Shown here in pieces: positions 1 through 64,000 of a stretch of 64,000 nucleotides of DNA. The notes below the pieces were generated by a model that saw only the letters and a list, made by a program, of their open reading frames with translations, ran no database searches and had not been told where the DNA came from. Both the position numbers and the translations under genes were made by a program. The stretch's first letter is position 1. Every line of letters begins with the position of its first letter. Origin of the DNA: Leptotrichia hongkongensis (GTDB taxonomy: Bacteria > Fusobacteriota > Fusobacteriia > Fusobacteriales > Leptotrichiaceae); contig NZ_AP019846.1 in assembly GCF_007990635.1 (NCBI RefSeq), forward strand, positions 1,054,001-1,118,000. The letters are read 5' to 3'.

Positions 1-3000
1 TATATGGAAAAATTATCAAATATTTCTGAAAAAGAATTAAAGAAATATTTAAAAGGACAAATATTTTATGATTTAAAAAAATTTGAATACGTGCCACAGG
101 ATGAATATTTAAGTGGGAATATACGAGAGAAAATTACATTAGTTGACAAATTTTTAAACTATAAAGAACAAAATACAGAATATGATTTGAAATTAGATAT
201 TGGTATTGACGAATTAAAGTATCAGAAAGAAAAATTGCAGGAAGTAATGCCTAAACCACTTGAAGCAAGTGAAATAAATATAAGAATCGGAGCAACTTGG
301 ATACCAGCAAAACATATAGAAAAATTTATATCTGAAACTTTACAGACAAATCTTTGGGTTATAGATATGAAAGTAGAGTATTCGGATTTTACGTCTGAAT
401 GGCATATAAGTAATAAAAATCTAGATAAAAGTAATCCGTTAGTGAATATGACATACGGAACTTCAAGGGCTAATGCCTTCAAATTGATTGAAGATGCCTT
501 GAATTTAAAAGATACAAAAATTTTTGATTATGTTACTGACGGAGATGGAAAAAAGAAGGCTGTATTGAATAAAAAAGAAACTTTGTTAGTGCAGCAAAAA
601 CAAGATATATTAAAACAGAAATTTAAGGACTGGGTATTTGAAAACCCTGTAAGAAGAGAAGAATTAACAAAAATATACAACGAAAAATTCAATTCAATTA
701 GGCTTCGTGAATTTGATGGAAGCAATCTAACTTTTGATGGAATTAATCCTGAAATTAAATTGCGAAAACATCAGTTAAATGCGGTTGCTAGAACTTTATA
801 TGGTGGAAATACGTTATTGGCTCATGTGGTTGGAGCAGGAAAAACATTTGAAATGGTAGCAAGCTGTATGGAGTCTAAAAAACTTGGGATGTCTTCAAAA
901 TCGCTCTTTGTAGTGCCTAATCATTTAACTGAACAAATGGGACGTGAATTTATGGAACTGTACCCAGGAGCAAATATTTTGGTTGCAACTAAAAAAGATT
1001 TTGAAACTAAAAATAGAAAAAAGTTTATTGGAAGAATTGCAACTGGAGAATACGATGCTGTAATAATAGGACATTCACAATATGAAAAAATTCCTATGAG
1101 CAAGGATTATCAGCAAAAACATATACAAGATGAAATTAATGAAATTGTAAAAAATATTCTAAAATTAAAGGAAGAAAATAACCAAAATTTTACAGTAAAA
1201 CAACTTGAAACAACTAAGAAAAAGTTGGAAACAAGATTACAAAAGTTAAATGATGACTTTAAAAAGGATGATGTTATAACTTTTGAAGAATTAGGCATTG
1301 ATAAATTGTATGTGGACGAGGCACATGCATTTAAAAATTTATATATTTATACAAAAATGAGAAATGTTGCAGGAATTGGACAGACTGAAGCATTAAGATC
1401 TTCAGATATGTTTATGAAATGTCAATACATGGATGAAATAACAGGTGGAAAAGGAATTGTTTTTGCAACAGGAACACCAGTCAGTAACTCAATGTCAGAA
1501 CTTTATACAATGCAACGATATTTACAATATGAAGAATTAAAAAGTCGTGGAGAAAATAATTTTGATTCATGGGCAAGTACATTTGGAGAAACCGTTACAG
1601 CTATAGAATTATCACCTGAAGGTAATGGATATCAATCAAAAACTAGATTTTCTAAATTCTATAATTTGCCTGAGTTAATGACAAACATTAAACAATTTGC
1701 AGATATTCAAACTGCAGATATGCTAAATTTGCCAACACCTGAAGTAGAATATAAAAAAATTCTGACAAAACCAACGGAGCATCAGAAAAAAATATTGGAA
1801 AGTTTTTCCGAAAGAGCAGAGGCAGTTAGAAATCAAAAAGTAGAATCAACTGAAGATAATATGCTAAAAATAACAAACGACGGTAAAAAATTAGCATTAG
1901 ATCAGCGTCTGATAAATGAAATGCTACCTGATGATCCAAATAGTAAAGTAAATAACTGTGTACAAAATATTTTTGATATTTGGGAAAATAGCAAAGAAAA
2001 TCGTTCGACACAGCTTGTGTTTTCAGATATGTCAACACCGAAAAGTGACAAAAGTTTTAATATTTATGACGATATGAAATCAAAATTAATTGAAAAAGGA
2101 ATACCTGAAAATGAAATTGCATTTATACACGATGCAAATAATGAAAAACAAAAAGATGAACTATTTGCAAAAGTTCGCAGTGGAGATATTAGAATACTTT
2201 TTGGTTCTACTCAAAAAATGGGAGCAGGAACAAATGTTCAAAATAAACTAATAGCATTACACGATTTAGATGTGCCGTGGCGTCCTTCAGACTTGGAACA
2301 GCGGGCAGGAAGAATAGTCAGACAAGGGAACGAAAATAAAAAAGTAGAGATTTATAGATATGTTACTGAGAATACGTTCGATTCGTATTTGTGGCAGACT
2401 ATCGAAAATAAACAAAAGTTTATAAGCCAAATTATGACTTCCAAAACTCCAGTTAGAGTTGCGGAAGATATTGATGAGAGTACATTAAATTACGCAGAAA
2501 TTAAAGCTCTAGCAACTGGAAATCCGTTAATTAAAGAGAAAATGGATTTAGATATGGAAGTTAGTAAACTAACATTGTTAGAATCGAATTATAAGAGTAA
2601 TTTGTATCACTTGGAAGATAAAATTTTAAAATACTATCCAAAAGTTATTGAAAATACTGAAAAAGAGATTATCAACTTAGAAAAAGATATACAAAAATCA
2701 AAAGAAAATCCGAAGGATAAAGAAAACTTTGTAGGAATAACAATAGGAAATAAACAGATTATAGATAAAAAAGAGGCTGGGGAAATACTTTTAAAGTCAA
2801 TAAAATCTAGTATGACAGATGTTTCTGAAAGGATTGGAAAATACAGAGGATTTGATATTTACTCATATTTTGATAGTTATGCAAAAGAGTTTAAAGGATT
2901 TTTACAAAATGAAACTAAACATTATTTGGATTTTGGAACAAGTGAATTAGGAAATATTACGAGAATGGATAATGCTTTGGATGAAATTTCTAAAAGACTG

Positions 3001-3216
3001 GATAATCAAAAGAAAAATTTAAATAGATTTAAAGATGAACTAGAGAAATCAAAAAAGGAAGTTCAGAAACCATTTGAACAAGCAACATTACTAACGGAAA
3101 AACGACAACGATTAAGTGAGGTAAATAAACTAATTGAAACAGAGATGAAAAATAGAAATAGTATAAGTGAAAAAGAAAATGGATTAAATTTAAATAGAAA
3201 TGACAAAGAAAAATAA
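1..3216 (+). CDS. Mobile-element SNF2-like helicase, 5'-truncated by the window edge
   Basis: Superfamily 2 helicase of the very large helicase/methylase proteins carried by conjugative elements, plasmids and phages. Seen here: Walker A VGAGKT near residue 277, DEAH box in YVDEAHAFKNL near 440, and the motif VI-like QRAGRIVRQGN near 770, followed by a long charged, coiled-coil-like C-terminal third. The reading frame is still open at base 1 and no ribosome site is visible before the first ATG at 4, so the true start lies upstream. Relatives often carry an N6-adenine methylase domain N-terminal to this part. It marks the left edge of the window as mobile-element DNA. The helicase call is secure; its exact role in the element is not known. 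Confidence 0.85.
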   Translation, partial: YMEKLSNISEKELKKYLKGQIFYDLKKFEYVPQDEYLSGNIREKITLVDKFLNYKEQNTEYDLKLDIGIDELKYQKEKLQEVMPKPLEASEINIRIGATWIPAKHIEKFISETLQTNLWVIDMKVEYSDFTSEWHISNKNLDKSNPLVNMTYGTSRANAFKLIEDALNLKDTKIFDYVTDGDGKKKAVLNKKETLLVQQKQDILKQKFKDWVFENPVRREELTKIYNEKFNSIRLREFDGSNLTFDGINPEIKLRKHQLNAVARTLYGGNTLLAHVVGAGKTFEMVASCMESKKLGMSSKSLFVVPNHLTEQMGREFMELYPGANILVATKKDFETKNRKKFIGRIATGEYDAVIIGHSQYEKIPMSKDYQQKHIQDEINEIVKNILKLKEENNQNFTVKQLETTKKKLETRLQKLNDDFKKDDVITFEELGIDKLYVDEAHAFKNLYIYTKMRNVAGIGQTEALRSSDMFMKCQYMDEITGGKGIVFATGTPVSNSMSELYTMQRYLQYEELKSRGENNFDSWASTFGETVTAIELSPEGNGYQSKTRFSKFYNLPELMTNIKQFADIQTADMLNLPTPEVEYKKILTKPTEHQKKILESFSERAEAVRNQKVESTEDNMLKITNDGKKLALDQRLINEMLPDDPNSKVNNCVQNIFDIWENSKENRSTQLVFSDMSTPKSDKSFNIYDDMKSKLIEKGIPENEIAFIHDANNEKQKDELFAKVRSGDIRILFGSTQKMGAGTNVQNKLIALHDLDVPWRPSDLEQRAGRIVRQGNENKKVEIYRYVTENTFDSYLWQTIENKQKFISQIMTSKTPVRVAEDIDESTLNYAEIKALATGNPLIKEKMDLDMEVSKLTLLESNYKSNLYHLEDKILKYYPKVIENTEKEIINLEKDIQKSKENPKDKENFVGITIGNKQIIDKKEAGEILLKSIKSSMTDVSERIGKYRGFDIYSYFDSYAKEFKGFLQNETKHYLDFGTSELGNITRMDNALDEISKRLDNQKKNLNRFKDELEKSKKEVQKPFEQATLLTEKRQRLSEVNKLIETEMKNRNSISEKENGLNLNRNDKEK

Positions 3217-3342
3217 TTAAAAATTGATGTTGTTATGGGGGCAATTTGGAGACAATATAAATTTGAATAGGGCATTTTACGTAAAATATTGTATTATAAT
3301 CTAAAATAAACGCTAAAAAATAAGGTATCTATCTTATAATAA

Positions 3343-3528
3343 CTTTTATATAATTGGGTTGGAATAAGAGATGTAGTGCTTCCTTATGACAATAAAGTTG
3401 ATACAGAGGAATTGCCAAAGGAAATTGCAGACCAGATGAAATTCTACTTTGCTAAAACTTATGATGATGTGAAAAAGATTGTTTTTGTAGAGAAGAAAGA
3501 AGTAAAAAAAGCAGGAAAAAGAAAATAA
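3343..3528 (+). pseudogene. lon: Relic of the 3' end of a Lon protease gene
   Basis: An open frame without a start codon encodes about 60 residues resembling the extreme C-terminus of ATP-dependent protease Lon. The segment GIRDVVLPYDNKVDTEELP, followed by KEIADQMKFYFAKTYDDV, matches the conserved Lon pattern G-I-x-x-V-x-L-P...D-x-x-x-I-P..., and ends in a Lys-rich tail. No ATPase or protease domain precedes it; a stop codon lies just upstream at 3340. It is either a truncated chromosomal lon copy abutting the mobile-element helicase gene or a fragment left by recombination. Identification rests on remembered family pattern only. Confidence 0.6.
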
Positions 3529-3576
3529 ATTATAAAAAAATTATTTTTTATGATAATGTGATTAGTTAAAAGTAAT

Positions 3577-3623
3577 AAAAAATTGGAAGTTGTCTATATT
3601 TTAGATTTTCTTCCAATTTTTTT
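3577..3623. terminator. Bidirectional rho-independent terminator
   Basis: A perfect 10-bp inverted repeat, AAATTGGAAG and CTTCCAATTT, closes a 20-base loop and has T tracts on both strands. It lies between the rightward lon relic and the leftward lipoprotein gene and could serve both. Confidence 0.8.
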
Positions 3624-3634
3624 AGTTATAAATT

Positions 3635-4228
3635 TTATTTAGTTGGTTTCCAAGTTTCAATAACTTTTGCCATTTCCACTAATGTTTGTCTATTTTGAAG
3701 ACCTTCCATAGAGATAAAATATACTTTACCCTCATGATCAATACAATTTACAATCATTATAGTGCCATCATTATACTTTATTGTTAAACTTGTACCTTGA
3801 TATCCATTTATATCAACAGGATCTAAAGTAATATTTTCTTTAGGAATTCCTTCATTAAGATATTTTTGCATAAGTACATAGGCAGCTTTTTCTGAATTTG
3901 CTTTCCCATCTTTAGAAAGTAGGTCTAAAGTTACGATGTTTACAGGGTCAATACTTAACTGAACTGCAGTTGGAGATGAATTTGGATCTGTAAATTCAAG
4001 CCAATTCTCAGGTTTTGTTACATAACCAACAGTATCACTTCCGTATCTGATACCTTGTACTGTGTTTTCAGCTTTATTTTTAGTTTCTGTATCTGTATTG
4101 CCAGAATTATTTTTTTGTTTTGTAGAAGTAGTATTATCAGCGTTCTCATTTTCGCTGTCATTATCTCCGCAAGAAAATACTAACAACATTAAAAATAAAA
4201 GTACAGTAATTTTTTTCGAAATATTCAA
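3635..4228 (-). CDS. Predicted lipoprotein of unknown function
   Basis: About 197 residues with a lipoprotein signal: a Lys-containing N-terminus, a hydrophobic stretch, then LVFSC as lipobox, followed by an Asp/Glu/Asn-rich linker and a globular C-terminal domain of about 140 residues. It should be anchored to the cell envelope. I do not recognise the domain. The start chosen is TTG, about 8 bases after AAGGAG; an in-frame GTG at 4237 would sit directly on the ribosome site and is less likely. The monocistronic gene ends at the bidirectional terminator. Confidence 0.75.
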   Translation of the reverse strand: MNISKKITVLLFLMLLVFSCGDNDSENENADNTTSTKQKNNSGNTDTETKNKAENTVQGIRYGSDTVGYVTKPENWLEFTDPNSSPTAVQLSIDPVNIVTLDLLSKDGKANSEKAAYVLMQKYLNEGIPKENITLDPVDINGYQGTSLTIKYNDGTIMIVNCIDHEGKVYFISMEGLQNRQTLVEMAKVIETWKPTK

Positions 4229-4333
4229 TTTTATCACTCCTTACAATTACCATTTGTATTAAAGGTAATTTGTTTTCTGTTTTTACATTATAATTATACA
4301 ATATAAAATTTTAAAAGTCAATAATCTTAAATA

Positions 4334-4698
4334 TCAACCACTTCTGAATCTTTTCCACAGAATAATAATAAGAAACCCAGCAAAAGTGACTAAGTGATTG
4401 GATTCAACATTTGAAAGTAAAAATAATTTTACAATACCTGTAAATATTGGAATTATTAAAAATACAGTAATTAATCTAAAAAAATCATATTTTATTTCTA
4501 TTAAAATTTCTTTTTATCTTCAAGATTTATTCCTAATCTTTTATTTTTAGCCCTGTTTTCTGAAAGGATTACATACTTTTCATCAGTTTCAAAAATAGTT
4601 TCAGAATTTGGTGTTAATTTTATCTTTTCATTATCAATCCAAAGTATTTTTGGGAATATCCTAAATTTTAATTTATCACGAATTATTATTTTTGCCAT
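4334..4698 (-). pseudogene. Small membrane protein gene with a frameshift
   Basis: Two frames join into one plausible protein of about 121 residues if one base is added at the run near 4503-4506. The N-terminal half (MAKIIIRDKLKFRIFPKIL...) is a soluble beta-rich segment. The second half holds two hydrophobic helices (FFRLITVFLIIPIFTGIV and FAGFLIIIL) and ends KRFRSG. As read, the first frame stops after 65 residues. Its ATG overlaps the end of the upstream gene by 13 bases, suggesting translational coupling. No family is recognised. Confidence 0.5.
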
Positions 4699-5051
4699 TT
4701 GTTTTTATTTTCCTTTTCTATTCTTTTTTGATTTTCAATATATTCTTTAATATTTTTAAAAATATTTTTTGAACAAAATAAAACAGTATAATAAATGTTC
4801 CAAATGAGAGAACTATGTATTTCCTTTTTAAAAATAAACATTAAAGATATAAATATTAAGAGAATACTTAAAATAATTATCCACTCAAGTTTTGAAAAAG
4901 GTCTAGTATTATTGTCATCCATTCCTACATCAGTTGTAATGAGAAGATGAAGAATATAAACGCCGATTAGTTTTATTAATTGCCAAAAAATGAAAAATTT
5001 TCTAGAATAATCTTGTTTCCAGCCAGATGAAATAAAATAATCATAAGAAAT
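4686..5051 (-). CDS. Small hypothetical membrane protein, start uncertain
   Basis: From the ATG at 4922 the product is 78 residues with one clear transmembrane helix (LEWIIILSILLIFISLMFIF). The frame stays open upstream to 5051 and encodes a further protein-like stretch, GWKQDYSRKFFIFWQLIK, plus a second hydrophobic helix. The real gene may therefore begin near 5050 with a non-ATG codon or after a frameshift. It sits between two other small membrane-protein genes on the same strand and overlaps the next one. Family unknown. Confidence 0.5.
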   Translation of the reverse strand: MSYDYFISSGWKQDYSRKFFIFWQLIKLIGVYILHLLITTDVGMDDNNTRPFSKLEWIIILSILLIFISLMFIFKKEIHSSLIWNIYYTVLFCSKNIFKNIKEYIENQKRIEKENKNKWQK

Positions 5052-5055
5052 TCAA

Positions 5056-5223
5056 TTATAAAAATTTTTTCTCGTCATATAAATTTATAATTCCATTAAT
5101 TAGTGACAAAACAAGCATTATTTCAATAATATGTATTGTAAATACGCTTTTATCCAATTTTTGAATATCAATATAATCCATAAAAATTGAACTTAATAAA
5201 ATCATTTTTATTATTTGATACAT
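5056..5223 (-). CDS. Small hypothetical membrane protein, 55 residues
   Basis: The start is set by a strong ribosome site, AAAGGAG, followed by ATG at 5223; upstream in-frame codons add nothing protein-like. The product has one or two hydrophobic helices (MYQIIKMILLSSIFMDYI and IIEIMLVLSLINGIINL). It is first in a run of three short membrane-protein genes that may be one degraded cassette. Function unknown. Confidence 0.5.
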   Translation of the reverse strand: MYQIIKMILLSSIFMDYIDIQKLDKSVFTIHIIEIMLVLSLINGIINLYDEKKFL

Positions 5224-5299
5224 TTTGTTTCTCCTTTCATAAGAAAAGTGCATTATATAAGTTAAAATAATACACTTCACTTACAAAAAATTCAAAAAA

Positions 5300-8200
5300 C
5301 TACATATTAAAATATTTACAGAACGGCTGTGAGAATACAATCGCACTTACTGTAGCTTCTGGGTACATCATAAATTCTTCTGTTAGAGAGATTCCGTATC
5401 TTTCTGGTTTTAAAAGATTAAATAATTTTCTCTGGTCACTTAAATCTGGGCAGGCAGGGTATCCGAAAGAGTAACGGTTTCCTTGATACTGGGCACTTAG
5501 AATTTCGTTTAAAGCAATGTCCTTGTCGATAATTCCTACATCCTGACGCATCATTTTGTGAATGTATTCTGATGTTGCTTCAGCCAGTTCAAGTCCTACA
5601 GAGTTTACAATATGCCCTCTGTAAAATTCACCTTTTTCTTTAAGTTCGTTTGAAACAAGTCTTGATTTTTCTCCTGCAGTTGCAACAAAGAATCCGATGT
5701 AGTCGATTCCATCTGGGCTTACATAATCATTTAATGATAAATACTGTCCGTATTTTTGTCTTGGGAAATCAAATGTTTCTAAAACAGTTGACAAGTCATC
5801 TGATAAAACTTCGATTTTGAAATCTTCCTTTCTTTCTCCAGCTTTTCGACGTACAGGGAAAAACTTGTAGATAGCTTTTATATCAAAATATTCATCACCA
5901 TTTTCGATAATATCCAAAATTTCATTGTATAATTTTATTGTTCTAGGGTCTTGCTTTTCAATTAGATTATTTACAATCCATTTCATTCCAAGATGTTTTC
6001 CAATTAGCATTTGTAAATTTATGAATGGGAATACATCTTTTGCTTTTATGTTTGTTATAATTTGTTTATTTAATGTTTGCGGCTTATAAATTTTTTCAAA
6101 GTCGTATTTTGGAAGTTCAACTTTTGAAAAATCAAATGTTCCGTCAGCATCTTTAATGTCACTTACTGTTGGTTTAACTTTCAGCTGCTCAAGTTTTTTT
6201 GCATCTTTAATTGTTACGAGTTCTCTACGTTTTTGCAAGTATTCCTTAAATTCTTCAAATTTTTTCTCATCAATCATTTTGTTTAAGTCAGCAAGAGCTG
6301 TCATTGCATCTCTTGAGTAAATTACGATATTATTTTTGTAGGCAGGCTCAATTTTATTTACAGTGAATTTTTCCGTAAGTGCCGCACCTCCTACAAATAT
6401 TGGAATATCAATACCAGCTTCATGCAGAACGCCCATAGTATTTACCATTTCTGTGGCAGATTTTACAAGAAGTCCAGAAAGTCCCAAGAAGTCTGCTTTG
6501 TGTTCAATAATTGCTTCACGGATTTTTTCAGCAGGAGTATTTATTCCTAAGTCAATTACTTCGTAACCGTTATTCCCAATGATTATTCCAACCAGATTTT
6601 TTCCAATGTCATGAACATCCCCTTTTACTGTTGCCATAATTACTTTTCCTTTTACAGATGATTCATCTTTTTCCATAAACTGTTCCAGATGTGAAACAGA
6701 GGCTTTCATAACTTCTGCACTTTGCAACACTTCGGCAACAATTAAATCATTGTTGTTAAACAGTCTTCCAACTTCATCCATTCCAGTCATCAGAGGACCG
6801 TTTATTATGTCAATTGGAGAATATTTCTGAAGTAATTCATCAAGATAGACAATTAAATCTTTTTTACTTCCTTCAACAACTAAATTTGAGACTTTTTCTT
6901 CGGTAGTTAAGTTGCTTGTATCGACCACTTTTTGGATAGCTTTTTTCTCACGATAGAAATTTGCAAATTTTGATACATTTTCATCGTTTGTATGGAATAA
7001 TAGATTTTCTGCCAATTCCTTTTCTTCATCTGAAATTTCGTCCATTGGCATAACTTTTTCAGTATTTACTATTGCATAGTCAAGTCCGGCTTCGTAGGCT
7101 TTTTGCATATAGTAAGTATTCAAAACTTCTCTTCCTGCGACAGGCAATCCGAATGAAACATTACTTACCCCTAAAATTGTCTTTACATTTGGCATTTCAG
7201 CTTTAATTTGTCTAATTGCCTCAATTGTTGCTGTGGCAGAGCCAATATACTTCTGATCTCCTGTAGCAACTGGGAAAACTAATGTGTCAAAGATTATATC
7301 TCTTTCATCAATTCCGTATTTTTTCGTAAGAAGTTCGTAACTTCTTCTAGCAACTTTCAATTTTTTCTCAACTGAAACAGCCATTCCTTCCTCATCAATC
7401 AGTCCTACAACGACAGAAGCCCCAAAATCCTTAATAACTTTTGCCATATCAGCAAATTTCTTTTCCCCATCTTCAAGGTTAATTGAATTTATAATTCCTT
7501 TTCCTTGCAAGTAAGTAAGACCTTCCTTGATAACATTTATATCAGTTGAGTCAATCATAAGAGGAACTTTTGCAAATTTTGCCACTTTATCTAAGAATGC
7601 TTTCATGTCTGCCACTTCATCCCTGTCTGGATTTGCAAGACAAATATCAATTACATCTGCACGCCCCTTAATCTGAAGTCTGGCAACTTCTGTTGCCTCG
7701 TCAAATTTTTCGCTTGCAATTAAGTTTTTAAAAATACGTGAACCAATTACATTTGTACGTTCCCCCACGTAAATTGGACGGTTTTTTGGAGTTTCTAAAG
7801 TAATTAGTCCTGATACATCGTTAAAATCTTTGTTTTCATCAATAACTCTTGGAGAATAGTTTACACTTTTTTCCTTAATTTTCTGAATATGTTCAGGCGT
7901 AGTTCCGCAGCACCCTCCAACAATATTTAAATAATTATTTTGGAAAAACGGCTCAATTTTTGCAGATAATGTATCTGGAGTTTCCTCGTATTCTCCATCT
8001 TCGTTGGGCAGTCCAGCATTTGGATAAACTGAAATATATGTATTTGAAATATTATTTAGTGTCTTTAAAAATTGTGTCATAAATTCAGGCCCTGTTGCAC
8101 AGTTCAATCCCACAGAAAATGGATTCATATGATTTACAGCGTAATAAAAAGCGTCTGCTGACTGTCCAGCAAGTGTAGTCCCTGTACTTTCGATTGTAAA

Positions 8201-8809
8201 CGATAGCATCAACGGTACAGTATAATTTTCTTCCATTGCCTTTTTAAGTCCTAAATATGCAGCCTTCAAGTTTCTGGTATCCTGAATTGTTTCAAATAGA
8301 ATCAAATCCACACCGCCAGCCATAAGTCCAGAAACAGCCGTATAATAACTATGGATAAGTTCCTCGAAAGTAACACCTCCAGTAACGCTGATAGATTTGT
8401 TAGAAGGCCCTAATGCCCCTGCAACATAAAGATTTCTCGTAACTTCAGGATGCTCGCTTCTATATTCAGCAATAGCTTCATTTACAAGTTCCGCTGCAGC
8501 TTTATTCATTTCAAAAGCTTTATCTTCCAAGTCATAATCCTTCAAGACAATATCCAAAGCCCCAAAACTGTTTGTTTCAATAATATCACTCCCAGCCTCC
8601 AGATATCCTTTATGAATATTTTTAATAATGTCAGGTCTTTGTAGAACAAGATAATCATTACATCCTTCATATTTTTCGCCACCAAAGTCATTGGCAGTTA
8701 AATGTTCTTGCTGAATCATAGTCCCCATCGCTCCATCCAGCAGTAATATTTTGTTTTTTAAATCATTTTGCAATAAATTGTAAGAATTTTTGTATTTGTT
8801 TTCTTTCAT
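5300..8809 (-). CDS. metH: Cobalamin-dependent methionine synthase
   Basis: Transfers a methyl group from 5-methyltetrahydrofolate through methylcobalamin to homocysteine, giving methionine; cytoplasmic. About 1169 residues and full length. Homocysteine domain (start to about 330) with zinc cysteines in NCATGP near 243 and GGCCGTTP near 306. Pterin-binding domain follows (about 345-610). Cobalamin domain with the lower-ligand motif DVHDIGKN near 739, then the C-terminal reactivation domain that binds S-adenosylmethionine, with RYSFGYPACPD. ATG at 8809 is chosen because AGGAG lies about 8 bases before it; a TTG at 8830 precedes that ribosome site. It is monocistronic. I saw no cobalamin or SAM riboswitch in the 450-base upstream gap. 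Confidence 0.97.
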   Translation of the reverse strand: MKENKYKNSYNLLQNDLKNKILLLDGAMGTMIQQEHLTANDFGGEKYEGCNDYLVLQRPDIIKNIHKGYLEAGSDIIETNSFGALDIVLKDYDLEDKAFEMNKAAAELVNEAIAEYRSEHPEVTRNLYVAGALGPSNKSISVTGGVTFEELIHSYYTAVSGLMAGGVDLILFETIQDTRNLKAAYLGLKKAMEENYTVPLMLSFTIESTGTTLAGQSADAFYYAVNHMNPFSVGLNCATGPEFMTQFLKTLNNISNTYISVYPNAGLPNEDGEYEETPDTLSAKIEPFFQNNYLNIVGGCCGTTPEHIQKIKEKSVNYSPRVIDENKDFNDVSGLITLETPKNRPIYVGERTNVIGSRIFKNLIASEKFDEATEVARLQIKGRADVIDICLANPDRDEVADMKAFLDKVAKFAKVPLMIDSTDINVIKEGLTYLQGKGIINSINLEDGEKKFADMAKVIKDFGASVVVGLIDEEGMAVSVEKKLKVARRSYELLTKKYGIDERDIIFDTLVFPVATGDQKYIGSATATIEAIRQIKAEMPNVKTILGVSNVSFGLPVAGREVLNTYYMQKAYEAGLDYAIVNTEKVMPMDEISDEEKELAENLLFHTNDENVSKFANFYREKKAIQKVVDTSNLTTEEKVSNLVVEGSKKDLIVYLDELLQKYSPIDIINGPLMTGMDEVGRLFNNNDLIVAEVLQSAEVMKASVSHLEQFMEKDESSVKGKVIMATVKGDVHDIGKNLVGIIIGNNGYEVIDLGINTPAEKIREAIIEHKADFLGLSGLLVKSATEMVNTMGVLHEAGIDIPIFVGGAALTEKFTVNKIEPAYKNNIVIYSRDAMTALADLNKMIDEKKFEEFKEYLQKRRELVTIKDAKKLEQLKVKPTVSDIKDADGTFDFSKVELPKYDFEKIYKPQTLNKQIITNIKAKDVFPFINLQMLIGKHLGMKWIVNNLIEKQDPRTIKLYNEILDIIENGDEYFDIKAIYKFFPVRRKAGERKEDFKIEVLSDDLSTVLETFDFPRQKYGQYLSLNDYVSPDGIDYIGFFVATAGEKSRLVSNELKEKGEFYRGHIVNSVGLELAEATSEYIHKMMRQDVGIIDKDIALNEILSAQYQGNRYSFGYPACPDLSDQRKLFNLLKPERYGISLTEEFMMYPEATVSAIVFSQPFCKYFNM

Positions 8810-9177
8810 TTTTTCAGCTCCTATTTTCAAATTACATTTTATTATTTTATCATAAAAAAGTGTATGTGTATATAGAAATATAATATTTTTCTAGTATATT
8901 TTTACTTATCAGAAACAATTTATATAAATATTTAAAAATAATCACAAATTTTTTAATATTATTTAAAAATAAATTTAATTATATTTGTAATAATTTTAGA
9001 AAATTTTTTATATTAATAGTTAAATAAAAAAATAATATTACAAAAACTATTATTTTTTCAGAAGTTTTTTAAATAATAATAAATAAGAAAATTTTGATAT
9101 ATAAAATATATAATTTACAAAACCCCTTTATCCATCAACTTAGAAAACTCTTTAATCAAAAATTAAATATAATCTTA
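8810..9177. other. AT-rich intergenic stretch between metH and the nrd promoter
   Basis: Very AT-rich sequence between two divergent transcription units, with many A and T tracts. No open frame with a ribosome site, no convincing structured RNA and no riboswitch-like conserved core is visible. It must hold the metH promoter on the minus strand, but no single -35/-10 pair stands out. Confidence 0.5.
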
Positions 9178-9206
9178 TTGAAAAAATTTCAAAAATGAGA
9201 TACACT
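9178..9206 (+). promoter_or_regulatory. Promoter of the nrd locus
   Basis: TTGAAA at 9178-9183, a 17-base spacer and TACACT at 9201-9206 form a good sigma-70-type promoter about 75 bases upstream of the nrdH-like start. The -10 element overlaps the first NrdR-like box, as expected for repression by NrdR. Confidence 0.7.
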
Positions 9207-9249
9207 ACATATACGATATAAATTTAAAAATAAACACAATATATTGTGT
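9202..9249 (+). promoter_or_regulatory. Tandem NrdR boxes
   Basis: Positions 9234-9249 read ACACAATATATTGTGT, a perfect palindrome matching the known NrdR box consensus acaCwAtATaTwGtgt. A weaker copy, ACACTACATATACGAT (9202-9217), agrees at about 12 of 16 positions. The boxes are 32 bases apart start to start, which is the three-helical-turn spacing typical of NrdR sites. NrdR is the ATP/dATP-sensing repressor of ribonucleotide reductase genes. The nrdR gene itself is not in the window. Confidence 0.85.
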
Positions 9250-9279
9250 TTTGTTAATAATAAAGGAGAAGATGTAGAA

Positions 9280-9519
9280 ATGAGAAAAATTATAAAATTT
9301 GAAAAAAATGATTGTAATCCATGTGCAATGGTATCTGACTTATTAGATAAAAAAGGAATAGAATATGAAAGAATAAATCCATTTGACAATCCAGAGATTG
9401 CTGTAAAATATAAAATAAGAAGTGTTCCAACAGTAATTTTGTTTGAAGAAAACGAAGAAATAAAAAGAACAATTGGATTTAAGCCAGAAGAAATCAATGA
9501 AATTATCTCAATGATGTAA
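9280..9519 (+). CDS. NrdH-like thioredoxin/glutaredoxin
   Basis: 79-residue thioredoxin-fold redoxin with the active site CNPC near residue 12 and the cis-proline loop SVPT near 48. It probably reduces the C-terminal cysteine pair of the NrdE subunit. The start is the ATG at 9280 after AAAGGAG; earlier in-frame codons precede the ribosome site. It is first after the NrdR-controlled promoter and followed by a terminator-like hairpin, so nrdI onward may depend on read-through or on a second promoter. NrdH proper is the likely role from context, but a generic thioredoxin cannot be excluded. Confidence 0.8.
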   Translation: MRKIIKFEKNDCNPCAMVSDLLDKKGIEYERINPFDNPEIAVKYKIRSVPTVILFEENEEIKRTIGFKPEEINEIISMM

Positions 9520-9558
9520 CTTTAGAACAATTTGAAAATACAATTTAAAGTAATAATA

Positions 9559-9605
9559 ATACTCAAAACAAATTTTATTAAAATATTTAGTTTTGGGTAT
9601 ATTTT
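9559..9605 (+). terminator. Probable terminator after the nrdH-like gene
   Basis: ATACTCAAAAC pairs with GTTTTGGGTAT (one G-U pair) across a 20-base loop and is followed by ATTTTAT. The T tract is weak, so it may only attenuate transcription into nrdI. Confidence 0.5.
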
Positions 9606-9628
9606 ATGCCAAAAATTCGGAAATGTAA

Positions 9629-9734
9629 TCGAACCAATTTAAAATTATACTCTTTAGAGTTATACAAATTTAGGGTTTGAGAATAATAGTTATAGTTTTT
9701 GAACTTGGTTTTAAAGAAATTTTACTATATATTT
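9629..9734 (+). repeat. Dispersed intergenic repeat, family A, copy 1
   Basis: About 105 bases sharing the order TCGAACC...AATTTAGGGTTTGA...AATAGT...TTTTTGA...TTTTAAA...TTTTACTATA with copies at 41717-41823 (+), 55261-55344 (+) and 20333-20405 (-). TCGAACC and GGGTTTGA are near-complementary, so the left half can fold into a hairpin. It fills the gap before nrdI. No coding potential. Confidence 0.65.
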
Positions 9735-9879
9735 AAAATTGCTTGAAATTTAAAGTTGTATAAAATTAAATGAGTTAGCATAATTAAGGATTTTTGGTTT
9801 AAAAAAATATTTGTGAAATAAAAATTAGCAGCTTTTTCACGAAAAAGTGAAACAAATATTAAAAAGCAAGGTGAAATCG

Positions 9880-10251
9880 ATGTATATATATTACGATTCA
9901 AAAACAGGAAATGTTGAACGATTCATAAAAAAAATGCAAGCCAAACGTCCAGACTGGCATTTTATAAAGATAAATCCAACTATGGTAATCAAAAATGAAG
10001 GACATTTTCTGACATTTACAACAAAAATTGGAGAAATTCCAGTAACAACAAATGAATTTCTGCAAAATGAAAACAACAGCAAACTATTAAAATCAGTAAG
10101 TTCCAGCGGAAACAGAAACTGGGGGCAATTTTTCGCACTAGCAGCTGATAAAATTCAGCAAAAATACAAAATTCCAGTATTAATGAAATTTGAGTTATCA
10201 GGAACAAGTACGGAAGTGGAAAATTATATTGAGTATTTGGAAAATAACTAA
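9880..10251 (+). CDS. nrdI: NrdI flavodoxin for class Ib ribonucleotide reductase
   Basis: 123-residue flavodoxin-like protein that supplies the oxidant used to assemble the Mn(III)2-tyrosyl radical in NrdF. The family signature is clear: YYDSKTGNVERFIKK at the N-terminus (FMN phosphate loop), LTFTTKIGEIP, and SSGNRNWGQFFALAADKI near residues 70-90, ending LMKFELSGT. The start is the ATG at 9880 after AAGGTG; an upstream in-frame start at 9847 lacks a site. It belongs with nrdH, nrdE and nrdF although an unusual 500-base gap precedes nrdE. Confidence 0.95.
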   Translation: MYIYYDSKTGNVERFIKKMQAKRPDWHFIKINPTMVIKNEGHFLTFTTKIGEIPVTTNEFLQNENNSKLLKSVSSSGNRNWGQFFALAADKIQQKYKIPVLMKFELSGTSTEVENYIEYLENN

Positions 10252-10442
10252 CTTTATTTTTGTAGGATTGCTCATTGCTGCAAAACCTTACCTTGCAATA
10301 AAGATTTATCCTAATAATTAAAATTATGGCAAGATTGCTACGCAATAACCTATGGCTAGTCTACGACATTTTTCTGCACTGACAAAAAACTCGCTACGCT
10401 CAGACAGTTTTGCCAGCACAGAAAAATGCTCCGACGGATTAG
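10252..10442. repeat. Palindrome-rich intergenic segment
   Basis: Contains a hairpin framed by TAGGAT...ATCCTA (about 10263-10313) and a larger imperfect palindrome at 10367-10428: CATTTTTCTG and CAGAAAAATG arms, continued inward by matching CTGaCAAAA/TTTTGcCAG, around a loop holding CTCGCTACGCTCAGACAG. Base composition is richer in G+C than the flanks. It looks like a REP-like or miniature element. No open frame. Confidence 0.5.
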
Positions 10443-10538
10443 TTTATACTAGACTTTGTTTGAAAAATAAAAATTATATCTTATAATTACTTGAAAATAT
10501 TAGGTTTATATCCTTTATTAAAAAAGTTTATAAGAAAG
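10443..10538 (+). repeat. Dispersed intergenic repeat, family B, copy 1
   Basis: About 95 bases beginning TTTATACTAGACT that align along their length with the complement of 19756-19845 between the Fur-family gene and znuA. Within this copy TTGAAA, 16 bases and TATAAT could act as a promoter toward nrdE. Confidence 0.6.
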
Positions 10539-10631
10539 TTTTGTGTTGAGCGGGGTGGTTCGTAGAACATTTCGCTATTATCTCTAAGTAGTAATCAGTT
10601 AAATATGTTAAAGTAACTGTTATTGCGAAAA

Positions 10632-10660
10632 AGGGCATGACGTCTGATGCCCTTACGTTA
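10632..10660. other. Hairpin in the nrdI-nrdE gap
   Basis: AAGGGCAT and ATGCCCTT arms around an 8-base loop form a strong stem. Read on the minus strand it is followed by TTTTT, like a terminator, but no minus-strand gene ends here. On the plus strand it has no T tract. Possibly the end of a small minus-strand transcript or part of a decayed element. Confidence 0.4.
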
Positions 10661-10769
10661 AAAAAACTAAAAATAATATAAAAAGAAATAATAATTATTA
10701 ATAAAAATAATTTAATTGGATTAGTAAAAGTTATGTAAAAATTATAAAATAAAAAAATAGGAGAAGATT

Positions 10770-12869
10770 ATGGTAGATAAAAGAGCAAAAAAATGGATAT
10801 ACCTAAATAATGAAATAATGGTAAAACAAGGGGAGGATTTTCAGCTGGAGAAAGATAAGGAGGCTGTTTATTCGTATTTTGTAGATTATGTGAACAAAAA
10901 TACGGTGTTTTTTCACAATCTTGAGGAAAAGATGAGATATTTGATAAAAAATGATTATTATATTGATTTTTATGAGATGTATAATCATGATGAGATAAAA
11001 GGAGTATTTAAGCTGGTTTATGATAAGAAGTTTAGATTTGCTTCGTTTATGAGTGCATCTAAGTTTTACCAAAGCTATGCTTTGATGGATGATTCTGGAG
11101 AAAAGTTCTTGGAAAGATACGAAGACAGGATTGCTACAGTTTCGCTTTATTTGGCACAGGGAAATGTTGAAAAGGCAAAAGAGTATGCTTTGATGTTGAT
11201 AAATCAGGAGTATCAGCCAGCTACACCGACTTTTTTAAATTCTGGTAAAAAACGTTCTGGAGAGCTTGTTTCTTGTTTTCTTGATGAAATGGGAGATAAT
11301 TTGAGCGGGATTGGATACAGTTTTGACTCGGCTATGAAATTGTCTTCAATTGGTGGAGGAGTTTCGATGAATCTTTCTAAAATAAGAGCAAGAGGTGAAT
11401 CAATAAAAGGAGTGGAAGGCAGAGCTTCTGGAGTTTTGCCGATTATGAAAATTTTGGAGGATATTTTTTCGTATGCAAATCAGTTAGGACAAAGAGCTGG
11501 GGCTGGAGCGGTTTATTTAAATGTCTTCCATTCTGATATTAATGAATTTTTGGATAGTAAAAAGATAAATGTAGATGAAAAAATCAGGATAAAATCATTG
11601 TCAATCGGAGTTATTGTTCCAGATAAATTTATGCAGCTGGCAATGGAAGATGAAGTTTGCTACACGTTTAATCCACACACAGTATTTCTAGAATATGGAC
11701 AATATCTGGATGAAATGGATATGAACGAAATGTATGAAAAACTGGTTGATAATCCAAATGTTAAAAAGAAAAAAATAAATGCAAGGGAACTTCTTGTAAA
11801 AATTTCTCAAACGCAAAAGGAAAGCGGGTACCCTTATTTATTCTTTAAAGATAATGCAAATAAGGAACACGCATTAAAAGAAATCGGAACAGTTAAGTTC
11901 TCAAATTTGTGTACTGAAATTATGCAATTATCAGAAGTTTCAGACATTAATGCTTACTATGAAGAAGATACGATAAGACGTGGAATTTCATGTAATTTAG
12001 GTTCATTAAATATTGCAACTGTAATGGAAAATAAGAGAATAAAAGAAGCTACAAAAGCGGCAATTGATTCACTTACAATGGTATCAGACTTGACAAACAT
12101 TGATATTGTTCCGTCAATAAAAAAAGCAAACGACGAGCTACACTCAGTAGGACTGGGAGCAATGAACCTGCACGGATACTTGGCTAAAAACTTTATTATG
12201 TATGAAAGCAAGGAAGCACTTGACTTCTGTAACGTATTCTTCATGATGGTAAACTTCTATTCATTGGAACGTTCAATGGAAATTGCAAAAGAAAAAGGCG
12301 AAACTTTCAAGGACTTTGAAAAATCTGAATACGCCAATGGAAACTATTTTGACAAATACATTACAAAAGAATACATGCCACAAACAGAAAAAATAAAACA
12401 GCTATTTGAAGGAATCTATATCCCAACAAAAGAAGACTGGGCAAACCTAAAAGAGCAAGTAATGAAACACGGAGTCTACAACGCCTATCGAATGGCAATC
12501 GCTCCAAACCAGTCAACATCCTACATAATGAACTCCACAGCCTCAGTAATGCCAGTAGTTGACACAATCGAAGTAAGAGAATACGGAGACAGCACAACTT
12601 TCTACCCAATGCCATACCTGACAAACGACAACTACTTCTTCTATAAGTCAGCATACGATATGGATCAAAAAAATATCTTGAAACTAATTTCTGTAATTCA
12701 AAGACACGTAGATCAAGGTATTTCGACTATTTTGTATACAAAGAGTACAGACAGCACAAGAGATTTGGCTAGACTTTATATTTATGCACATAGGCTGGGG
12801 TTGAAGTCGCTTTATTATACTCGGACTAGGAAGGCGACTATTGAGGAGTGTATTTCATGTTCAGTTTAG
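10770..12869 (+). CDS. nrdE: Class Ib ribonucleotide reductase, catalytic subunit
   Basis: 699-residue large subunit reducing ribonucleoside diphosphates. No N-terminal ATP-cone, as is usual for NrdE. Visible active-site parts: a cysteine in GELVSCFLD, the radical-site loop NLCTE, its partner cysteine in GISCNLGSLN, the PNQSTSYIMNSTASVMP segment, and C-terminal CISCSV, the redox pair reduced by NrdH. ATG follows AGGAG. Codon use and sequence look intact. The gene's last codons double as the ribosome site and start region of the downstream NUDIX gene, and its partner nrdF lies 2.2 kb further on, separated by a defence-type insertion. Confidence 0.97.
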   Translation: MVDKRAKKWIYLNNEIMVKQGEDFQLEKDKEAVYSYFVDYVNKNTVFFHNLEEKMRYLIKNDYYIDFYEMYNHDEIKGVFKLVYDKKFRFASFMSASKFYQSYALMDDSGEKFLERYEDRIATVSLYLAQGNVEKAKEYALMLINQEYQPATPTFLNSGKKRSGELVSCFLDEMGDNLSGIGYSFDSAMKLSSIGGGVSMNLSKIRARGESIKGVEGRASGVLPIMKILEDIFSYANQLGQRAGAGAVYLNVFHSDINEFLDSKKINVDEKIRIKSLSIGVIVPDKFMQLAMEDEVCYTFNPHTVFLEYGQYLDEMDMNEMYEKLVDNPNVKKKKINARELLVKISQTQKESGYPYLFFKDNANKEHALKEIGTVKFSNLCTEIMQLSEVSDINAYYEEDTIRRGISCNLGSLNIATVMENKRIKEATKAAIDSLTMVSDLTNIDIVPSIKKANDELHSVGLGAMNLHGYLAKNFIMYESKEALDFCNVFFMMVNFYSLERSMEIAKEKGETFKDFEKSEYANGNYFDKYITKEYMPQTEKIKQLFEGIYIPTKEDWANLKEQVMKHGVYNAYRMAIAPNQSTSYIMNSTASVMPVVDTIEVREYGDSTTFYPMPYLTNDNYFFYKSAYDMDQKNILKLISVIQRHVDQGISTILYTKSTDSTRDLARLYIYAHRLGLKSLYYTRTRKATIEECISCSV

Positions 12870-13498
12870 GAAAAGTAATAAATATAATATATAGCATTAT
12901 AGATTTTTCGAAAAAAATAGAAAAAATATTGGATAAAATGAAAGAGATCTTATTTAAAAATGAAGAGATTAGAGTTTCAGCAGCCTATTTATTTAGAATA
13001 AAAATAGAAAATAAATATTTATTGGTAAAAGGAAATAAAATTTCTCAATATCAACCAATAGGTGGAGTTTACAAATATAAAAATAGTTTTAAATCAAAAA
13101 TGAATGAATGGGAAGCAAGAGAAGAGGAAACAGAAAATTTTTATGAAAAAAATGATATTAGGATAATAATAAAACGAAAATATATTTCTGAGTTTAAAAA
13201 ATGGTTTAATAGTAAAAAAAATAGAGAATGTGATTATAAAAGAGAATTTGAAGAAGAAATTATAAAGAAAGATATTTTACCTGAAAATGTTAAAATTAAT
13301 TTTGATTTTATAAGAACTATAGATTTGGGAATAAAGTATTCAAAACATTTTGAAAGAAAGGAATTAAAAATATTTGATATTATTCAAATAGAATTAGATA
13401 AAGAATCAGAAAATAAAATATTAGAGTATTTAAAAAGATCTGATTATTTATGTTTAGCTAAAGGAAATGAAATAAAAAAGAGACTTTTGACTTATTAA
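12857..13498 (+). CDS. SMODS-associated NUDIX-domain protein, putative CBASS component
   Basis: 213 residues. A hydrophobic/amphipathic N-terminal helix region (FSLGKVINIIYSIIDF) precedes a NUDIX-type domain: AAYLFRIKIENKYLLVKG, QPIGGVYKYK, and a Nudix-box-like CDYKREFEEEII around residue 135. The overall pattern matches the SMODS-associated NUDIX family described beside cyclic-nucleotide synthases. Its substrate is unknown; candidates are the cyclic messenger, NAD or nucleotides. The ATG at 12857 overlaps the 3' end of nrdE by 13 bases, with GAGGAG inside nrdE as ribosome site. The next gene is a CD-NTase. Assigned from motifs and neighbour, without a search. Confidence 0.7.
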   Translation: MFSLGKVINIIYSIIDFSKKIEKILDKMKEILFKNEEIRVSAAYLFRIKIENKYLLVKGNKISQYQPIGGVYKYKNSFKSKMNEWEAREEETENFYEKNDIRIIIKRKYISEFKKWFNSKKNRECDYKREFEEEIIKKDILPENVKINFDFIRTIDLGIKYSKHFERKELKIFDIIQIELDKESENKILEYLKRSDYLCLAKGNEIKKRLLTY

Positions 13499-13559
13499 AT
13501 AAAACTGAAAAAATAAGCGAACACTCAAAATATATTTTATAACAAAACTAGGGAGAATA

Positions 13560-14995
13560 ATGGAGTATTCAAAAAAATAATTAAAATTTTGGAAGAGATA
13601 GAAGTTTCTGAAAGTAATTACGAAAAAGCGGAAAATAGATATAAAAATATTTCAGAATATATTTGTAATTCGGAATTAAAAAATTTAATCCAGATATATT
13701 TATTCAAGGGTCAATTAAGTTAGGAACAGCTATAAAACCGATAACAGAAGAAGGAAGTTATGACATTGATATTGTTTGTTGTTTTGAAAAACTTTCTAAA
13801 AATGAAATAACACAAAGAGATTTAAAAATCAACTTGGTAAAGAAATAATAAATTATTCTAAAAAAAATAATATGAAGAATAAACCTAAAAATGGAAAGCG
13901 TTGCTGGACAATGACTTATATTGATAAAGATAATTTTCATATTGATATTATGCCATGTATTCCTAATAATCAAAATAGTAATAATATCGTTGCTTTAACA
14001 GATAAAAGAAATAAAGAATATAATATAATTACCAACAACTGGGAAATAAGTGTTCCTAGAGATTATTACAATTGGTTTATTAAAATTTCTGAAAATGAAA
14101 AATATAAAAAGCATTTGCTGAAAACGTAAAATTAAACATAGAAGAAATTCCAGATTATAAAATAAAAACACCGTTACAGCAAATTATTCAAATTTTAAAA
14201 AGACATGCAGAAATAGAATTTAGTAATAACATGGAGTATAAGCCTTCATCAATAATTATAACGACTTTAGTAGCTAAAACTTATGATAATTTAATTAAAG
14301 AAAAAAAAATTAGAAATTTTGATGAATTATTGATAGAAATTGTAAAAAAATTGAAATATCATATAAATAAAAATGAAAATGGCAATCCCTGTATTTTAAA
14401 TCCTGTAAATGAAAAAGAAAATTTATCATTGAAATGGGAAGATGATGTTAAATATTTTAATGAATTTAATAGATGGATAGAAAAAATAAACAAAGATTTT
14501 TATTTACAAGAAAATGTATTAATGGGAGTAGGAGAAAGTTTAAAAATTGAAAAAAGTATTTACGATAATGAAAAATTAGTAAAAGAAATAAGTCATCATA
14601 AAAAACCTGAATGGAAAATGGTTAATGAAAAAGAAATAAAAATTATTGTAAAATATGAGATAAGAGGATTTAGAGAAAGAAAAATAGAAAGTAATACGCC
14701 GATAAATAAAAATGCTAGATTAAAATTTGAGATTAATTTAAATAATACAGAAAAATATGAAATATATTGGCAAGTAACGAATACAGGTAATGAAGCTCAA
14801 GAAGCAAATTGTTTAAGAGGAGATTTTTATAACTCTCATATTGAAAAAGGCAAAAAAATTAGAAGGGAAAAAACAGCCTATATAGGTAAACATTATGTAG
14901 AGGCTTATTTAGTAAAAAACGGAATATGCTATGGAAAAAGTGAACCTTTTGTAGTAAATATTGTTCAAGAATTAAAAAATCCATTAACTATGTAA
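13560..14995 (+). pseudogene. CD-NTase (SMODS) with AGS-C sensor domain, four frameshifts
   Basis: Reads as one cGAS/DncV-like nucleotidyltransferase of about 480 residues once single bases are added at 13571-13577, 13678-13683, 13824-13828 and 14114-14116. Catalytic motifs survive: GSIKLGT followed by SYDIDIV (first two acidic residues), and FHIDIMP (third). The intact 254-residue 3' frame from 14231 ends in a domain with YWQVTNTGNEA, LRGDFY and YIGKHYVEAYLVKNG, matching the adenylyl/guanylyl and SMODS C-terminal sensor (AGS-C). It would make a cyclic nucleotide signal on infection for the NUDIX partner. ATG follows GGGAGAATA. Broken gene or homopolymer errors: undecided. Confidence 0.75.
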
Positions 14996-15073
14996 TTTAA
15001 GATAAAAAATGAGTGATTTGAACTTGGATTAATAAATAAAAAAATAAAGTTTTTTAGAAGGGAAAATGAAAAA

Positions 15074-16078
15074 ATGAAGAAAAAAATATACGAAGCAGTA
15101 AACTGGAACACACCTGAAAATGATTATGTAGAGATGTTTTGGGAGCAGAATTTGAAGCAGTTTTGGATTGATACGGAGTATATTCCGTCGAAGGATATTG
15201 ATAGCTGGAATTCGCTTGAGCCTGCGATGAAGTTGGCGTATTTGCACGTGTTGGGAGGATTGACACTGTTAGATACGTTGCAGAGCCATACGGGGATGCC
15301 GAAGATTATTGATCATATTGAGTCGCTGCAAAATCGTTCGGTGCTTTCATATATGTGTATGATGGAAACGATTCACGCAAAGTCTTATTCGACAATATTT
15401 ACAACGGTTGCGTCTACAAGGGAGATTAACGAAACGTTCAGATGGGTTCAGGAAAATCCGCACTTGCAGTATAAAGCCAATAAAATTGACGGATATTATC
15501 AGAAAATGAATAATCCTGAGGCTTCAAAAAGAGAAATAGCGATGGCTCTGGCGGCTTCGGTTTATTTGGAAACATATTTATTTTACAGCGGATTCTTTTT
15601 ACCGCTTTGGCTTGCAGGACAGGGAGAAATGGTTGCAAGTTGCGATATAATCAAGAAAATCATAGCTGATGAATCGATTCACGGAGTTTTTGTCGGACTA
15701 TTATTTCAAGAATTATACAATTCTTTCAGTGAAGAAGAAAAAGCTGATATGAGAGCTGAACTGAAAAAATTGATGTACGATTTATATGAAAATGAAACAA
15801 GATATACTGATGAAATTTATGGTGATTTGGGACTTACAGGCGATGTGAAGGAATACATCCGTTACAATGCGAACAAAGCCTTGATGAATCTAGGATTTGA
15901 AGAAGAATTTGAAGTGAAAAATGTAAATCCAATTGTGTTAAATGGATTAAATGTGGAAACAACACAGCACGATTTCTTCTCGAAAAAATCTACGAATTAT
16001 GAAAAAGCACTGGAAGTGGTGCATTTGCATGATGATGATTTTAAATTTAATAATGATGAATTAGATTTGGAGATTTAA
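15074..16078 (+). CDS. nrdF: Class Ib ribonucleotide reductase, radical subunit
   Basis: 334-residue small subunit housing the dimetal site and tyrosyl radical. All six metal ligands appear in place: Asp in LTLLDTLQ, Glu and His in METIHAKSY, Glu in YLETYLFY, and Glu and His in IADESIHG. The radical Tyr lies four residues after the first His. This is therefore a standard NrdF, not the metal-free variant. ATG at 15074 follows AGAAGGG. In most genomes it directly follows nrdE; here the NUDIX/CD-NTase pair lies between. yaaA starts 4 bases after its stop. Confidence 0.96.
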   Translation: MKKKIYEAVNWNTPENDYVEMFWEQNLKQFWIDTEYIPSKDIDSWNSLEPAMKLAYLHVLGGLTLLDTLQSHTGMPKIIDHIESLQNRSVLSYMCMMETIHAKSYSTIFTTVASTREINETFRWVQENPHLQYKANKIDGYYQKMNNPEASKREIAMALAASVYLETYLFYSGFFLPLWLAGQGEMVASCDIIKKIIADESIHGVFVGLLFQELYNSFSEEEKADMRAELKKLMYDLYENETRYTDEIYGDLGLTGDVKEYIRYNANKALMNLGFEEEFEVKNVNPIVLNGLNVETTQHDFFSKKSTNYEKALEVVHLHDDDFKFNNDELDLEI

Positions 16079-16081
16079 TCT

Positions 16082-16813
16082 ATGAAAATTATAATATCAC
16101 CAAGTAAAACTAAAAAAATTAACAATTTGCCAATAAAAGATAGTGGCTCTTTGACTCAAAAAGAGGCTGTTTATTTGGAAATAACGAAGGAAATTATTGA
16201 AAGAATAAAAACCTTTTCTGTAGAAGAAATTGAGAAAAAGTTTAAATTAAAAAATCAAAAGGCACAAAAGTTATTGGAATTTTATAAAAATTATGAAAAC
16301 GAGAAAAGCGGAAATGCTTTGGTAAGTTATACTGGTGTTGCGTATAAGGCTATAAAGATTGAAACACTTGATAAAAGTGATTTTGAATATTTGGAATCGC
16401 ATTTGGTTATCTTGTCTGCTTTGTATGGGATTTTGACCCCTTATACAAATGTGAAGGAGTATCGTCTTGATATGACAAATTCAATTTTTGAAAGTAAATC
16501 GCTTTATGAGGTTTGGAAAACTAGCGTGAATGAATATTTTGAACACGAAGACATTATTTTAAATCTTGCTTCAAAGGAATATTCTAAACTTATAAACCCT
16601 GATAAATTGATTGATTTTGAGTTTTGGGAAGACTCAAATGGGAAATTAAAGCAAGTGAGTACAAACTCGAAGAAAATGAGAGGTTTTACTTTGAATTATA
16701 TTGTGAAAAACAAGGTTAGTGATGTAAAAAAATTGAGAAATATTACTTTAAATGGGTATGTTTTTGATGAGGATATGTCGGATGAGAGAAAATATGTTTA
16801 TGTGAAAGAGTGA
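16082..16813 (+). CDS. yaaA: YaaA family peroxide-stress protein
   Basis: 243 residues, the usual length for the DUF328/UPF0246 family. It shows the N-terminal signature MKIIISPSKTKKI and the conserved stretches SYTGVAYKA and LSALYGILTPY. In E. coli YaaA limits unincorporated iron and DNA damage during peroxide stress. It starts 4 bases after nrdF, so it is probably translated from the same message. This links iron control to a metal-dependent reductase; that link is an inference from position. Confidence 0.9.
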   Translation: MKIIISPSKTKKINNLPIKDSGSLTQKEAVYLEITKEIIERIKTFSVEEIEKKFKLKNQKAQKLLEFYKNYENEKSGNALVSYTGVAYKAIKIETLDKSDFEYLESHLVILSALYGILTPYTNVKEYRLDMTNSIFESKSLYEVWKTSVNEYFEHEDIILNLASKEYSKLINPDKLIDFEFWEDSNGKLKQVSTNSKKMRGFTLNYIVKNKVSDVKKLRNITLNGYVFDEDMSDERKYVYVKE

Positions 16814-16879
16814 TAAAAAGGGGAATAAAAAAATAAGTGTCAGATTTTGGTCTTTTATAAAGTTATGAAGGGAAGATAT

Positions 16880-17070
16880 ATGAATAAATTAATCTTTATT
16901 TTTTATTATTGAAAGTTTTAGGGTTTTCAAAAGATAAAACTGTGACAAGAGATAAAAAAATATCTGAGGAAAAAAGAAAATTTTTATTAAAATTTTCAGA
17001 ACGAACACCGTATAAGACAGAAATTGAAAATCTGGTAGATTATAATTATATCTGCATTTTTAATAATTAA
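16880..17070 (+). pseudogene. Small hypothetical protein with frameshift
   Basis: GAAGGGAAG precedes an ATG at 16880. Reading stops after ten codons, but one extra T in the run at 16899-16904 yields a 63-residue protein. It has a hydrophobic start (MNKLIFIFLLLKVLGF), resembling a signal peptide or membrane anchor, then a charged body ending ICIFNN. Unknown family. It is followed by a terminator. Confidence 0.4.
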
Positions 17071-17084
17071 ATAATTAAAAAAAC

Positions 17085-17116
17085 AGAGAGTTTTAGATAT
17101 ATACTCTCTATTTTTA
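17085..17116. terminator. Terminator between converging units
   Basis: AGAGAGT and ACTCTCT form a 7-bp stem with an 11-base loop, followed by ATTTTTATTT. On the minus strand it also has a T-rich flank, so it may serve both yaaA and the ABC permease gene. Confidence 0.75.
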
Positions 17117-17135
17117 TTTATGCTTATAATAAAAA

Positions 17136-17978
17136 TTAATTCAAAAATTTCCCCTTCACAAATCCCCCAACCTTAACTAACGCCAACAAGATTGTAAGCA
17201 ACACAATAATAGAAGGGCCTGACGGAATATTTAGCGTGTAGGAAAAATATAGTCCTGACAGTATTCCGATAAATGAGAAAATTATGGATAGAATTATGAT
17301 TGCTGAGTATTTTCTTGCAAGTGAGGCTGCGATTGCCTGTGGGATTGTCAGGATTGAAATTATTAGGATGATTCCTATTGTTTTTATGTTTATTATTATG
17401 ACGGAGGATATTAGGATTATCATAAAGTAGTTTATGAAGGTTACTGGGACGCTGTGGATTTTGTAGAAGTTTTCATCAAAACTGGTGTAGACGATACTTT
17501 TGTAGAAGATGATGAAAAATGTGATTGTGATTATGTCCAGTATTAACAGTAAAATTATGTTTAGGGTGTTGGATAAAAGGATATTTCCGAATAAATAAGT
17601 TGACATATCTGATTGATAGCCTGGTGTCAGGAAGGCAAAAATAATTCCGATAGCCATTCCCATTGACATAACGATACCTATTCCTAAATCACCGTCAACG
17701 TGCAGAGTGTCTTTTAAAACCAAAATCAGTACACCTGACAATATTGAGAAAATCAGTCCAAAAAATAATGGATCTTTTATTGGCAAGTTAAAGAAGTAAA
17801 TTAGGTAGATTCCTATTCCGATACCGCCGTAAGACGCATGGCTAATACTTGATGAAATAAAGACCATTTTTTTATTTACAATATAAGTTCCTATTATTCC
17901 ACAGCATATACTAGAAAGAAGCCCTACAATAAGGGCGTTTCTCATAAAAGCGTATTCAAAAATTTTTATAAATTCCAT
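17136..17978 (-). CDS. znuB: Zinc/manganese ABC transporter permease
   Basis: 280-residue integral membrane protein of the ABC-3 family with about eight hydrophobic helices. Family features include SSSISHASYGGIGIG near residue 40 and SILTIPQAIAASLA in the C-terminal half, the cytoplasmic region that docks the ATPase. Together with the ATPase and binding protein just upstream it forms a metal importer in the cytoplasmic membrane. The symbol follows the zinc system because of the His-rich binding protein; manganese specificity is possible. It is last in the operon. Confidence 0.85.
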   Translation of the reverse strand: MEFIKIFEYAFMRNALIVGLLSSICCGIIGTYIVNKKMVFISSSISHASYGGIGIGIYLIYFFNLPIKDPLFFGLIFSILSGVLILVLKDTLHVDGDLGIGIVMSMGMAIGIIFAFLTPGYQSDMSTYLFGNILLSNTLNIILLLILDIITITFFIIFYKSIVYTSFDENFYKIHSVPVTFINYFMIILISSVIIINIKTIGIILIISILTIPQAIAASLARKYSAIIILSIIFSFIGILSGLYFSYTLNIPSGPSIIVLLTILLALVKVGGFVKGKFLN

Positions 17979-18020
17979 AATTCCCCAATCTTTAATAATT
18001 TATCTTTAATTTTGTAAATT

Positions 18021-18719
18021 TTATTTGTGTGAATGTAAGTAAGGATTGCTGCACACGTAATCTTCCTTTTTCTCATAAACTCGAATATTGCCTTCCACAA
18101 CAAAAATGGAGTCGATGTAGTCGTAAATTTTTTCCAGTTCGTGAGAAATTACAACGATTGTCGAGTCTGACAGTTCCTTTATTTTTTCAAAAAGTTTAAA
18201 TTCAAATTCCTTATCCAGAAATGACTCTGGCTCATCAAGAAAAATCAGTTCTGGTGAAGAAATTAAGGCACGTGCAATTAATGCCCTTTGAAGCTGTCCT
18301 CCAGATACTTCATTTATTAATTTATTTTTTAAATGAAAAATATCAAATTCCTCCAAGAGTATTTCAGCACGTTTTTTTTCTTCATTGTTAAATCTTCTAA
18401 AAAGGTTATTTTTATTAGTCAATCCCGATATTACCAAGTCAAAAATGTTAATGGGAAAGGAAGTGTCAAATTCCCTTATTTGTGGTAAATACCCAATTTT
18501 GTTTTCACTTGTAAAAAATTCAATACTGCCAGAATTTTTTCTCAAAAATCCAAGCATAACCTTTACTAAAGTAGATTTTCCGCCACCATTTCTTCCCAGA
18601 ATTGCAACATTTTTTCCTTTAAAAATATCTAAGTTTATATCGTTCAAAATATAATCATTGTTGTATTTAAAATTAAGGTTTTGCACGCTCACAAGTTTTT
18701 TATTCTGTCCGTTAGTCAT
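18021..18719 (-). CDS. znuC: Zinc/manganese ABC transporter ATPase
   Basis: About 232 residues. Walker A GRNGGGKS near 43, Q-loop in GYLPQ, signature VSGGQLQRALIARAL near 140, Walker B LIFLDEP near 162, H-loop VISHE near 192. It powers metal uptake with the permease that follows 42 bases on. Start: AAAGGAT lies 11 bases before the ATG at 18719; a TTG one codon earlier is an alternative. Confidence 0.9.
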   Translation of the reverse strand: MTNGQNKKLVSVQNLNFKYNNDYILNDINLDIFKGKNVAILGRNGGGKSTLVKVMLGFLRKNSGSIEFFTSENKIGYLPQIREFDTSFPINIFDLVISGLTNKNNLFRRFNNEEKKRAEILLEEFDIFHLKNKLINEVSGGQLQRALIARALISSPELIFLDEPESFLDKEFEFKLFEKIKELSDSTIVVISHELEKIYDYIDSIFVVEGNIRVYEKKEDYVCSNPYLHSHK

Positions 18720-18769
18720 CAAATTTTTATCCTTTCGTTTTCTTCTCGTTCTTTTTTGAATAAAAATTT

Positions 18770-19711
18770 TTAATTTAAATAATCTACAAACTGTTTTAGA
18801 TTTTCAAAGACATTTTCTTTGTCAACATTAAATTCAGCAACTTTTGAGTTAGGAATTTCTTTTGAAATGGCTTCAGCACTTTGTTTTGGAAATTGAGGCT
18901 GAACTAGGATTGTTGTTATGTTATGTTCTTTTGCTTCGTCGATAATTTCTTTTATTTGTTGTGCTGATGGCTCTTTTCCTTCCTGTTCGATTGAAATTTC
19001 TTCAATAGCATAATTTTTTAGGAAATAGTTTAATGCAGGGTGATAAATCATAAATGATTTTTTAGTTTTTGAAGCCATTTTTTGCGAAAGTTCTGCTTTT
19101 ACTTGATTAAGTTCTGTGATGAAAGCATTGTAATTTTTTTCAAAAGTTTCTTTTTTTTCTGGATAAAGTTTTGACAATTCATTTTTTATATTTTCAGCAA
19201 CTTTAGGCATCATATCAAGCGAGAACCATACATGCGGATCAATTCCACCGTGTCCTTCATGCTCGTGATGATGTTCGTGTTCTTCTTCCTTTTTATCTGC
19301 ATGTTCATGCTCATGCTCATGTTCGTGATCATGATCTCCTTTGATAAATAAATTTTTATCAACACCATCCAAAACATTAACAATTTTATTTTTATCGCTT
19401 AGGCTGTTAGAAATAGTTTCTTCAAATCCTAACATATTGTAAGTGAAAAATACTTTTGAATTTTCCAGAGTTTTCAAATCTGAAGGTTTTGGCTCAAATA
19501 GTTCATGATTCATATTTGGCTGTACAATTGAAATAACTTCAAAATCATCTCCTGCAATTTTTTGAGTAAGCCATCTTAAAGGTGGTACGCTTGTTACAAT
19601 TTTTTCCTTTGCTCCTGCAGTAGTTCCTTGCTCTTTTTTAGTTTCTGATTTATTTCCACAAGAAAAAATAAACAGAGCTGATAATAAAAATAATGATAAT
19701 AATTTTTTCAT
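18770..19711 (-). CDS. znuA: Zinc/manganese-binding lipoprotein of the ABC importer
   Basis: 313-residue periplasmic-type binding protein of the ZnuA/TroA family. The signal ends in a lipobox (FIFSC), so it is tethered. Metal ligands: the His in NMNHELFEP near 68, a His in GGIDPHVWFSL, and later HPALNYF. Between them, around residues 125-155, lies a His/Glu/Asp-rich loop (many HEH repeats) characteristic of zinc rather than manganese binders. First gene of the znuACB-like operon, 143 bases downstream of the Fur-family gene on the same strand. Confidence 0.9.
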   Translation of the reverse strand: MKKLLSLFLLSALFIFSCGNKSETKKEQGTTAGAKEKIVTSVPPLRWLTQKIAGDDFEVISIVQPNMNHELFEPKPSDLKTLENSKVFFTYNMLGFEETISNSLSDKNKIVNVLDGVDKNLFIKGDHDHEHEHEHEHADKKEEEHEHHHEHEGHGGIDPHVWFSLDMMPKVAENIKNELSKLYPEKKETFEKNYNAFITELNQVKAELSQKMASKTKKSFMIYHPALNYFLKNYAIEEISIEQEGKEPSAQQIKEIIDEAKEHNITTILVQPQFPKQSAEAISKEIPNSKVAEFNVDKENVFENLKQFVDYLN

Positions 19712-19755
19712 TTTAATTCCTCCTATATGTATTTTTTGTAATAAAATAATGAATT

Positions 19756-19845
19756 AATTAAAAACTTTTCTAGAAAAAGATAAAAACTTAATATTTTTAA
19801 ATAATTAAAATATAATTTCATTTCTCAAACAGAGTCTAGTATAAA
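19756..19845 (-). repeat. Dispersed intergenic repeat, family B, copy 2
   Basis: The complement begins TTTATACTAGACTCTGTTTG and aligns with 10443-10538 over about 90 bases with scattered differences. It occupies the gap between the Fur-family gene and znuA and may affect operon read-through. Confidence 0.6.
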
Positions 19846-19853
19846 TCATAGAT

Positions 19854-20210
19854 TTAATCACAATCGTTGCATTTTCCTTTAAAAATCGAAAGATGTGACA
19901 ATAGTGAAAAGCCTCGTTTTTTTAATTCGCTTTTTTCTTTTTCTGTTTCTTCATTTGAAAATTCATGCACGGTTTCAATATGCTTGCAAGAATCACAAAT
20001 AAAAAAATTGGCATTTTCTTCCTTAAAGTAATATTTTTCATTTTCAAAGTCGAATGAAAAAATATAATTATTTTTCTCTAAAAATTCCAAAGCCCGATAA
20101 ACTGTCGATAAGTCAAAATCCACTTTTGATTTTAAAAATTTGGCATTTATTGGAGTGTCTGAAGACTGTATAAGATTAAGTATTTGCTGCCTTTTCTTAG
20201 TTAATTTCAT
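19854..20210 (-). CDS. Fur-family metalloregulator, probably Zur
   Basis: 118 residues, short for the family (usually 135-150). N-terminal winged helix with FDLSTVYRALEFLEKN as recognition helix, then a C-terminal dimerisation part. Structural-zinc CxxC pairs appear in FICDSCKH near 73 and in the last residues, KCNDCD. Location upstream of a zinc-type importer suggests Zur; PerR and Fur are alternatives since paralogues are hard to separate by eye. A palindromic operator lies just upstream, indicating autoregulation. Confidence 0.8.
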   Translation of the reverse strand: MKLTKKRQQILNLIQSSDTPINAKFLKSKVDFDLSTVYRALEFLEKNNYIFSFDFENEKYYFKEENANFFICDSCKHIETVHEFSNEETEKEKSELKKRGFSLLSHLSIFKGKCNDCD

Positions 20211-20244
20211 AATAACATCTCCTAATAATAAAAAACGTTTTTAT

Positions 20245-20271
20245 TTTGCAAATTTGCAAATCATTCGCAAA
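20245..20271. promoter_or_regulatory. Overlapping palindromic operators for the Fur-family regulator
   Basis: TTTGCAAATTTGCAAA (20245-20260) is a perfect 16-bp palindrome. It overlaps TTTGCAAATCATTCGCAAA (20253-20271), a 9-1-9 inverted repeat with one mismatch, the geometry typical of Fur/Zur boxes. The pair sits 35-60 bases before the start of the regulator gene. Confidence 0.75.
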
Positions 20272-20332
20272 CATTTTTGATTATATATTAAAAAAATTAT
20301 TTGTCAAATGAATAGATTTTCATATAAATATT

Positions 20333-20405
20333 AAATTATAGTAAAAGTTATTTAAAAAGGAATTCAAAAGTTATGACTATTTGTTAATTTATATAATTTT
20401 TGTAG
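20333..20405 (-). repeat. Dispersed intergenic repeat, family A, copy 4
   Basis: The complement reads AAAAATTATATAAATT, then AATAGTCATAACTTTTGA, then TTTTTAAATAACTTTTACTATAATTT, in the same order as the other copies but lacking the GGGTTTGA block. It lies in the 390-base divergent gap between the Fur-family and MarR genes. Confidence 0.6.
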
Positions 20406-20520
20406 TTTAATTTTAGATAGCTTTGAGTGCATTTTAGAATAAAATATTATTTTTCTATTAATATAAGTTTTTGGATAGTATAATTTGACTCAAAATATTT
20501 ATATACAAAAAATTTTTAAA

Positions 20521-20555
20521 TTGACAAAAATAATTCTTTATAGTATTATACTATA
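20521..20555 (+). promoter_or_regulatory. Promoter and MarR-type operator
   Basis: TTGACA at 20521-20526, 17 bases, TATTAT at 20544-20549. A perfect 8-1-8 inverted repeat, TATAGTAT-T-ATACTATA (20539-20555), covers the -10 region and is a natural operator for the MarR regulator encoded immediately downstream. Confidence 0.75.
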
Positions 20556-20601
20556 TAGAAATAAAATTAATAAAATAATTTTGTTTAGATTAGGAGATAA
20601 A

Positions 20602-21057
20602 ATGAATAAAAAAGTAAATTTGGGAATATATGTAAGCAAAATTAAGCAGATACATGATAGAATTTTAAATTACATTCTTTCAAAAAGAGAAATTACCATT
20701 TTTAATGGCGAACGTGGGAAAATCCTGCATATACTCTGGAAAAAAGATAATATAACGTGCAAGGAATTGTCGGAAAAAACCGGGCTTGCAATAAATACGC
20801 TTACACCAATGCTGGATAGGATTGAAAAGGCTGGTCTGATAGAAAGAGCACCACATCCTGATGATAGACGGAAAGTGCTTATAAAACTTACGGGATACGC
20901 ACAAGGCTTTAAAAAAGAATATGAAGAAATTTCTGAAACTATGACAAATTATGTTTATGAAGGGTTTTCTCAAGAGGAAATTGAGATGTGTGAAGAGTTT
21001 TTTAAAAGAATTTCACAAAATTTAGAAAAAGTTGAAAAGGAAATATGTAAAAAATGA
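20602..21057 (+). CDS. MarR-family transcriptional regulator
   Basis: 151-residue winged-helix regulator. Recognition region LAINTLTPMLDRIEKAGLI, followed by the MarR wing motif HPDDRRKVLIKLT. ATG at 20602 follows TAGGAG; a longer frame reaches back to 20485 but runs through the promoter. The gene lies 15 bases before an osmoprotectant ABC ATPase gene, and MarR-type regulators (OpcR, GbsR) control such importers in Bacillus. It probably represses itself and the transporter. The signal it senses is unknown. Confidence 0.85.
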   Translation: MNKKVNLGIYVSKIKQIHDRILNYILSKREITIFNGERGKILHILWKKDNITCKELSEKTGLAINTLTPMLDRIEKAGLIERAPHPDDRRKVLIKLTGYAQGFKKEYEEISETMTNYVYEGFSQEEIEMCEEFFKRISQNLEKVEKEICKK

Positions 21058-21072
21058 TAGGAAGGAGAGAAT

Positions 21073-21903
21073 ATGAAAAAAATTATAGAATTTCAGAATG
21101 TGAATAAAGTGTATCCGAATGGAAATGAAGCTGTAAAAGATATAAATTTTTCGATAAATGAAGGAGAATTTATTGTGTTTATCGGAACTTCGGGAAGCGG
21201 AAAAACTACAGCTTTAAAAATGATAAATAGGCTGGAGGATGCGACTTCTGGAAAAATAGAAATAAAAGGGAAAAATATTTTTGAATATAATATTCATAAA
21301 ATGCGTTGGAATATGGGTTATGTCTTACAGCAAGTTGCTTTGTTTCCCCATTTGACAGTAGAAGAAAATATAAGTATCGTGCCTGAACTGAAAGGGTGGA
21401 AGAAAGAGGAGATTAAGGCAAGGACAGAAGAACTTCTGGAAATGATTGGGCTAGAAAGCGAGAAATATTTGAAAAGAATGCCGTCTGAACTGTCTGGCGG
21501 GGAAGCACAGAGAATCGGAATTGCAAGGGCATTAGTAGGGAATCCTGAAATTATACTTATGGATGAGCCTTTTAGCGCATTAGATCCAATTACAAGGAAA
21601 AGTTTACAGAAAGACATAAAGGAATTGCAGCAGAAAATTAATAAAACGATTGTTTTTGTAACGCATGATATTGAAGAAGCCTTTTATCTGGGAGACAAGA
21701 TTTTTATAATTAAGGATGGGGAAATTCTTCAATCTGGGACGAAATCCGAATTAATTAATAATCCGAAAGATGAATTTGTAAGGGAATTTATCAGTTTGGA
21801 GCAAAATAAGAATATTGAAAATGAAATTGATAAAAAAATTATTGAGAAATTAAAGGAAAATGGAGAATATGAGAAATTTCTTCTGGAAATAAAAAAAATA
21901 TAA
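21073..21903 (+). CDS. Osmoprotectant ABC transporter ATPase (OpuCA/ProV type)
   Basis: 276 residues. Walker A GTSGSGKT near 38, the ProV/OpuA-type segment MGYVLQQVALFPHLTVEENI, signature LSGGEAQRIGIARAL, Walker B IILMDEPFSALDP, H-loop FVTHD. No complete CBS domain pair after the ATPase; the tail is short and charged. Energises uptake of compatible solutes such as glycine betaine or carnitine with the permease/binding fusion encoded about 0.9 kb downstream. Starts 15 bases after marR with GGAAGGAGAG as ribosome site. Confidence 0.9.
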   Translation: MKKIIEFQNVNKVYPNGNEAVKDINFSINEGEFIVFIGTSGSGKTTALKMINRLEDATSGKIEIKGKNIFEYNIHKMRWNMGYVLQQVALFPHLTVEENISIVPELKGWKKEEIKARTEELLEMIGLESEKYLKRMPSELSGGEAQRIGIARALVGNPEIILMDEPFSALDPITRKSLQKDIKELQQKINKTIVFVTHDIEEAFYLGDKIFIIKDGEILQSGTKSELINNPKDEFVREFISLEQNKNIENEIDKKIIEKLKENGEYEKFLLEIKKI

Positions 21904-22048
21904 AATAAAAATGAAAAAAATTTTTAAAAGATTATTATTTTAATAGTTTTCAGAAATATCCTAATAAAGAAGTAATTTTAATAATTTTTGAAAATAAATT
22001 ATTAATAAAACTAAGAAAAACAATTTGAAAGAAAGAAGGAAAATAAAA

Positions 22049-22579
22049 ATGAAAAAAACATTAGTGGTTTTGGCACATCCTGATATGGAAAATTCAAGAG
22101 CAAATAAAGCCTTTAAAGAAGAAACAGAAAAATTATCAAATGTAGAGTTATACAATATTTATGAAAAATATCCTGATGGAAAGATTGATGTTGAAAAAGA
22201 ACTGAAATTATTATCTGAAACAGGGACTTTAATATTGCAGTTTCCTTTATTTTGGTTTAATTGTCCGTCTTTACTTAAAGAATGGATAGATACTGTATTT
22301 ATGGCAGCTCATTATGGGGAAAATAAAGTGCTTAAAGGTAAAAAAATTGGAGTTGCAGTGACAACTGGAGGAATTGCATCAAGATATGATGGAACAAATG
22401 GATTGACAATAAAAGAAGTGTTAAAACCATTTTTATTAAGCATAGCTTATGTCGAAGGAATTGAACTGCCAATTTATTCATTATATGGGGCAATGCCTGA
22501 TTTAAGCGATGAAAAGATTGTTGAAAGTGCAAAAAAATATGCAGAATATATAAAAAATAATTCACAAGATTTAGATTAA
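22049..22579 (+). CDS. NAD(P)H:quinone oxidoreductase-type flavoprotein
   Basis: 176 residues, flavodoxin-like fold of the NQO1/KefF/MdaB group. VVLAHPDMENSRANKAF near the start and LQFPLFWFNCPSLLKEWIDTVF in the middle are family signatures; TTGGIASRYDG binds flavin. Probably reduces quinones or electrophiles in two-electron steps. The start is the ATG at 22049 after GAAGGAAAA. It lies between the two genes of an osmoprotectant importer, an unusual position, and 145 bases after the ATPase gene. Confidence 0.85.
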   Translation: MKKTLVVLAHPDMENSRANKAFKEETEKLSNVELYNIYEKYPDGKIDVEKELKLLSETGTLILQFPLFWFNCPSLLKEWIDTVFMAAHYGENKVLKGKKIGVAVTTGGIASRYDGTNGLTIKEVLKPFLLSIAYVEGIELPIYSLYGAMPDLSDEKIVESAKKYAEYIKNNSQDLD

Positions 22580-22766
22580 ATTCAAAATAATCAGTTATAA
22601 TTAGGTATACTGAAAACTATTAAAATAATAATTTTTTTAAATTAAAAATAACAGTATAGGTTTTATAACAATTCATAAACCAAAAACAACATAGATTTTG
22701 AATTTTTTAGATACTCCCTGATTTAACTTTAAATGAGAAAATTTTAGAAATAAAAGGAGAAAAATA

Positions 22767-24287
22767 ATGAATAATAACTTTTTTCAAGTATTTTATGAGC
22801 GTAAAGAGGAGTTTTTCAAGGCTATTATTGAGCATATGCAGATTTCATTTTATGCACTTGTAATTGCTTTAATTATTGCAATTCCGCTTGGAATTTATTT
22901 GACATATAAGAAGAAAATAGCAGAAATAATTATCGGACTTACAGCAATAATGCAAACTATACCTTCACTAGCATTACTTGGATTATTGATTCCAATTATG
23001 GGAATTGGTAGAAAACCAGCAATTACAGCACTTGTAATTTATGCCTTGCTTCCAATTTTACGAAACACATATACAGGAATAAATGGGGTAGATCCAGTAT
23101 ATATGGTAGCTTCAAGGGCTATGGGAATGAATAAGGCACAGCAGCTTTTTAAAATTCAATTGCCACTTGCAATGCCTGTAATTATGGCAGGAATCCGTAC
23201 AGCAACAGTGCTTATCATTGGAACGGCGACACTTGCTTCGTTAATTGGTGCAGGAGGGCTTGGAAAACTGATTCTGCTTGGACTTGATAGAAACAATATG
23301 AACTTAATTTTGCTTGGAGCAATTCCGTCAGCATTGTTAGCAATTTTATTTGATTTTGTGCTTAAAAAACTGGAAAATAAAAATTGGAAAGTAATTGTAA
23401 TTTCATTTATAAGTCTATTTATAATATTTTTTGCTGGAAATTCAGTAATGAATAAGCAAAGCAAAAAAGATAAAATTGTAATTTCGGGGAAATTGGGAAC
23501 AGAGCCTGAAATATTGATAAATATGTATAAACTTCTGATTGAAGCGGAAATGAACGTGGATGTGGAACTAAAAGCAGGATTTGGAAATACATCATTTAAC
23601 TTTAATGCCTTGAAATCAGGAGATGTTGATATTTATCCTGAATTTACAGGAACTGTAGTATTCACATTCCTTAACGAAACGCCAGTAAGCAATATAAAAG
23701 AGCAAGTTTATGAGCAGGCTAGAAATGGAATCTTGAAAAAATACGACATGGTACTATTGAAGCCGATGGCATACAATAATACTTATGCAGTTGGAGTGAC
23801 ACAAAAATTTGCAAGTGAAAATAATCTTACAAAAATATCGGATTTGGCACGAGTAAAAGATAAAGCAAAAGTTGGTTTCACAAGAGAATTCGTTGACAGG
23901 GAAGACGGATACAAAGGAATGAAGAAATTATATAGCTTCGAATTTTCAAGTGTGAAGGAATTTGAGCCAAAACTACGTTATGTAGCAGTACAAAGTGGAG
24001 ATATAAATGTGATTGACGCTTATTCTACGGATAGTGAACTAGAGCAGTATCATATGACTGTGCTTGAAGATGATAAAAATTTATTTCCGCCATATCAAGG
24101 GGCACCTTTAATGCGAAGCGAAACTCTGAAAAAATATCCAAAATTAGAGCAAATTTTGAATAAATTACATAATAAAGTCACAGATGACGAAATGCGTAAA
24201 ATGAACTTTGAAGTGGGAGTCAATGGAAAAAAGGCTTATGATGTGGCAAAGGAATATTTGATTAAAAATGGAATGATAAAAAAATAA
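22767..24287 (+). CDS. Osmoprotectant ABC transporter permease fused to binding protein (OpuCB-OpuCC type)
   Basis: 506 residues. The N-terminal part (about 1-215) is a multi-helix permease with the cytoplasmic loop ASRAMGMNKAQQLFKIQLPLA. A further hydrophobic anchor (about 212-228) leads into an OpuAC-like substrate-binding domain (about 240-506) with GTEPEILINMYKLLIEA and SGDVDIYPEFTGTVV. Fused permease/binding proteins are known in this family. It pairs with the ATPase upstream. AAAGGAG precedes ATG; a strong terminator follows. Confidence 0.92.
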   Translation: MNNNFFQVFYERKEEFFKAIIEHMQISFYALVIALIIAIPLGIYLTYKKKIAEIIIGLTAIMQTIPSLALLGLLIPIMGIGRKPAITALVIYALLPILRNTYTGINGVDPVYMVASRAMGMNKAQQLFKIQLPLAMPVIMAGIRTATVLIIGTATLASLIGAGGLGKLILLGLDRNNMNLILLGAIPSALLAILFDFVLKKLENKNWKVIVISFISLFIIFFAGNSVMNKQSKKDKIVISGKLGTEPEILINMYKLLIEAEMNVDVELKAGFGNTSFNFNALKSGDVDIYPEFTGTVVFTFLNETPVSNIKEQVYEQARNGILKKYDMVLLKPMAYNNTYAVGVTQKFASENNLTKISDLARVKDKAKVGFTREFVDREDGYKGMKKLYSFEFSSVKEFEPKLRYVAVQSGDINVIDAYSTDSELEQYHMTVLEDDKNLFPPYQGAPLMRSETLKKYPKLEQILNKLHNKVTDDEMRKMNFEVGVNGKKAYDVAKEYLIKNGMIKK

Positions 24288-24295
24288 AAACAAAA

Positions 24296-24334
24296 AATGA
24301 CAGTATATCAATTTTTATCACTGTCATTTTTTTC
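24296..24334 (+). terminator. Terminator of the osmoprotectant locus
   Basis: AATGACAGT and ACTGTCATT arms around a 15-base loop, followed by a T run and C. Confidence 0.85.
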
Positions 24335-24431
24335 TTAAATAGTGAATATGGAGAGAGTATTATAAAATTCACTATTCAAGATATGAATTATTAAAAATAT
24401 ATTTGTTAGCATTATTATTAGTATGACTATT

Positions 24432-24932
24432 TTATTGGTTTAAAGGCATGTTATTAGGTTTAGACCTTCTAGGTTTGTGATTTAACATTTCTATTAGTTT
24501 GTTTGCCTCATCTTTTGAGACTTTTCCGCTATTTAAAGATTTTGTAAGAGACTGAATTTCTGTGTCAGTTAATCTTTTTGGTGCGTCTTTTGGCCTGCAT
24601 TTATCATTTGCTTTACTGTGTGGACCTTTTCTTTCCAGCATTTTTGCAATTTCTGCCCCTTCATCTTTTGTAATTTTTCCATTATTTAATTTGGTTTTCA
24701 ATTCTTCGATTCTAGCTGAATCAGGTTTTTTTATAATATTTTCGCTTTCATCCACAAGATTTCCATTACTGTCTTTTTGCAGTCTGTGTGGTGGTTTGCA
24801 TTCATCATTAGCCATGCTATTTGCAGTAGTAGTTCTGCTAGAATTATTTGTCGCAACAGTTGTTCCTGCGAATACTGATAATGAAGTTAATAAAGCGATT
24901 CCTAAAATTTTTTTCTTACCTATTTTTTTCAT
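24432..24932 (-). CDS. Secreted protein with two helical repeats, unknown function
   Basis: 166 residues. Cleavable signal peptide (KKILGIALLTSLSVFAGTTVA). The mature part contains two related units: ELKTKLNNGKITKDEGAEIA and SLTKSLNSGKVSKDEANKLI, each preceded by a Cys-Lys/Arg-Pro segment (DECKPPH, DKCRPKD). The units resemble short SHOCT-like helical hairpins. Exported to the periplasm or surface; function not recognised. A ribosome site (GGAGGAAC) precedes the ATG. Confidence 0.7.
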   Translation of the reverse strand: MKKIGKKKILGIALLTSLSVFAGTTVATNNSSRTTTANSMANDECKPPHRLQKDSNGNLVDESENIIKKPDSARIEELKTKLNNGKITKDEGAEIAKMLERKGPHSKANDKCRPKDAPKRLTDTEIQSLTKSLNSGKVSKDEANKLIEMLNHKPRRSKPNNMPLNQ

Positions 24933-25098
24933 AGTAGTTCCTCCGTTTATTTATTTTTATTTTTTGCATCGTTCCTTATCGACAAGGATATAATATCAAT
25001 AAATTTTGACAAAATTATGTAAAATTTGTGTCTTTTTTGTGAAGTTTTAAAATTTTTTTGAAAAAATATTCTACTTTGGTAATTTTAAGTTAATATAA

Positions 25099-25127
25099 TT
25101 GAATTAAAAAGATTTTTTTAGTATAAT
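25099..25127 (+). promoter_or_regulatory. Promoter for the DUF1232 gene
   Basis: TTGAAT at 25099-25104, 17 bases, TATAAT at 25122-25127; the start codon is 33 bases downstream. Confidence 0.65.
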
Positions 25128-25159
25128 TAAGAAGATTAAGTTTATGAAAGGGGAAAATT

Positions 25160-25567
25160 ATGTTAAAAAGAGCAAAAAAATTGTATGAAAAATATAAAAA
25201 AACAAAAGTTACAGTAGAAGATTTGAAAAAGGCAGGAAAATTGAAAAATCATCTAGGGGCAGTTGCCACAAAATTTGGGCTTCTTGTTAGAATGCTGCAG
25301 GCAGGTAGAAGAGGAGAATTTAAGATTCCGGCGATGGATAAGGTAAAAATCATTGGAGCAATTGTTTATGTGATTTCAACAATTGATGCGGTGCCTGATA
25401 TTTTACCCATTATTGGATTTGGCGATGATATTGGGATTGTAACTTATGTTATTTCAAAATTAGGGAATTTAATTTCTGAATATGAAAAATTTGAGATACA
25501 GAAGAAAAGAGAAGACAAAGATAGGAATGTAGATTGGGATAATCTAAGAGTTGTAAATGAAGATTAG
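25160..25567 (+). CDS. DUF1232 (YkvA-like) membrane-associated protein
   Basis: 135 residues with the family core IIGAIVYVISTIDAVPDILP followed by GFGDDIGIVTYVISKL, a hydrophobic helix-turn-helix. The function of the family is not established. AAAGGGGAAA precedes ATG. It is followed after 12 bases by an RNA-binding-protein gene and probably shares its transcript. Confidence 0.85.
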   Translation: MLKRAKKLYEKYKKTKVTVEDLKKAGKLKNHLGAVATKFGLLVRMLQAGRRGEFKIPAMDKVKIIGAIVYVISTIDAVPDILPIIGFGDDIGIVTYVISKLGNLISEYEKFEIQKKREDKDRNVDWDNLRVVNED

Positions 25568-25579
25568 AAATGGAGAAAT

Positions 25580-26484
25580 ATGAAAAAAGAAAATTTTTTG
25601 AAGCAGTTTCCGAAAGAAATGGAGTATCTGGCGAGTAAATTATATAATTCATATGAAATTGCACGAAACTATGAAATTATAAGTTTTACTGAGGAATTTT
25701 ATACACCAAATTTTTGGAAGAAGCTTGGAAAAAAGATGGGCGGAGTGAATATTGCCTGTGATGGAGTTTTTAGTGATAGCGATAGACGGCAAATTGCGTT
25801 TGTACCTGAAATTTTTATAAATGGAAATGATAATTTTGAAAATTTTTGTAATGATATTGATAGGAATAGTGAAAATTTTGATATTGATGATGAAAAATAA
25901 AAAGTTATGGAGAATTTGAAGAAAATTTTAGTAAAAATAGTTTTGAATTTCCGAATAAATTGTTAAAAATATCGATAGATTCAAGATTCCGTGAATATTT
26001 ACACAAAGATTTTTTGGGAAGCCTTATGGGTCTTAATATAAAAAGAGAACTTATGGGGGATTTGATTATTGAAAGTGAAAATAAACAGGTTTTGGGATAC
26101 ATTCCAGTTTCTGAAAAAATTGCAGATTACATTATTTCAGAATTAAAACAAATTGGAAAAGCGCCTTGTGAAATTGAAATTATTGAAACCAAAAATAAAA
26201 ATAGTCTTCCAAAATACAAGTATGATGATAAGTTAGTAACTGTTCCATCAAAACGTCTAGATAGTATAGTTTCAACAATTACCAATTTATCCCGTACAAA
26301 AGTAATTGATCCGATTGAAAAAGGAAAAGTGCTGGTAGATTATGTGGAAGAAAAGGACAAGTCAAAAATGCTTGAGATTGGTAGTCTAATTACAGTAAGA
26401 GGATTTGGAAAGTATAAGTTATTTTTGGATAAAGGAGAAACAAAAAAGGGAAAAGAACGAATTCTTGTGAAAAAATATATTTAG
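25580..26484 (+). pseudogene. YlmH-like S4-domain RNA-binding protein, frameshifted
   Basis: Two frames give one roughly 300-residue protein if one A is added in the runs at 25893-25903. The first part (MKKENFLKQFPKEMEYLASKL) and middle (SRFREYLHKDFLGSLMGLNIKR) match the YlmH layout. The C-terminal S4 RNA-binding domain covers SKRLDSIVSTITNLSRTKV to FGKYKLFLDKGETKKGK. YlmH relatives act on ribosomes, including rescue of stalled large subunits. Such a conserved gene would normally be intact, which favours a sequencing undercall here. Confidence 0.75.
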
Positions 26485-26556
26485 AATTTTAAAATAAAAA
26501 AATAAACTTATTAATTTTAATTTAAATATTTTAAATTAAAGAAAGAAGGTAGAAAA

Positions 26557-26739
26557 ATGAGAGATGTTACGCCAAAAAGCAATTTTGAAATACTTATAAG
26601 ATGTCTGGTAATAGCGGTTGGAATAGTGGCAGTAATTGCTTTTCTAAAATTGGCATTTTCGGTATTTTTATCAGTTGCAGGTTGGATAATTCCGATTGCA
26701 TTAATATTATTTTTGTATGAAAAATTCAAGGAAAAATAA
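26557..26739 (+). CDS. Small membrane protein, 60 residues
   Basis: AGAAGGTAGAAAA precedes the ATG. The body is nearly all hydrophobic: CLVIAVGIVAVIAFLKLAF then FLSVAGWIIPIALILFLY, forming one long or two short transmembrane helices, with a Lys-rich end. Function unknown; it sits between the YlmH-like gene and an M48 lipoprotein gene. Confidence 0.6.
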   Translation: MRDVTPKSNFEILIRCLVIAVGIVAVIAFLKLAFSVFLSVAGWIIPIALILFLYEKFKEK

Positions 26740-26825
26740 TATGCTTTAAAAAATAATATTGAAAATTGTAAAAAAAAATTGTAAAATTAAACAAATATAT
26801 CTAAAAAAGGAAAAGGAGTTTAAAA

Positions 26826-27620
26826 ATGAAAAAATATTCAAAAATCTTATTTTTAATAACATCAGTAACTATGATTTCAAGCTGTACAGTGGCACCTCTT
26901 ACAGGGAGAAGACAATTAAAACTGGTGAGTGATGAAAGTGTTGCCTCAAGTTCAGTTTCTGCTTATAGGCAGCTTATTCAGCAGGCTAGTGCTAAAGGAC
27001 TGATTGCAAATGATACAGCTGATGGGCAAAGATTGAGAAGAATTGGTGGAAGAATTTCGACAGCAGTTGAGCAATATTTAAATGAAAATGGATTATCAAA
27101 GAAGTTAGGAAATTTACAATGGGAGTTTAATTTAATAAAAACTAACGAAATAAATGCGTTTGCAATGCCAGGTGGGAAAATAGCCTTTTATACTGGAATA
27201 ATGCCAGTTCTTAATAGTGACGCAGGAGTCGCATTTGTAATGGGGCATGAAATTGGACATGTTATCGGAGGACACCATGCGGAAGCTTCAAGTAACAAGG
27301 CACTTGCAGGAATTGCTGCGACTGTAACAGATGCTGTAACAGGAGGAAATGCTGTATCTTCTCTTGTTTCAAGCGGACTATCCATTACACTTCTGAAATT
27401 TAATAGAACACAGGAATATGAAGCGGATAAATATGGAATGATATTTATGGCAATGGCTGGATATAATCCATCTGAAGCAATTACGGCACTTGAGAGAATG
27501 AATTCAATAGGTTCAGGAAAAGGAGCTGAAATTCTATCAACACATCCATCTGGAAAAAATAGAATTGAAGCAGCTAGAAAATTCTTACCTGAAGCAATGA
27601 AATATTATAAAGCAAGATAA
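26826..27620 (+). CDS. M48-family metalloprotease lipoprotein
   Basis: 264 residues. Lipobox ISSC followed by TVAPLTGRRQL, a start shared with BepA/LoiP/YcaL-type proteases. Zinc site HEIGHVIGGHH near residue 140 and third ligand in EYEADKYG near 200. Likely works at the outer membrane or periplasm in quality control of envelope proteins. AAAGGAAAAGGAG precedes the ATG. Confidence 0.92.
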   Translation: MKKYSKILFLITSVTMISSCTVAPLTGRRQLKLVSDESVASSSVSAYRQLIQQASAKGLIANDTADGQRLRRIGGRISTAVEQYLNENGLSKKLGNLQWEFNLIKTNEINAFAMPGGKIAFYTGIMPVLNSDAGVAFVMGHEIGHVIGGHHAEASSNKALAGIAATVTDAVTGGNAVSSLVSSGLSITLLKFNRTQEYEADKYGMIFMAMAGYNPSEAITALERMNSIGSGKGAEILSTHPSGKNRIEAARKFLPEAMKYYKAR

Positions 27621-27711
27621 ATTGATGATATAAATTACCATATTTTTTATTCCTGTATTGAATAAAATTTTGATAGGAAAAATAATCAAAAAAAGTATGA
27701 AAGGAAATGTT

Positions 27712-28695
27712 GTGAATAATAAGATAAGTATCGCTCCGATGGTAGACAGAACGGATAGAAATTTTAGAAATTTTGTAAGAATGATAAATAAAGACGTTTT
27801 ACTGTATACAGAGATGATAACGGCACAGGCTATTCTTAATGGAGATTTAGACTATATTCTGGGATTTGATGAAGTGGAGCATCCAATTGTTCTGCAAATT
27901 GCAGCAACAAATCCAGAAGAAGCATATAAAGCTGTAAAAATTGCTGAGAAGTACAATTATGATGAGATTAATCTAAATGTCGGGTGTCCATCAGACAGAG
28001 TGTCTGGAAATATGATGGGCGCTTATCTTATGGCATTTCCAAAAAAAGTGGCAAATATAGTGAAAGCAATGAAGGAAGCAACAGGTAAGCCAATTTCGAT
28101 AAAGCATAGAATAGGGATTGATGGAAAAAATATATTGCCATCTTCTTTCGAACGAACACTATTAGACAAATACGAAGACATGGTAAATTTTATTAATACT
28201 AATAAAGAAACAGGGGTAAATAAATATATTATCCATGCACGGATAGCAATACTTGCAGGACTTGATCCGAAGCAGAACAGAAGTATTCCCCCTCTTAGAT
28301 ATGATGAAGTTTACCGTGTAAAAAAAGAATATCCTGATTTGCATATAGAAATTAATGGTGGAATTAAAAGTGTTAAGGAAATTGATGAACATTTGAATTA
28401 TGTTGATTCTGTAATGCTAGGACGTGAAATTTATGATAATCCTATGATTTTGACTGAATTTGGAAAATATTACGGGAAAGACATAAATATTACTCGTAAA
28501 GAAATCATAGAAAAAATGATTTATTATGTTGAAAATATGGAAAGACAGCAATTGCGTCCACATTTATTCCTTATGCACACGCATGGGTTGTTTCATAACA
28601 TACGAGGCAGTAAAGCTTGGAAAAGGGCTATTAATGAGCCAAAATCAGATTCTGAAACATTAAGGGAGTTACTCGAAAAAATTGAAAATTTTTAA
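27712..28695 (+). CDS. dusA: tRNA-dihydrouridine synthase A-type
   Basis: About 327 residues, an FMN TIM-barrel enzyme reducing uridines in the tRNA D-loop. NNKISIAPMVDRTDRNFRNF and LYTEMITAQAI near the start, the catalytic cysteine in NLNVGCPSDRVSGNMMGAYL, and INGGIKSVKEIDEHL near the FMN phosphate. DusA rather than DusB features: APMVDRTD and IHARIAILAGL. GTG at 27712 after AAAGGA is preferred; in-frame starts at 27658 (TTG) and 27697 (ATG) precede the ribosome site. Confidence 0.92.
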   Translation: MNNKISIAPMVDRTDRNFRNFVRMINKDVLLYTEMITAQAILNGDLDYILGFDEVEHPIVLQIAATNPEEAYKAVKIAEKYNYDEINLNVGCPSDRVSGNMMGAYLMAFPKKVANIVKAMKEATGKPISIKHRIGIDGKNILPSSFERTLLDKYEDMVNFINTNKETGVNKYIIHARIAILAGLDPKQNRSIPPLRYDEVYRVKKEYPDLHIEINGGIKSVKEIDEHLNYVDSVMLGREIYDNPMILTEFGKYYGKDINITRKEIIEKMIYYVENMERQQLRPHLFLMHTHGLFHNIRGSKAWKRAINEPKSDSETLRELLEKIENF

Positions 28696-28720
28696 ATAAA
28701 CGGAAATTTAGTATTAATAA

Positions 28721-28755
28721 AAAAATTGTTGTTTTAAATACAGCAATTTTTTTTT
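28721..28755 (+). terminator. Terminator after dusA
   Basis: AAAAATTGTTG pairs with CAGCAATTTTT (one G-U pair) and is followed by a run of T. Confidence 0.8.
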
Positions 28756-28822
28756 ACAAATTATTTTTGATTAGTCAATCAAAATATTATATTTACGAAT
28801 ATAAAAAAAATATTTTTTATAG

Positions 28823-28851
28823 TGGACTTTTTCACTTTTTTATGTGATAAT
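28823..28851 (+). promoter_or_regulatory. Probable promoter of the sulfite-reduction locus
   Basis: TGGACT at 28823-28828, 17 bases, GATAAT at 28846-28851 with an extended TG just before it. No clear FNR or Rex site was identified. Confidence 0.45.
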
Positions 28852-28943
28852 TTAGTACACAAACAAGAAATTTTTCACAAGATAAAAATAGAAAATTGTT
28901 AGGAAGGAGAATGTAATAAAATTAATTTTGTTGCTATAAGAAA

Positions 28944-29708
28944 ATGAGAAATAATAAAACTTTGGAAAAAGTCTCAAATGCTGCAAAGGATAAGGTTAGA
29001 TTTTTAAAAGAGCATAGCGGGAAATATTTTTTATCTGCATTTTTGGCTGGAATGTTTATTGGAATTGGAATTTTATTGACATTTACGGTTGGTGGAGTTA
29101 GCAGCGGCTTACCAACTAACAAAATTCTTATGGGAATTAGTTTTGGAATAGCGCTTAGCCTTGTAGTTGTATTTGGAACAGAACTTTTTACAGGGAATAA
29201 TATGATAGGGGTAGCAGGGCTTCTGAACAAGGGTATATGCTTTAAAGATATGATTTTTATGTGGATAGCATCTTATCTTGGAAATATTGTAGGATCAATT
29301 CTGCTTGCAATAGTATACGTATTTTCAAATTCTGCTTCAAAACCTGTTGTAGAATTTATTGTGAAAGTTTCAAAGGCAAAGATTACTGCATTGCCTCACG
29401 AACTGTTTTTTAAAGGAATTTTATGTAATATTCTTGTGTGTCTTGCGGTTCTGGCTGGAATAAAGTTAAAAGAGGAAACTGCTAAGCTAATAATGGTATT
29501 CTGGTGTTTATTTGCATTTATAACTGCTGGATTTGAGCACAGTGTTGCTAATATGACTCTTTTAATGATGGGAATAATATACAATGGAGCAAAAGAAATA
29601 ACATTAAATGGTTATTTTTATAATTTATTATTTGTAACATTGGGGAATATTGTTGGTGGAGCATTTGTTGGTTTTGCTTGCTATTATTTAGCAAAAAAGG
29701 ATAAATAA
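28944..29708 (+). CDS. Formate/nitrite transporter family channel, probably hydrosulfide channel
   Basis: 254 residues, six hydrophobic helices in the FNT pattern. FLSAFLAGMFIGIGILLTF and GTELFTGNNM resemble the conserved pore loops. An FNT member next to asrABC in Clostridioides difficile conducts hydrosulfide, the product of sulfite reduction, so HS- export is the likely role. The first ATG has no close ribosome site; an AAGGAGA lies about 25 bases further up, so the start is slightly uncertain. Confidence 0.85.
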   Translation: MRNNKTLEKVSNAAKDKVRFLKEHSGKYFLSAFLAGMFIGIGILLTFTVGGVSSGLPTNKILMGISFGIALSLVVVFGTELFTGNNMIGVAGLLNKGICFKDMIFMWIASYLGNIVGSILLAIVYVFSNSASKPVVEFIVKVSKAKITALPHELFFKGILCNILVCLAVLAGIKLKEETAKLIMVFWCLFAFITAGFEHSVANMTLLMMGIIYNGAKEITLNGYFYNLLFVTLGNIVGGAFVGFACYYLAKKDK

Positions 29709-29766
29709 TAATTTAAATAAAAAATAATTTTTAAATGGAGAGATAAAGTAAAATTTAGGAGGGAAA

Positions 29767-30927
29767 ATGAAAATCAGTTTAAATCGTGAAAATTTTAATC
29801 TGGCACTTGAAAAGCTGAAAAAAGAATACAAGATATATGCTCCAATTGAGATACCATTTCGTGGTACATTTTCAGATACTTCTGTAATCAGATATTCTGA
29901 AATTGAAAAAATTGATGAAATATGTTTTGACAAAAAATCTCATTTTTCAGCAAAAGAAATAATGTTGCCAATAACACAAACAATGTTTTATTTTACAGAA
30001 GAAGGATGCAAGATGCCCAAAGAACAGGAACAAAAATATCTTATATTTCTTAGAAGCTGTGATTTACATGGTGTCAAAAGAGTTGATGATATTTACTTGA
30101 ATAATAAATTTTTGGATATTTACTACAAGAGGGTTAGAGATAAAGTTAAATTTGTAGTGTTTGGATGTCCAAATTCATTTGAGAACTGTTTTTGTGTAGA
30201 TATGGGAACTAACAAGACTGATGAATATAATATTGGAATAAAAGTTACAGAAGAGGAAATATTTGCTGATATAAAAGATGATGAGCTGAAGGTTTATTTT
30301 AAAGAACTTATCGCTGAGAAAAACAATGGAAGTAATGATGAACATAAAATAAATGAAATGTACTTGGATGTAAAAGATGAAAAAATGAAAAAATATCTTG
30401 AAGAAATAATTGCTGAAAATAATAGCAATAAAATAAAGGAAAATGTTGAATTTGAAATGGAATTTGTAGAAGATAATGAAATTCATGTGGATATTCCTGA
30501 CAATATTGAGCTTGAAGATATAATAAATTTGGATTTATGGCGTGAATACGACAGCCGTTGCATAGCCTGCGGAAAATGTAATTTTGTTTGTCCAACTTGT
30601 ACCTGCACGACTACACAAGATGTTTTTTACAGCGAAAATGAAAACAATGGAGAAAGAAGACGTGTGTGGGCTTCATGTCATGTGAACGGCTTTACGGATA
30701 TGGCTGGAGGTCATTCATTCAGACAAAGACATGGAGATAGAATGAGATTTAAGGTAATGCACAAAATATCTGATTTTAAAAAGAGATTTGGATATCAGAT
30801 GTGTACAGGGTGTGGAAGATGTGATGATGCATGTCCTGAATATATTTCATTCTCAAATTGCATAAACAAGTTAAGTGCCGAACTAAAAAGAATTTCGGCT
30901 GAAAAAAGAGGTGAAGAATCAGAATGA
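29767..30927 (+). CDS. asrA: Anaerobic sulfite reductase subunit A
   Basis: 386-residue iron-sulfur subunit, somewhat longer than usual. The N-terminal part has LIFLRSCDLHGVKRVDDIYL. C-terminal ferredoxin-like clusters are CIACGKCNFVCPTCTC near 263 and CTGCGRCDDACPEY near 347. It passes electrons toward AsrC. Residues about 165-225 hold two similar segments, ADIKDDELKVYFKELIAEKN and LDVKDEKMKKYLEEIIAENN, an apparent internal duplication that accounts for the extra length. TAGGAGGGAAA precedes ATG; the stop overlaps the asrB start (ATGA). Confidence 0.95.
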   Translation: MKISLNRENFNLALEKLKKEYKIYAPIEIPFRGTFSDTSVIRYSEIEKIDEICFDKKSHFSAKEIMLPITQTMFYFTEEGCKMPKEQEQKYLIFLRSCDLHGVKRVDDIYLNNKFLDIYYKRVRDKVKFVVFGCPNSFENCFCVDMGTNKTDEYNIGIKVTEEEIFADIKDDELKVYFKELIAEKNNGSNDEHKINEMYLDVKDEKMKKYLEEIIAENNSNKIKENVEFEMEFVEDNEIHVDIPDNIELEDIINLDLWREYDSRCIACGKCNFVCPTCTCTTTQDVFYSENENNGERRRVWASCHVNGFTDMAGGHSFRQRHGDRMRFKVMHKISDFKKRFGYQMCTGCGRCDDACPEYISFSNCINKLSAELKRISAEKRGEESE

Positions 30928-31802
30928 GTACAATTAACACATTAAATACAATAAATATGGATGAACAAGCTATAATGGACATGAATGTATATTTGCCGAC
31001 TGTTCATAAACTTTTGTTCATCGAGAAAGTTACCGAACTGGAATGGCTGTTTCGGGTGGAATATAAAAAGGGAAATGTAGAAGCTGGACAGTTTATGCAG
31101 GTTTCATTACCAGGAGTTGGAGAAGCCCCTATTTCTATTGCGAATTTTGACTTGGAGGAAGGTTATCTTGATTTTCTGATTAGAAAAGTTGGAAAAGTTA
31201 CAGACAAAATTTTTGAACTGAAAGCAGGAGATAGAATTTTTTTGAGAGGACCTTATGGACACGGCTTTCCAATTGAACAATACAAAAATAAGCATATTGT
31301 AATGGTTGTTGGAGGAAGTGGAATTGCTCCAGTTCGCCCAATTATCGAATATTTTACAAAGCATCCTGATGAAATGAAGTCCTTTAAAATCATTGTTGGA
31401 TATAAAAATTATGAAAGTGTTATTTTTGAAGAGGAATTTTCACGTTGGAGAGAAAATATTGAAATACTTGTAACATTGGATAATGTAGAAACAGCAAGAA
31501 ATATTGGAAAGACAGAAGACGAAATTCATGAAGGAATGGTTACCAAATATATTCCTGATTTAAAAATTCCTGAAAATATGGATGAAGTTGAATACATTGT
31601 TGTAGGCCCTCCAGTAATGATGCATTTCTCTTGTCTTGAAATCCTAAAAACAGGTATTCCAACTGAAAAAATATGGGTTTCCTTTGAAAGAAAGATGTCC
31701 TGTGCCGTTGGGAAATGCGGGCATTGTAAAATTGATGAAACGTATATTTGTCTTGAGGGGCCAGTATTTAGATATGATTTTGCAAAAAAATTACTTGATT
31801 AA
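30924..31802 (+). CDS. asrB: Anaerobic sulfite reductase subunit B
   Basis: 292 residues, ferredoxin-reductase-like. FAD-binding GEAPISIANF, NAD-binding IVMVVGGSGIAPVRPIIEYF, and a C-terminal iron-sulfur site CAVGKCGHCKIDETYIC. It takes electrons from NADH and hands them to AsrA. The ATG overlaps the asrA stop by 4 bases, indicating translational coupling. Confidence 0.95.
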   Translation: MSTINTLNTINMDEQAIMDMNVYLPTVHKLLFIEKVTELEWLFRVEYKKGNVEAGQFMQVSLPGVGEAPISIANFDLEEGYLDFLIRKVGKVTDKIFELKAGDRIFLRGPYGHGFPIEQYKNKHIVMVVGGSGIAPVRPIIEYFTKHPDEMKSFKIIVGYKNYESVIFEEEFSRWRENIEILVTLDNVETARNIGKTEDEIHEGMVTKYIPDLKIPENMDEVEYIVVGPPVMMHFSCLEILKTGIPTEKIWVSFERKMSCAVGKCGHCKIDETYICLEGPVFRYDFAKKLLD

Positions 31803-31842
31803 GAATGAATTTTAAGAAAAAACAAAAGAAGAGGTAAAAACA

Positions 31843-32817
31843 ATGAGCATGGATATAAATAGAAAAATTGTTACCAAAAACGCATTCAGGGTAACAAAGG
31901 ATAGATCTAAAACCGCATTGCGTGTGAGAGTGCCAGGAGGAGCAATTACTGGGGAAATAATGGAAATGGTTGCAAAAATAGCTAATACTTATGGAGATGG
32001 AAATGTTCATATTACAACTCGTCAAGGTTTTGAAGTGTTAGGAATTTCTTGGAATGATATTGAAAAAGTAAACAAGATGGTGCAGCCAATTATGGAAAAA
32101 CTGGAAATTAATTATAAGGATAAGGATAAAGGATATGCTGCAGCTGGTACGAGAAATATTGCCGCTTGTATTGGAAACAAAGTGTGTCCAAAAGCTGCCT
32201 ATAATACGACAGAATTTGCAAAAAAAATCGAAAAAGCAATATTCCCACATGATTTTCACTTTAAAGTAGCATTAACAGGTTGTCCAAATGATTGTCAAAA
32301 AGTTAGGATGCATGATTTTGGAATAATTGGAATGGCAAAACCTGAACTTGACGAATCTAAATGTGTTTCCTGCGGAATGTGTGAAAGAAAGTGTAAAAAG
32401 CTTTCAACAGGAGCAATTTCATATAAAAACTATAAACCTGTAAGAGATCACCAAAGATGTATTGGTTGTGGAGAATGTGTACTGAACTGCCCAACAGGAG
32501 CATGGACAAGATCTCCTAAAAAGTATTATAAACTTGCAATAATGGGAAGAAGTGGAAAACAAAATCCAAGATTGGCAGAAGACTGGTTATTCTGGGCAGA
32601 TGAGGAATCAATAATAAAAATAATAAAAAATACTTACGAATATGTTGATAAATACATCGATAGAAGTCTTCCAAAAGAACATATTGGTTACATTGTTGAC
32701 AGAACAGGTTTTGAAGAATTTAAAAAATGGGCATTAAAAGATGTTAATCTTCCAGAAGAAGCTGTAATTGTAAATAATGTGTACTGGAAAGGTATAAAAT
32801 ATCAAGGAATATTGTAA
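31843..32817 (+). CDS. asrC: Anaerobic sulfite reductase subunit C (siroheme subunit)
   Basis: 324 residues. Siroheme and coupled [4Fe-4S] ligands: CIGNKVCPKAAYNT near 104 and TGCPNDCQKVRMHDFG near 146. An inserted ferredoxin pair follows (CVSCGMCERKCKK and CIGCGECVLNCPTG). THITTRQGFEVLG-type pattern (HITTRQGFE) is the substrate-binding signature. Catalyses six-electron reduction of sulfite to sulfide. AAGAGGTAAAAAC precedes ATG. Confidence 0.96.
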   Translation: MSMDINRKIVTKNAFRVTKDRSKTALRVRVPGGAITGEIMEMVAKIANTYGDGNVHITTRQGFEVLGISWNDIEKVNKMVQPIMEKLEINYKDKDKGYAAAGTRNIAACIGNKVCPKAAYNTTEFAKKIEKAIFPHDFHFKVALTGCPNDCQKVRMHDFGIIGMAKPELDESKCVSCGMCERKCKKLSTGAISYKNYKPVRDHQRCIGCGECVLNCPTGAWTRSPKKYYKLAIMGRSGKQNPRLAEDWLFWADEESIIKIIKNTYEYVDKYIDRSLPKEHIGYIVDRTGFEEFKKWALKDVNLPEEAVIVNNVYWKGIKYQGIL

Positions 32818-32957
32818 AAAATATTTTAAATTCGATATACTTTAGATTTACAGTATAAATATAAATTATATGACTAAAATTGTAATTAAATACAAACTGC
32901 TTTTGATTAATTATAAATTTGTAGTAGATTTTTAATAGTAAATTACATTTGTAAAAT

Positions 32958-32996
32958 GGGGTGTTTTGGAAAATAAATTCTGAAACATCCTTTTTT
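32958..32996 (+). terminator. Terminator of the asr operon
   Basis: GGGGTGTTT pairs with GAAACATCC (wobble pairs allowed), followed by six T. Confidence 0.75.
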
Positions 32997-33046
32997 GCTT
33001 ATAACAGTTTATTTAAATATAAATTTGTAAAAATTTCAAAACACTA

Positions 33047-33074
33047 TTGATTTTTTTTTAAAATGTAGTATAAT
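33047..33074 (+). promoter_or_regulatory. Promoter of the NADH oxidase-like gene
   Basis: TTGATT at 33047-33052, 16 bases, TATAAT at 33069-33074, about 90 bases before the start codon. Confidence 0.65.
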
Positions 33075-33166
33075 TAAATAGATTGAGAAAAAAATAATTT
33101 GAATTAGTGATTATTATAAATTTATTTAAAAATTAAAATATGAATATTATGAAGGAGAGGAAATAG

Positions 33167-34498
33167 ATGAAAGTAGTTGTAATTGGATGTACACACGCTG
33201 GTACAGCGGCAATTTTAAATTTAAGAAAGACAAATCCTGATGCGGAGATAACAGTATTTGAAAGAAATGACAATATTTCATTCTTGTCTTGCGGGATTGC
33301 TTTATATGTAGGAGGAGTTGTAAAAGATCCCCAAGGGCTGTTTTACTGTTCACCTGAAAAATTAAGAGAATTAAACGTTGACACTAGAATGAGACATGAA
33401 GTGAAGAATGTCGATATTGAAGGTAAAAAAATAAGAGTTGTGAATTTGGAAACTGGAATTGAATTTAATGAAACTTTTGACAAATTAATCATTACATCTG
33501 GTTCTTGGCCTATTATTCCACCAATCGAAGGAATTGATTTAAATAATATCTTGCTTTGTAAAAATTACAATCATTCAAATGAAATTATTGAAAGAGCAAA
33601 ACATTCACAAAAAATTATTGTTGTTGGAGCAGGATACATTGGAGTGGAACTTGTTGAAGCATTTAGGGATAATGGAAAAGAAGTTGTGCTAGTAGATGCA
33701 GAAGAAAGAGTTTTGAGCAAATATTTTGACAAGGAATTTACAGATGTTGCCGAAGAATCGTTTAAACATAGAGGAATTGTAATTGCAACTGGAGAAAAAG
33801 TTGTTAAATTTGAAGGAAGCAATGGAAATGTAACAAAAGTAATTACTGATAAAAATGAATATGAAGCTGATATGGTAATTATGTGCGTTGGATTCCTGCC
33901 AAGCACTTCATTGTTTAAAGGACAGCTTGAAATGCTTCCAAATGGAGCGATTAAAGTTGACGAATATATGAGAACAAGTAATAAAGATGTTATGGCTGCA
34001 GGAGACTGCTGTTCAGTATTCTATAATCCGCTACAAAGAGAAAGATATATTCCGCTTGCAACTAATGCTGTAAGAATGGGAACATTAGCAGCTATAAACT
34101 TGCTTGAAAATAAAGTTAGACATCTTGGGACACAGGGTACTTCAGGAATTAAAATTTACGAAAACAATATGGCTGCAACTGGATTAACAGAGGAAATTGC
34201 AAAACAGGAAGGAGTAGAGGTTGAAAGCGTAATTGCAGTTGACAACTATCGTCCTGAATTTATGCCAACTTATGAAAAAGTAACATTAAAAGTGGTATTT
34301 GAAAAAAATAGCAGAAGAATTTTAGGAGCACAGTTAACTTCTAAAATTGATTTAACACAATCAATTAATACATTGTCAGTATGCATTCAAAATAAAATGA
34401 CTGTAGAAGAATTGGCATTTGTAGACTTCTTCTTCCAGCCTCACTATAACAAGCCTTGGAACTTCTTGAATTTAGCAGGATTAAATGCTTTAAAATAG
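33167..34498 (+). CDS. NADH oxidase / CoA-disulfide reductase family flavoprotein
   Basis: 443 residues. FAD motif VVVIGCTHAGTAA at the start, redox-active single Cys in FLSCGIALYVGG near residue 43, NAD motif IIVVGAGYIGVELVEAF near 148, second FAD segment VMAAGDCCSVF near 280. Single-Cys members are H2O-forming NADH oxidases, CoA-disulfide reductases or polysulfide reductases. Next to sulfite reduction and an OsmC protein, a role in thiol or polysulfide metabolism or in oxygen detoxification is plausible. GAAGGAGAGG precedes ATG. Own promoter. Confidence 0.88.
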   Translation: MKVVVIGCTHAGTAAILNLRKTNPDAEITVFERNDNISFLSCGIALYVGGVVKDPQGLFYCSPEKLRELNVDTRMRHEVKNVDIEGKKIRVVNLETGIEFNETFDKLIITSGSWPIIPPIEGIDLNNILLCKNYNHSNEIIERAKHSQKIIVVGAGYIGVELVEAFRDNGKEVVLVDAEERVLSKYFDKEFTDVAEESFKHRGIVIATGEKVVKFEGSNGNVTKVITDKNEYEADMVIMCVGFLPSTSLFKGQLEMLPNGAIKVDEYMRTSNKDVMAAGDCCSVFYNPLQRERYIPLATNAVRMGTLAAINLLENKVRHLGTQGTSGIKIYENNMAATGLTEEIAKQEGVEVESVIAVDNYRPEFMPTYEKVTLKVVFEKNSRRILGAQLTSKIDLTQSINTLSVCIQNKMTVEELAFVDFFFQPHYNKPWNFLNLAGLNALK

Positions 34499-34523
34499 AA
34501 TTTAAGATAATTGAAGGATAAAA

Positions 34524-34919
34524 ATGGATAAAATGATAGTAAAATACGACAAAAATTTCAGAATGAAAATAGAAAATAACAGAAATAGCGAGATTATTTT
34601 GACAGACCGTAATGGCGAAATGCTTTCTCCGTCAGAACTTCTCGCTGCATCTGTAGCTTCATGTGCTATGACAGTTTTATCAATAAAATTAGAGTCTAAT
34701 AACCAGAATTTTCAAAATTGCTATGCAGAAGTTGCGAAAAAAGTCGATTTAACAACTTTTAAAGTTACAGAAATCAATATTGCATTTCATCTAAAAAAGG
34801 AATACAGTCAGGAAGTAAGAGAAAAAGCTGAAAAATCAGTAGAAGAAATGTGTGTAGTTGGCAGAAGTTTAAGTAAAGATGTGAAACAAAACTATTCATT
34901 TATTTATGATGTGGAATAG
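34524..34919 (+). CDS. OsmC-family protein
   Basis: 131 residues. OsmC/Ohr fold with LSPSELLAASVASCAMTVLS (first peroxidatic-type Cys near 48) and EEMCVVGRSL (second Cys near 112; the family usually has a Cys-Pro here). Members reduce organic hydroperoxides or handle persulfides. Starts 25 bases after the flavoprotein gene, probably cotranscribed with it. Confidence 0.85.
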   Translation: MDKMIVKYDKNFRMKIENNRNSEIILTDRNGEMLSPSELLAASVASCAMTVLSIKLESNNQNFQNCYAEVAKKVDLTTFKVTEINIAFHLKKEYSQEVREKAEKSVEEMCVVGRSLSKDVKQNYSFIYDVE

Positions 34920-34944
34920 TTAAAACTGCATTTAGGTGAGAAAA

Positions 34945-35486
34945 ATGATATACGATATATTAGATTTTTAGAAGAGTTATTTTGGAAAGTAAGAGCTTAC
35001 TACAGGAAAAGAAAAAGTATAGTTATAAGTATTTTTATTTTTATAATTTCAATTTATGCAGGAAGTTTAATTTATTTTCTAAAAGATGAGAGAATTAGGC
35101 TTGTAAAAGAAAATCGAAAATATAATTTCTGGTTTGTTCAGGATTTTGATTTCAAAAGAAAACTTTACGCAATGAATTATGGATTTTCACTTAATGAGAC
35201 AGTTAGGCTATATCGTTTTAACTTTAAAAGACATTTAATCGGATGGAAATGGAAAATAGGCAGTAAAGATGTATTTTATATTTTTATATTGCCATATAAT
35301 AGAAAATACTTTTATGTTCCAGAAAGACAGATATTGTATTTGAAAAAAGTTGATTATTCAAAAGAATTTGAAAAAGAAGCTATAGATTATAAAAATATTG
35401 GAAAATTTCTTGAAGTAAAATTAGTGGAAGATGAAAAAGACAGAAAAATACGGAAATTTTTAAAATTTTTAGAAGAAAATAATTAA
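34945..35486 (+). pseudogene. Single-pass membrane protein with frameshift near its start
   Basis: AGGTGAG precedes the ATG at 34945, but reading stops after eight codons. One extra T in the run at 34965-34969 joins it to a long frame: MIYDILDFLEELFWKVRAYY, a transmembrane helix (IVISIFIFIISIYAGSLIYF) and a soluble domain of about 120 residues (from FWFVQDFDFKRKLYAMNYGF), total about 180. From an internal ATG at 35172 only 104 residues would remain. Unknown family; follows osmC and is followed by a terminator. Confidence 0.55.
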
Positions 35487-35489
35487 GAA

Positions 35490-35532
35490 AAAAGGAGTAG
35501 TCTCACAGATTAATGAGGATAACTCCTTTTTT
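35490..35532 (+). terminator. Terminator
   Basis: AAAAGGAGT and ACTCCTTTT arms around a 23-base loop, with a T run. Confidence 0.8.
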
Positions 35533-35585
35533 GTTATATTAGCTTTTTAATTTTGAAAAATTAAGATTCTAATTGTAAATATTTA

Positions 35586-35954
35586 CTACATTTTAAAATT
35601 TCCAGTTTCACCATTATTGGCTTTATTAATTAAAAAGTTTGACATTTCTTTAAATTCTGATACTGCTTTTGCATCTTTTCCTGTTACAGAACTTACATTT
35701 TGAGAATTTATAAGATTTCTTGAAATTTCAAAAGCTACATCTCTAAAAGAATTTTGGCTCATTGAAAACAATTCACCTCTTTGATTTTTTCTGTCGTATT
35801 GGGCACCGATTATTTTTCCATCCTTAACTGTTATTTTTACGAATGAAGTCCAGTTACCGTCATATCTTTTTTCAACAGAATAAATACCATTTTTTAATGC
35901 TGAAAATCCTAAAATATTTACAAAAAGCATTAAAGCGAATAATAGTTTTTTCAT
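35586..35954 (-). CDS. Secreted FMN-binding-domain-like protein
   Basis: 122 residues with a signal peptide (MKKLLFALMLFVNILGFSA). The mature part, GIYSVEKRYDGNWTSFVKIT then VKDGKIIGAQYD, resembles FMN-binding domains. At the position of the flavin-attachment motif S/T-G-A-T there is SSVTGKDAKA, so covalent FMN attachment is doubtful. The start ATG at 35954 is preferred to 35966 because the signal peptide begins there. Possibly a non-flavinylated structural relative; function unknown. Confidence 0.6.
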   Translation of the reverse strand: MKKLLFALMLFVNILGFSALKNGIYSVEKRYDGNWTSFVKITVKDGKIIGAQYDRKNQRGELFSMSQNSFRDVAFEISRNLINSQNVSSVTGKDAKAVSEFKEMSNFLINKANNGETGNFKM

Positions 35955-36056
35955 AATTAACACCACTTTTCTAAGTAAATTTTTTTCTTTTATTCTCCTT
36001 TAAAACACCTGTTACATAAATATTATACCTTTAAAATCAAAATAAATCAAGTCTTT

Positions 36057-36965
36057 TTAATAAAATCCTTGTGTATCAGTTAAATATCCATCTTTATTAT
36101 AGAAATTCCAGTTTCCATAAGCCTTGTAATTTCTTAAAGAACCTTGAACCTTGATTTTTCCGTTGTCGTAATACTGCGTGAAATTTCCATTTCCATTTAC
36201 AAGTTTCATTTCACGTTCTTTTGATCCATTTCTTGAATATCCAAGAATCTCTGTAATTATACCATTTTGATAATTCTCAATTAATTTTTTCTTACCATTA
36301 TCATAGTTCCAAGTCCATTGTCCATTTCTAAAATTACGCGAGTAATTTCCGTTTGAACGAACAGTACCGTTAGAATAATATGATTTTGCTTCACCGTTTA
36401 ATTGTCCGTTTACGTAATTATTTTCGTTTGTAACAATTCCGTTTGAAATTTTTATCTCTTTTCCATTTTTAGTATTATTCACATATTCAAGAGATGATGT
36501 TAAACGTCCAAATTCATCAAAGTCAAAACTGTTTCCGTTTAACATACCATTTTTGTAATTCCGTATAGTTTTAGAATTTCCATTTCCATAAAAGTCAATA
36601 TCTTCACCTTCTCTTATACCATTTGTATAATTTACAACTTTTTGTAAATTTCCATTTTGATAATACATGAACATAGGCCCGTTTAATGTACCATTTTGAT
36701 AATTTCTAACAACTTGAGCATTTCCAATTTCGCCAAATTCAACATAAATTCCAGTAAATGGCTGTCCACTTTCTTTTACAGTCGCAATGTTTCCAGAAAT
36801 AGCGACATCAGCAACAGTGCTATATGGCGAACTTAACGCATGTGAAGACTGAGCAGAATATTCACTGCTTCTTTTTGCAGAAACGTTTGGAATTGCAGCT
36901 GCTAATGAAGTTAGAGATATACATGAAAATAGAATGATTGTTGATTTTTTTAATGATTTTAACAT
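36057..36965 (-). CDS. Secreted MORN-variant (YwqK-like) repeat protein
   Basis: 302 residues. Signal peptide (LKKSTIILFSCISLTSLAAA), then about eight repeats of the pattern YxNGxLxGxxxxYxxNGxL, for example YQNGTLNGPMFMYYQNGNL and YKNGMLNGNSFDFDEFG. These are MORN_2 repeats, also annotated as YwqK-family antitoxin; no toxin partner is adjacent, so that label should not be taken as function. Likely exported and surface or periplasmic; such proteins are numerous in Fusobacteriota. GGAGGAAAAA precedes ATG. Confidence 0.8.
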   Translation of the reverse strand: MLKSLKKSTIILFSCISLTSLAAAIPNVSAKRSSEYSAQSSHALSSPYSTVADVAISGNIATVKESGQPFTGIYVEFGEIGNAQVVRNYQNGTLNGPMFMYYQNGNLQKVVNYTNGIREGEDIDFYGNGNSKTIRNYKNGMLNGNSFDFDEFGRLTSSLEYVNNTKNGKEIKISNGIVTNENNYVNGQLNGEAKSYYSNGTVRSNGNYSRNFRNGQWTWNYDNGKKKLIENYQNGIITEILGYSRNGSKEREMKLVNGNGNFTQYYDNGKIKVQGSLRNYKAYGNWNFYNKDGYLTDTQGFY

Positions 36966-37219
36966 AATAATTTTTCCTCCTTTTTAAACTTTAAGCACTA
37001 ATTTTATTATAACAAAAAATAATTATATTTTTCTTAGAGAAATAATTATTTTTTTTAGAAAATTCTAAATTATAATAGTGATATAAAAAATTAAGACAAA
37101 TTAGAATTTTAGGGGAATACTTATAAATTTTAGAATAGTTTTACTGTAAAAAAAGTTTTTAAAAATAAATAAAGTATGCTATAATTTTTGATATAAAAAT
37201 AGAAAAGAGAGGAGTCCTG

Positions 37220-38071
37220 ATGGATTTTAATAAATTAAGAAATGATTTAAAAAACAGATATTTTTCTACATGGGAATATTTTAGCAATGGTTTTAATGCT
37301 TTGAAAGTGTTTTCAAAAAAACATCCAATACTGCTATTTTTTCATTTCCTGTTTTCATTTTTTCTTGGAGTTGTTGTAATATTTCAAGGGGCAGAAATAA
37401 TGGTGGTAATGGATAAAATTGTAAAAAAATATGGAAGTGCAAAAATTAATTCTAATGAGTTTGTAAAAAGTAAAGAATTTAATGAGCTAACGTCTGAAGT
37501 GATGCTGTTTATATTATGCTTTATTATAGTCTATTTAATTATTCGATTTATTTCGGCTGTTATAAGAAAAAAAATGGGCTTGGAAGTTGAAGAGCGGGAA
37601 AATGAGTTTAGTATAGGTGAAACTATTGTAAAATTTTTAACTATAACATTTGTAAACATAGTATTACAAGTATTTTTGATAATATTGGGAATTATAATTA
37701 CAGTATTTACAAGATCGACACTTTCATTTTTAATCTTATGGATTATTTTACAGCTAAATCTTTTATATTTCGAGGAGGCGTACTATCTAAGAAAAATAAA
37801 TATAATCGAAGCATTCAAATATAACTTTTATATAAGCAAAGGGAACAGAATACGGATGCTGACTGTATTATTAACAATTTTTACTGTATTTGTAGGTATT
37901 AATTATTTTTTAGGCTGGTTATTTGAAGCTACAATAAAAAATCAGGTTACGCTAATGACTGTTAATGCTGTTTTTGGAGGAATAGCAGGACTTCTTTATA
38001 CAGTTTTAGGAACAATGGTGAGTAACCTTGTTTATTTGAACTTAGAATATATAGATTTTAACAACAGTTAA
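37220..38071 (+). CDS. Paralogous multi-helix membrane protein 1 of 5
   Basis: 283 residues, about six hydrophobic helices. Opens MDFNKLRNDLKNRYFSTWEY. Contains the family's central pattern FEEAYYLRKINIIEAFKYNF then ISKGNRIRML, and ends VYLNLEYIDF. It is the most divergent member, sharing layout and the Y-N-x-x-I/L-S-K-x-N-R-x-R motif. AGAGAGGAG precedes ATG and TATAAT at 37180-37185 is a likely -10. Function unknown. Confidence 0.7.
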   Translation: MDFNKLRNDLKNRYFSTWEYFSNGFNALKVFSKKHPILLFFHFLFSFFLGVVVIFQGAEIMVVMDKIVKKYGSAKINSNEFVKSKEFNELTSEVMLFILCFIIVYLIIRFISAVIRKKMGLEVEERENEFSIGETIVKFLTITFVNIVLQVFLIILGIIITVFTRSTLSFLILWIILQLNLLYFEEAYYLRKINIIEAFKYNFYISKGNRIRMLTVLLTIFTVFVGINYFLGWLFEATIKNQVTLMTVNAVFGGIAGLLYTVLGTMVSNLVYLNLEYIDFNNS

Positions 38072-38102
38072 TATTATTTTTGATTGATTATGGAGGGGAA
38101 AT

Positions 38103-38921
38103 ATGGATTTTCAAAATTTGCAAGATGAATTGATAGAGAAAAAGTTAAATCTAACAGAATATTTAAAAAAATCAAAAGATGTCGTAAAAGTATTTTTAAA
38201 AGAAAATAAGCTATGGACAATATTTTTTATAATTGCAAACATTTGGATGCTGTTTTGCGCAGCATTTGAGAAAAAATTAACTTCAGAAAGTTATGTGAGA
38301 CTGTATAATTCTTTTAGATATTTAATTTCAATGTTAAATACAGTCGCACCAGTTTACAGCAATTTATTTTATACGGCAGTGATTATGAAGATGGGATTTA
38401 AAATTGAGAATAGAGAAGATGAATTTACATTTAAGAAACTATTTCTCAAATTTTTGATGCTTACTTTAGTGTATTTTATAGTTAGTATGTTAGGTGGCTT
38501 TTTAATTCTTCCAGCCGCAATTATATTGCTGTATTCTAAAGCCAGTCTTGTAGGAATAGTAATAGCTGGAATCATAATAATCGCCATAATTGTCTTTGTG
38601 GTAATAATGTTTCTTTATTTTATACAAATTTACTGTATTCGAAAAATGATGATATTTGATGTGCTCCAGTATAATTTAGAAATATCTAAGGGAAATAGAA
38701 TGAGAGCAATTATTCCGATTATTGTTTTTGTATTATTAAATGCTATCCTTAGAGTACCATTTTTTTTACGTCTTTTTGACAAGATACCACTAATTATAAT
38801 TTTCCCGATATCTGCAATAGCTGGAATTATTTCAAGCTTTTTAGGAATATTTATATTAGTAATGGGAGTTATAATTTTTTTGAATGTAGAATACGATTAC
38901 TTGGAAAAGCAGGGATTGTAA
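38103..38921 (+). CDS. Paralogous multi-helix membrane protein 2 of 5
   Basis: 272 residues. Opens MDFQNLQDELIEKKLNLTEY, with KVFLKENKLWTIFFIIANIW as first helix region. Central motif YCIRKMMIFDVLQYNLEISK then GNRMRAIIP, C-terminus IIFLNVEYDYLEKQ. About six helices; a cytoplasmic N-terminus is suggested by its charged start. GGAGGGGAAAT precedes ATG, 31 bases after gene 1. Confidence 0.7.
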   Translation: MDFQNLQDELIEKKLNLTEYLKKSKDVVKVFLKENKLWTIFFIIANIWMLFCAAFEKKLTSESYVRLYNSFRYLISMLNTVAPVYSNLFYTAVIMKMGFKIENREDEFTFKKLFLKFLMLTLVYFIVSMLGGFLILPAAIILLYSKASLVGIVIAGIIIIAIIVFVVIMFLYFIQIYCIRKMMIFDVLQYNLEISKGNRMRAIIPIIVFVLLNAILRVPFFLRLFDKIPLIIIFPISAIAGIISSFLGIFILVMGVIIFLNVEYDYLEKQGL

Positions 38922-38954
38922 TAAATCTAAAAAATAATAAAGGAGTAATTAAAA

Positions 38955-39857
38955 ATGAAGATACAGAATTTACAAAATGAATTATCCAAAAGAAAATTGC
39001 AAATGGGAGAATATTTTAGAATAGCATTTGATGTTTTGAAAGTATTTGTGAAGGAAAATAAACTATGGACGATATTCTTTTTAGTTGCAAATATTTTTCT
39101 GTTATTTCTTAATAGTATTGTTATAAGAGCAATTTCAAATGACAATTTTTTGGTACTAATAATGATGTTTTTGATTGTAGTTTATATTGGATTGTTTTAT
39201 GCAGTTCTGATTACAAAAGTTGCACAAAGAATTGAAAATACTAAAGAATACGATTTAAAAAATATAGTTACTAAATATTTGATTATATTTGGAATATGTA
39301 CTGCAATTTTAGCTATTTTCTTTAGAATATTAATTGTTTTAGGCTGGGCTAATTTTATCCTTATATGGATGATTGGTTCAGGAGGGGGTATTAGTGATAC
39401 AGCTGCAATAACAATACTGCTTGTAATAAAGGGAATTTTGATAATACCGTTAACGTTATTAATATTATTTCTTTTATCGAAAGTGGCATATTTTATTCAA
39501 GCATACTACATAAGAAATATGTCATTTTCTAAAGCATTTCAGTATAATTTACAAATATCTAAAAATAATAAGTTAAGAATTTTAACTCCTGTTATTATTC
39601 TTGCAATTTTAGATTTTATTGTAAAAATTCCATTTTTATCAGATTTATTTGGAATTTTAAATTATTTTTTGCTAATGCCTTTTACAATATTTTCACTAGA
39701 AATTTTTGAACTGCCATTATTTGTAGCATATCCGCTATCAGTAATCTTTGGTATCATTTCAAGTTTTTTACTTATCTTTATGATAACAATAGCAGTTATA
39801 GTATTTTTGAATGTGGAATATAATTATTTGAAAAAACAGGATAAAAATTTACAATAA
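38955..39857 (+). CDS. Paralogous multi-helix membrane protein 3 of 5
   Basis: 300 residues. Opens MKIQNLQNELSKRKLQMGEY with KVFVKENKLWTIFFLVANIF. Central motif AYYIRNMSFSKAFQYNLQIS then KNNKLRILTP, C-terminus VIVFLNVEYNYLKKQ. Closest to members 2 and 4. AAAGGAG precedes ATG. Confidence 0.7.
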   Translation: MKIQNLQNELSKRKLQMGEYFRIAFDVLKVFVKENKLWTIFFLVANIFLLFLNSIVIRAISNDNFLVLIMMFLIVVYIGLFYAVLITKVAQRIENTKEYDLKNIVTKYLIIFGICTAILAIFFRILIVLGWANFILIWMIGSGGGISDTAAITILLVIKGILIIPLTLLILFLLSKVAYFIQAYYIRNMSFSKAFQYNLQISKNNKLRILTPVIILAILDFIVKIPFLSDLFGILNYFLLMPFTIFSLEIFELPLFVAYPLSVIFGIISSFLLIFMITIAVIVFLNVEYNYLKKQDKNLQ

Positions 39858-39880
39858 ATTTTGAAAGGAGAATTAAAATT

Positions 39881-40774
39881 ATGGATTTTGAAAATTTACA
39901 AAGAGAATTATTTGATAAAAAATTAAAAATGGTAGAATATTTCAAAAAAACATTTGAAATTTTGAAAATATTTTTAAAAGAAAATAAATTATGTGCTAGT
40001 TTGCTTGCTATTGGAAATATATGGACATTTTTTTCTAATGCTACAGTGCAAAATATTCTTATAAAAATGCAAATTGCAGGTCAAGTTGAGGATAGGGAGG
40101 CTATTTTAGAAGCAGTTGTTTCAGCACTTTTGATATTTTCAGGTATTCTTTTGGTATCCCTTTGTTTAGGCTTATTGATAGGTGTAATTTATACAAAAGC
40201 AGCTTATAAAATTGAAGGTCGGGAAAATGAGTATAAATTTAGGAATGTATTTTTTAAATATTTAACATTTATTGGGATATATTTATTGTTTTGTATTGTA
40301 ATTGGAGTCATAATAGCGATTATGATAGTGATGGTAATAATTTTTTCTTCAATTACAAAAAATTTTAATTCAAGATTTCTTGAATATATTATGCTTGGAA
40401 TGTATTTTATAATAGTGATAGTTGTAGCTCTAAATATTCTTTATTTCATGCAAACTTTATATATAAGAAATATAAAAGTTTTAGAAGCTTTTAAATATAA
40501 TTTGGCATTATCTAAAAAAAATAGATTGAGAATATTGATACCGACACTTATTATTACAGCGATAAATCTTGTGTTCGTATTGCCATTTTCAACTAAGTTA
40601 TTTGTTTTTATGCCATCGTATGTTGTATTTCTAATTGCTGTAGTATGCGGATTTATTTCAAGTATATTAGGAATTGCAGGAATAATAATGAATACGGTAA
40701 TATTTTTAAATGTGGAGTATGATTATTTGAAAAGACAGGCTGAAGAGAAAGAGAAATTAGAAAATTTTAATTAG
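39881..40774 (+). CDS. Paralogous multi-helix membrane protein 4 of 5
   Basis: 297 residues. Opens MDFENLQRELFDKKLKMVEY with KIFLKENKLCASLLAIGNIW. Central motif TLYIRNIKVLEAFKYNLALS then KKNRLRILIP, C-terminus VIFLNVEYDYLKRQAEE. AAAGGAG precedes ATG, 24 bases after gene 3. Confidence 0.7.
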   Translation: MDFENLQRELFDKKLKMVEYFKKTFEILKIFLKENKLCASLLAIGNIWTFFSNATVQNILIKMQIAGQVEDREAILEAVVSALLIFSGILLVSLCLGLLIGVIYTKAAYKIEGRENEYKFRNVFFKYLTFIGIYLLFCIVIGVIIAIMIVMVIIFSSITKNFNSRFLEYIMLGMYFIIVIVVALNILYFMQTLYIRNIKVLEAFKYNLALSKKNRLRILIPTLIITAINLVFVLPFSTKLFVFMPSYVVFLIAVVCGFISSILGIAGIIMNTVIFLNVEYDYLKRQAEEKEKLENFN

Positions 40775-40792
40775 AGAAAGGAAGATAGACTT

Positions 40793-41641
40793 ATGGATTT
40801 AGAAAATGTAAGAAAAGAAATATTAGGGGTAAAACTTGATATTTCAGAATATTTTAGGGTAGCATTTAGTGTATTTAAGATACTTTTGAAAGAGAATAAA
40901 CTATTGATGTTTTTTTCATTCTTAATTACATTGATTGGAGTAGTATCCGGCGTTATAGTAATTGGAGAACAAATTATTGGAGAAGCAGAAATATATGAAT
41001 ATTATGATATTGTAACTAAACTGATTCTTGCATTTATGAGTATTGTGTATTTAATTTTTAATATAGGATCACCTTTTTTTAAAGGATATTTTTTTAGAAA
41101 AGTAGCTTTTAAATTAGAAAATAATACAAATAATTTAAATTTAGGGAAACTTTACATAAAAGTTTTAAAATTATTAGGAGTAGTATTAGTTTTAAGCGTG
41201 ATTTCTATATTTGCCGAAAAAATATCTTCATTTATAGGAAGCATTGTAACTATATGGGCTTTATTATATTTTTTTGAAGCATACTATATTCGTAATCTTG
41301 GGCTTAAAGACTCTGCTAATTATAGCTTGGAACTATCCAAAGGAAATAGATATAAAGTAATCGTACCTAATTTAATTGTAGGAATACCATCTTTAATTGG
41401 AATCGTATCAGCAGTATTTATTTTGAGCAATCAAAGAAATGGATTTATTATATTAGGATTTTTCTTTCTTTTTACAATTATTGCTGCTATTGTCATAGTA
41501 TATATGGAAATTTTTAATATTGTAGTATTTTTGAATGTTGAAAATAACTATTTAAAAAACGAAGGAAAAGACAGCAAATATAATTTTAAAGATAAAGAAG
41601 AAATTGATTTGAGAAATAGTCAAATCTCTAATAATTTTTAG
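40793..41641 (+). CDS. Paralogous multi-helix membrane protein 5 of 5
   Basis: 282 residues. Opens MDLENVRKEILGVKLDISEY with KILLKENKLLMFFSFLITLI. Central motif EAYYIRNLGLKDSANYSLEL then SKGNRYKVIVP, end IVVFLNVENNYLKN plus an extra charged tail not found in the others. A terminator follows, closing the five-gene set. Confidence 0.7.
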   Translation: MDLENVRKEILGVKLDISEYFRVAFSVFKILLKENKLLMFFSFLITLIGVVSGVIVIGEQIIGEAEIYEYYDIVTKLILAFMSIVYLIFNIGSPFFKGYFFRKVAFKLENNTNNLNLGKLYIKVLKLLGVVLVLSVISIFAEKISSFIGSIVTIWALLYFFEAYYIRNLGLKDSANYSLELSKGNRYKVIVPNLIVGIPSLIGIVSAVFILSNQRNGFIILGFFFLFTIIAAIVIVYMEIFNIVVFLNVENNYLKNEGKDSKYNFKDKEEIDLRNSQISNNF

Positions 41642-41674
41642 ATGAAAATAATGAAAAATAAAAACTTTTTAATT

Positions 41675-41707
41675 GTGAGATTTTTAATAATCTCACTTTT
41701 TATTTTT
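41675..41707 (+). terminator. Terminator of the five-gene membrane-protein array
   Basis: GTGAGATT and AATCTCAC form a perfect 8-bp stem with a 6-base loop, followed by TTTTTATTTTT. Confidence 0.9.
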
Positions 41708-41716
41708 ATTATATAC

Positions 41717-41823
41717 TCGAACCCACTTAAATTTGAACTGATAGAAATTATAGAATTTAGGGTTTGAATAAAATAGTCATAATTTTTGAGTTCTGTTTTA
41801 AACTAGTTTTACTGTAAAATTAA
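41717..41823 (+). repeat. Dispersed intergenic repeat, family A, copy 2
   Basis: Best-preserved copy: TCGAACCC at the left, GAATTTAGGGTTTGA, AAAATAGTCATAATTTTTGA, then TTTTAAACTAGTTTTACTG. TCGAACCC...TTAAATTT and AATTTAGGGTTTGA are near-complementary, giving a hairpin of about 50 bases. Lies between the terminator of the membrane-protein array and the next promoter region. Confidence 0.65.
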
Positions 41824-42042
41824 ATCTGAAAGAGATTGTTTTTCTAACAAAATTTGAGCTTTACTTAATTTTTAAAGTTAGATTTAAAATATAATAAGTA
41901 TCTTTTGGATTATTTTAAAATTGAATAGAAAAATTTTAAAAAATATAACAAAAATAAGTAAATTATGCTATACTATTACTGTGACAATTTTATAACTATA
42001 ATAAAATAAGTTATAAAGATTACTTTTTAGATAGGAGGATGT

Positions 42043-44023
42043 ATGGGGATTTTTAATTTTTTAAATCTTCTGATAAAAAAGAAATAAAAAGACAGTAAAT
42101 CAAGAAGTTAATATAAATAATAACGTCAATAATCAGCAGATTAGAAGACCAATCTATGATATTGTAAATAATGAATCCGAAATGATTGAAAGTGGTAATT
42201 ACTCAGATGACTTTAAAGATATTTCCTACTATGATGAGTTCGGAAAAGAATTTAAAATGCCCAAAAAAGACTGGATTGAAAAAAAATCATATCCAGCTAT
42301 AAGGAAAAATTGGAGTAATATGGATGGATTATATCCAATAATTCAAGATGCATTTTCAAAAGGGGTTTATCCAGAGGTAAAAGAAGCAGTATTAAGATTT
42401 TATGCAACTGATGAAAATTTTGAGAGAAAACTGATTTTACTTGGAACTTATCATATAAAGACAGGATCATGCCAGAATGCTGTCGAACTATATGAAAAAA
42501 ATCTAAATATCAATAATTTGACTGAAGGACTTTGTGTAGCCTATGCTGAAGCATTAGAGCTTTGTGGCAAGTCAGCTGAAGCAGAAAAAAAATATTATGA
42601 AGCAATTGAAATTAACCCAAATTCATCAATAGCATTTAAAAAATATTTTGATATTGTAAAAAATAGAAGTAATGAAGAATATGAGAACAAACTTGAAAAA
42701 CTTTCTGAAATATCAGGAAATTGGCGTGCAAAAATGAAGCAGGCCATAGTTTACTTTAAAAAAGGTAATAAGGAAAGTGGAAATTATTTTTTGATAAATG
42801 CTTTGAAAGAATCTGGTTATAATGCTGAAGTAATGTATATTACATCAAGTATTTATATTTTAAATGAACTTTATGATGAGTTCAAGCAGTATGTACTGGC
42901 ATATTATAACCCAGAAAAACACAATGCTTATACTGCTTTAAATGTTTTGAAATATTATAAAATAAAAGATATGTATAAGGAAGGACTGGAGCTTTGTAAA
43001 TTTACATCTAAATTCCCTTGGATTGAACACTATAAAAAGTTTATGTATTATGAAGATTATTTTTGGAAATTAAAAATAAAGGCTGAAACTTGGAATACAG
43101 AAGAAAATACTGTAACTCACTTTTTTTCAACAAACAAGCCTATCTGGTATTATGAGTTTAATCATCCTGAATTTATGCTAAATCAAAGTAGACGTGTGAA
43201 GCCCAATATTCTTATTCTGACATTTACATCAATAGGTGAGAAATCAGAACTGGCTGAAAATTTAGCAGTTTCATTGCCTTTACATTTAAATGAAAATCTG
43301 CATTATAAAACAAATTTAAATTATCAGTTAGCAATTGCTTACAATAAAGAAAGTTTGTTTATATCTAAAAAACGATATAGTACAGATTATATGAAACTTA
43401 TAAGAAAGCAGAATAATAATTTGAATTTTGTTTTGGCAGGAAATATTTTAAAAATGCCAAGTGTAGAAAAATATGAGATTGAAATATACCTTTATGACAC
43501 ATTTAATGAACAAAAATCTATTTTGATTAATAAAATTTATGATGGAAATAATATTTATAGTGTTCAAAATGATTTATTAAAAGCTGTCAGCACTTTCTTT
43601 GAAAGAGATTTTTCAATAAAATATGAAAAAAATTTGGATAATTTGATTTTATTTTCGCCTAAAATGAAATTCTTGATACAAAGCAAGGCTCACAAGGAGC
43701 ATCAATCTTGGCGATATAAAAAACTGCTTTCAGATCAAATTGATGTAGTGCTTGAAGATAGAAACAATGATTTAAAGAAAATCAATTTATTAGCACTTTT
43801 ATACGAAATAAAACAGACTAACAGTCAATTATTAAAATTTCAGAAACCTCTTATTTATAGTATGAATATTCATGGTATTTTTGAGACACAGACGTTAAAA
43901 ATACTCGCACCAATTATATTTAAAATATATGATGATGATGTTAATTTTCAAGCAAATATAGAGGCTTTAAACATTACAGATTCAAATTATTTGAGCTGGA
44001 TAAACAAATTTTCAGGAGAATAA
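42043..44023 (+). pseudogene. TPR-repeat protein with two frameshifts near the start
   Basis: AGGAGG precedes an ATG at 42043. One extra T at 42057-42062 and one extra A at 42086-42090 connect it to the long frame that runs to 44023, restoring a roughly 660-residue protein (MGIFNFFKSSDKKEIKKTV...). Residues after about 100 form tetratricopeptide-like helices (for example LTEGLCVAYAEALELCGKSA and YYEAIEINPNSSIAFKKYFD). The C-terminal half is an unrecognised alpha/beta region. No signal peptide, so it is probably cytoplasmic. Without repair the usable frame starts about 42182 and keeps most domains. Confidence 0.6.
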
Positions 44024-44026
44024 ATT

Positions 44027-44656
44027 ATGTTTTTCTATTATAAAAAAGTAGTAGCAATAATAGTATCTTTTTTCTATATACTTGCAAATCACAGTTTTTA
44101 TAATTCTGTTTTCAATGAATACACAAATGACAAGCTTTTTCAAATATCAACTTGGCTTGGTGTAATGGAAGTGATTTTTTGGATTATGCTATTTTATTCT
44201 GTTTTTTATCTAGAAAATAAAGATATTAAATTTGATGATAAAAAAGAAATAGCAGAAAAAGAAGTAAAAAAAGATATAAGAGATTTGATAATCTGTTTTT
44301 CAATATTCATAATAAGTTTAATTTGTGTAGATATTTCACGTGTAATCTTGCAAAGTTCGCCATATATTAATGATACAGTTTCAACTGTAAACTCTTATGT
44401 TTGGCTTGTTGGTGGAACGAGAGTCTTGTTTATTTTTTCATCAATAGTATTTGGTTTTATTGCTGCAAGCAGAAGAAATATATTTTTGATAATTGTATCA
44501 GTTATAAATTTTATAGTTTCTATAATGATATGGCTTGATTTTGACGGAAATGTTACTGCAATTATGAGAATTGTTATTGCTATTTTGGCTATTATTTATT
44601 ACTTGCTTTTAAAAGATAATAATGATAGTCATTACAAAGAAAAGGTTACAAAATAA
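44027..44656 (+). CDS. Integral membrane protein, unknown function
   Basis: 209 residues with five or six hydrophobic helices (VVAIIVSFFYILANH, WLGVMEVIFWIMLFYSVFY, IICFSIFIISLICVDI, VLFIFSSIVFGFIAA, and two at the C-terminus) and a charged cytoplasmic loop around residue 75. Starts 3 bases after the TPR gene and ends 41 bases before the amidase start, so the three are probably one operon. Confidence 0.65.
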   Translation: MFFYYKKVVAIIVSFFYILANHSFYNSVFNEYTNDKLFQISTWLGVMEVIFWIMLFYSVFYLENKDIKFDDKKEIAEKEVKKDIRDLIICFSIFIISLICVDISRVILQSSPYINDTVSTVNSYVWLVGGTRVLFIFSSIVFGFIAASRRNIFLIIVSVINFIVSIMIWLDFDGNVTAIMRIVIAILAIIYYLLLKDNNDSHYKEKVTK

Positions 44657-44697
44657 ATTTGATTAAAATAATTTTTAAGCAGGAGGAGATAAGTAAA

Positions 44698-45666
44698 ATG
44701 AAAAAAAATATAACAAAATTGTTATTTTTAGCATCAATACTATCTGTTGGAAATATTTTGAATGCACATAATCAAAATGTCTCAAAAGATGTTCAAAAGC
44801 CAATAGAAATAAAAGTTGATGATAATGGAAATGTGACAAAAAATCAATCTAACGGAAATGAGAATAATAAACCGAAAACGAATCCTACAAATGTTTCAAG
44901 AGGAGGAATTGACACAATTAAAAATACAGCAGGTTCAATAACAGTAGACTCTTCATATACTTCAACAGGTCAAAATTATAGACAAAGATTCATAATTTTG
45001 CATTATACTGCAATGAATAGAGATGGTTCTTTAAGAGCTTTGACAAACAATGAGGTAAGTGCTCATTATTTAATATCTGACCAAAAAAGTGATCCTGTAT
45101 TTTATTTGGTAGATGAAAACAAAAGAGCATGGCATGCTGGAGTAAGTGAATGGAAAACAAGTAAAAATTTAAATGACAGTTCAGTTGGAATAGAAATTGT
45201 TAACAGTGGAAATGTAAGCGGAAGTTTTGAGCCATTTAAAGATTTTCAAATTAAGGAAGTAGCAGTGCTTGTAAAATATTTGGCGGATAAATATGAAATT
45301 CCTGCAACGAATATTTTAGGACATTCAGACATTGCCCCACAAAGAAAGCCTGATCCAGGTCCATTATTCCCTTGGGAAGAATTATACAAAAAATACAATA
45401 TAGGAATGTGGTATGACAATGCAAGAAAATTAGCATACGAGTCTGAATATGCAGATACTTGGAATACTTTACCAGCATCGACAATACAGGCTGAATTTTC
45501 TAAATTTGGATATACAATTAGCTCTACTGGAAGATGGGATGAGCAGACAAAAAATGTAATAAAAGTTTTTCAGTATCATTTTAGACCGTCAAACTACGAT
45601 GGAAAACTTGATTTAGAAACATTTGCAATTTTAAAAGCATTGAATGAGAGATATAATAATAAATAA
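44698..45666 (+). CDS. N-acetylmuramoyl-L-alanine amidase, exported
   Basis: 322 residues. Signal peptide (KKNITKLLFLASILSVGNIL), Asn/Lys-rich linker, then an Amidase_2 domain: zinc ligands His in FIILHYTAMN near 100, His in LGHSDIAPQRKPDPG near 205 and the Asp of that same motif; substrate loop AHYLISDQ and AWHAGVSEW. A C-terminal peptidoglycan-binding-like domain (TGRWDEQTKNVIKVFQYHF) follows. AmiD-like, cleaving peptide from glycan in the periplasm. ATG at 44698 after GGAGGAG. Confidence 0.92.
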   Translation: MKKNITKLLFLASILSVGNILNAHNQNVSKDVQKPIEIKVDDNGNVTKNQSNGNENNKPKTNPTNVSRGGIDTIKNTAGSITVDSSYTSTGQNYRQRFIILHYTAMNRDGSLRALTNNEVSAHYLISDQKSDPVFYLVDENKRAWHAGVSEWKTSKNLNDSSVGIEIVNSGNVSGSFEPFKDFQIKEVAVLVKYLADKYEIPATNILGHSDIAPQRKPDPGPLFPWEELYKKYNIGMWYDNARKLAYESEYADTWNTLPASTIQAEFSKFGYTISSTGRWDEQTKNVIKVFQYHFRPSNYDGKLDLETFAILKALNERYNNK

Positions 45667-45695
45667 TCTAATTACATAAGAAAGGAACATTAAAA

Positions 45696-46904
45696 ATGAA
45701 AAAATTTTCAAACAGAGTTATAAATATGCATTATTCACCAATCAGAAAATTAGTTCCATATATTGATGAAGCTATAAGATCTGGCGTGAAGGTATATCAG
45801 CTGCATATAGGACAACCTGATGTAGAAACACCAGATACATTTTTTGAAGGACTTAATAATTATAAGGAAAAAATTGTTAAATATACGAATTCGGCTGGGA
45901 TAATGGAATTGAGAGAATCATTTTCAAAATCTTATGCAAAAGTAGGAATTGATATTTTACCTGAGGACATTTTGATTACTCAAGGTGGAAGTGAGGCAAT
46001 TCAGATTACATTGCAAACTATTTGTAATCCGGGAGATGAAGTTTTAGTCCCTGAGCCATATTATACAAATTATGATAGTTTTTTGAGAATTGCTGATGCA
46101 AAATTAGTTCCGATTGAAACTTCAATTGAAAATCATTATCACTTGCCAAAAAGAGAAGAAATTGAAAAATTAATTACTCCAAAAACAAAGGCTATAATGT
46201 TTTCAAATCCGAGCAATCCGACTGGAATTGTATTTAGAAAAGAAGAAATGGATTTAATAAGAGATATTGCAATAAAACATGATTTGTATATTATTACTGA
46301 CGAAGTATACAGACAATTTATTTATGATGAAGAAATCGAAAAAAGTTATCAGTCATTTATGTCGATTCCTGAAATTGAAGATAGAGTAATTTTAGTTGAC
46401 AGTATTTCAAAGCATTATAGTGCATGTGGAGCAAGAATTGGAGTAATTGCCTCAAAAAATACAGACTTTTTATCACAAGCTCTTAAATTCTGCCAAGCAA
46501 GACTATCAGTTTCAACAATCGAGCAATATGCAAGTACAAACCTTATAAATACTTTGGATACTTACATTGATAATACGAAATTAGAATATAAAGTAAGACG
46601 TGATATGATTTATAACAATATCATAAAAATACCAGGAGTTGTAACATACAAACCAAGTAGTGCGTTATATCTGATTGCTGAATTACCAGTAGATGATATT
46701 GAAAAATTTGCAATTTGGCTATTGACAGAATTCAGATATGAAAATCAGACACTATCATTTGCACCAGGCCCTGGATTTTATACAACGCCAGGAAAAGGTA
46801 CGAAAGAAGCAAGATTTTCTTTCTGTACACATAACCTGATTGAAATTGAAAATGGAATGAAAGTGTTAAAAAAAGCATTAGAAGAATATAATAAAGGAAA
46901 ATAA
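45696..46904 (+). CDS. PLP-dependent aspartate/aromatic-type aminotransferase
   Basis: 402 residues, fold-type I class I/II aminotransferase. QLHIGQPDVETPD near 37, the PLP-Asn segment FSNPSNPTGIVF near 170, TDEVYRQFIYD near 203, and the lysine in DSISKHYSACGARIG near 240 that binds PLP. C-terminal Arg in EARFSFC. The substrate amino acid cannot be told from sequence. Own ribosome site GAAAGGAAC; terminator follows. Confidence 0.9.
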   Translation: MKKFSNRVINMHYSPIRKLVPYIDEAIRSGVKVYQLHIGQPDVETPDTFFEGLNNYKEKIVKYTNSAGIMELRESFSKSYAKVGIDILPEDILITQGGSEAIQITLQTICNPGDEVLVPEPYYTNYDSFLRIADAKLVPIETSIENHYHLPKREEIEKLITPKTKAIMFSNPSNPTGIVFRKEEMDLIRDIAIKHDLYIITDEVYRQFIYDEEIEKSYQSFMSIPEIEDRVILVDSISKHYSACGARIGVIASKNTDFLSQALKFCQARLSVSTIEQYASTNLINTLDTYIDNTKLEYKVRRDMIYNNIIKIPGVVTYKPSSALYLIAELPVDDIEKFAIWLLTEFRYENQTLSFAPGPGFYTTPGKGTKEARFSFCTHNLIEIENGMKVLKKALEEYNKGK

Positions 46905-46917
46905 TAAATAAAAAGTT

Positions 46918-46955
46918 AACTGCACCTAAAACAAAATAAAAGGTGTAGTTTTTTA
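46918..46955 (+). terminator. Terminator after the aminotransferase gene
   Basis: AACTGCACCT and AGGTGTAGTT arms (one G-U pair) with a 13-base loop and T run. Confidence 0.85.
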
Positions 46956-47019
46956 TTATTTATAATTTAAAAAGCAAATTTGTTATTTTAAGTATAAGAA
47001 AAAAGACAAAAGAATAGTA

Positions 47020-47049
47020 TTTACATTTTTTCAAAAATTATGCTATAAT
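47020..47049 (+). promoter_or_regulatory. Promoter of the ATP-grasp/esterase unit
   Basis: TTTACA at 47020-47025, 18 bases, TATAAT at 47044-47049 preceded by TGC. Confidence 0.65.
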
Positions 47050-47126
47050 AATACAAATCACTAAAGAAGCGGATTACAGAAGTTTATGAAATTAAATTAT
47101 TTTAACAGTCGAAGGAGATGAGTATT

Positions 47127-48332
47127 ATGAATTTTGTTTATATTTCACCACAATTTCCAAAAACTAACTGTGAATTTTGCGATAGATTAAAACAAAATGG
47201 AGTAAATGTATTAGGGATTGCAGATATAGAGTATGATCAATTGGATCAAAAATTAAAGGACAGTTTAACAGAATACTATAAAGTTTCTAGCCTTGAAAAT
47301 TATGATGAAGTTTTAAGGGCAGTGGCTTTTTTTACGCATAAATATGGGAAAATCGACTGGCTTGAGTCTAATAATGAATACTGGCTTGTACAGGATTCAA
47401 GACTTCGTTCAGATTTTAATATTACAACTGGAATAAAGTCTGACAAAATTGCAAATATAAAAGAAAAATCTAAAATGAAAAAGGCATATAAAAAAGGAGA
47501 TATACCAGCTGCGGACTTTTCATTAGTTGCAACATTTGCAAAAGCGAAGAAATTTATTGATAAAGTAGGATATCCAGTAGTTGTTAAGCCTGATAATGGT
47601 GTTGGTGCAAGCGATACTCGTAAAATTAATAATGAAAAAGAATTGAAGGAATTTTTTGAAACTCGTAATGAAAATGTAAAATATATTATGGAAGAATATG
47701 TTGACGGAGATTTAGTATCTTATGACGCAGTTATTGATTCTAACGGAAATCCTATTTTTGAAACAGGAATTGTTGAGCCTGCTGTTATGGATATTGTAAA
47801 TGAAAAACTAGATGTATTTTATTATGTAGAAAAGAAAATGCCTGAAAAATTAATGGATGCAGGAAGACGAGCTGTGAAAGGCTTTGGAGTAAAAAGCAGA
47901 TTTGTGCATCTGGAATTTTTTAAACTAAATAAAGATAAAAAAGGACTTGGTAAAAAAGGGGATTATGTAGGACTAGAAGCAAATATGCGTCCTGCAGGCG
48001 GATATACACCTGATATGTACAATTACGCCAACAATACTGATGTTTATCAAATCTGGGCTGATATGATTGCATTTGATAAAATCGAAAAGGCTAAATTGAA
48101 TGAAGATATAGAAAAAAACTACTGTGTTTATGCAAGTCGTCGTGATAATAGAAATTATATTCATTCTCATGATGAAATTAAGCAGAAATATGGAAATGCG
48201 ATTGTGATGGATGAAAGAATGCCAGATATTTTTTCAGGAGCAATGGGAAATTATATGTATACAGCAAAATTTAAAACAAAAGAGGAAATGGAAGAATTTA
48301 TAGATTTCGTACATAAAAAAATAGAAGAATAA
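47127..48332 (+). CDS. ATP-grasp carboxylate-amine ligase, substrate unknown
   Basis: 401 residues. An N-terminal Rossmann-like pre-domain (MNFVYISPQFPKTNCEFCDR) is followed by an ATP-grasp fold: GYPVVVKPDNGVGASDTRKI near 155 (Lys and glycine loop), YIMEEYVDGDLVSYDAV near 193, VGLEANMRPAGGYTPDM near 285 with the metal-binding Glu and Asn. These enzymes join a carboxylate to an amine using ATP. The ATG at 47127 is chosen since GAAGGAG lies 9 bases before it. An esterase gene follows after 28 bases, suggesting joint work on a shared small molecule. Confidence 0.85.
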   Translation: MNFVYISPQFPKTNCEFCDRLKQNGVNVLGIADIEYDQLDQKLKDSLTEYYKVSSLENYDEVLRAVAFFTHKYGKIDWLESNNEYWLVQDSRLRSDFNITTGIKSDKIANIKEKSKMKKAYKKGDIPAADFSLVATFAKAKKFIDKVGYPVVVKPDNGVGASDTRKINNEKELKEFFETRNENVKYIMEEYVDGDLVSYDAVIDSNGNPIFETGIVEPAVMDIVNEKLDVFYYVEKKMPEKLMDAGRRAVKGFGVKSRFVHLEFFKLNKDKKGLGKKGDYVGLEANMRPAGGYTPDMYNYANNTDVYQIWADMIAFDKIEKAKLNEDIEKNYCVYASRRDNRNYIHSHDEIKQKYGNAIVMDERMPDIFSGAMGNYMYTAKFKTKEEMEEFIDFVHKKIEE

Positions 48333-48359
48333 AAATAAATAAAATCGCAAGGAGAAAGA

Positions 48360-49097
48360 ATGCAAATAGAATATAAAAAAGAATATAGCTATCATCTTGG
48401 TCGGGAAGTGGAATATAAGAGATATGGACATGCTGGGAAGCCGGTGCTGGTATTTCCTTCACAAGATGGAGATTGTAACCAGTACGAAGAATTTGGGATG
48501 GTAGATGTGCTGTCAGACTATATTGAACAAGGAAGGTTGCAATTATTCTGTGTAGGAAGTGTTGACAAGGAAAGCTGGTCAGATATCAATGGAAATCCAA
48601 GATACAGAATAGAAATGCAGGAAAAATGGTATAATTTTATTGCAAATGAATTCGTGCCTAGAATACAGGATATCTCTTGGAGAAGTGATATTATTGTTAC
48701 AGGGTGCAGTATGGGAGGAGCACATGCAGGAATTTTATTTTTCCGTAGACCTGAATTATTTGAAACATTAATTTCACTAAGTGGAATGTTTGATGCTTCG
48801 ATGTTTTTTGGAGATTACAAAGATGATTTGGTTTATAACAACTCTGTTGTTGACTTTCTGAAAAATATGCCGTGGGATCATCCTTATTTAGATATATATA
48901 GAAAGAGAAATATTATTATATGTATTGGACAAGGAGCATGGGAAGAAGAATTATTGCCAAGTAACAGAGAACTGGCTCATATTCTTTATGAAAAGCAAGT
49001 TCCAGCATGGACGGACTTCTGGGGACACGATGTGGCTCATGACTGGTATTGGTGGAAATTGCAGATAAGATATTTTATAGAACATTTAGATATTTAA
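48360..49097 (+). CDS. Esterase-family alpha/beta hydrolase
   Basis: 245 residues, putative-esterase (esterase D/Fes-like) family. Nucleophile elbow GCSMGGAHAG near residue 119; catalytic His in FWGHDVAHDWYWW near 222; oxyanion-side motif PVLVFPSQDGDCNQYEEFG near 30. No signal peptide, so cytoplasmic. CAAGGAGAAAGA precedes ATG. Pairing with the ATP-grasp ligase suggests a formation/cleavage pair or deacylation of its product. Confidence 0.85.
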   Translation: MQIEYKKEYSYHLGREVEYKRYGHAGKPVLVFPSQDGDCNQYEEFGMVDVLSDYIEQGRLQLFCVGSVDKESWSDINGNPRYRIEMQEKWYNFIANEFVPRIQDISWRSDIIVTGCSMGGAHAGILFFRRPELFETLISLSGMFDASMFFGDYKDDLVYNNSVVDFLKNMPWDHPYLDIYRKRNIIICIGQGAWEEELLPSNRELAHILYEKQVPAWTDFWGHDVAHDWYWWKLQIRYFIEHLDI

Positions 49098-49124
49098 GCA
49101 TAATTATTTGATTTTAATAACAAA

Positions 49125-49192
49125 TAGAAAGCACTGAAATTTATTAATGAAAATGAGTTTTTATTTCTTCAATAAGTTTCGTGCTTTTAAAT
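49125..49192 (+). terminator. Long-stem terminator after the esterase gene
   Basis: AAAGCAC...GAAA and TTTC...GTGCTTT arms enclose an AT-rich loop of about 40 bases; the 3' side runs into TTTT. Imperfect stem. Confidence 0.55.
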
Positions 49193-49226
49193 TTTTATAA
49201 TTAAGAAAAGAGAGGTGTTTATTTAT

Positions 49227-50966
49227 ATGTTAAAAAAACTATTTTCCCGTCTTGGGGAGTATAAAAGAAGTGCGTTAATTTCGCCAATATTTATTGGAAT
49301 AGAAGTTATTTTTGAAATGCTTATTCCAACACTTATGGCTGTAATTATTGACAACGGACTGAATGGAAATGATGGCAAGGGAGATATGAAGTTTATTGTT
49401 ATAATGGGACTTGCAACATTTGGAGTGGCTATGTTGTCGTTGTTATGTGGAATACAGGCCAGTAAATACGCTTCTTATGCTTCGGCTGGATTTGCTAAAA
49501 ACTTGAGAAAGGATTTATTTTCTAAGATACAGTCCTTTTCATTCACTAATATTGATAAATTTTCTACAGCTGGACTGATTACAAGATTTACAACAGATGT
49601 TAATAACATTCAGAATTCATTTCAGTTGTTAATCAGAGGATTTGTAAGGGCTCCACTTATGATGTGCGTAGCAATATTTATGTCGTTTATGATAAGTCCA
49701 AAGTTGTCAATGATATTTATTGTTGCAGTTTTGTTTTTAGGAAGTTTTTTAGTCTTTGTTATTTTTAAGGTACATCCAATTTTTACAGCTGCAATTAAAA
49801 AGTATGATGACATAAATTCTAGCCTTCAGGAAAACATTAATGGTATTCGTGTTGTAAAAGCATATATTCGTGAAAAATATGAAACTAATAAATTTAAGAA
49901 GGCAACTGAAAGTTTGAAAAATATGATTTTAAAAGGGGAAAAGATTATAATATTTGTGCCTCCTGTAATGCAGATAACAGTATTTGGATGTATTTTACTG
50001 CTTTCGTGGTTTGGAGCAAAGATGATTGTTGTAAATGAGCTGACAACTGGGCAGCTTACAAGTCTTTTTGCTTATACAACCAATATTCTTATGAGCCTTC
50101 TTATGCTTGCAATGATGCTTGTAAATATCGTGTTTTCAAGAGCATCTGGAGATAGAATTGTGATGGTTCTAGATGAAGAGCCAAGCATTAAAAATCCTGA
50201 TAATGGGATAACAGAGGTAAAAGATGGTTCAATAGTATTTAAAAACGTGGACTTCAGTTACAGCAATAATCCTGAGGTGCTGAATTTGACAAAAATAAAT
50301 CTGGAAATAAAGTCTGGAGAAACTATTGGAATTATTGGGGGAACTGGAAGTGCAAAATCAGCTCTTGTTCAGTTAATTCCAAGATTGTATGATGTTCTAG
50401 ATGGGGAACTTCTAGTTGGTGGAGTAAATGTAAAGGATTATGATATAAAGACGCTTAGGGACAATGTAGCGATGGTTCTTCAAAAAAATGTACTGTTTTC
50501 AGGAACTATAAAGGATAATTTACGTTGGGGAAATGAAAATGCAACTGATGAGGAAATGGAACATGCCTGCAAATTGGCACAAGCCGATGAGTTTATTCAA
50601 AAATTTCCTAAAAAATACGACACTCGCATTGAACGTGGTGGAGCGAATGTATCTGGAGGTCAAAGACAAAGGCTGTGTATAGCCAGAGCCTTGCTGAAAT
50701 CTCCCAAAATATTAATTTTAGATGATTCTACAAGTGCAGTTGACACAAAGACAGACAAACTAATAAGAGAAGCCTTCAAAAATGAATTACCACACATTAC
50801 AAAAATTATTATCGGTCAAAGAGTGTCATCAATAAAAGATTCTGATAAAATATTAGTTCTGGAAGATGGAATTATCACAGCGGCAGGGACACACGATGAA
50901 TTGCTTAAAACAAGCAAGGTATATCATGAAGTTTATGAATCCCAGACAGAAGGGAGTGATAAGTAA
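49227..50966 (+). CDS. Heterodimeric ABC exporter subunit with degenerate ATP site
   Basis: About 579 residues: six-helix transmembrane domain (about 1-310), then a nucleotide-binding domain. Walker A is GGTGSAKS, with Ala before the Lys instead of Gly. Signature VSGGQRQR. Walker B ILILDDSTSAVD has Asp where the catalytic Glu should be; the H-loop position reads GQRVSS rather than His. These are marks of the non-catalytic site of heterodimeric exporters (BmrC/LmrC-like). The last base of its TAA stop is the first base of the next ATG. The ATG at 49227 follows AGAGAGGTG. Confidence 0.9.
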   Translation: MLKKLFSRLGEYKRSALISPIFIGIEVIFEMLIPTLMAVIIDNGLNGNDGKGDMKFIVIMGLATFGVAMLSLLCGIQASKYASYASAGFAKNLRKDLFSKIQSFSFTNIDKFSTAGLITRFTTDVNNIQNSFQLLIRGFVRAPLMMCVAIFMSFMISPKLSMIFIVAVLFLGSFLVFVIFKVHPIFTAAIKKYDDINSSLQENINGIRVVKAYIREKYETNKFKKATESLKNMILKGEKIIIFVPPVMQITVFGCILLLSWFGAKMIVVNELTTGQLTSLFAYTTNILMSLLMLAMMLVNIVFSRASGDRIVMVLDEEPSIKNPDNGITEVKDGSIVFKNVDFSYSNNPEVLNLTKINLEIKSGETIGIIGGTGSAKSALVQLIPRLYDVLDGELLVGGVNVKDYDIKTLRDNVAMVLQKNVLFSGTIKDNLRWGNENATDEEMEHACKLAQADEFIQKFPKKYDTRIERGGANVSGGQRQRLCIARALLKSPKILILDDSTSAVDTKTDKLIREAFKNELPHITKIIIGQRVSSIKDSDKILVLEDGIITAAGTHDELLKTSKVYHEVYESQTEGSDK

Positions 50967-52861
50967 TGAATAAAAATAAAAAAACTGAAAATTCGCAATC
51001 ACGAAATCAGTTAAAAGGATTAATCCGATTATTAAGATACATGTTTAAGCATTATAAAATACAGACACTATTTGTTATTGTATTTATTTGTTTGAGTTCA
51101 TTTGGAATGGTTATTGGAACAATGTATTCAAAAGAATTGATTGATGGAATCATTATTCCTAACATTGGTAAAAATAATCCTAACTTTATCAAAGAGCTTG
51201 TGAGCCTAATTTTAAAAATGGCAGTCATATATGGCGGAGCTGTAATTTGTACATATATTTATGAAATATTTATGATTTACGTTGCACAGGGAACATTGAA
51301 AAGATTAAGAGATGATGTGTTTATACATATGGAATCGCTTCCTATAAAATATTTTGATACAAATGCACATGGAGATATAATGAGTGTTTATTCAAGCGAT
51401 ATTGACGCTTTACGAAATATGATGGTTGAAAGTTTGTCACAGGTAATATCTTCAATTATTACAATTATAAGTGTCCTTATTTCAATGTTTGTATTAAATA
51501 TTCCATTAGCACTTTTCGTAGTAATAATGATTATTATTATGATTGTTACAACAAAAACTATTTCTTCAAAAAGTTCGAAAAACTATACTGCACAGCAAAA
51601 AAATATTGGTATTGTAAATGGATATGTTGAAGAAATGATAGAAGGACTGAAAGTTGTAAAAGTGTTTTCATACGAGAAAAAAGCTGATGAACGTTTTAAC
51701 AGACTGAATACGGCATTATTTAACAGGGCGAACAATGCGATGAAATTTGCAAATATTCTAGGACCTGCTGTCGGAAATCTTGGAAATATAAACTTTGTAC
51801 TTACAGCAGTTCTTGGTTCAATAATTGTGTTTAATAATATTGCAGGCTTTACAATTGGAGGACTTGTATCGTTCTTGCAGTTTATAAAAGTAATAAACCA
51901 GCCTGTTTCGCAAATTGCACAGCAATTAACATCAGTAATATTGGCATCGGCTGGAGCCCAAAGAGTATTTAACCTGCTAGATCAGACACCTGAACAAGAT
52001 GAGGGCTATGTAACTCTTGTAAACGCAAATATTGATGAAAATGGAAACATTACAGAAACTGAAAAGCACACAGGTGCGTGGGCTTGGAAATATCCACATT
52101 CTGACGGAACAATTTCTTATGAAAGACTGATGGGAGATGTTGTTTTTGAAGATGTAACATTTGGATACAATGATGAAAAGATAATACTTCATAATATCAA
52201 TCTTTATGCAAAGCCAGGAGAAAAAATTGCATTTGTGGGTGCAACAGGAGCTGGAAAAACTACAATTACAAACTTAATTAACAGATTTTACGATATTAAC
52301 TCTGGAAAAATCCGATATGATGGAATTAACATTGAAAAAATAAAAAAACAGGATTTAAGAGAATCTCTTGGAATTGTACTACAGGACATACACTTATTTT
52401 CTGGAACAGTTGCCGACAACATCAGATATGGAAAACTTGATGCAACAGATGAAGAAGTGTATGCAGCCGCAAAACTTGCCAATGCCGATCATTTTATAAA
52501 ACACTTGCCACAAGGCTACAACACTTATTTAAGCGGTGATGGTTCGAGCCTTTCACAAGGACAGCGGCAATTATTGTCAATAGCAAGAGCAGCAATCGCC
52601 GATCCGCCAGTTTTAATTCTGGATGAAGCAACTTCAAGCATTGATACAAGAACAGAAAAAATCGTGCAGGAAGGAATGGATAAGTTGATGGTGGGAAGAA
52701 CAGTCTTTGTAATCGCCCACAGGCTTTCAACTATCAAAAATTCCGATGTGATAATGGTACTTGATCAAGGAAAAATTATCGAACGTGGAAATCACGATGA
52801 ACTGATTGCACAAAAAGGAACTTATTACCAGCTTTATACAGGCGGATTTGAAAATCAGTAA
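50966..52861 (+). CDS. Heterodimeric ABC exporter subunit with catalytic site
   Basis: 631 residues. Transmembrane domain to about 330 with VVKVFSYEKKADERFN as coupling region, then an inserted stretch of about 35 residues (EQDEGYVTLVNANIDENGNI) before the nucleotide-binding domain. Walker A GATGAGKTT, signature LSQGQRQLLSIARA, Walker B VLILDEATSSID with the catalytic Glu, H-loop IAHRLST. Partner of the preceding subunit, its ATG overlapping that stop. Probably exports drugs, lipids or peptides; substrate not predictable. Confidence 0.92.
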   Translation: MNKNKKTENSQSRNQLKGLIRLLRYMFKHYKIQTLFVIVFICLSSFGMVIGTMYSKELIDGIIIPNIGKNNPNFIKELVSLILKMAVIYGGAVICTYIYEIFMIYVAQGTLKRLRDDVFIHMESLPIKYFDTNAHGDIMSVYSSDIDALRNMMVESLSQVISSIITIISVLISMFVLNIPLALFVVIMIIIMIVTTKTISSKSSKNYTAQQKNIGIVNGYVEEMIEGLKVVKVFSYEKKADERFNRLNTALFNRANNAMKFANILGPAVGNLGNINFVLTAVLGSIIVFNNIAGFTIGGLVSFLQFIKVINQPVSQIAQQLTSVILASAGAQRVFNLLDQTPEQDEGYVTLVNANIDENGNITETEKHTGAWAWKYPHSDGTISYERLMGDVVFEDVTFGYNDEKIILHNINLYAKPGEKIAFVGATGAGKTTITNLINRFYDINSGKIRYDGINIEKIKKQDLRESLGIVLQDIHLFSGTVADNIRYGKLDATDEEVYAAAKLANADHFIKHLPQGYNTYLSGDGSSLSQGQRQLLSIARAAIADPPVLILDEATSSIDTRTEKIVQEGMDKLMVGRTVFVIAHRLSTIKNSDVIMVLDQGKIIERGNHDELIAQKGTYYQLYTGGFENQ

Positions 52862-52950
52862 ATTAAATGATTTAATTTTAATTGTGTTAAAAGAGCAATA
52901 TTCATGAAGTTCAAATATTTGCTAAAATACGTAAGAATAATATAAAAAAT

Positions 52951-52978
52951 AAAAGAGTGGTACTATCCACTCTTTTTA
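52951..52978 (+). terminator. Terminator of the ABC exporter operon
   Basis: AAAGAGTGG and CCACTCTTT arms, 6-base loop, T run. T-rich on the opposite strand as well, so it may also end the toxin remnant. Confidence 0.9.
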
Positions 52979-52995
52979 ATTGTAAAAAATTAATT

Positions 52996-53251
52996 TTAAT
53001 AATGTCCTCTACAGGAAATTATCCATAAAACTCCATTTTCATCAATAGCATAGACAAGCCTATTACTTTCGTCAATCCTTCGACTAAATCCTTTTCTATA
53101 TTTCAAAGCTTCAGATTTACCTATTCCATTCAATGCTCCATTTCTTTCAATATCTTTTATGAGTTCATTAATCCTTTTTAAAGTTTTTTTTATCTTGAGA
53201 TTGTCAATATAAATAATCTGCCCAGCCATCATCAGTCCATAATTTATTCAT
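52996..53251 (-). pseudogene. yoeB: YoeB/Txe-type toxin remnant
   Basis: From ATG at 53251 the product starts MNKLWTDDGWADYLY, then a TGA stands where the family has Trp (Y-W-x-x-x-D). After a shift at an eight-A run the second frame continues KKTLKRINELIKDIERNG to FSRRIDESNRLVYAID and ends SCRGHY. YoeB is a ribosome-dependent mRNA interferase; the Arg in RLVY and the terminal His-Tyr remain. A nonsense codon plus a frameshift make it inactive as read. It overlaps the tail of its antitoxin gene, in the usual antitoxin-toxin order. Confidence 0.75.
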
Positions 53252-53342
53252 CATCGACCTCGATTAAATCATGAACTTGCCCTTTTCCACTTTTCATCTG
53301 AGAATGCCATCTATCCTTTTTTGCAAGATAATGTATTTTTAT
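53244..53342 (-). pseudogene. Antitoxin (YefM/Axe-type) C-terminal fragment
   Basis: An open frame without start codon encodes about 32 residues ending DRWHSQMKSGKGQVHDLIEV plus DDE and a stop that overlaps the toxin start by 8 bases. The ending (GK...HDLIEVDDE) resembles the toxin-binding tail of Phd/YefM antitoxins. The DNA-binding N-terminus is missing: immediately upstream, the sequence belongs to the unrelated gene ending at 53343. So the antitoxin was truncated by insertion or deletion. Confidence 0.55.
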
Positions 53343-54274
53343 TTAAAAATTTTCTTTAAAGGTTTCAAACATTTTCTGAACTTCATTATCATTATAAATA
53401 TCTTCATAAGCATTAACAATAACTTCAAGTTCTTTCAAAAAAATTTCTTTAGAAATTATCTCAACATTCATTTCGTCTCTAGAGTTTCTGAATCTTTCTT
53501 CTTTTAAATCATTAATATTTTTATATTTCAATAATGCAACATCACTTTTTTCAAGTTTTTCTTTGTATTGAAAACCTACTACACCTCTACTATCATGATA
53601 TTCTAATTCAATATTTTTATATTCTAATTCAATTTTATTTTTCAAAATATTTATAATAAATTTTTCTAAGTTCGTTTTAGACAATATGTACTTTTTTCTT
53701 TTTATTCAAAATTTCTTTTAATTTTCCTTCTTTTAATAAAAATGAATAAAATTTTTTAATATATTGATATCCCAATAATTGATATATTTCCTATTAAAGT
53801 TTATGAAATTATAATTATAAATATTTTCTTTTTTGTTATATTCAATCAGAAAATTTCTTAATTTATCTCTATTAAAAAAATCGTTTAAATCAAACTTTAT
53901 CTTATACTTTTTCAAATTATCTGTATATTGTATATAATTATACAATTCTTGTTCAATAAAAAGCATAAAATCACTATAATCTGCCATATTTTTTAGATAA
54001 TATAAATAAAAACTATAAAATAACTCCTCATACGAATAAGATACTCTGATTTCCTTAGCTTCATTTAGTTCTGCTATGTACAAAGAACTTTCATTACTAA
54101 TATAATAACCATAATTTTCAATAATACTTGTTTTAACTTCTCCACTTTTATAAATTTCAGAAATTAAAAAAGCAAAATTTCCTATTTCATTTACTAAATT
54201 ATTAAAAAAACATATTTACTCATCCCTAACTCTTCATAAAAATTATCTTTTATTTTTTTGATTCTCATTTTCAT
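53343..54274 (-). pseudogene. Unknown protein gene with several frameshifts
   Basis: AAAAAAGGAAAAG precedes ATG at 54274 (MKMRIKKIKDNFYEELGMSK). Adding a base at the seven-A run 54204-54210 joins it to the frame 54083-53733 (EIRVSYSYEELFYSFYLYYL). Further repairs near 53738-53742 and 53692-53697 join the last frame (KTNLEKFIINILKNKIELEY to FETFKENF). The restored product is about 305 residues, very rich in Lys, Asn, Tyr and Glu, and lower in G+C than the flanks. It abuts a truncated antitoxin, suggesting an acquired gene. Not recognised. Confidence 0.4.
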
Positions 54275-54535
54275 CTTTTCCTTTTTTACTTTCTTAAATA
54301 TTTCAATAGTTTTTATATAATTTATTATAGTATTTTTATATAAAACATCAATAAAAAAATAAAAACAAAAATTGACAATTATGGTAAAATATAATAAAAT
54401 ATTTAAAAGAGTTTTTAAAATTCAGGACTATAGTGATTTTACAGCTATCGTGAAAGAATAATTATTTTATAGTGGTTGTTTCAGAAATGGAACAGCCTTT
54501 ATTTTAAGAAAGGATACTTTTAAAATCGAAAATTT

Positions 54536-55201
54536 ATGAAGAATACAATTATAACATTAATAAAAATTTCTATCATCATATTTATTTTTTTATTTTGCTT
54601 TGTGCAATATTTCATAATAAATGAATATATAACTGATAGAAAAGCCGTAAACGAGAATAAAAAAGTAGATTATGTAATAATACTTGGAGCAAGAGTAAAA
54701 GGAGAAAAACCGACTAAATCACTTATGGAAAGGATAAAGGCTGCAACAGAGTATTTAAAGAAAAATCCAGAAGTTAAGGTTATTGCAACTGGAGGACAAG
54801 GGAAAAATGAAGGTGTTGCAGAAGGATTGGCGATAAAAAGGGAACTTTTGAAAAATGGAATTAGTGCAGATAGAATCGTTTTAGAAGATAAATCCAAGAA
54901 TACTGTTGAGAATTTTAGATTTGGCCTTGAGAAGATAAAAAATATTGAAAATAGTAAAAATGTTCTAAATAATAATGAAAAAAATCGAAAAATTAAAGTA
55001 TTGATTGTAACGAATGATTATCATATTTTCCGTTCTAAAAATATTGCTAGAAAAGTTGGATTTAACAATGAAAATTATGAAATTTACGGACTTCCTGCTA
55101 AAACACCGCTTATTTCCATACCAAAATCATATTTTAGGGAATTTTTGTCAAATGTAAATTATTTTATTTTTCAATCTGGAAATCAGTTAAAAATTAAATA
55201 A
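54536..55201 (+). CDS. YdcF/SanA-family (DUF218) protein
   Basis: 221 residues. N-terminal signal anchor (IISIIIFIFLFCFVQYFII region), then the DUF218 domain: VDYVIILGARVKGEKPTKS, VKVIATGGQGKNEGVAEG, DRIVLEDKSKNTVENF, and VLIVTNDYHIFRSKNIARKV. Members bind S-adenosylmethionine or act in envelope barrier functions (SanA). Membrane-anchored, domain probably extracytoplasmic. AAGAAAGGA precedes the start. Confidence 0.85.
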   Translation: MKNTIITLIKISIIIFIFLFCFVQYFIINEYITDRKAVNENKKVDYVIILGARVKGEKPTKSLMERIKAATEYLKKNPEVKVIATGGQGKNEGVAEGLAIKRELLKNGISADRIVLEDKSKNTVENFRFGLEKIKNIENSKNVLNNNEKNRKIKVLIVTNDYHIFRSKNIARKVGFNNENYEIYGLPAKTPLISIPKSYFREFLSNVNYFIFQSGNQLKIK

Positions 55202-55535
55202 ATTTATAATTTAAGTGATACAAATATAATTTTTATTTCCAATTTTAAAGTGTACTAGACTGTTAAAAATTATATAAACTCTGGGTTTGAATAAAATAGT
55301 CAAAGTCTTTAATTTCAGTTTTAAAGTGGTTTTGCTATAATTTCACGAAAATTTGGAATATAATATAAAAAATAACTGAATTTTGATAAAATATTTTTCA
55401 CAAAGACTATGAAAAAATGCAAAATTATTATATAATATACATATTGCTGAGTAACTAGATTCGGATAGAACAGTTACTCATTTTAAAAATATAACAAAGA
55501 AGATAATAAACGAGTAAACGGAGGAAACAATATAA
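55202..55535 (+). other. Intergenic region upstream of lepA
   Basis: Holds family A repeat copy 3 (55261-55344) and an AT-rich stretch ending in ATTATTATATAATATAC near 55425-55442 that could supply the lepA -10. About 95 bases of leader follow before the lepA start. No coding frame. Confidence 0.5.
55261..55344 (+). repeat. Dispersed intergenic repeat, family A, copy 3
   Basis: TGTTAAAAATTATATAAACT, CTGGGTTTGAATAAAATAGT, CAAAGTCTTTAATTTCAG, TTTTAAAGTGGTTTTGCTAT in the same order as copy 2. The left hairpin arm (TCGAACCC) is absent; instead TACTAGACT, a word from family B, precedes it. Confidence 0.65.
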
Positions 55536-57332
55536 ATGTTGGATCAAAAAAATAAAAGAAATTTTTCGATAATAGCACATATTGATCATGGAAAATCCAC
55601 TATTGCGGATAGGCTTTTGGAACAGACAGGAACTGTAACGCAAAGAGAAATGGTAGATCAGCTGTTGGATAGTATGGATTTAGAAAGGGAAAAAGGGATA
55701 ACTATTAAGGCACAGGCAGTTACATTGAAGTATAAGGCTCGAAACGGGGAGACTTATGAGTTAAATTTAATTGATACGCCGGGACACGTCGATTTTATTT
55801 ACGAAGTATCAAGATCGCTTGCCGCTTGTGATGGAGCCTTGCTTGTAGTTGACGCTGCACAGGGAATTGAAGCACAAACATTGGCAAATGTGTATTTGGC
55901 TTTGGAAAACGATTTGGAAATATTGCCTGTTATAAACAAGATTGACTTGCCTTCAGCTGATCCTGACAAGGTTAAGCTGGAAATAGAGGAAGTTATTGGG
56001 CTTCCTGCAGACGATGCTGTTCTTGTTTCTGGAAAAACTGGATTTGGAATTGAAGATTTGCTGGAATCAATTATTGAGCATATTCCCGCACCTAAAGGAG
56101 AAATTAACAATCCTTTGAAGGCATTAATTTTTGACTCGCATTATGATGATTTTAGAGGAGTTATAACGTACATTAGAATAATTGAAGGGAAAATTGCAAA
56201 AGGAGACAGAATTAAGATTATGTCTACTGAAAAGGAGTTTGACGTATTGGAAGTTGGAATTTTCTCGCCTAAAATGAAGGAAGTTGATGAATTGACAGTT
56301 GGATCAGTTGGATATATTATTACGGGAATTAAATCTATCAAGGATACACAAGTTGGGGATACAATTACGCATGTGAAAAATCCGACAGATACAGCTCTTG
56401 AAGGATACCGTCCTGCATTAAGTATGGTTTTTGCAGGAATTTATCCAGTTTCAACAGATGATTATGAAGATTTAAGGGAAGCATTGGAAAAATTACAGTT
56501 GAATGATGCTTCATTATCTTATGCTCCAGAGACTTCACTTGCGTTGGGATTTGGATTCAGATGTGGATTCTTAGGGCTTTTGCACATGGAAATAGTTGTA
56601 GAAAGATTGCGTCGTGAATTTAACATTGACTTGATTTCAACAGCACCGTCAGTTAAATATAACGTAACACCTGAACAAGGGGAAATGATTGTAATTGACA
56701 ACCCTGCAGAATTTCCAGAAGGGAAAAAGTACATTGAAGAGCCTTATGTAAAAGGGACAATCATAGTTCCAAAAGATTATGTTGGAAATGTAATGGAACT
56801 TTGTCAGGAAAAAAGAGGAACTTTCCTTAATATGAATTACCTTGATGAAACTCGTACAATGATAAGCTACGATTTGCCGCTTGCAGAAATAGTAATTGAT
56901 TTTTATGATAAATTGAAATCACGTACAAAAGGATATGCTTCATTTGAATATGAAATGATTGGATATAAGGAATCAGACTTGGTAAAAGTGGATATTTTGG
57001 TAAGTGGAAATCCAGTAGATGCCTTTTCATTCATTGCTCATAAAGATAATGCCTATTACAGAGGACGTGCAATCGTTGAAAAATTAAAAGATGTAATTCC
57101 AAGACAGCAGTTTGAAATACCATTACAGGCTGCATTGGGTACAAAAATAATCGCAAGGGAAACAATTAAGGCACTTAGAAAGAACGTACTTGCAAAATGT
57201 TATGGTGGAGATATTACACGTAAGAAAAAATTATTAGAAAAACAAAAAGAAGGTAAAAAACGTATGAAGGCAATCGGAAATGTAGAAATACCGCAAGAGG
57301 CGTTTTTATCAGTATTAAAACTAAATGATTAA
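55536..57332 (+). CDS. lepA: Elongation factor 4 (LepA)
   Basis: 598 residues, full length. GTPase motifs: AHIDHGKST near 15, DTPGHVDF near 75, NKID near 130 and SGKTG near 165. Domains II and III follow, then the LepA-specific C-terminal domain ([14 protein letters not shown] and the Lys-rich [20 protein letters not shown]). Back-translocates or remodels ribosomes; affects initiation. CGGAGGAAAC precedes ATG. Confidence 0.97.
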
Positions 57333-57374
57333 TTTTTTATATCTTGTGTAAAAATATAAGGAAAAGAGAAAAAA

Positions 57375-58013
57375 GTGAACAAAGAAAAAAAAATAAATAA
57401 GAATATAATATTTTTTGATGTGGAAACAAATGGATTTCAGGGAAGTTCAGTTTTGTCAATGTCTGCAATAAAAGTGAATTATAATTCTGAAAATACTGGA
57501 GAAGAAAGAAATAAATGGAAAAAAGTATCTGAATTTAACAGGTTTTATTTCAGAAATGAAGGCGAAGAGTTAAATGAAGGGGCAGTTAGTGTAAATGGCT
57601 TGACAGACGATGTAATTTTAAGTGAAAGAAAAAATATTATTCAAAATACAGGAATTGAATATCCTTTGACTTTTAAGGAAGATATGGATAATTTCTTTTT
57701 ATTCTGTCAGGACACAAGCCATTTTGTCGCCCATAACATAAAATTTGACAGAAGCTTCGTAGATTTTCCTTTGCAAAATCAATTTGATACAATGCTAACA
57801 AATATAGACATCGTCAAAGTAAACGGTTCTTCGTACGGAAATTACAAATGGCCAAAACTTATGGAATGTGCCAATTATTATAATATCCCATTTGAAGAAA
57901 GCCAGCTGCACGGCAGTTATTACGATGTTCTTATAATGTTTAGAATTTTCTTCAAGATGATGAAGCATAAGATTGGAAATAAGCGGATCTTAGAATTTCT
58001 AGAAAAAGAATAA
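57375..58013 (+). CDS. DnaQ-like 3'-5' exonuclease
   Basis: 212 residues. DEDDh-type exonuclease: Exo I FFDVETNG near 14 (Asp, Glu), Exo II FVAHNIKFDRSF near 118 (Asp), Exo III LHGSYYDVLIMF near 178 (His and Asp). Proofreading-type or RNA exonuclease. The start is GTG at 57375 after AAGGAAAAGAG, 42 bases downstream of lepA, likely cotranscribed. Confidence 0.85.
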   Translation: MNKEKKINKNIIFFDVETNGFQGSSVLSMSAIKVNYNSENTGEERNKWKKVSEFNRFYFRNEGEELNEGAVSVNGLTDDVILSERKNIIQNTGIEYPLTFKEDMDNFFLFCQDTSHFVAHNIKFDRSFVDFPLQNQFDTMLTNIDIVKVNGSSYGNYKWPKLMECANYYNIPFEESQLHGSYYDVLIMFRIFFKMMKHKIGNKRILEFLEKE

Positions 58014-58076
58014 TTTCTGAAAAAATATTTACGTAAAGTCAAAAAATAGAATTAAATTAAAATAAATGGAGTGAAA

Positions 58077-61000
58077 ATGAGTATTTTAGTCAAAAAATCT
58101 GAGCCAAATAATTTAATAAATACAGAAGAAAAAAATGATAATTTTTTAGAAATAACCGAATACAAGGAAAATTTGGAATTTGAAGTTCTGGAAACATTTT
58201 CAGAAAAAATTTCTGATTTTATTGGAAAAAATGATTATCAAAAAGTTATTGAATTTACCGAAAAACAGTTGTATTTATTAAATCAGGCATTTACAGATAA
58301 ATCAGAAAAAATAAAAACTCAAAATACTGATTTTCACTTTGAGTTACCATTAAAACGAAAAAATAGCGATATAATCGGGAATATAAATGAATTAATTATA
58401 AACGAAAAAGTAAAGTTTCGTAATTTTTTTATTTATTTAAAACAGGAATTATTAAACTGTAAAAATTCTATTTTATAGTAAGTTTTATAAAATACTCAGG
58501 TATACAGCTTTTAATAAGTACTTTAGATGAACTTGAAAAACAAGGCATTCAAGGGGAAATTATAACATCTGTCTATCTAAATATCACAGACTCAAAGGCG
58601 TTGCGAAAACTTTTGTCGTATAAAAATATAAAAGTAAAGATTTACAATAATTCAAGCGAGAGTTTTCATACAAAAGCATATTTATTTGAAAAGGAAAAAT
58701 ATCATAGTGTTATAATCGGATCATCTAATATTAGCCAAAGTGCTTTATATTCGGCTGAAGAATGGAATGTGAAACTGACAGACAGCAGTTTTTTTAATAT
58801 TTATGAAAAATCATTAAACCAATTTGAAAAATTGTGGCACAGTAATGAAGCAATAGAATTGACAGAAGATTTTATTGATGAATATGAAAAATATAAAAAA
58901 TCTATAAATACACAAAATACATTTGATTATAGAAAAACAAAAATAACACAAAAAGATGAATTTGTTCCAAATAGCATGCAAAAAAGAGTTTTGGAAAAGT
59001 TGGAGGAAACAAGAGAAAATGGCAATAAAAAAGGACTCGTGATTTCTGCAACTGGTACAGGGAAAACTTATCTTGCTGCAATGGATATAAAACAATTTTT
59101 TGAAATTAATTCTAACAATAAAAATAAATTGTTTGAAACAAATGATGGCAAGTCCAAAATTTTAAATATAAAATTTTTATTTATCGCCCATCGTGAAGAA
59201 TTGCTGGAAAATGCAATAAATGTCTTTTCGAGAATTCTCAAAATTGATAAAAATGAATTTGGAAGAATTTACGGTGGCTTAAAAGAAATTAATAAAAGTA
59301 TGATTTTTGCTTCGATTCAATCATTAAGAAATTATTACAATGAATTTAAACTTGATTTTTTTGATTATATCATAGTTGACGAATTTCATCATTCAATGTC
59401 AGACAGTTATTTAAATACACTATCGTATTTTCAGAGTAAATTTTTGCTAGGTTTGACAGCAACTCCGAAACGTATGGATGGCAAAGATATTCTGTCACTT
59501 TGTGACTATAATGTTGTTGATGAAATTGGAATAAAAGAGGCTTTGGAAGAGGATTTGATTGTGCCTTTTCATTATTTTGGTGTAAATGATTACATGATTA
59601 ATTATGATAACATTCCTTACAAAAATGGGAAATATAATGAAAAAGTATTATTAGAAAATTTATTACTGAACACACGTACCGATTATATTGTTGAAAAAAT
59701 AAATAAGTTTGGTTTTGATGGTGATAAATTAAGTGCTATCGCATTTTGCCAAAATATAGAGCATGCTTTTTTCATGAAAGAAGAATTTACAAACAAAGGC
59801 TATAAATCCGCTGTAATCACAGCAAATACAAGTTCAAATGATAGAGCAGAAATTTTAGATAAATTTAAAAATAAAAAAATTGAAATTTTATGTGTAGTAG
59901 ATATTTTAAACGAAGGAATTGACATTCCAACAATTAATTTACTGCTATTTTTACGTCCTACAATGTCCTCAACAATTTTTATACAGCAAATTGGAAGAGG
60001 ATTAAGAAAGGCTGAAAATAAAGATTTTGTTACAATTATTGATTTTATTGGAAATCATAAGAAAGATTATTTGCTAATAGATTATTTTTCAAACGAAGTT
60101 GACAACAAGGATACTTTATTTACTAAAAAGAAAAATAATAAACGAAATAAAAAATCAATTTTCAAATATTCCAAAATCATGCTATGTAGAACTAGATAGA
60201 GTTTGTCAAAATCGTATTATTGAAAAAATCGAAAAAATCAACTTCAGTTCTAAAAATATTTTAAAAGACTTGTATTTAGATTATAAAGAAGAAATTGGCA
60301 AATCTGAAAATGAAATTTTAAAAGTAAGTAATTTTGATACAAATATCGAATTATTTCAAGAATTATCCTTAAAATTAGGCTCATTTTATAATGCACAATT
60401 ACAATTTGAAAATCCTGAAATTCTAAAAATGAATAAAATATCTTTAAATTCAGAAGAAATTGAATTTTGGCATATTTAGAAAAAAATTGACGCTTGTAGA
60501 GCCATTTACGTATTTAATTATAAATTATTTGATAAATAATGAGTTTATAACTTCAGAAATTACTATTAATGAATATAAAAATTATTTTAATATAAAAAAT
60601 AATTTTGAAAAAGAATATGTTATAAACCGTATTTTTAGAGAATTAGTTGAAGATAAAATTTTAGAACAAAATTCAAAAAATAATAATTTATTTAACATCT
60701 CTGAAAATTACAGAAAAATATTTCAAAATATAGATAAAATTAATAATAACAATAAAATAAACCTAAAACTTATAAATTTAGATAATTCTCAAAATTCAAA
60801 TTATAATTTCAAGATTTGTCTAAAAGAATTACTATATTTAGGATTGTCAGAATTTAAGAAAAGTAATAATTTATCGATATTTAATGAGAATATTCTGATT
60901 CCATACAAAAAATATAAAAGAATAGAACTCCAAATTTTGCTTGATTCCAAAGTGCCAAAAGGCAGCTGGAGAGCAGGTTATGCAAATACAGACAAGGATA

Positions 61001-61344
61001 TTTGCCTTTTTGCAACAATTGACAAGACCCATATTTTACAAGAAAACTTAAAATACGATAATTCTTTATTTGCTGACAACATAATTCAATGGATAAGCCA
61101 ACCTAAAACAGCCCATAACTCAAGTGTCGGGAAAATGTTTACAAACCATAGTGAATTAGGGTATAATGTCCACATATTTATAAGGAAATATGCATTCATG
61201 AATAATAATAAAACAAACCCATTTATTTATCTAGGAAAAGCCAATTATTATAAAAGCTATGGAGATAAACCAATGAGAATTTTATGGAAGTTAGATGAAA
61301 AAATACCACAAGAATTAATTTATGAATTGTATAATTTAAGTTAA
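58077..61344 (+). pseudogene. PLD-nuclease / DEAD helicase / DUF3427 protein, three frameshifts
   Basis: Four frames join into one protein of about 1,085 residues with shifts at 58471-58474, 60149-60154 and 60475-60477. An N-terminal region is followed by a phospholipase-D nuclease domain (SFHTKAYLFE with HxK, then GSSNISQSAL). The SF2 helicase has Walker A SATGTGKT, DEFHH box IIVDEFHHSM, TATPKRMDG and motif VI QQIGRGLRKAENKD. The C-terminal DUF3427 domain has SKVPKGSWRAGYAN, KTAHNSSVGKMF and FIYLGKANYYKSYGDKP. Such proteins are predicted nucleases in repair or defence. GGAG precedes ATG at 58077. Degraded or miscalled. Confidence 0.75.
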
Positions 61345-61356
61345 AAAGAAGATACG

Positions 61357-61424
61357 TATGATATATATTATATAATATATATTATATAATATATAATATA
61401 TAATATATAATATATATTATAATG
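61357..61424. repeat. TATATTATA simple repeat
   Basis: Nearly pure A/T tract built from TATATAATA and TATATTATA units over about 68 bases, self-complementary and able to form a cruciform. Likely variable in length. Confidence 0.8.
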
Positions 61425-61477
61425 AAATGATAATACTTGGAAAATAATATTAATACAATAATTAATATAAAGTATTT

Positions 61478-61559
61478 TATCGGACGTATTAATTAATTTA
61501 ATTATTAAGAAATCATATTATATTTTGAAATAATTATTCTAGTCCGATAATGTATGTTA
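61478..61559. repeat. Inverted repeat upstream of the integrase
   Basis: TATCGGAC (61478-61485) and GTCCGATA (61552-61559) are perfect inverted copies 66 bases apart in otherwise A/T-only DNA. Could be integrase arm sites, an excision-region motif or part of a decayed element end. Confidence 0.45.
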
Positions 61560-61792
61560 TGTAATTTTAATGATAAATTACAAAGCCTTGTTATATTCAT
61601 TAGATTATATTTTTGATTCTTCTAGTATTTTATACTCTTACTCTTGCTATATAAAATTTTCTTGTTTTATAGTTATACATATTACTATATCTAATATCCT
61701 AAAAATACTAATAAAAAAACTTTATTTATTATAAAAATGTGAAAATGTGATATAATTATATTGAAAATCATAAAAGTAAGGAGAACTTTGAA

Positions 61793-62897
61793 GTGCCAGT
61801 TTATTACAATGCGGATAGAAAGACTTGGTATGCGATGTTTTATGCTAAAGACTATAAAGGTGTAAATAAAAAGTATAAAAAGACTGGGTTTAAGAAGAAA
61901 AAAGAGGCTCAGGATTACGAATATGAATTTAAGAAAAAGATTGCCAAGTCTATGAATATGTCGTTTCAATCATTATATGAACTTTATTTTGAAGATTATA
62001 GTAAAAGACACAAGTCTACTGCAGTAAATACTATAGAAGCATATTTTCGTTTGCATATTTTACCATTTTTTGATAAAATTGAAATAAATAAGATTACTCC
62101 TTTTATGATTAGAGAATGGCAGAATGAGATGTTAGAAAAGAAATACAAAAACGGACAACTGTTTAGCGAAAATTCTAAATCTAATATTTATGCAGCATTG
62201 AAAAGCATGTTTAACTGGGCTAGGAAATATCAAGGACTAGATGAAAATCCTTGTAAAAATATGGGATCTTTTGGAAGCAAAAAAAATCGTTCGGAAATGA
62301 AAATTTGGTCTTTAAACGATTTTGAAAAGTTTGTCGAAGTTTTAGAGTTAAAAAATAAAGAGAAAAATGGAAAATATTCTGATTCTATTATTATGTTTAA
62401 AATTTTGTTTTGGACCGGACTTAGAATTGGTGAACTTTTGGCTCTTTCTAAAAATGATGTTAATTTGGAAGAAAAATTTATTGACGTGAATAAAACTTTT
62501 TCACGTATAAATAAAAAGGATTATATCACTACTCCAAAAACTCTAGGCTCTATAAGAAAAGTTTTGTTGCCAGAAACTCTTATTTCAGATTTACAATTAT
62601 ATTTTTCTGAAACTTGAAACTTATGTTTCGTAATGACGATAATATGCTAGAATTTTTAATTTAAAAAGTTCGCAACTTAGATACATTCTAGAGAAATACA
62701 GTTTACAAGCAAATTTGCCAAAAATACGCCTTCACGACTTTAGGCATTCTCACGCTTCGTATTTATTATTTATCCAAGCCGACATTACTGCTATCAGCAA
62801 ACGACTAGGACACGATAATTTGCAAACTACTATAAATACATATTCTCATTTATATAAGGATGCGAACATTCAGTTAATGGAAAAATTGAACAAATAA
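61793..62897 (+). pseudogene. Tyrosine integrase, two frameshifts
   Basis: Phage/ICE-type integrase of about 370 residues when two single-base shifts are repaired (near 62610-62620 and 62655-62672). N-terminal arm-binding domain (YNADRKTWYAMFYAKDYKG), core-binding helices (RKYQGLDENPCKNMGS), catalytic domain with first Arg in TGLRIGELLAL near 203, HDFRHSHASYL (His-x-x-Arg), LGHDN, and the nucleophile Tyr in TINTYSHLY. All catalytic residues remain but are split between frames. GTG start after AAGGAG. No adjacent tRNA or clear att duplication was found. Confidence 0.85.
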
Positions 62898-63308
62898 TTT
62901 CAAAAATTTATTTAAAAAATAGAACTTTTATAGAACTTTATAAATTTATAAAATATCATATGTTACATATTTTATAGTGTATTATAACAAAAATTCTATT
63001 TATGATTTACATAAATAGAAAATCTGAAAAAGCTAAATAAGCGATTTTAAGCAATAAAAAATCATCGACAATAAAAAGTATGGCTAACTTAATTTTAGGC
63101 TCTTATACGCTCTCTATTGCGATGATTTTTTCTTACATTGTATTCAATTTTCTGATTATACTAAATCCTGTTTAAATAACGAATTTATTATGAATTTTTT
63201 ATTTGCAAGTAATTGCATAAATGCCTTTCATTTTAAAAACGGTTAAGCATAATAATTTTTCATAAGTTGATATTTTTATTTTTATATCTGTAATGTATAT
63301 TTTTTCTT
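62898..63308. other. Intergenic region with long-loop hairpin
   Basis: AAAAATCATCGACAATA (63057-63073) pairs with TATTGCGATGATTTTT (63115-63130) with one mismatch, closing a 41-base loop; the right arm runs into a T run, so it may terminate the integrase transcript. The rest shows no gene. Confidence 0.5.
63057..63132 (+). terminator. Possible terminator or structured RNA with long loop
   Basis: Stem of about 15 bp (AATCATCG-A-CAATA against TATTG-C-GATGATT) followed by TTTTTTC. The loop of about 40 bases is longer than in simple terminators and includes GGCTAACTTAATTTTAGGCT. Confidence 0.45.
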
Positions 63309-63638
63309 TCAAAAATTTATATCTTTTGCCATAAAGGCCGTTAATACAAACCTTAAATTTTTTACATTTTTATGTTGGGAAATTACTACAAAATAATTCA
63401 ATTTTTCAATTTTTTTTTGATAAAAATGCTCTTTTCGAGATTTTGACTGTTTTGTTACAAAATCTGGATTTCCAAGTACTTCTTTTATTATTTCCAGTGA
63501 GATTTCAGGATGTTTTGGAAAAATATGTTCTTCAAACTGATTTTTGCTCATCACTACTTTTTGATGCAATTTAGCTTTAAATTCGTAAACTTCTATTCGT
63601 TTACCTGTCTTTGTATATCTAATTTTTTCCTGTATCAT
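63309..63638 (-). CDS. Small protein, possibly BECR-fold RNase-like
   Basis: 109 residues. Beta-rich N-terminus with YTKTGKRIEVYEFKAKLHQK, then HIFPKHPEISLEIIKEVLGN, a helix before a sheet segment with HFYQKKIEKLNYFVVISQHK, ending LRFVLTAFMAKDINF. The His...helix...VLTAF pattern recalls phage-associated Barnase/EndoU/colicin-type (BECR/PBECR) domains, but I could not confirm catalytic residues. The ATG lies 3 bases after the murJ stop with GAGGAT upstream, so it is probably cotranscribed with murJ. Confidence 0.5.
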   Translation of the reverse strand: MIQEKIRYTKTGKRIEVYEFKAKLHQKVVMSKNQFEEHIFPKHPEISLEIIKEVLGNPDFVTKQSKSRKEHFYQKKIEKLNYFVVISQHKNVKNLRFVLTAFMAKDINF

Positions 63639-63640
63639 AC

Positions 63641-64000
63641 TTATCCTCTATTTAAAACTCTTTTTAGCATTTTTTCGATTAAATCTTTTCTAAAAATTGA
63701 AATCAAGATAGACCATATTAGAAGATAAATTACAGCAAATGCTGTTAAATTAATTGCAATGCTAAATCTTCCTATTATGTTCAGTCTTATCATTTTAGAA
63801 ACATAAAATGAAACGCCTGATGTAGCAAATGTAACTATAAGTATTACAAAATATTTAAATGTTCGTAACTTCACGTATCGTCTTGTTAATGATGTATATA
63901 GTATAAGGAAATTTACCATTGCTGCAAATGATGTTGCAAACGTAAGTCCAACATGTCGGTATTGTTTATATAGCAGCCAGTCTAAAAGAATATTAATTCC
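63641..64000 (-). CDS. murJ: MurJ lipid II flippase, C-terminal part (truncated by window)
   Basis: The frame is open to the window end and encodes the last 119 residues of a MATE/MOP-type flippase: NILLDWLLYKQYRHVGLTFA, TSFAAMVNFLILYTSLTRRY, then two further hydrophobic helices (FKYFVILIVTFATSGVSFYV and FSIAINLTAFAVIYLLIWSI). The pattern N-x-x-L-D...H-V-G-L-x-x-A-T-S-x-A-A is the MurJ helix 11-12 region. Moves peptidoglycan precursor lipid II across the cytoplasmic membrane. Confidence 0.85.
   Translation of the reverse strand, partial: GINILLDWLLYKQYRHVGLTFATSFAAMVNFLILYTSLTRRYVKLRTFKYFVILIVTFATSGVSFYVSKMIRLNIIGRFSIAINLTAFAVIYLLIWSILISIFRKDLIEKMLKRVLNRG

Follow-up and report, generated by a model that had tools for sequence, protein, structure and literature searches.

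The nrdE–nrdF interval of Leptotrichia and its nearest relatives as a probable exchange hotspot for defence and toxin–antitoxin cassettes, holding a frameshifted CBASS in L. hongkongensis

Ribonucleotide reductase, encoded by nrdE and nrdF, is required for DNA synthesis, and homing endonucleases and introns occur between the nrd genes of phages. Defence hotspots with conserved core flanks and interchangeable defence genes, both known and unknown, between them have been described in E. coli (PMC10121019) and Pseudomonas (PMC10250203); in E. coli their median occupancy is 8% and their contents are prophages, ICEs and other mobile elements (PMC10121019). Among CBASS effectors, the Cap16-type membrane effectors are the counterpart of the Sa_NUDIX family, and Cap16 reportedly stays toxic when its NUDIX domain is mutated (PMC10419184). 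Systems of the AbiF/AbiD type with an RNA antitoxin have also been described (PMC12373285). The nrdE–nrdF interval of Leptotrichia resembles the two sets of bacterial hotspots in its conserved flanks and interchangeable contents, but differs from those of E. coli in that its occupancy is essentially complete and its inserts, of 0.5–5.7 kb, lie within one operon, are strand-biased and are free of integrases. As with the phage elements, the insertions are into an nrd gene cluster; unlike them, the occupants are defence or toxin–antitoxin genes, and no homing endonuclease families were found between nrdE and nrdF. In the 64,000-nucleotide stretch of L. hongkongensis DNA that we analysed (the window), the occupant is like a CBASS with a TM-NUDIX effector (Cap16) and an AGS_C CD-NTase in gene order (NUDIX, then CD-NTase), Pfam domains and catalytic motifs, and unlike one in that both genes are frameshifted, the N-terminal membrane segment is short and the site is inside nrdEF. 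The notable feature is the spot, more than the CBASS in it. We found no paper describing an nrdE–nrdF defence hotspot, and the E. coli hotspot paper (PMC10121019) does not mention nrd. The features of the locus, in window positions, are as follows.

9178–9206, + strand: promoter-like −35/−10 of nrdHIEF (TTGAAA, 17 nt, TACACT; 9 of 12 consensus matches), a kind of site expected many times by chance in AT-rich DNA, here overlapping the NrdR boxes
9202–9249, + strand: tandem NrdR boxes, one degenerate (9202–9217) and, 32 bp downstream, one perfect (ACACAATATATTGTGT, 9234–9249)
9280–9519, + strand: nrdH, glutaredoxin-like (Pfam Thioredoxin/Glutaredoxin on 9244–9516); probable start ATG 9280, with AAGGAG ahead
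9847–10251, + strand: nrdI (Pfam Flavodoxin_NdrI, 1.1e-28)
10770–12869, + strand: nrdE, intact, left border of the hotspot (Pfam Ribonuc_red_lgC, 4e-155)
12857–13498, + strand: SMODS-associated NUDIX gene, Cap16-like effector (PF18167, 4.1e-49; PADLOC 2TM effector, 2.2e-58)
13560–14995, + strand: CD-NTase (CBASS cyclase) gene in five frame pieces (tblastn with the intact CD-NTases of genomes L061 and L059)
13579–13721, + strand: N-terminal open piece of the CD-NTase, ILEEIEVSESNYEKAENRYKN... (ORF list and tblastn)
13672–13848, + strand: CD-NTase piece with QGSxKLGT...YDIDIV, the metal-binding motif (ORF list and tblastn)
13822–14129, + strand: CD-NTase piece with KRCWTMTY...FHIDIMP (PADLOC cyclase, 8.5e-23 for 13872–14126)
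14108–14995, + strand: C-terminal piece of the CD-NTase, open up to the stop (PADLOC cyclase, 1e-69 for 14231–14992)
14585–14962, + strand: AGS_C sensor domain (PF18134, 9e-30, residues 119–244 of ORF 14231–14995)
15002–15073, + strand: nrdF leader common to relatives, right border of the insert (blastn homology to genomes G006 and G002 begins at 15002)
15074–16078, + strand: nrdF, intact (Pfam Ribonuc_red_sm, 4.8e-84)

The preliminary description had recognized a NUDIX-domain protein with a Nudix-box-like motif, followed by a nucleotidyltransferase with GSxKxGT, DID and FHIDI motifs and an AGS-C-type sensor, the pair being embedded between nrdE and nrdF behind an NrdR-type promoter, and the profile searches agree: PF18167, PF18134 and PADLOC CBASS profiles were matched, the three motifs were located in the CD-NTase pieces, and both flanks were identified by Pfam. 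The perfect NrdR box, within the nrdH leader at the operon head, is the single match to ACACNATATATNGTGT in the whole window. The SMODS-associated NUDIX domain expected of a Cap16 (TM-NUDIX) effector is present, and the REFEEE box of the protein recurs in three relatives in the form REFxEE. Its N-terminal membrane segment is short, with an N-terminus that has about 15 residues fewer than that of the nearest relative, in L061; one helix is predicted there with low confidence (residues 4–32), and mean hydropathy is 1.63 over 15 residues. The two-gene operon has intact homologues in L061 and L059, where the NUDIX gene also lies directly upstream of the CD-NTase; tblastn with their CD-NTases gave E values of 3e-103 and 6e-82 with matches over three frames, and among solved structures the CD-NTases closest to the intact homologue are 9woo and SmCdnG (8hsb). 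No sequence match to the NUDIX protein was found in the PDB and nothing better than one weak match in phages; the CD-NTase had no match in viral contigs, and in plasmids it had distant homologues only (about 29–33% among the matches listed). The NCBIfam profile search returned nothing useful, and a genome-wide search for other copies of the insert gave chance matches only.

Each of the 13 genomes of the genus has an interval of 1.5–5.7 kb, and so do G019, G022, G026 and G029 (17 genomes in total). These last are four of the five genomes from three nearby genera, and the fifth, G017, has an interval of 0.5 kb; in ten outgroup genomes nrdE and nrdF are adjacent. Between constant core flanks the contents vary: AbiH, Abi_2/AbiD, Fic of two kinds, RelB-YafQ, a type II methyltransferase with its restriction enzyme, Bunzi BnzB and CBASS; other occupants are an 816-aa gene in G001 and G012 and a membrane protein in G006. 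Defence or toxin–antitoxin families account for about 40 of the 62 occupant ORFs, about a third have no known family, and the 54 other ORFs of the window gave few PADLOC matches, mostly generic, the criteria of the two counts not being identical. Strand is nearly invariant, with 62 of 63 ORFs (at least 85 aa) on the nrd strand; the single exception is antisense and overlaps relB. A mobile element with an integrase as carrier is lacking: no integrase or recombinase was found among the representative intervals scanned, and one IS30-like transposase gene lies in the interval of G003. The survey of nrdE–nrdF neighbourhoods proposed earlier returned an insertion in every genome of the genus, with varied and unrelated genes rather than CBASS throughout. 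Chance insertion, which had been offered as the alternative, is inadequate, since no genome of the genus has the slot empty and its contents are mostly defence or toxin–antitoxin genes lying in the direction of nrd.

Cassettes are 93–98% identical between species whose flanking nrdF genes are only about 80–83% identical. By family, between genomes with nrdF identities mostly of 77–83%, the values are 95–98% for RelB-YafQ, 95–97% for Abi_2, up to 96% for Fic and 94% for the 816-aa gene. In most pairs the identity of nrdE and nrdF falls at the cassette border, and only in G022 does a high-identity tract extend into nrdE. Among 33 genomes of the family, every Abi_2 copy of at least 86% identity and every full Fic copy of at least 83% identity lies in the slot. 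Judged from these sequences, the cassettes have been transferred horizontally, and since integrases are absent, the route would be homologous or cassette-by-cassette recombination.

We therefore favour, with a probability of roughly 0.8, the reading that the nrdE–nrdF interval of the genus and its nearest relatives is a hotspot where phage-defence and toxin–antitoxin cassettes integrate and are exchanged, the CBASS being one decayed occupant. Cassettes would be gained, lost and passed between species, with nrdE and nrdF kept intact, and retention would be limited to those in the nrd direction. The defence activity and other functions of the occupants are those predicted from their families. 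For the two-gene CBASS found here, a Cap16-like NUDIX effector with an AGS_C CD-NTase, infection would lead the CD-NTase to make a cyclic nucleotide, and the activated effector would damage the membrane. At most known hotspots it is prophages or integrative elements that land; a slot in an essential operon that is essentially always filled, strand-biased and free of integrases suggests another mode of storing and exchanging immunity. It is also a simple place to seek unknown defence genes, given the share of its ORFs that lack a known family.

A serious competitor, to which we give somewhat less than even odds, is that the interval is a neutral landing site, where insertion past the nrdE stop is harmless, arrivals in the permissive direction stay, and the frequency of defence genes simply reflects their abundance among mobile genes. 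High turnover, the many decayed occupants, the several genes of no known family and the transposase in G003 would all fit such a site. However, occupancy that is essentially 100% over four genera, with empty outgroups, speaks against it, and the confinement of near-identical cassette alleles to the slot points to repeated exchange there.

It is also possible, although we consider it doubtful, that the slot ties defence expression to the NrdR-controlled operon, so that the genes are induced when dNTPs fall during phage takeover or DNA damage. The perfect NrdR box that heads the operon, the shared orientation of the occupants, first ORFs that mostly begin no more than 65 nt from the nrdE stop, and the absence of terminator-like sites from 9000–17200 are consistent with co-transcription of occupants and nrd; in the window, the ATG of the NUDIX gene even lies inside the 3′ end of nrdE, behind GAGGAG. 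Yet co-orientation would be expected anyway, to spare nrdF expression, and the nrdH–nrdI and nrdI–nrdE intervals, with many promoter-like sites at about chance frequency, leave space for further promoters. The Abi_2 cassette, moreover, has a promoter of its own (TTGACA-17-TATAAT) and a short terminator-like leader, in which it resembles the AbiF/AbiD systems with an RNA antitoxin (PMC12373285); the leader had no match at gathering score in Rfam, and a scan of the nrdE–nrdF intervals yielded no RNA family for it. The stronger version, in which the nrd operon of the genus is an expression platform for swappable immunity cassettes, with at least one defence or toxin–antitoxin module translated beside an essential enzyme and rising as dNTP pools fall in infection, seems to us improbable. 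Whether nrd operons retain immunity genes for regulation becomes directly testable.

Under the hotspot reading, the copy in the window is a decaying CBASS remnant as assembled, and probably inactive, because both of its genes are frameshifted. The earlier proposal of a CBASS-like pair thus stands for the identities of the genes, given by Pfam and PADLOC, and not for their integrity: the catalytic GS...DxD motifs and the SMODS/AGS_C domains are distributed over five pieces in place of one open cyclase frame, and the last 20 or so codons of the NUDIX gene sit in another frame. It is unlikely, in our view, that these breaks are homopolymer errors of assembly and that in the living strain the nrd promoter drives a functional Cap16-type CBASS. 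The CBASS breaks all coincide with A runs and shift the frame in one direction, the CD-NTase pieces retain all catalytic motifs, and a flanking ylmH-like gene (25580–26481) and a DUF3427 helicase (58601–61341) are also broken at A runs, as such errors would produce. Against this, five breaks fall in 2.1 kb of insert and one in 22.5 kb of conserved genes, a background taken within the window; per homopolymer run of at least 6 the figures are 5/19 versus 1/122 (Fisher p about 1.5e-4 to 2e-4). Genome completeness is 99.68%, the NUDIX N-terminus is short by some 15 residues against the nearest relative, and comparable decay is seen in independent assemblies (AbiH in G004, Fic in G009, Fic2 in G019 and G029). 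Errors in raw long reads would also give breaks at A runs, and one isolate of the species was compared.

That the NUDIX protein hydrolyses nucleotides and depletes dNTPs, and owes its place in the nrd operon to this, as first suggested, is very improbable: four homologues share the REFxEE box and the modelled fold is NUDIX-like (Foldseek best match 3oga, E 6.6e-4), but the Cap16 NUDIX mutant is reportedly still toxic (PMC10419184), the pair lies away from nrd elsewhere (after BREX-like genes in L061, after other genes in L059), and nucleotide chemistry is not common to the other occupants. Nor is there a specific link between nrd and either CBASS or NUDIX, as the slot holds genes of unrelated kinds in the relatives. 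The nrd genes of the genus host one further kind of insertion: a 1-kb interruption of nrdE in two relatives (G002 and G007), considered as an intron, proved to be an in-frame intein.

Among the 33 family genomes compared (G numbers), nrdF is present in 32, in a close form in about 28, and the 12 further members of the genus have nrdE and nrdF 1.5 to 5.7 kb apart. They are likewise separated in G019, G022, G026 and G029, from three nearby genera, with an interval of 0.5 kb in G017; nrdE adjoins nrdF in ten outgroup genomes. A survey of this neighbourhood, proposed in the preliminary description, bore out that the gap is filled in the genus and nearby genera, but its contents differ, and CBASS occurs in the window only.

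Contents of the nrdE-nrdF interval
AbiH: G002, G004
Abi_2/AbiD: G002, G003, G006, G010, G011, G019, G022
Fic protein: seven genomes
Second Fic protein: G011, G019, G026; broken in G029
RelB-YafQ: G002, G006, G007, G008, G010, G012
Type II methyltransferase and restriction enzyme: G005
Bunzi BnzB: G008, G009
PIN domain (weak): G008
PDC-M09B candidate: G012
CBASS: the window
Several proteins without known family, e.g. an 816-aa protein: G001, G012

Defence or toxin-antitoxin families account for about 40 of the 62 plus-strand ORFs (at least 85 aa), and the sole minus-strand ORF overlaps relB in antisense; no integrase was seen in the interval representatives scanned. The interval is best read as a hotspot of cassette exchange within an essential operon, its occupants kept in the direction of nrd since an insert turned the other way would harm nrdF. 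CBASS with NUDIX is already known, as are defence hotspots; the open-licence papers searched yielded none that sits between nrdE and nrdF. Nearby, the nrdI-nrdE gap (window 10252-10769; 7684-9293 of relative locus L048) also varies among relatives, from 27 bp to 1.6 kb; nrdE of G002 and G007 carries an in-frame 333-codon intein before Cys381 (L044:7294-8292; L049:4205-5203, the latter listed on the minus strand), absent from the window nrdE; and in G010 nrdF is followed immediately downstream by a CRISPR array (L052:35-447; Rfam CRISPR-DR7, six repeats).

Cassette identity (RelB-YafQ, Abi_2, Fic among genus members, the 816-aa gene) is 93-98% where nrdF mostly shows 77-83%, and in most pairs nrdE/nrdF identity falls at the cassette border. 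Close Abi_2 and Fic alleles occur at this site only, homologues of at most 69% identity sitting elsewhere, and G022 shares with G002/G010 a high-identity tract, a few hundred bases long, over the 3' end of nrdE. From these comparisons we infer that cassettes were probably exchanged through recombination, either at the site or close to it; both kinds of Fic gene in G019 and G026 are, judging by their 76-83% identity, older. The Abi_2 promoter/terminator leader occurs twice in the G011 interval (L053 about 7341-7495 and 8428-8553), once ahead of Fic, and such repeated leaders could be recombination sites.

The occupants may be expressed together with the nrd operon: first ORFs mostly begin within 65 nt of nrdE, and a search for terminator-like sites (window 9000-17200) gave none, but the Abi_2 cassette has a strong promoter of its own and a terminator-like leader, as expected of an AbiF-type system with RNA antitoxin (PMC12373285); Rfam gave no match on that leader.

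The insert itself lies where the preliminary description placed it and is flanked by nrdE and nrdF.

Features in the window
9234-9249, plus strand: perfect NrdR box (sequence match)
12857-13498, plus strand: SMODS-associated NUDIX protein ORF (PF18167, 4.1e-49)
13560-14995, plus strand: CD-NTase (C-terminal piece, AGS_C 9e-30; CBASS cyclase profiles 1e-69)

Profile searches of both products, with PADLOC CBASS profiles among the matches, thus confirmed the proposed pair, and the nucleotidyltransferase motifs GSxKxGT, DID and FHIDI are all present. The NUDIX ORF also matched PADLOC profiles for CBASS 2TM effectors (2.2e-58) and RT-associated NUDIX (1.6e-46); its start codon falls within nrdE, 8 bases downstream of GAGGAG. 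A predicted model, built from only four sequences (mean pLDDT 80), shows a helix at the N-terminus together with a NUDIX-like domain. As for the NrdR-type promoter, the perfect box and a degenerate one 32 bp upstream of it lie over a promoter-like TTGAAA-17-TACACT, which is that of nrdH; the insert follows 3.6 kb further downstream. CBASS as such would work through sensing by the CD-NTase, which would make a cyclic nucleotide that activates a Cap16-like membrane effector. Since, according to the review PMC10419184, a NUDIX mutation does not do away with Cap16 toxicity, the suggestion that the NUDIX effector depletes nucleotides finds little support.

The same pair has open frames in two genomes: that of L059, which belongs to the same order, and that of L061, Christensenella sp. 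UBA3700, where it lies behind BREX-like genes. Compared with these, the window CD-NTase is in five pieces over three frames, and the NUDIX gene, its N-terminal hydrophobic segment shorter than in L061, leaves the frame about 20 codons ahead of the homologous end. All breaks fall at runs of A. Their uniformity, and a similarly broken ylmH-like gene, would suit assembly error, which we consider improbable though not negligible. We read them as real decay, because breaks per homopolymer run (at least 6 bases) number 5/19 in the insert vs 1/122 in conserved genes (Fisher p 1.5e-4), the latter being one A-run break in 22.5 kb shared with relatives.

The gene with a YlmH RNA-binding domain (window 25580-26481), frameshifted at an A run, is intact in relative G006. 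A second broken defence gene of the window, encoding PLD/helicase/DUF3427 (58071-61341; type IV-like restriction by PADLOC), is split into several frames and adjoins a phage-type integrase (61793-62614). In Christensenella UBA3700 (L061:251-8117) the intact pair directly follows PglZ- and BrxL-like genes (names read from sequence), a BREX/CBASS combination.
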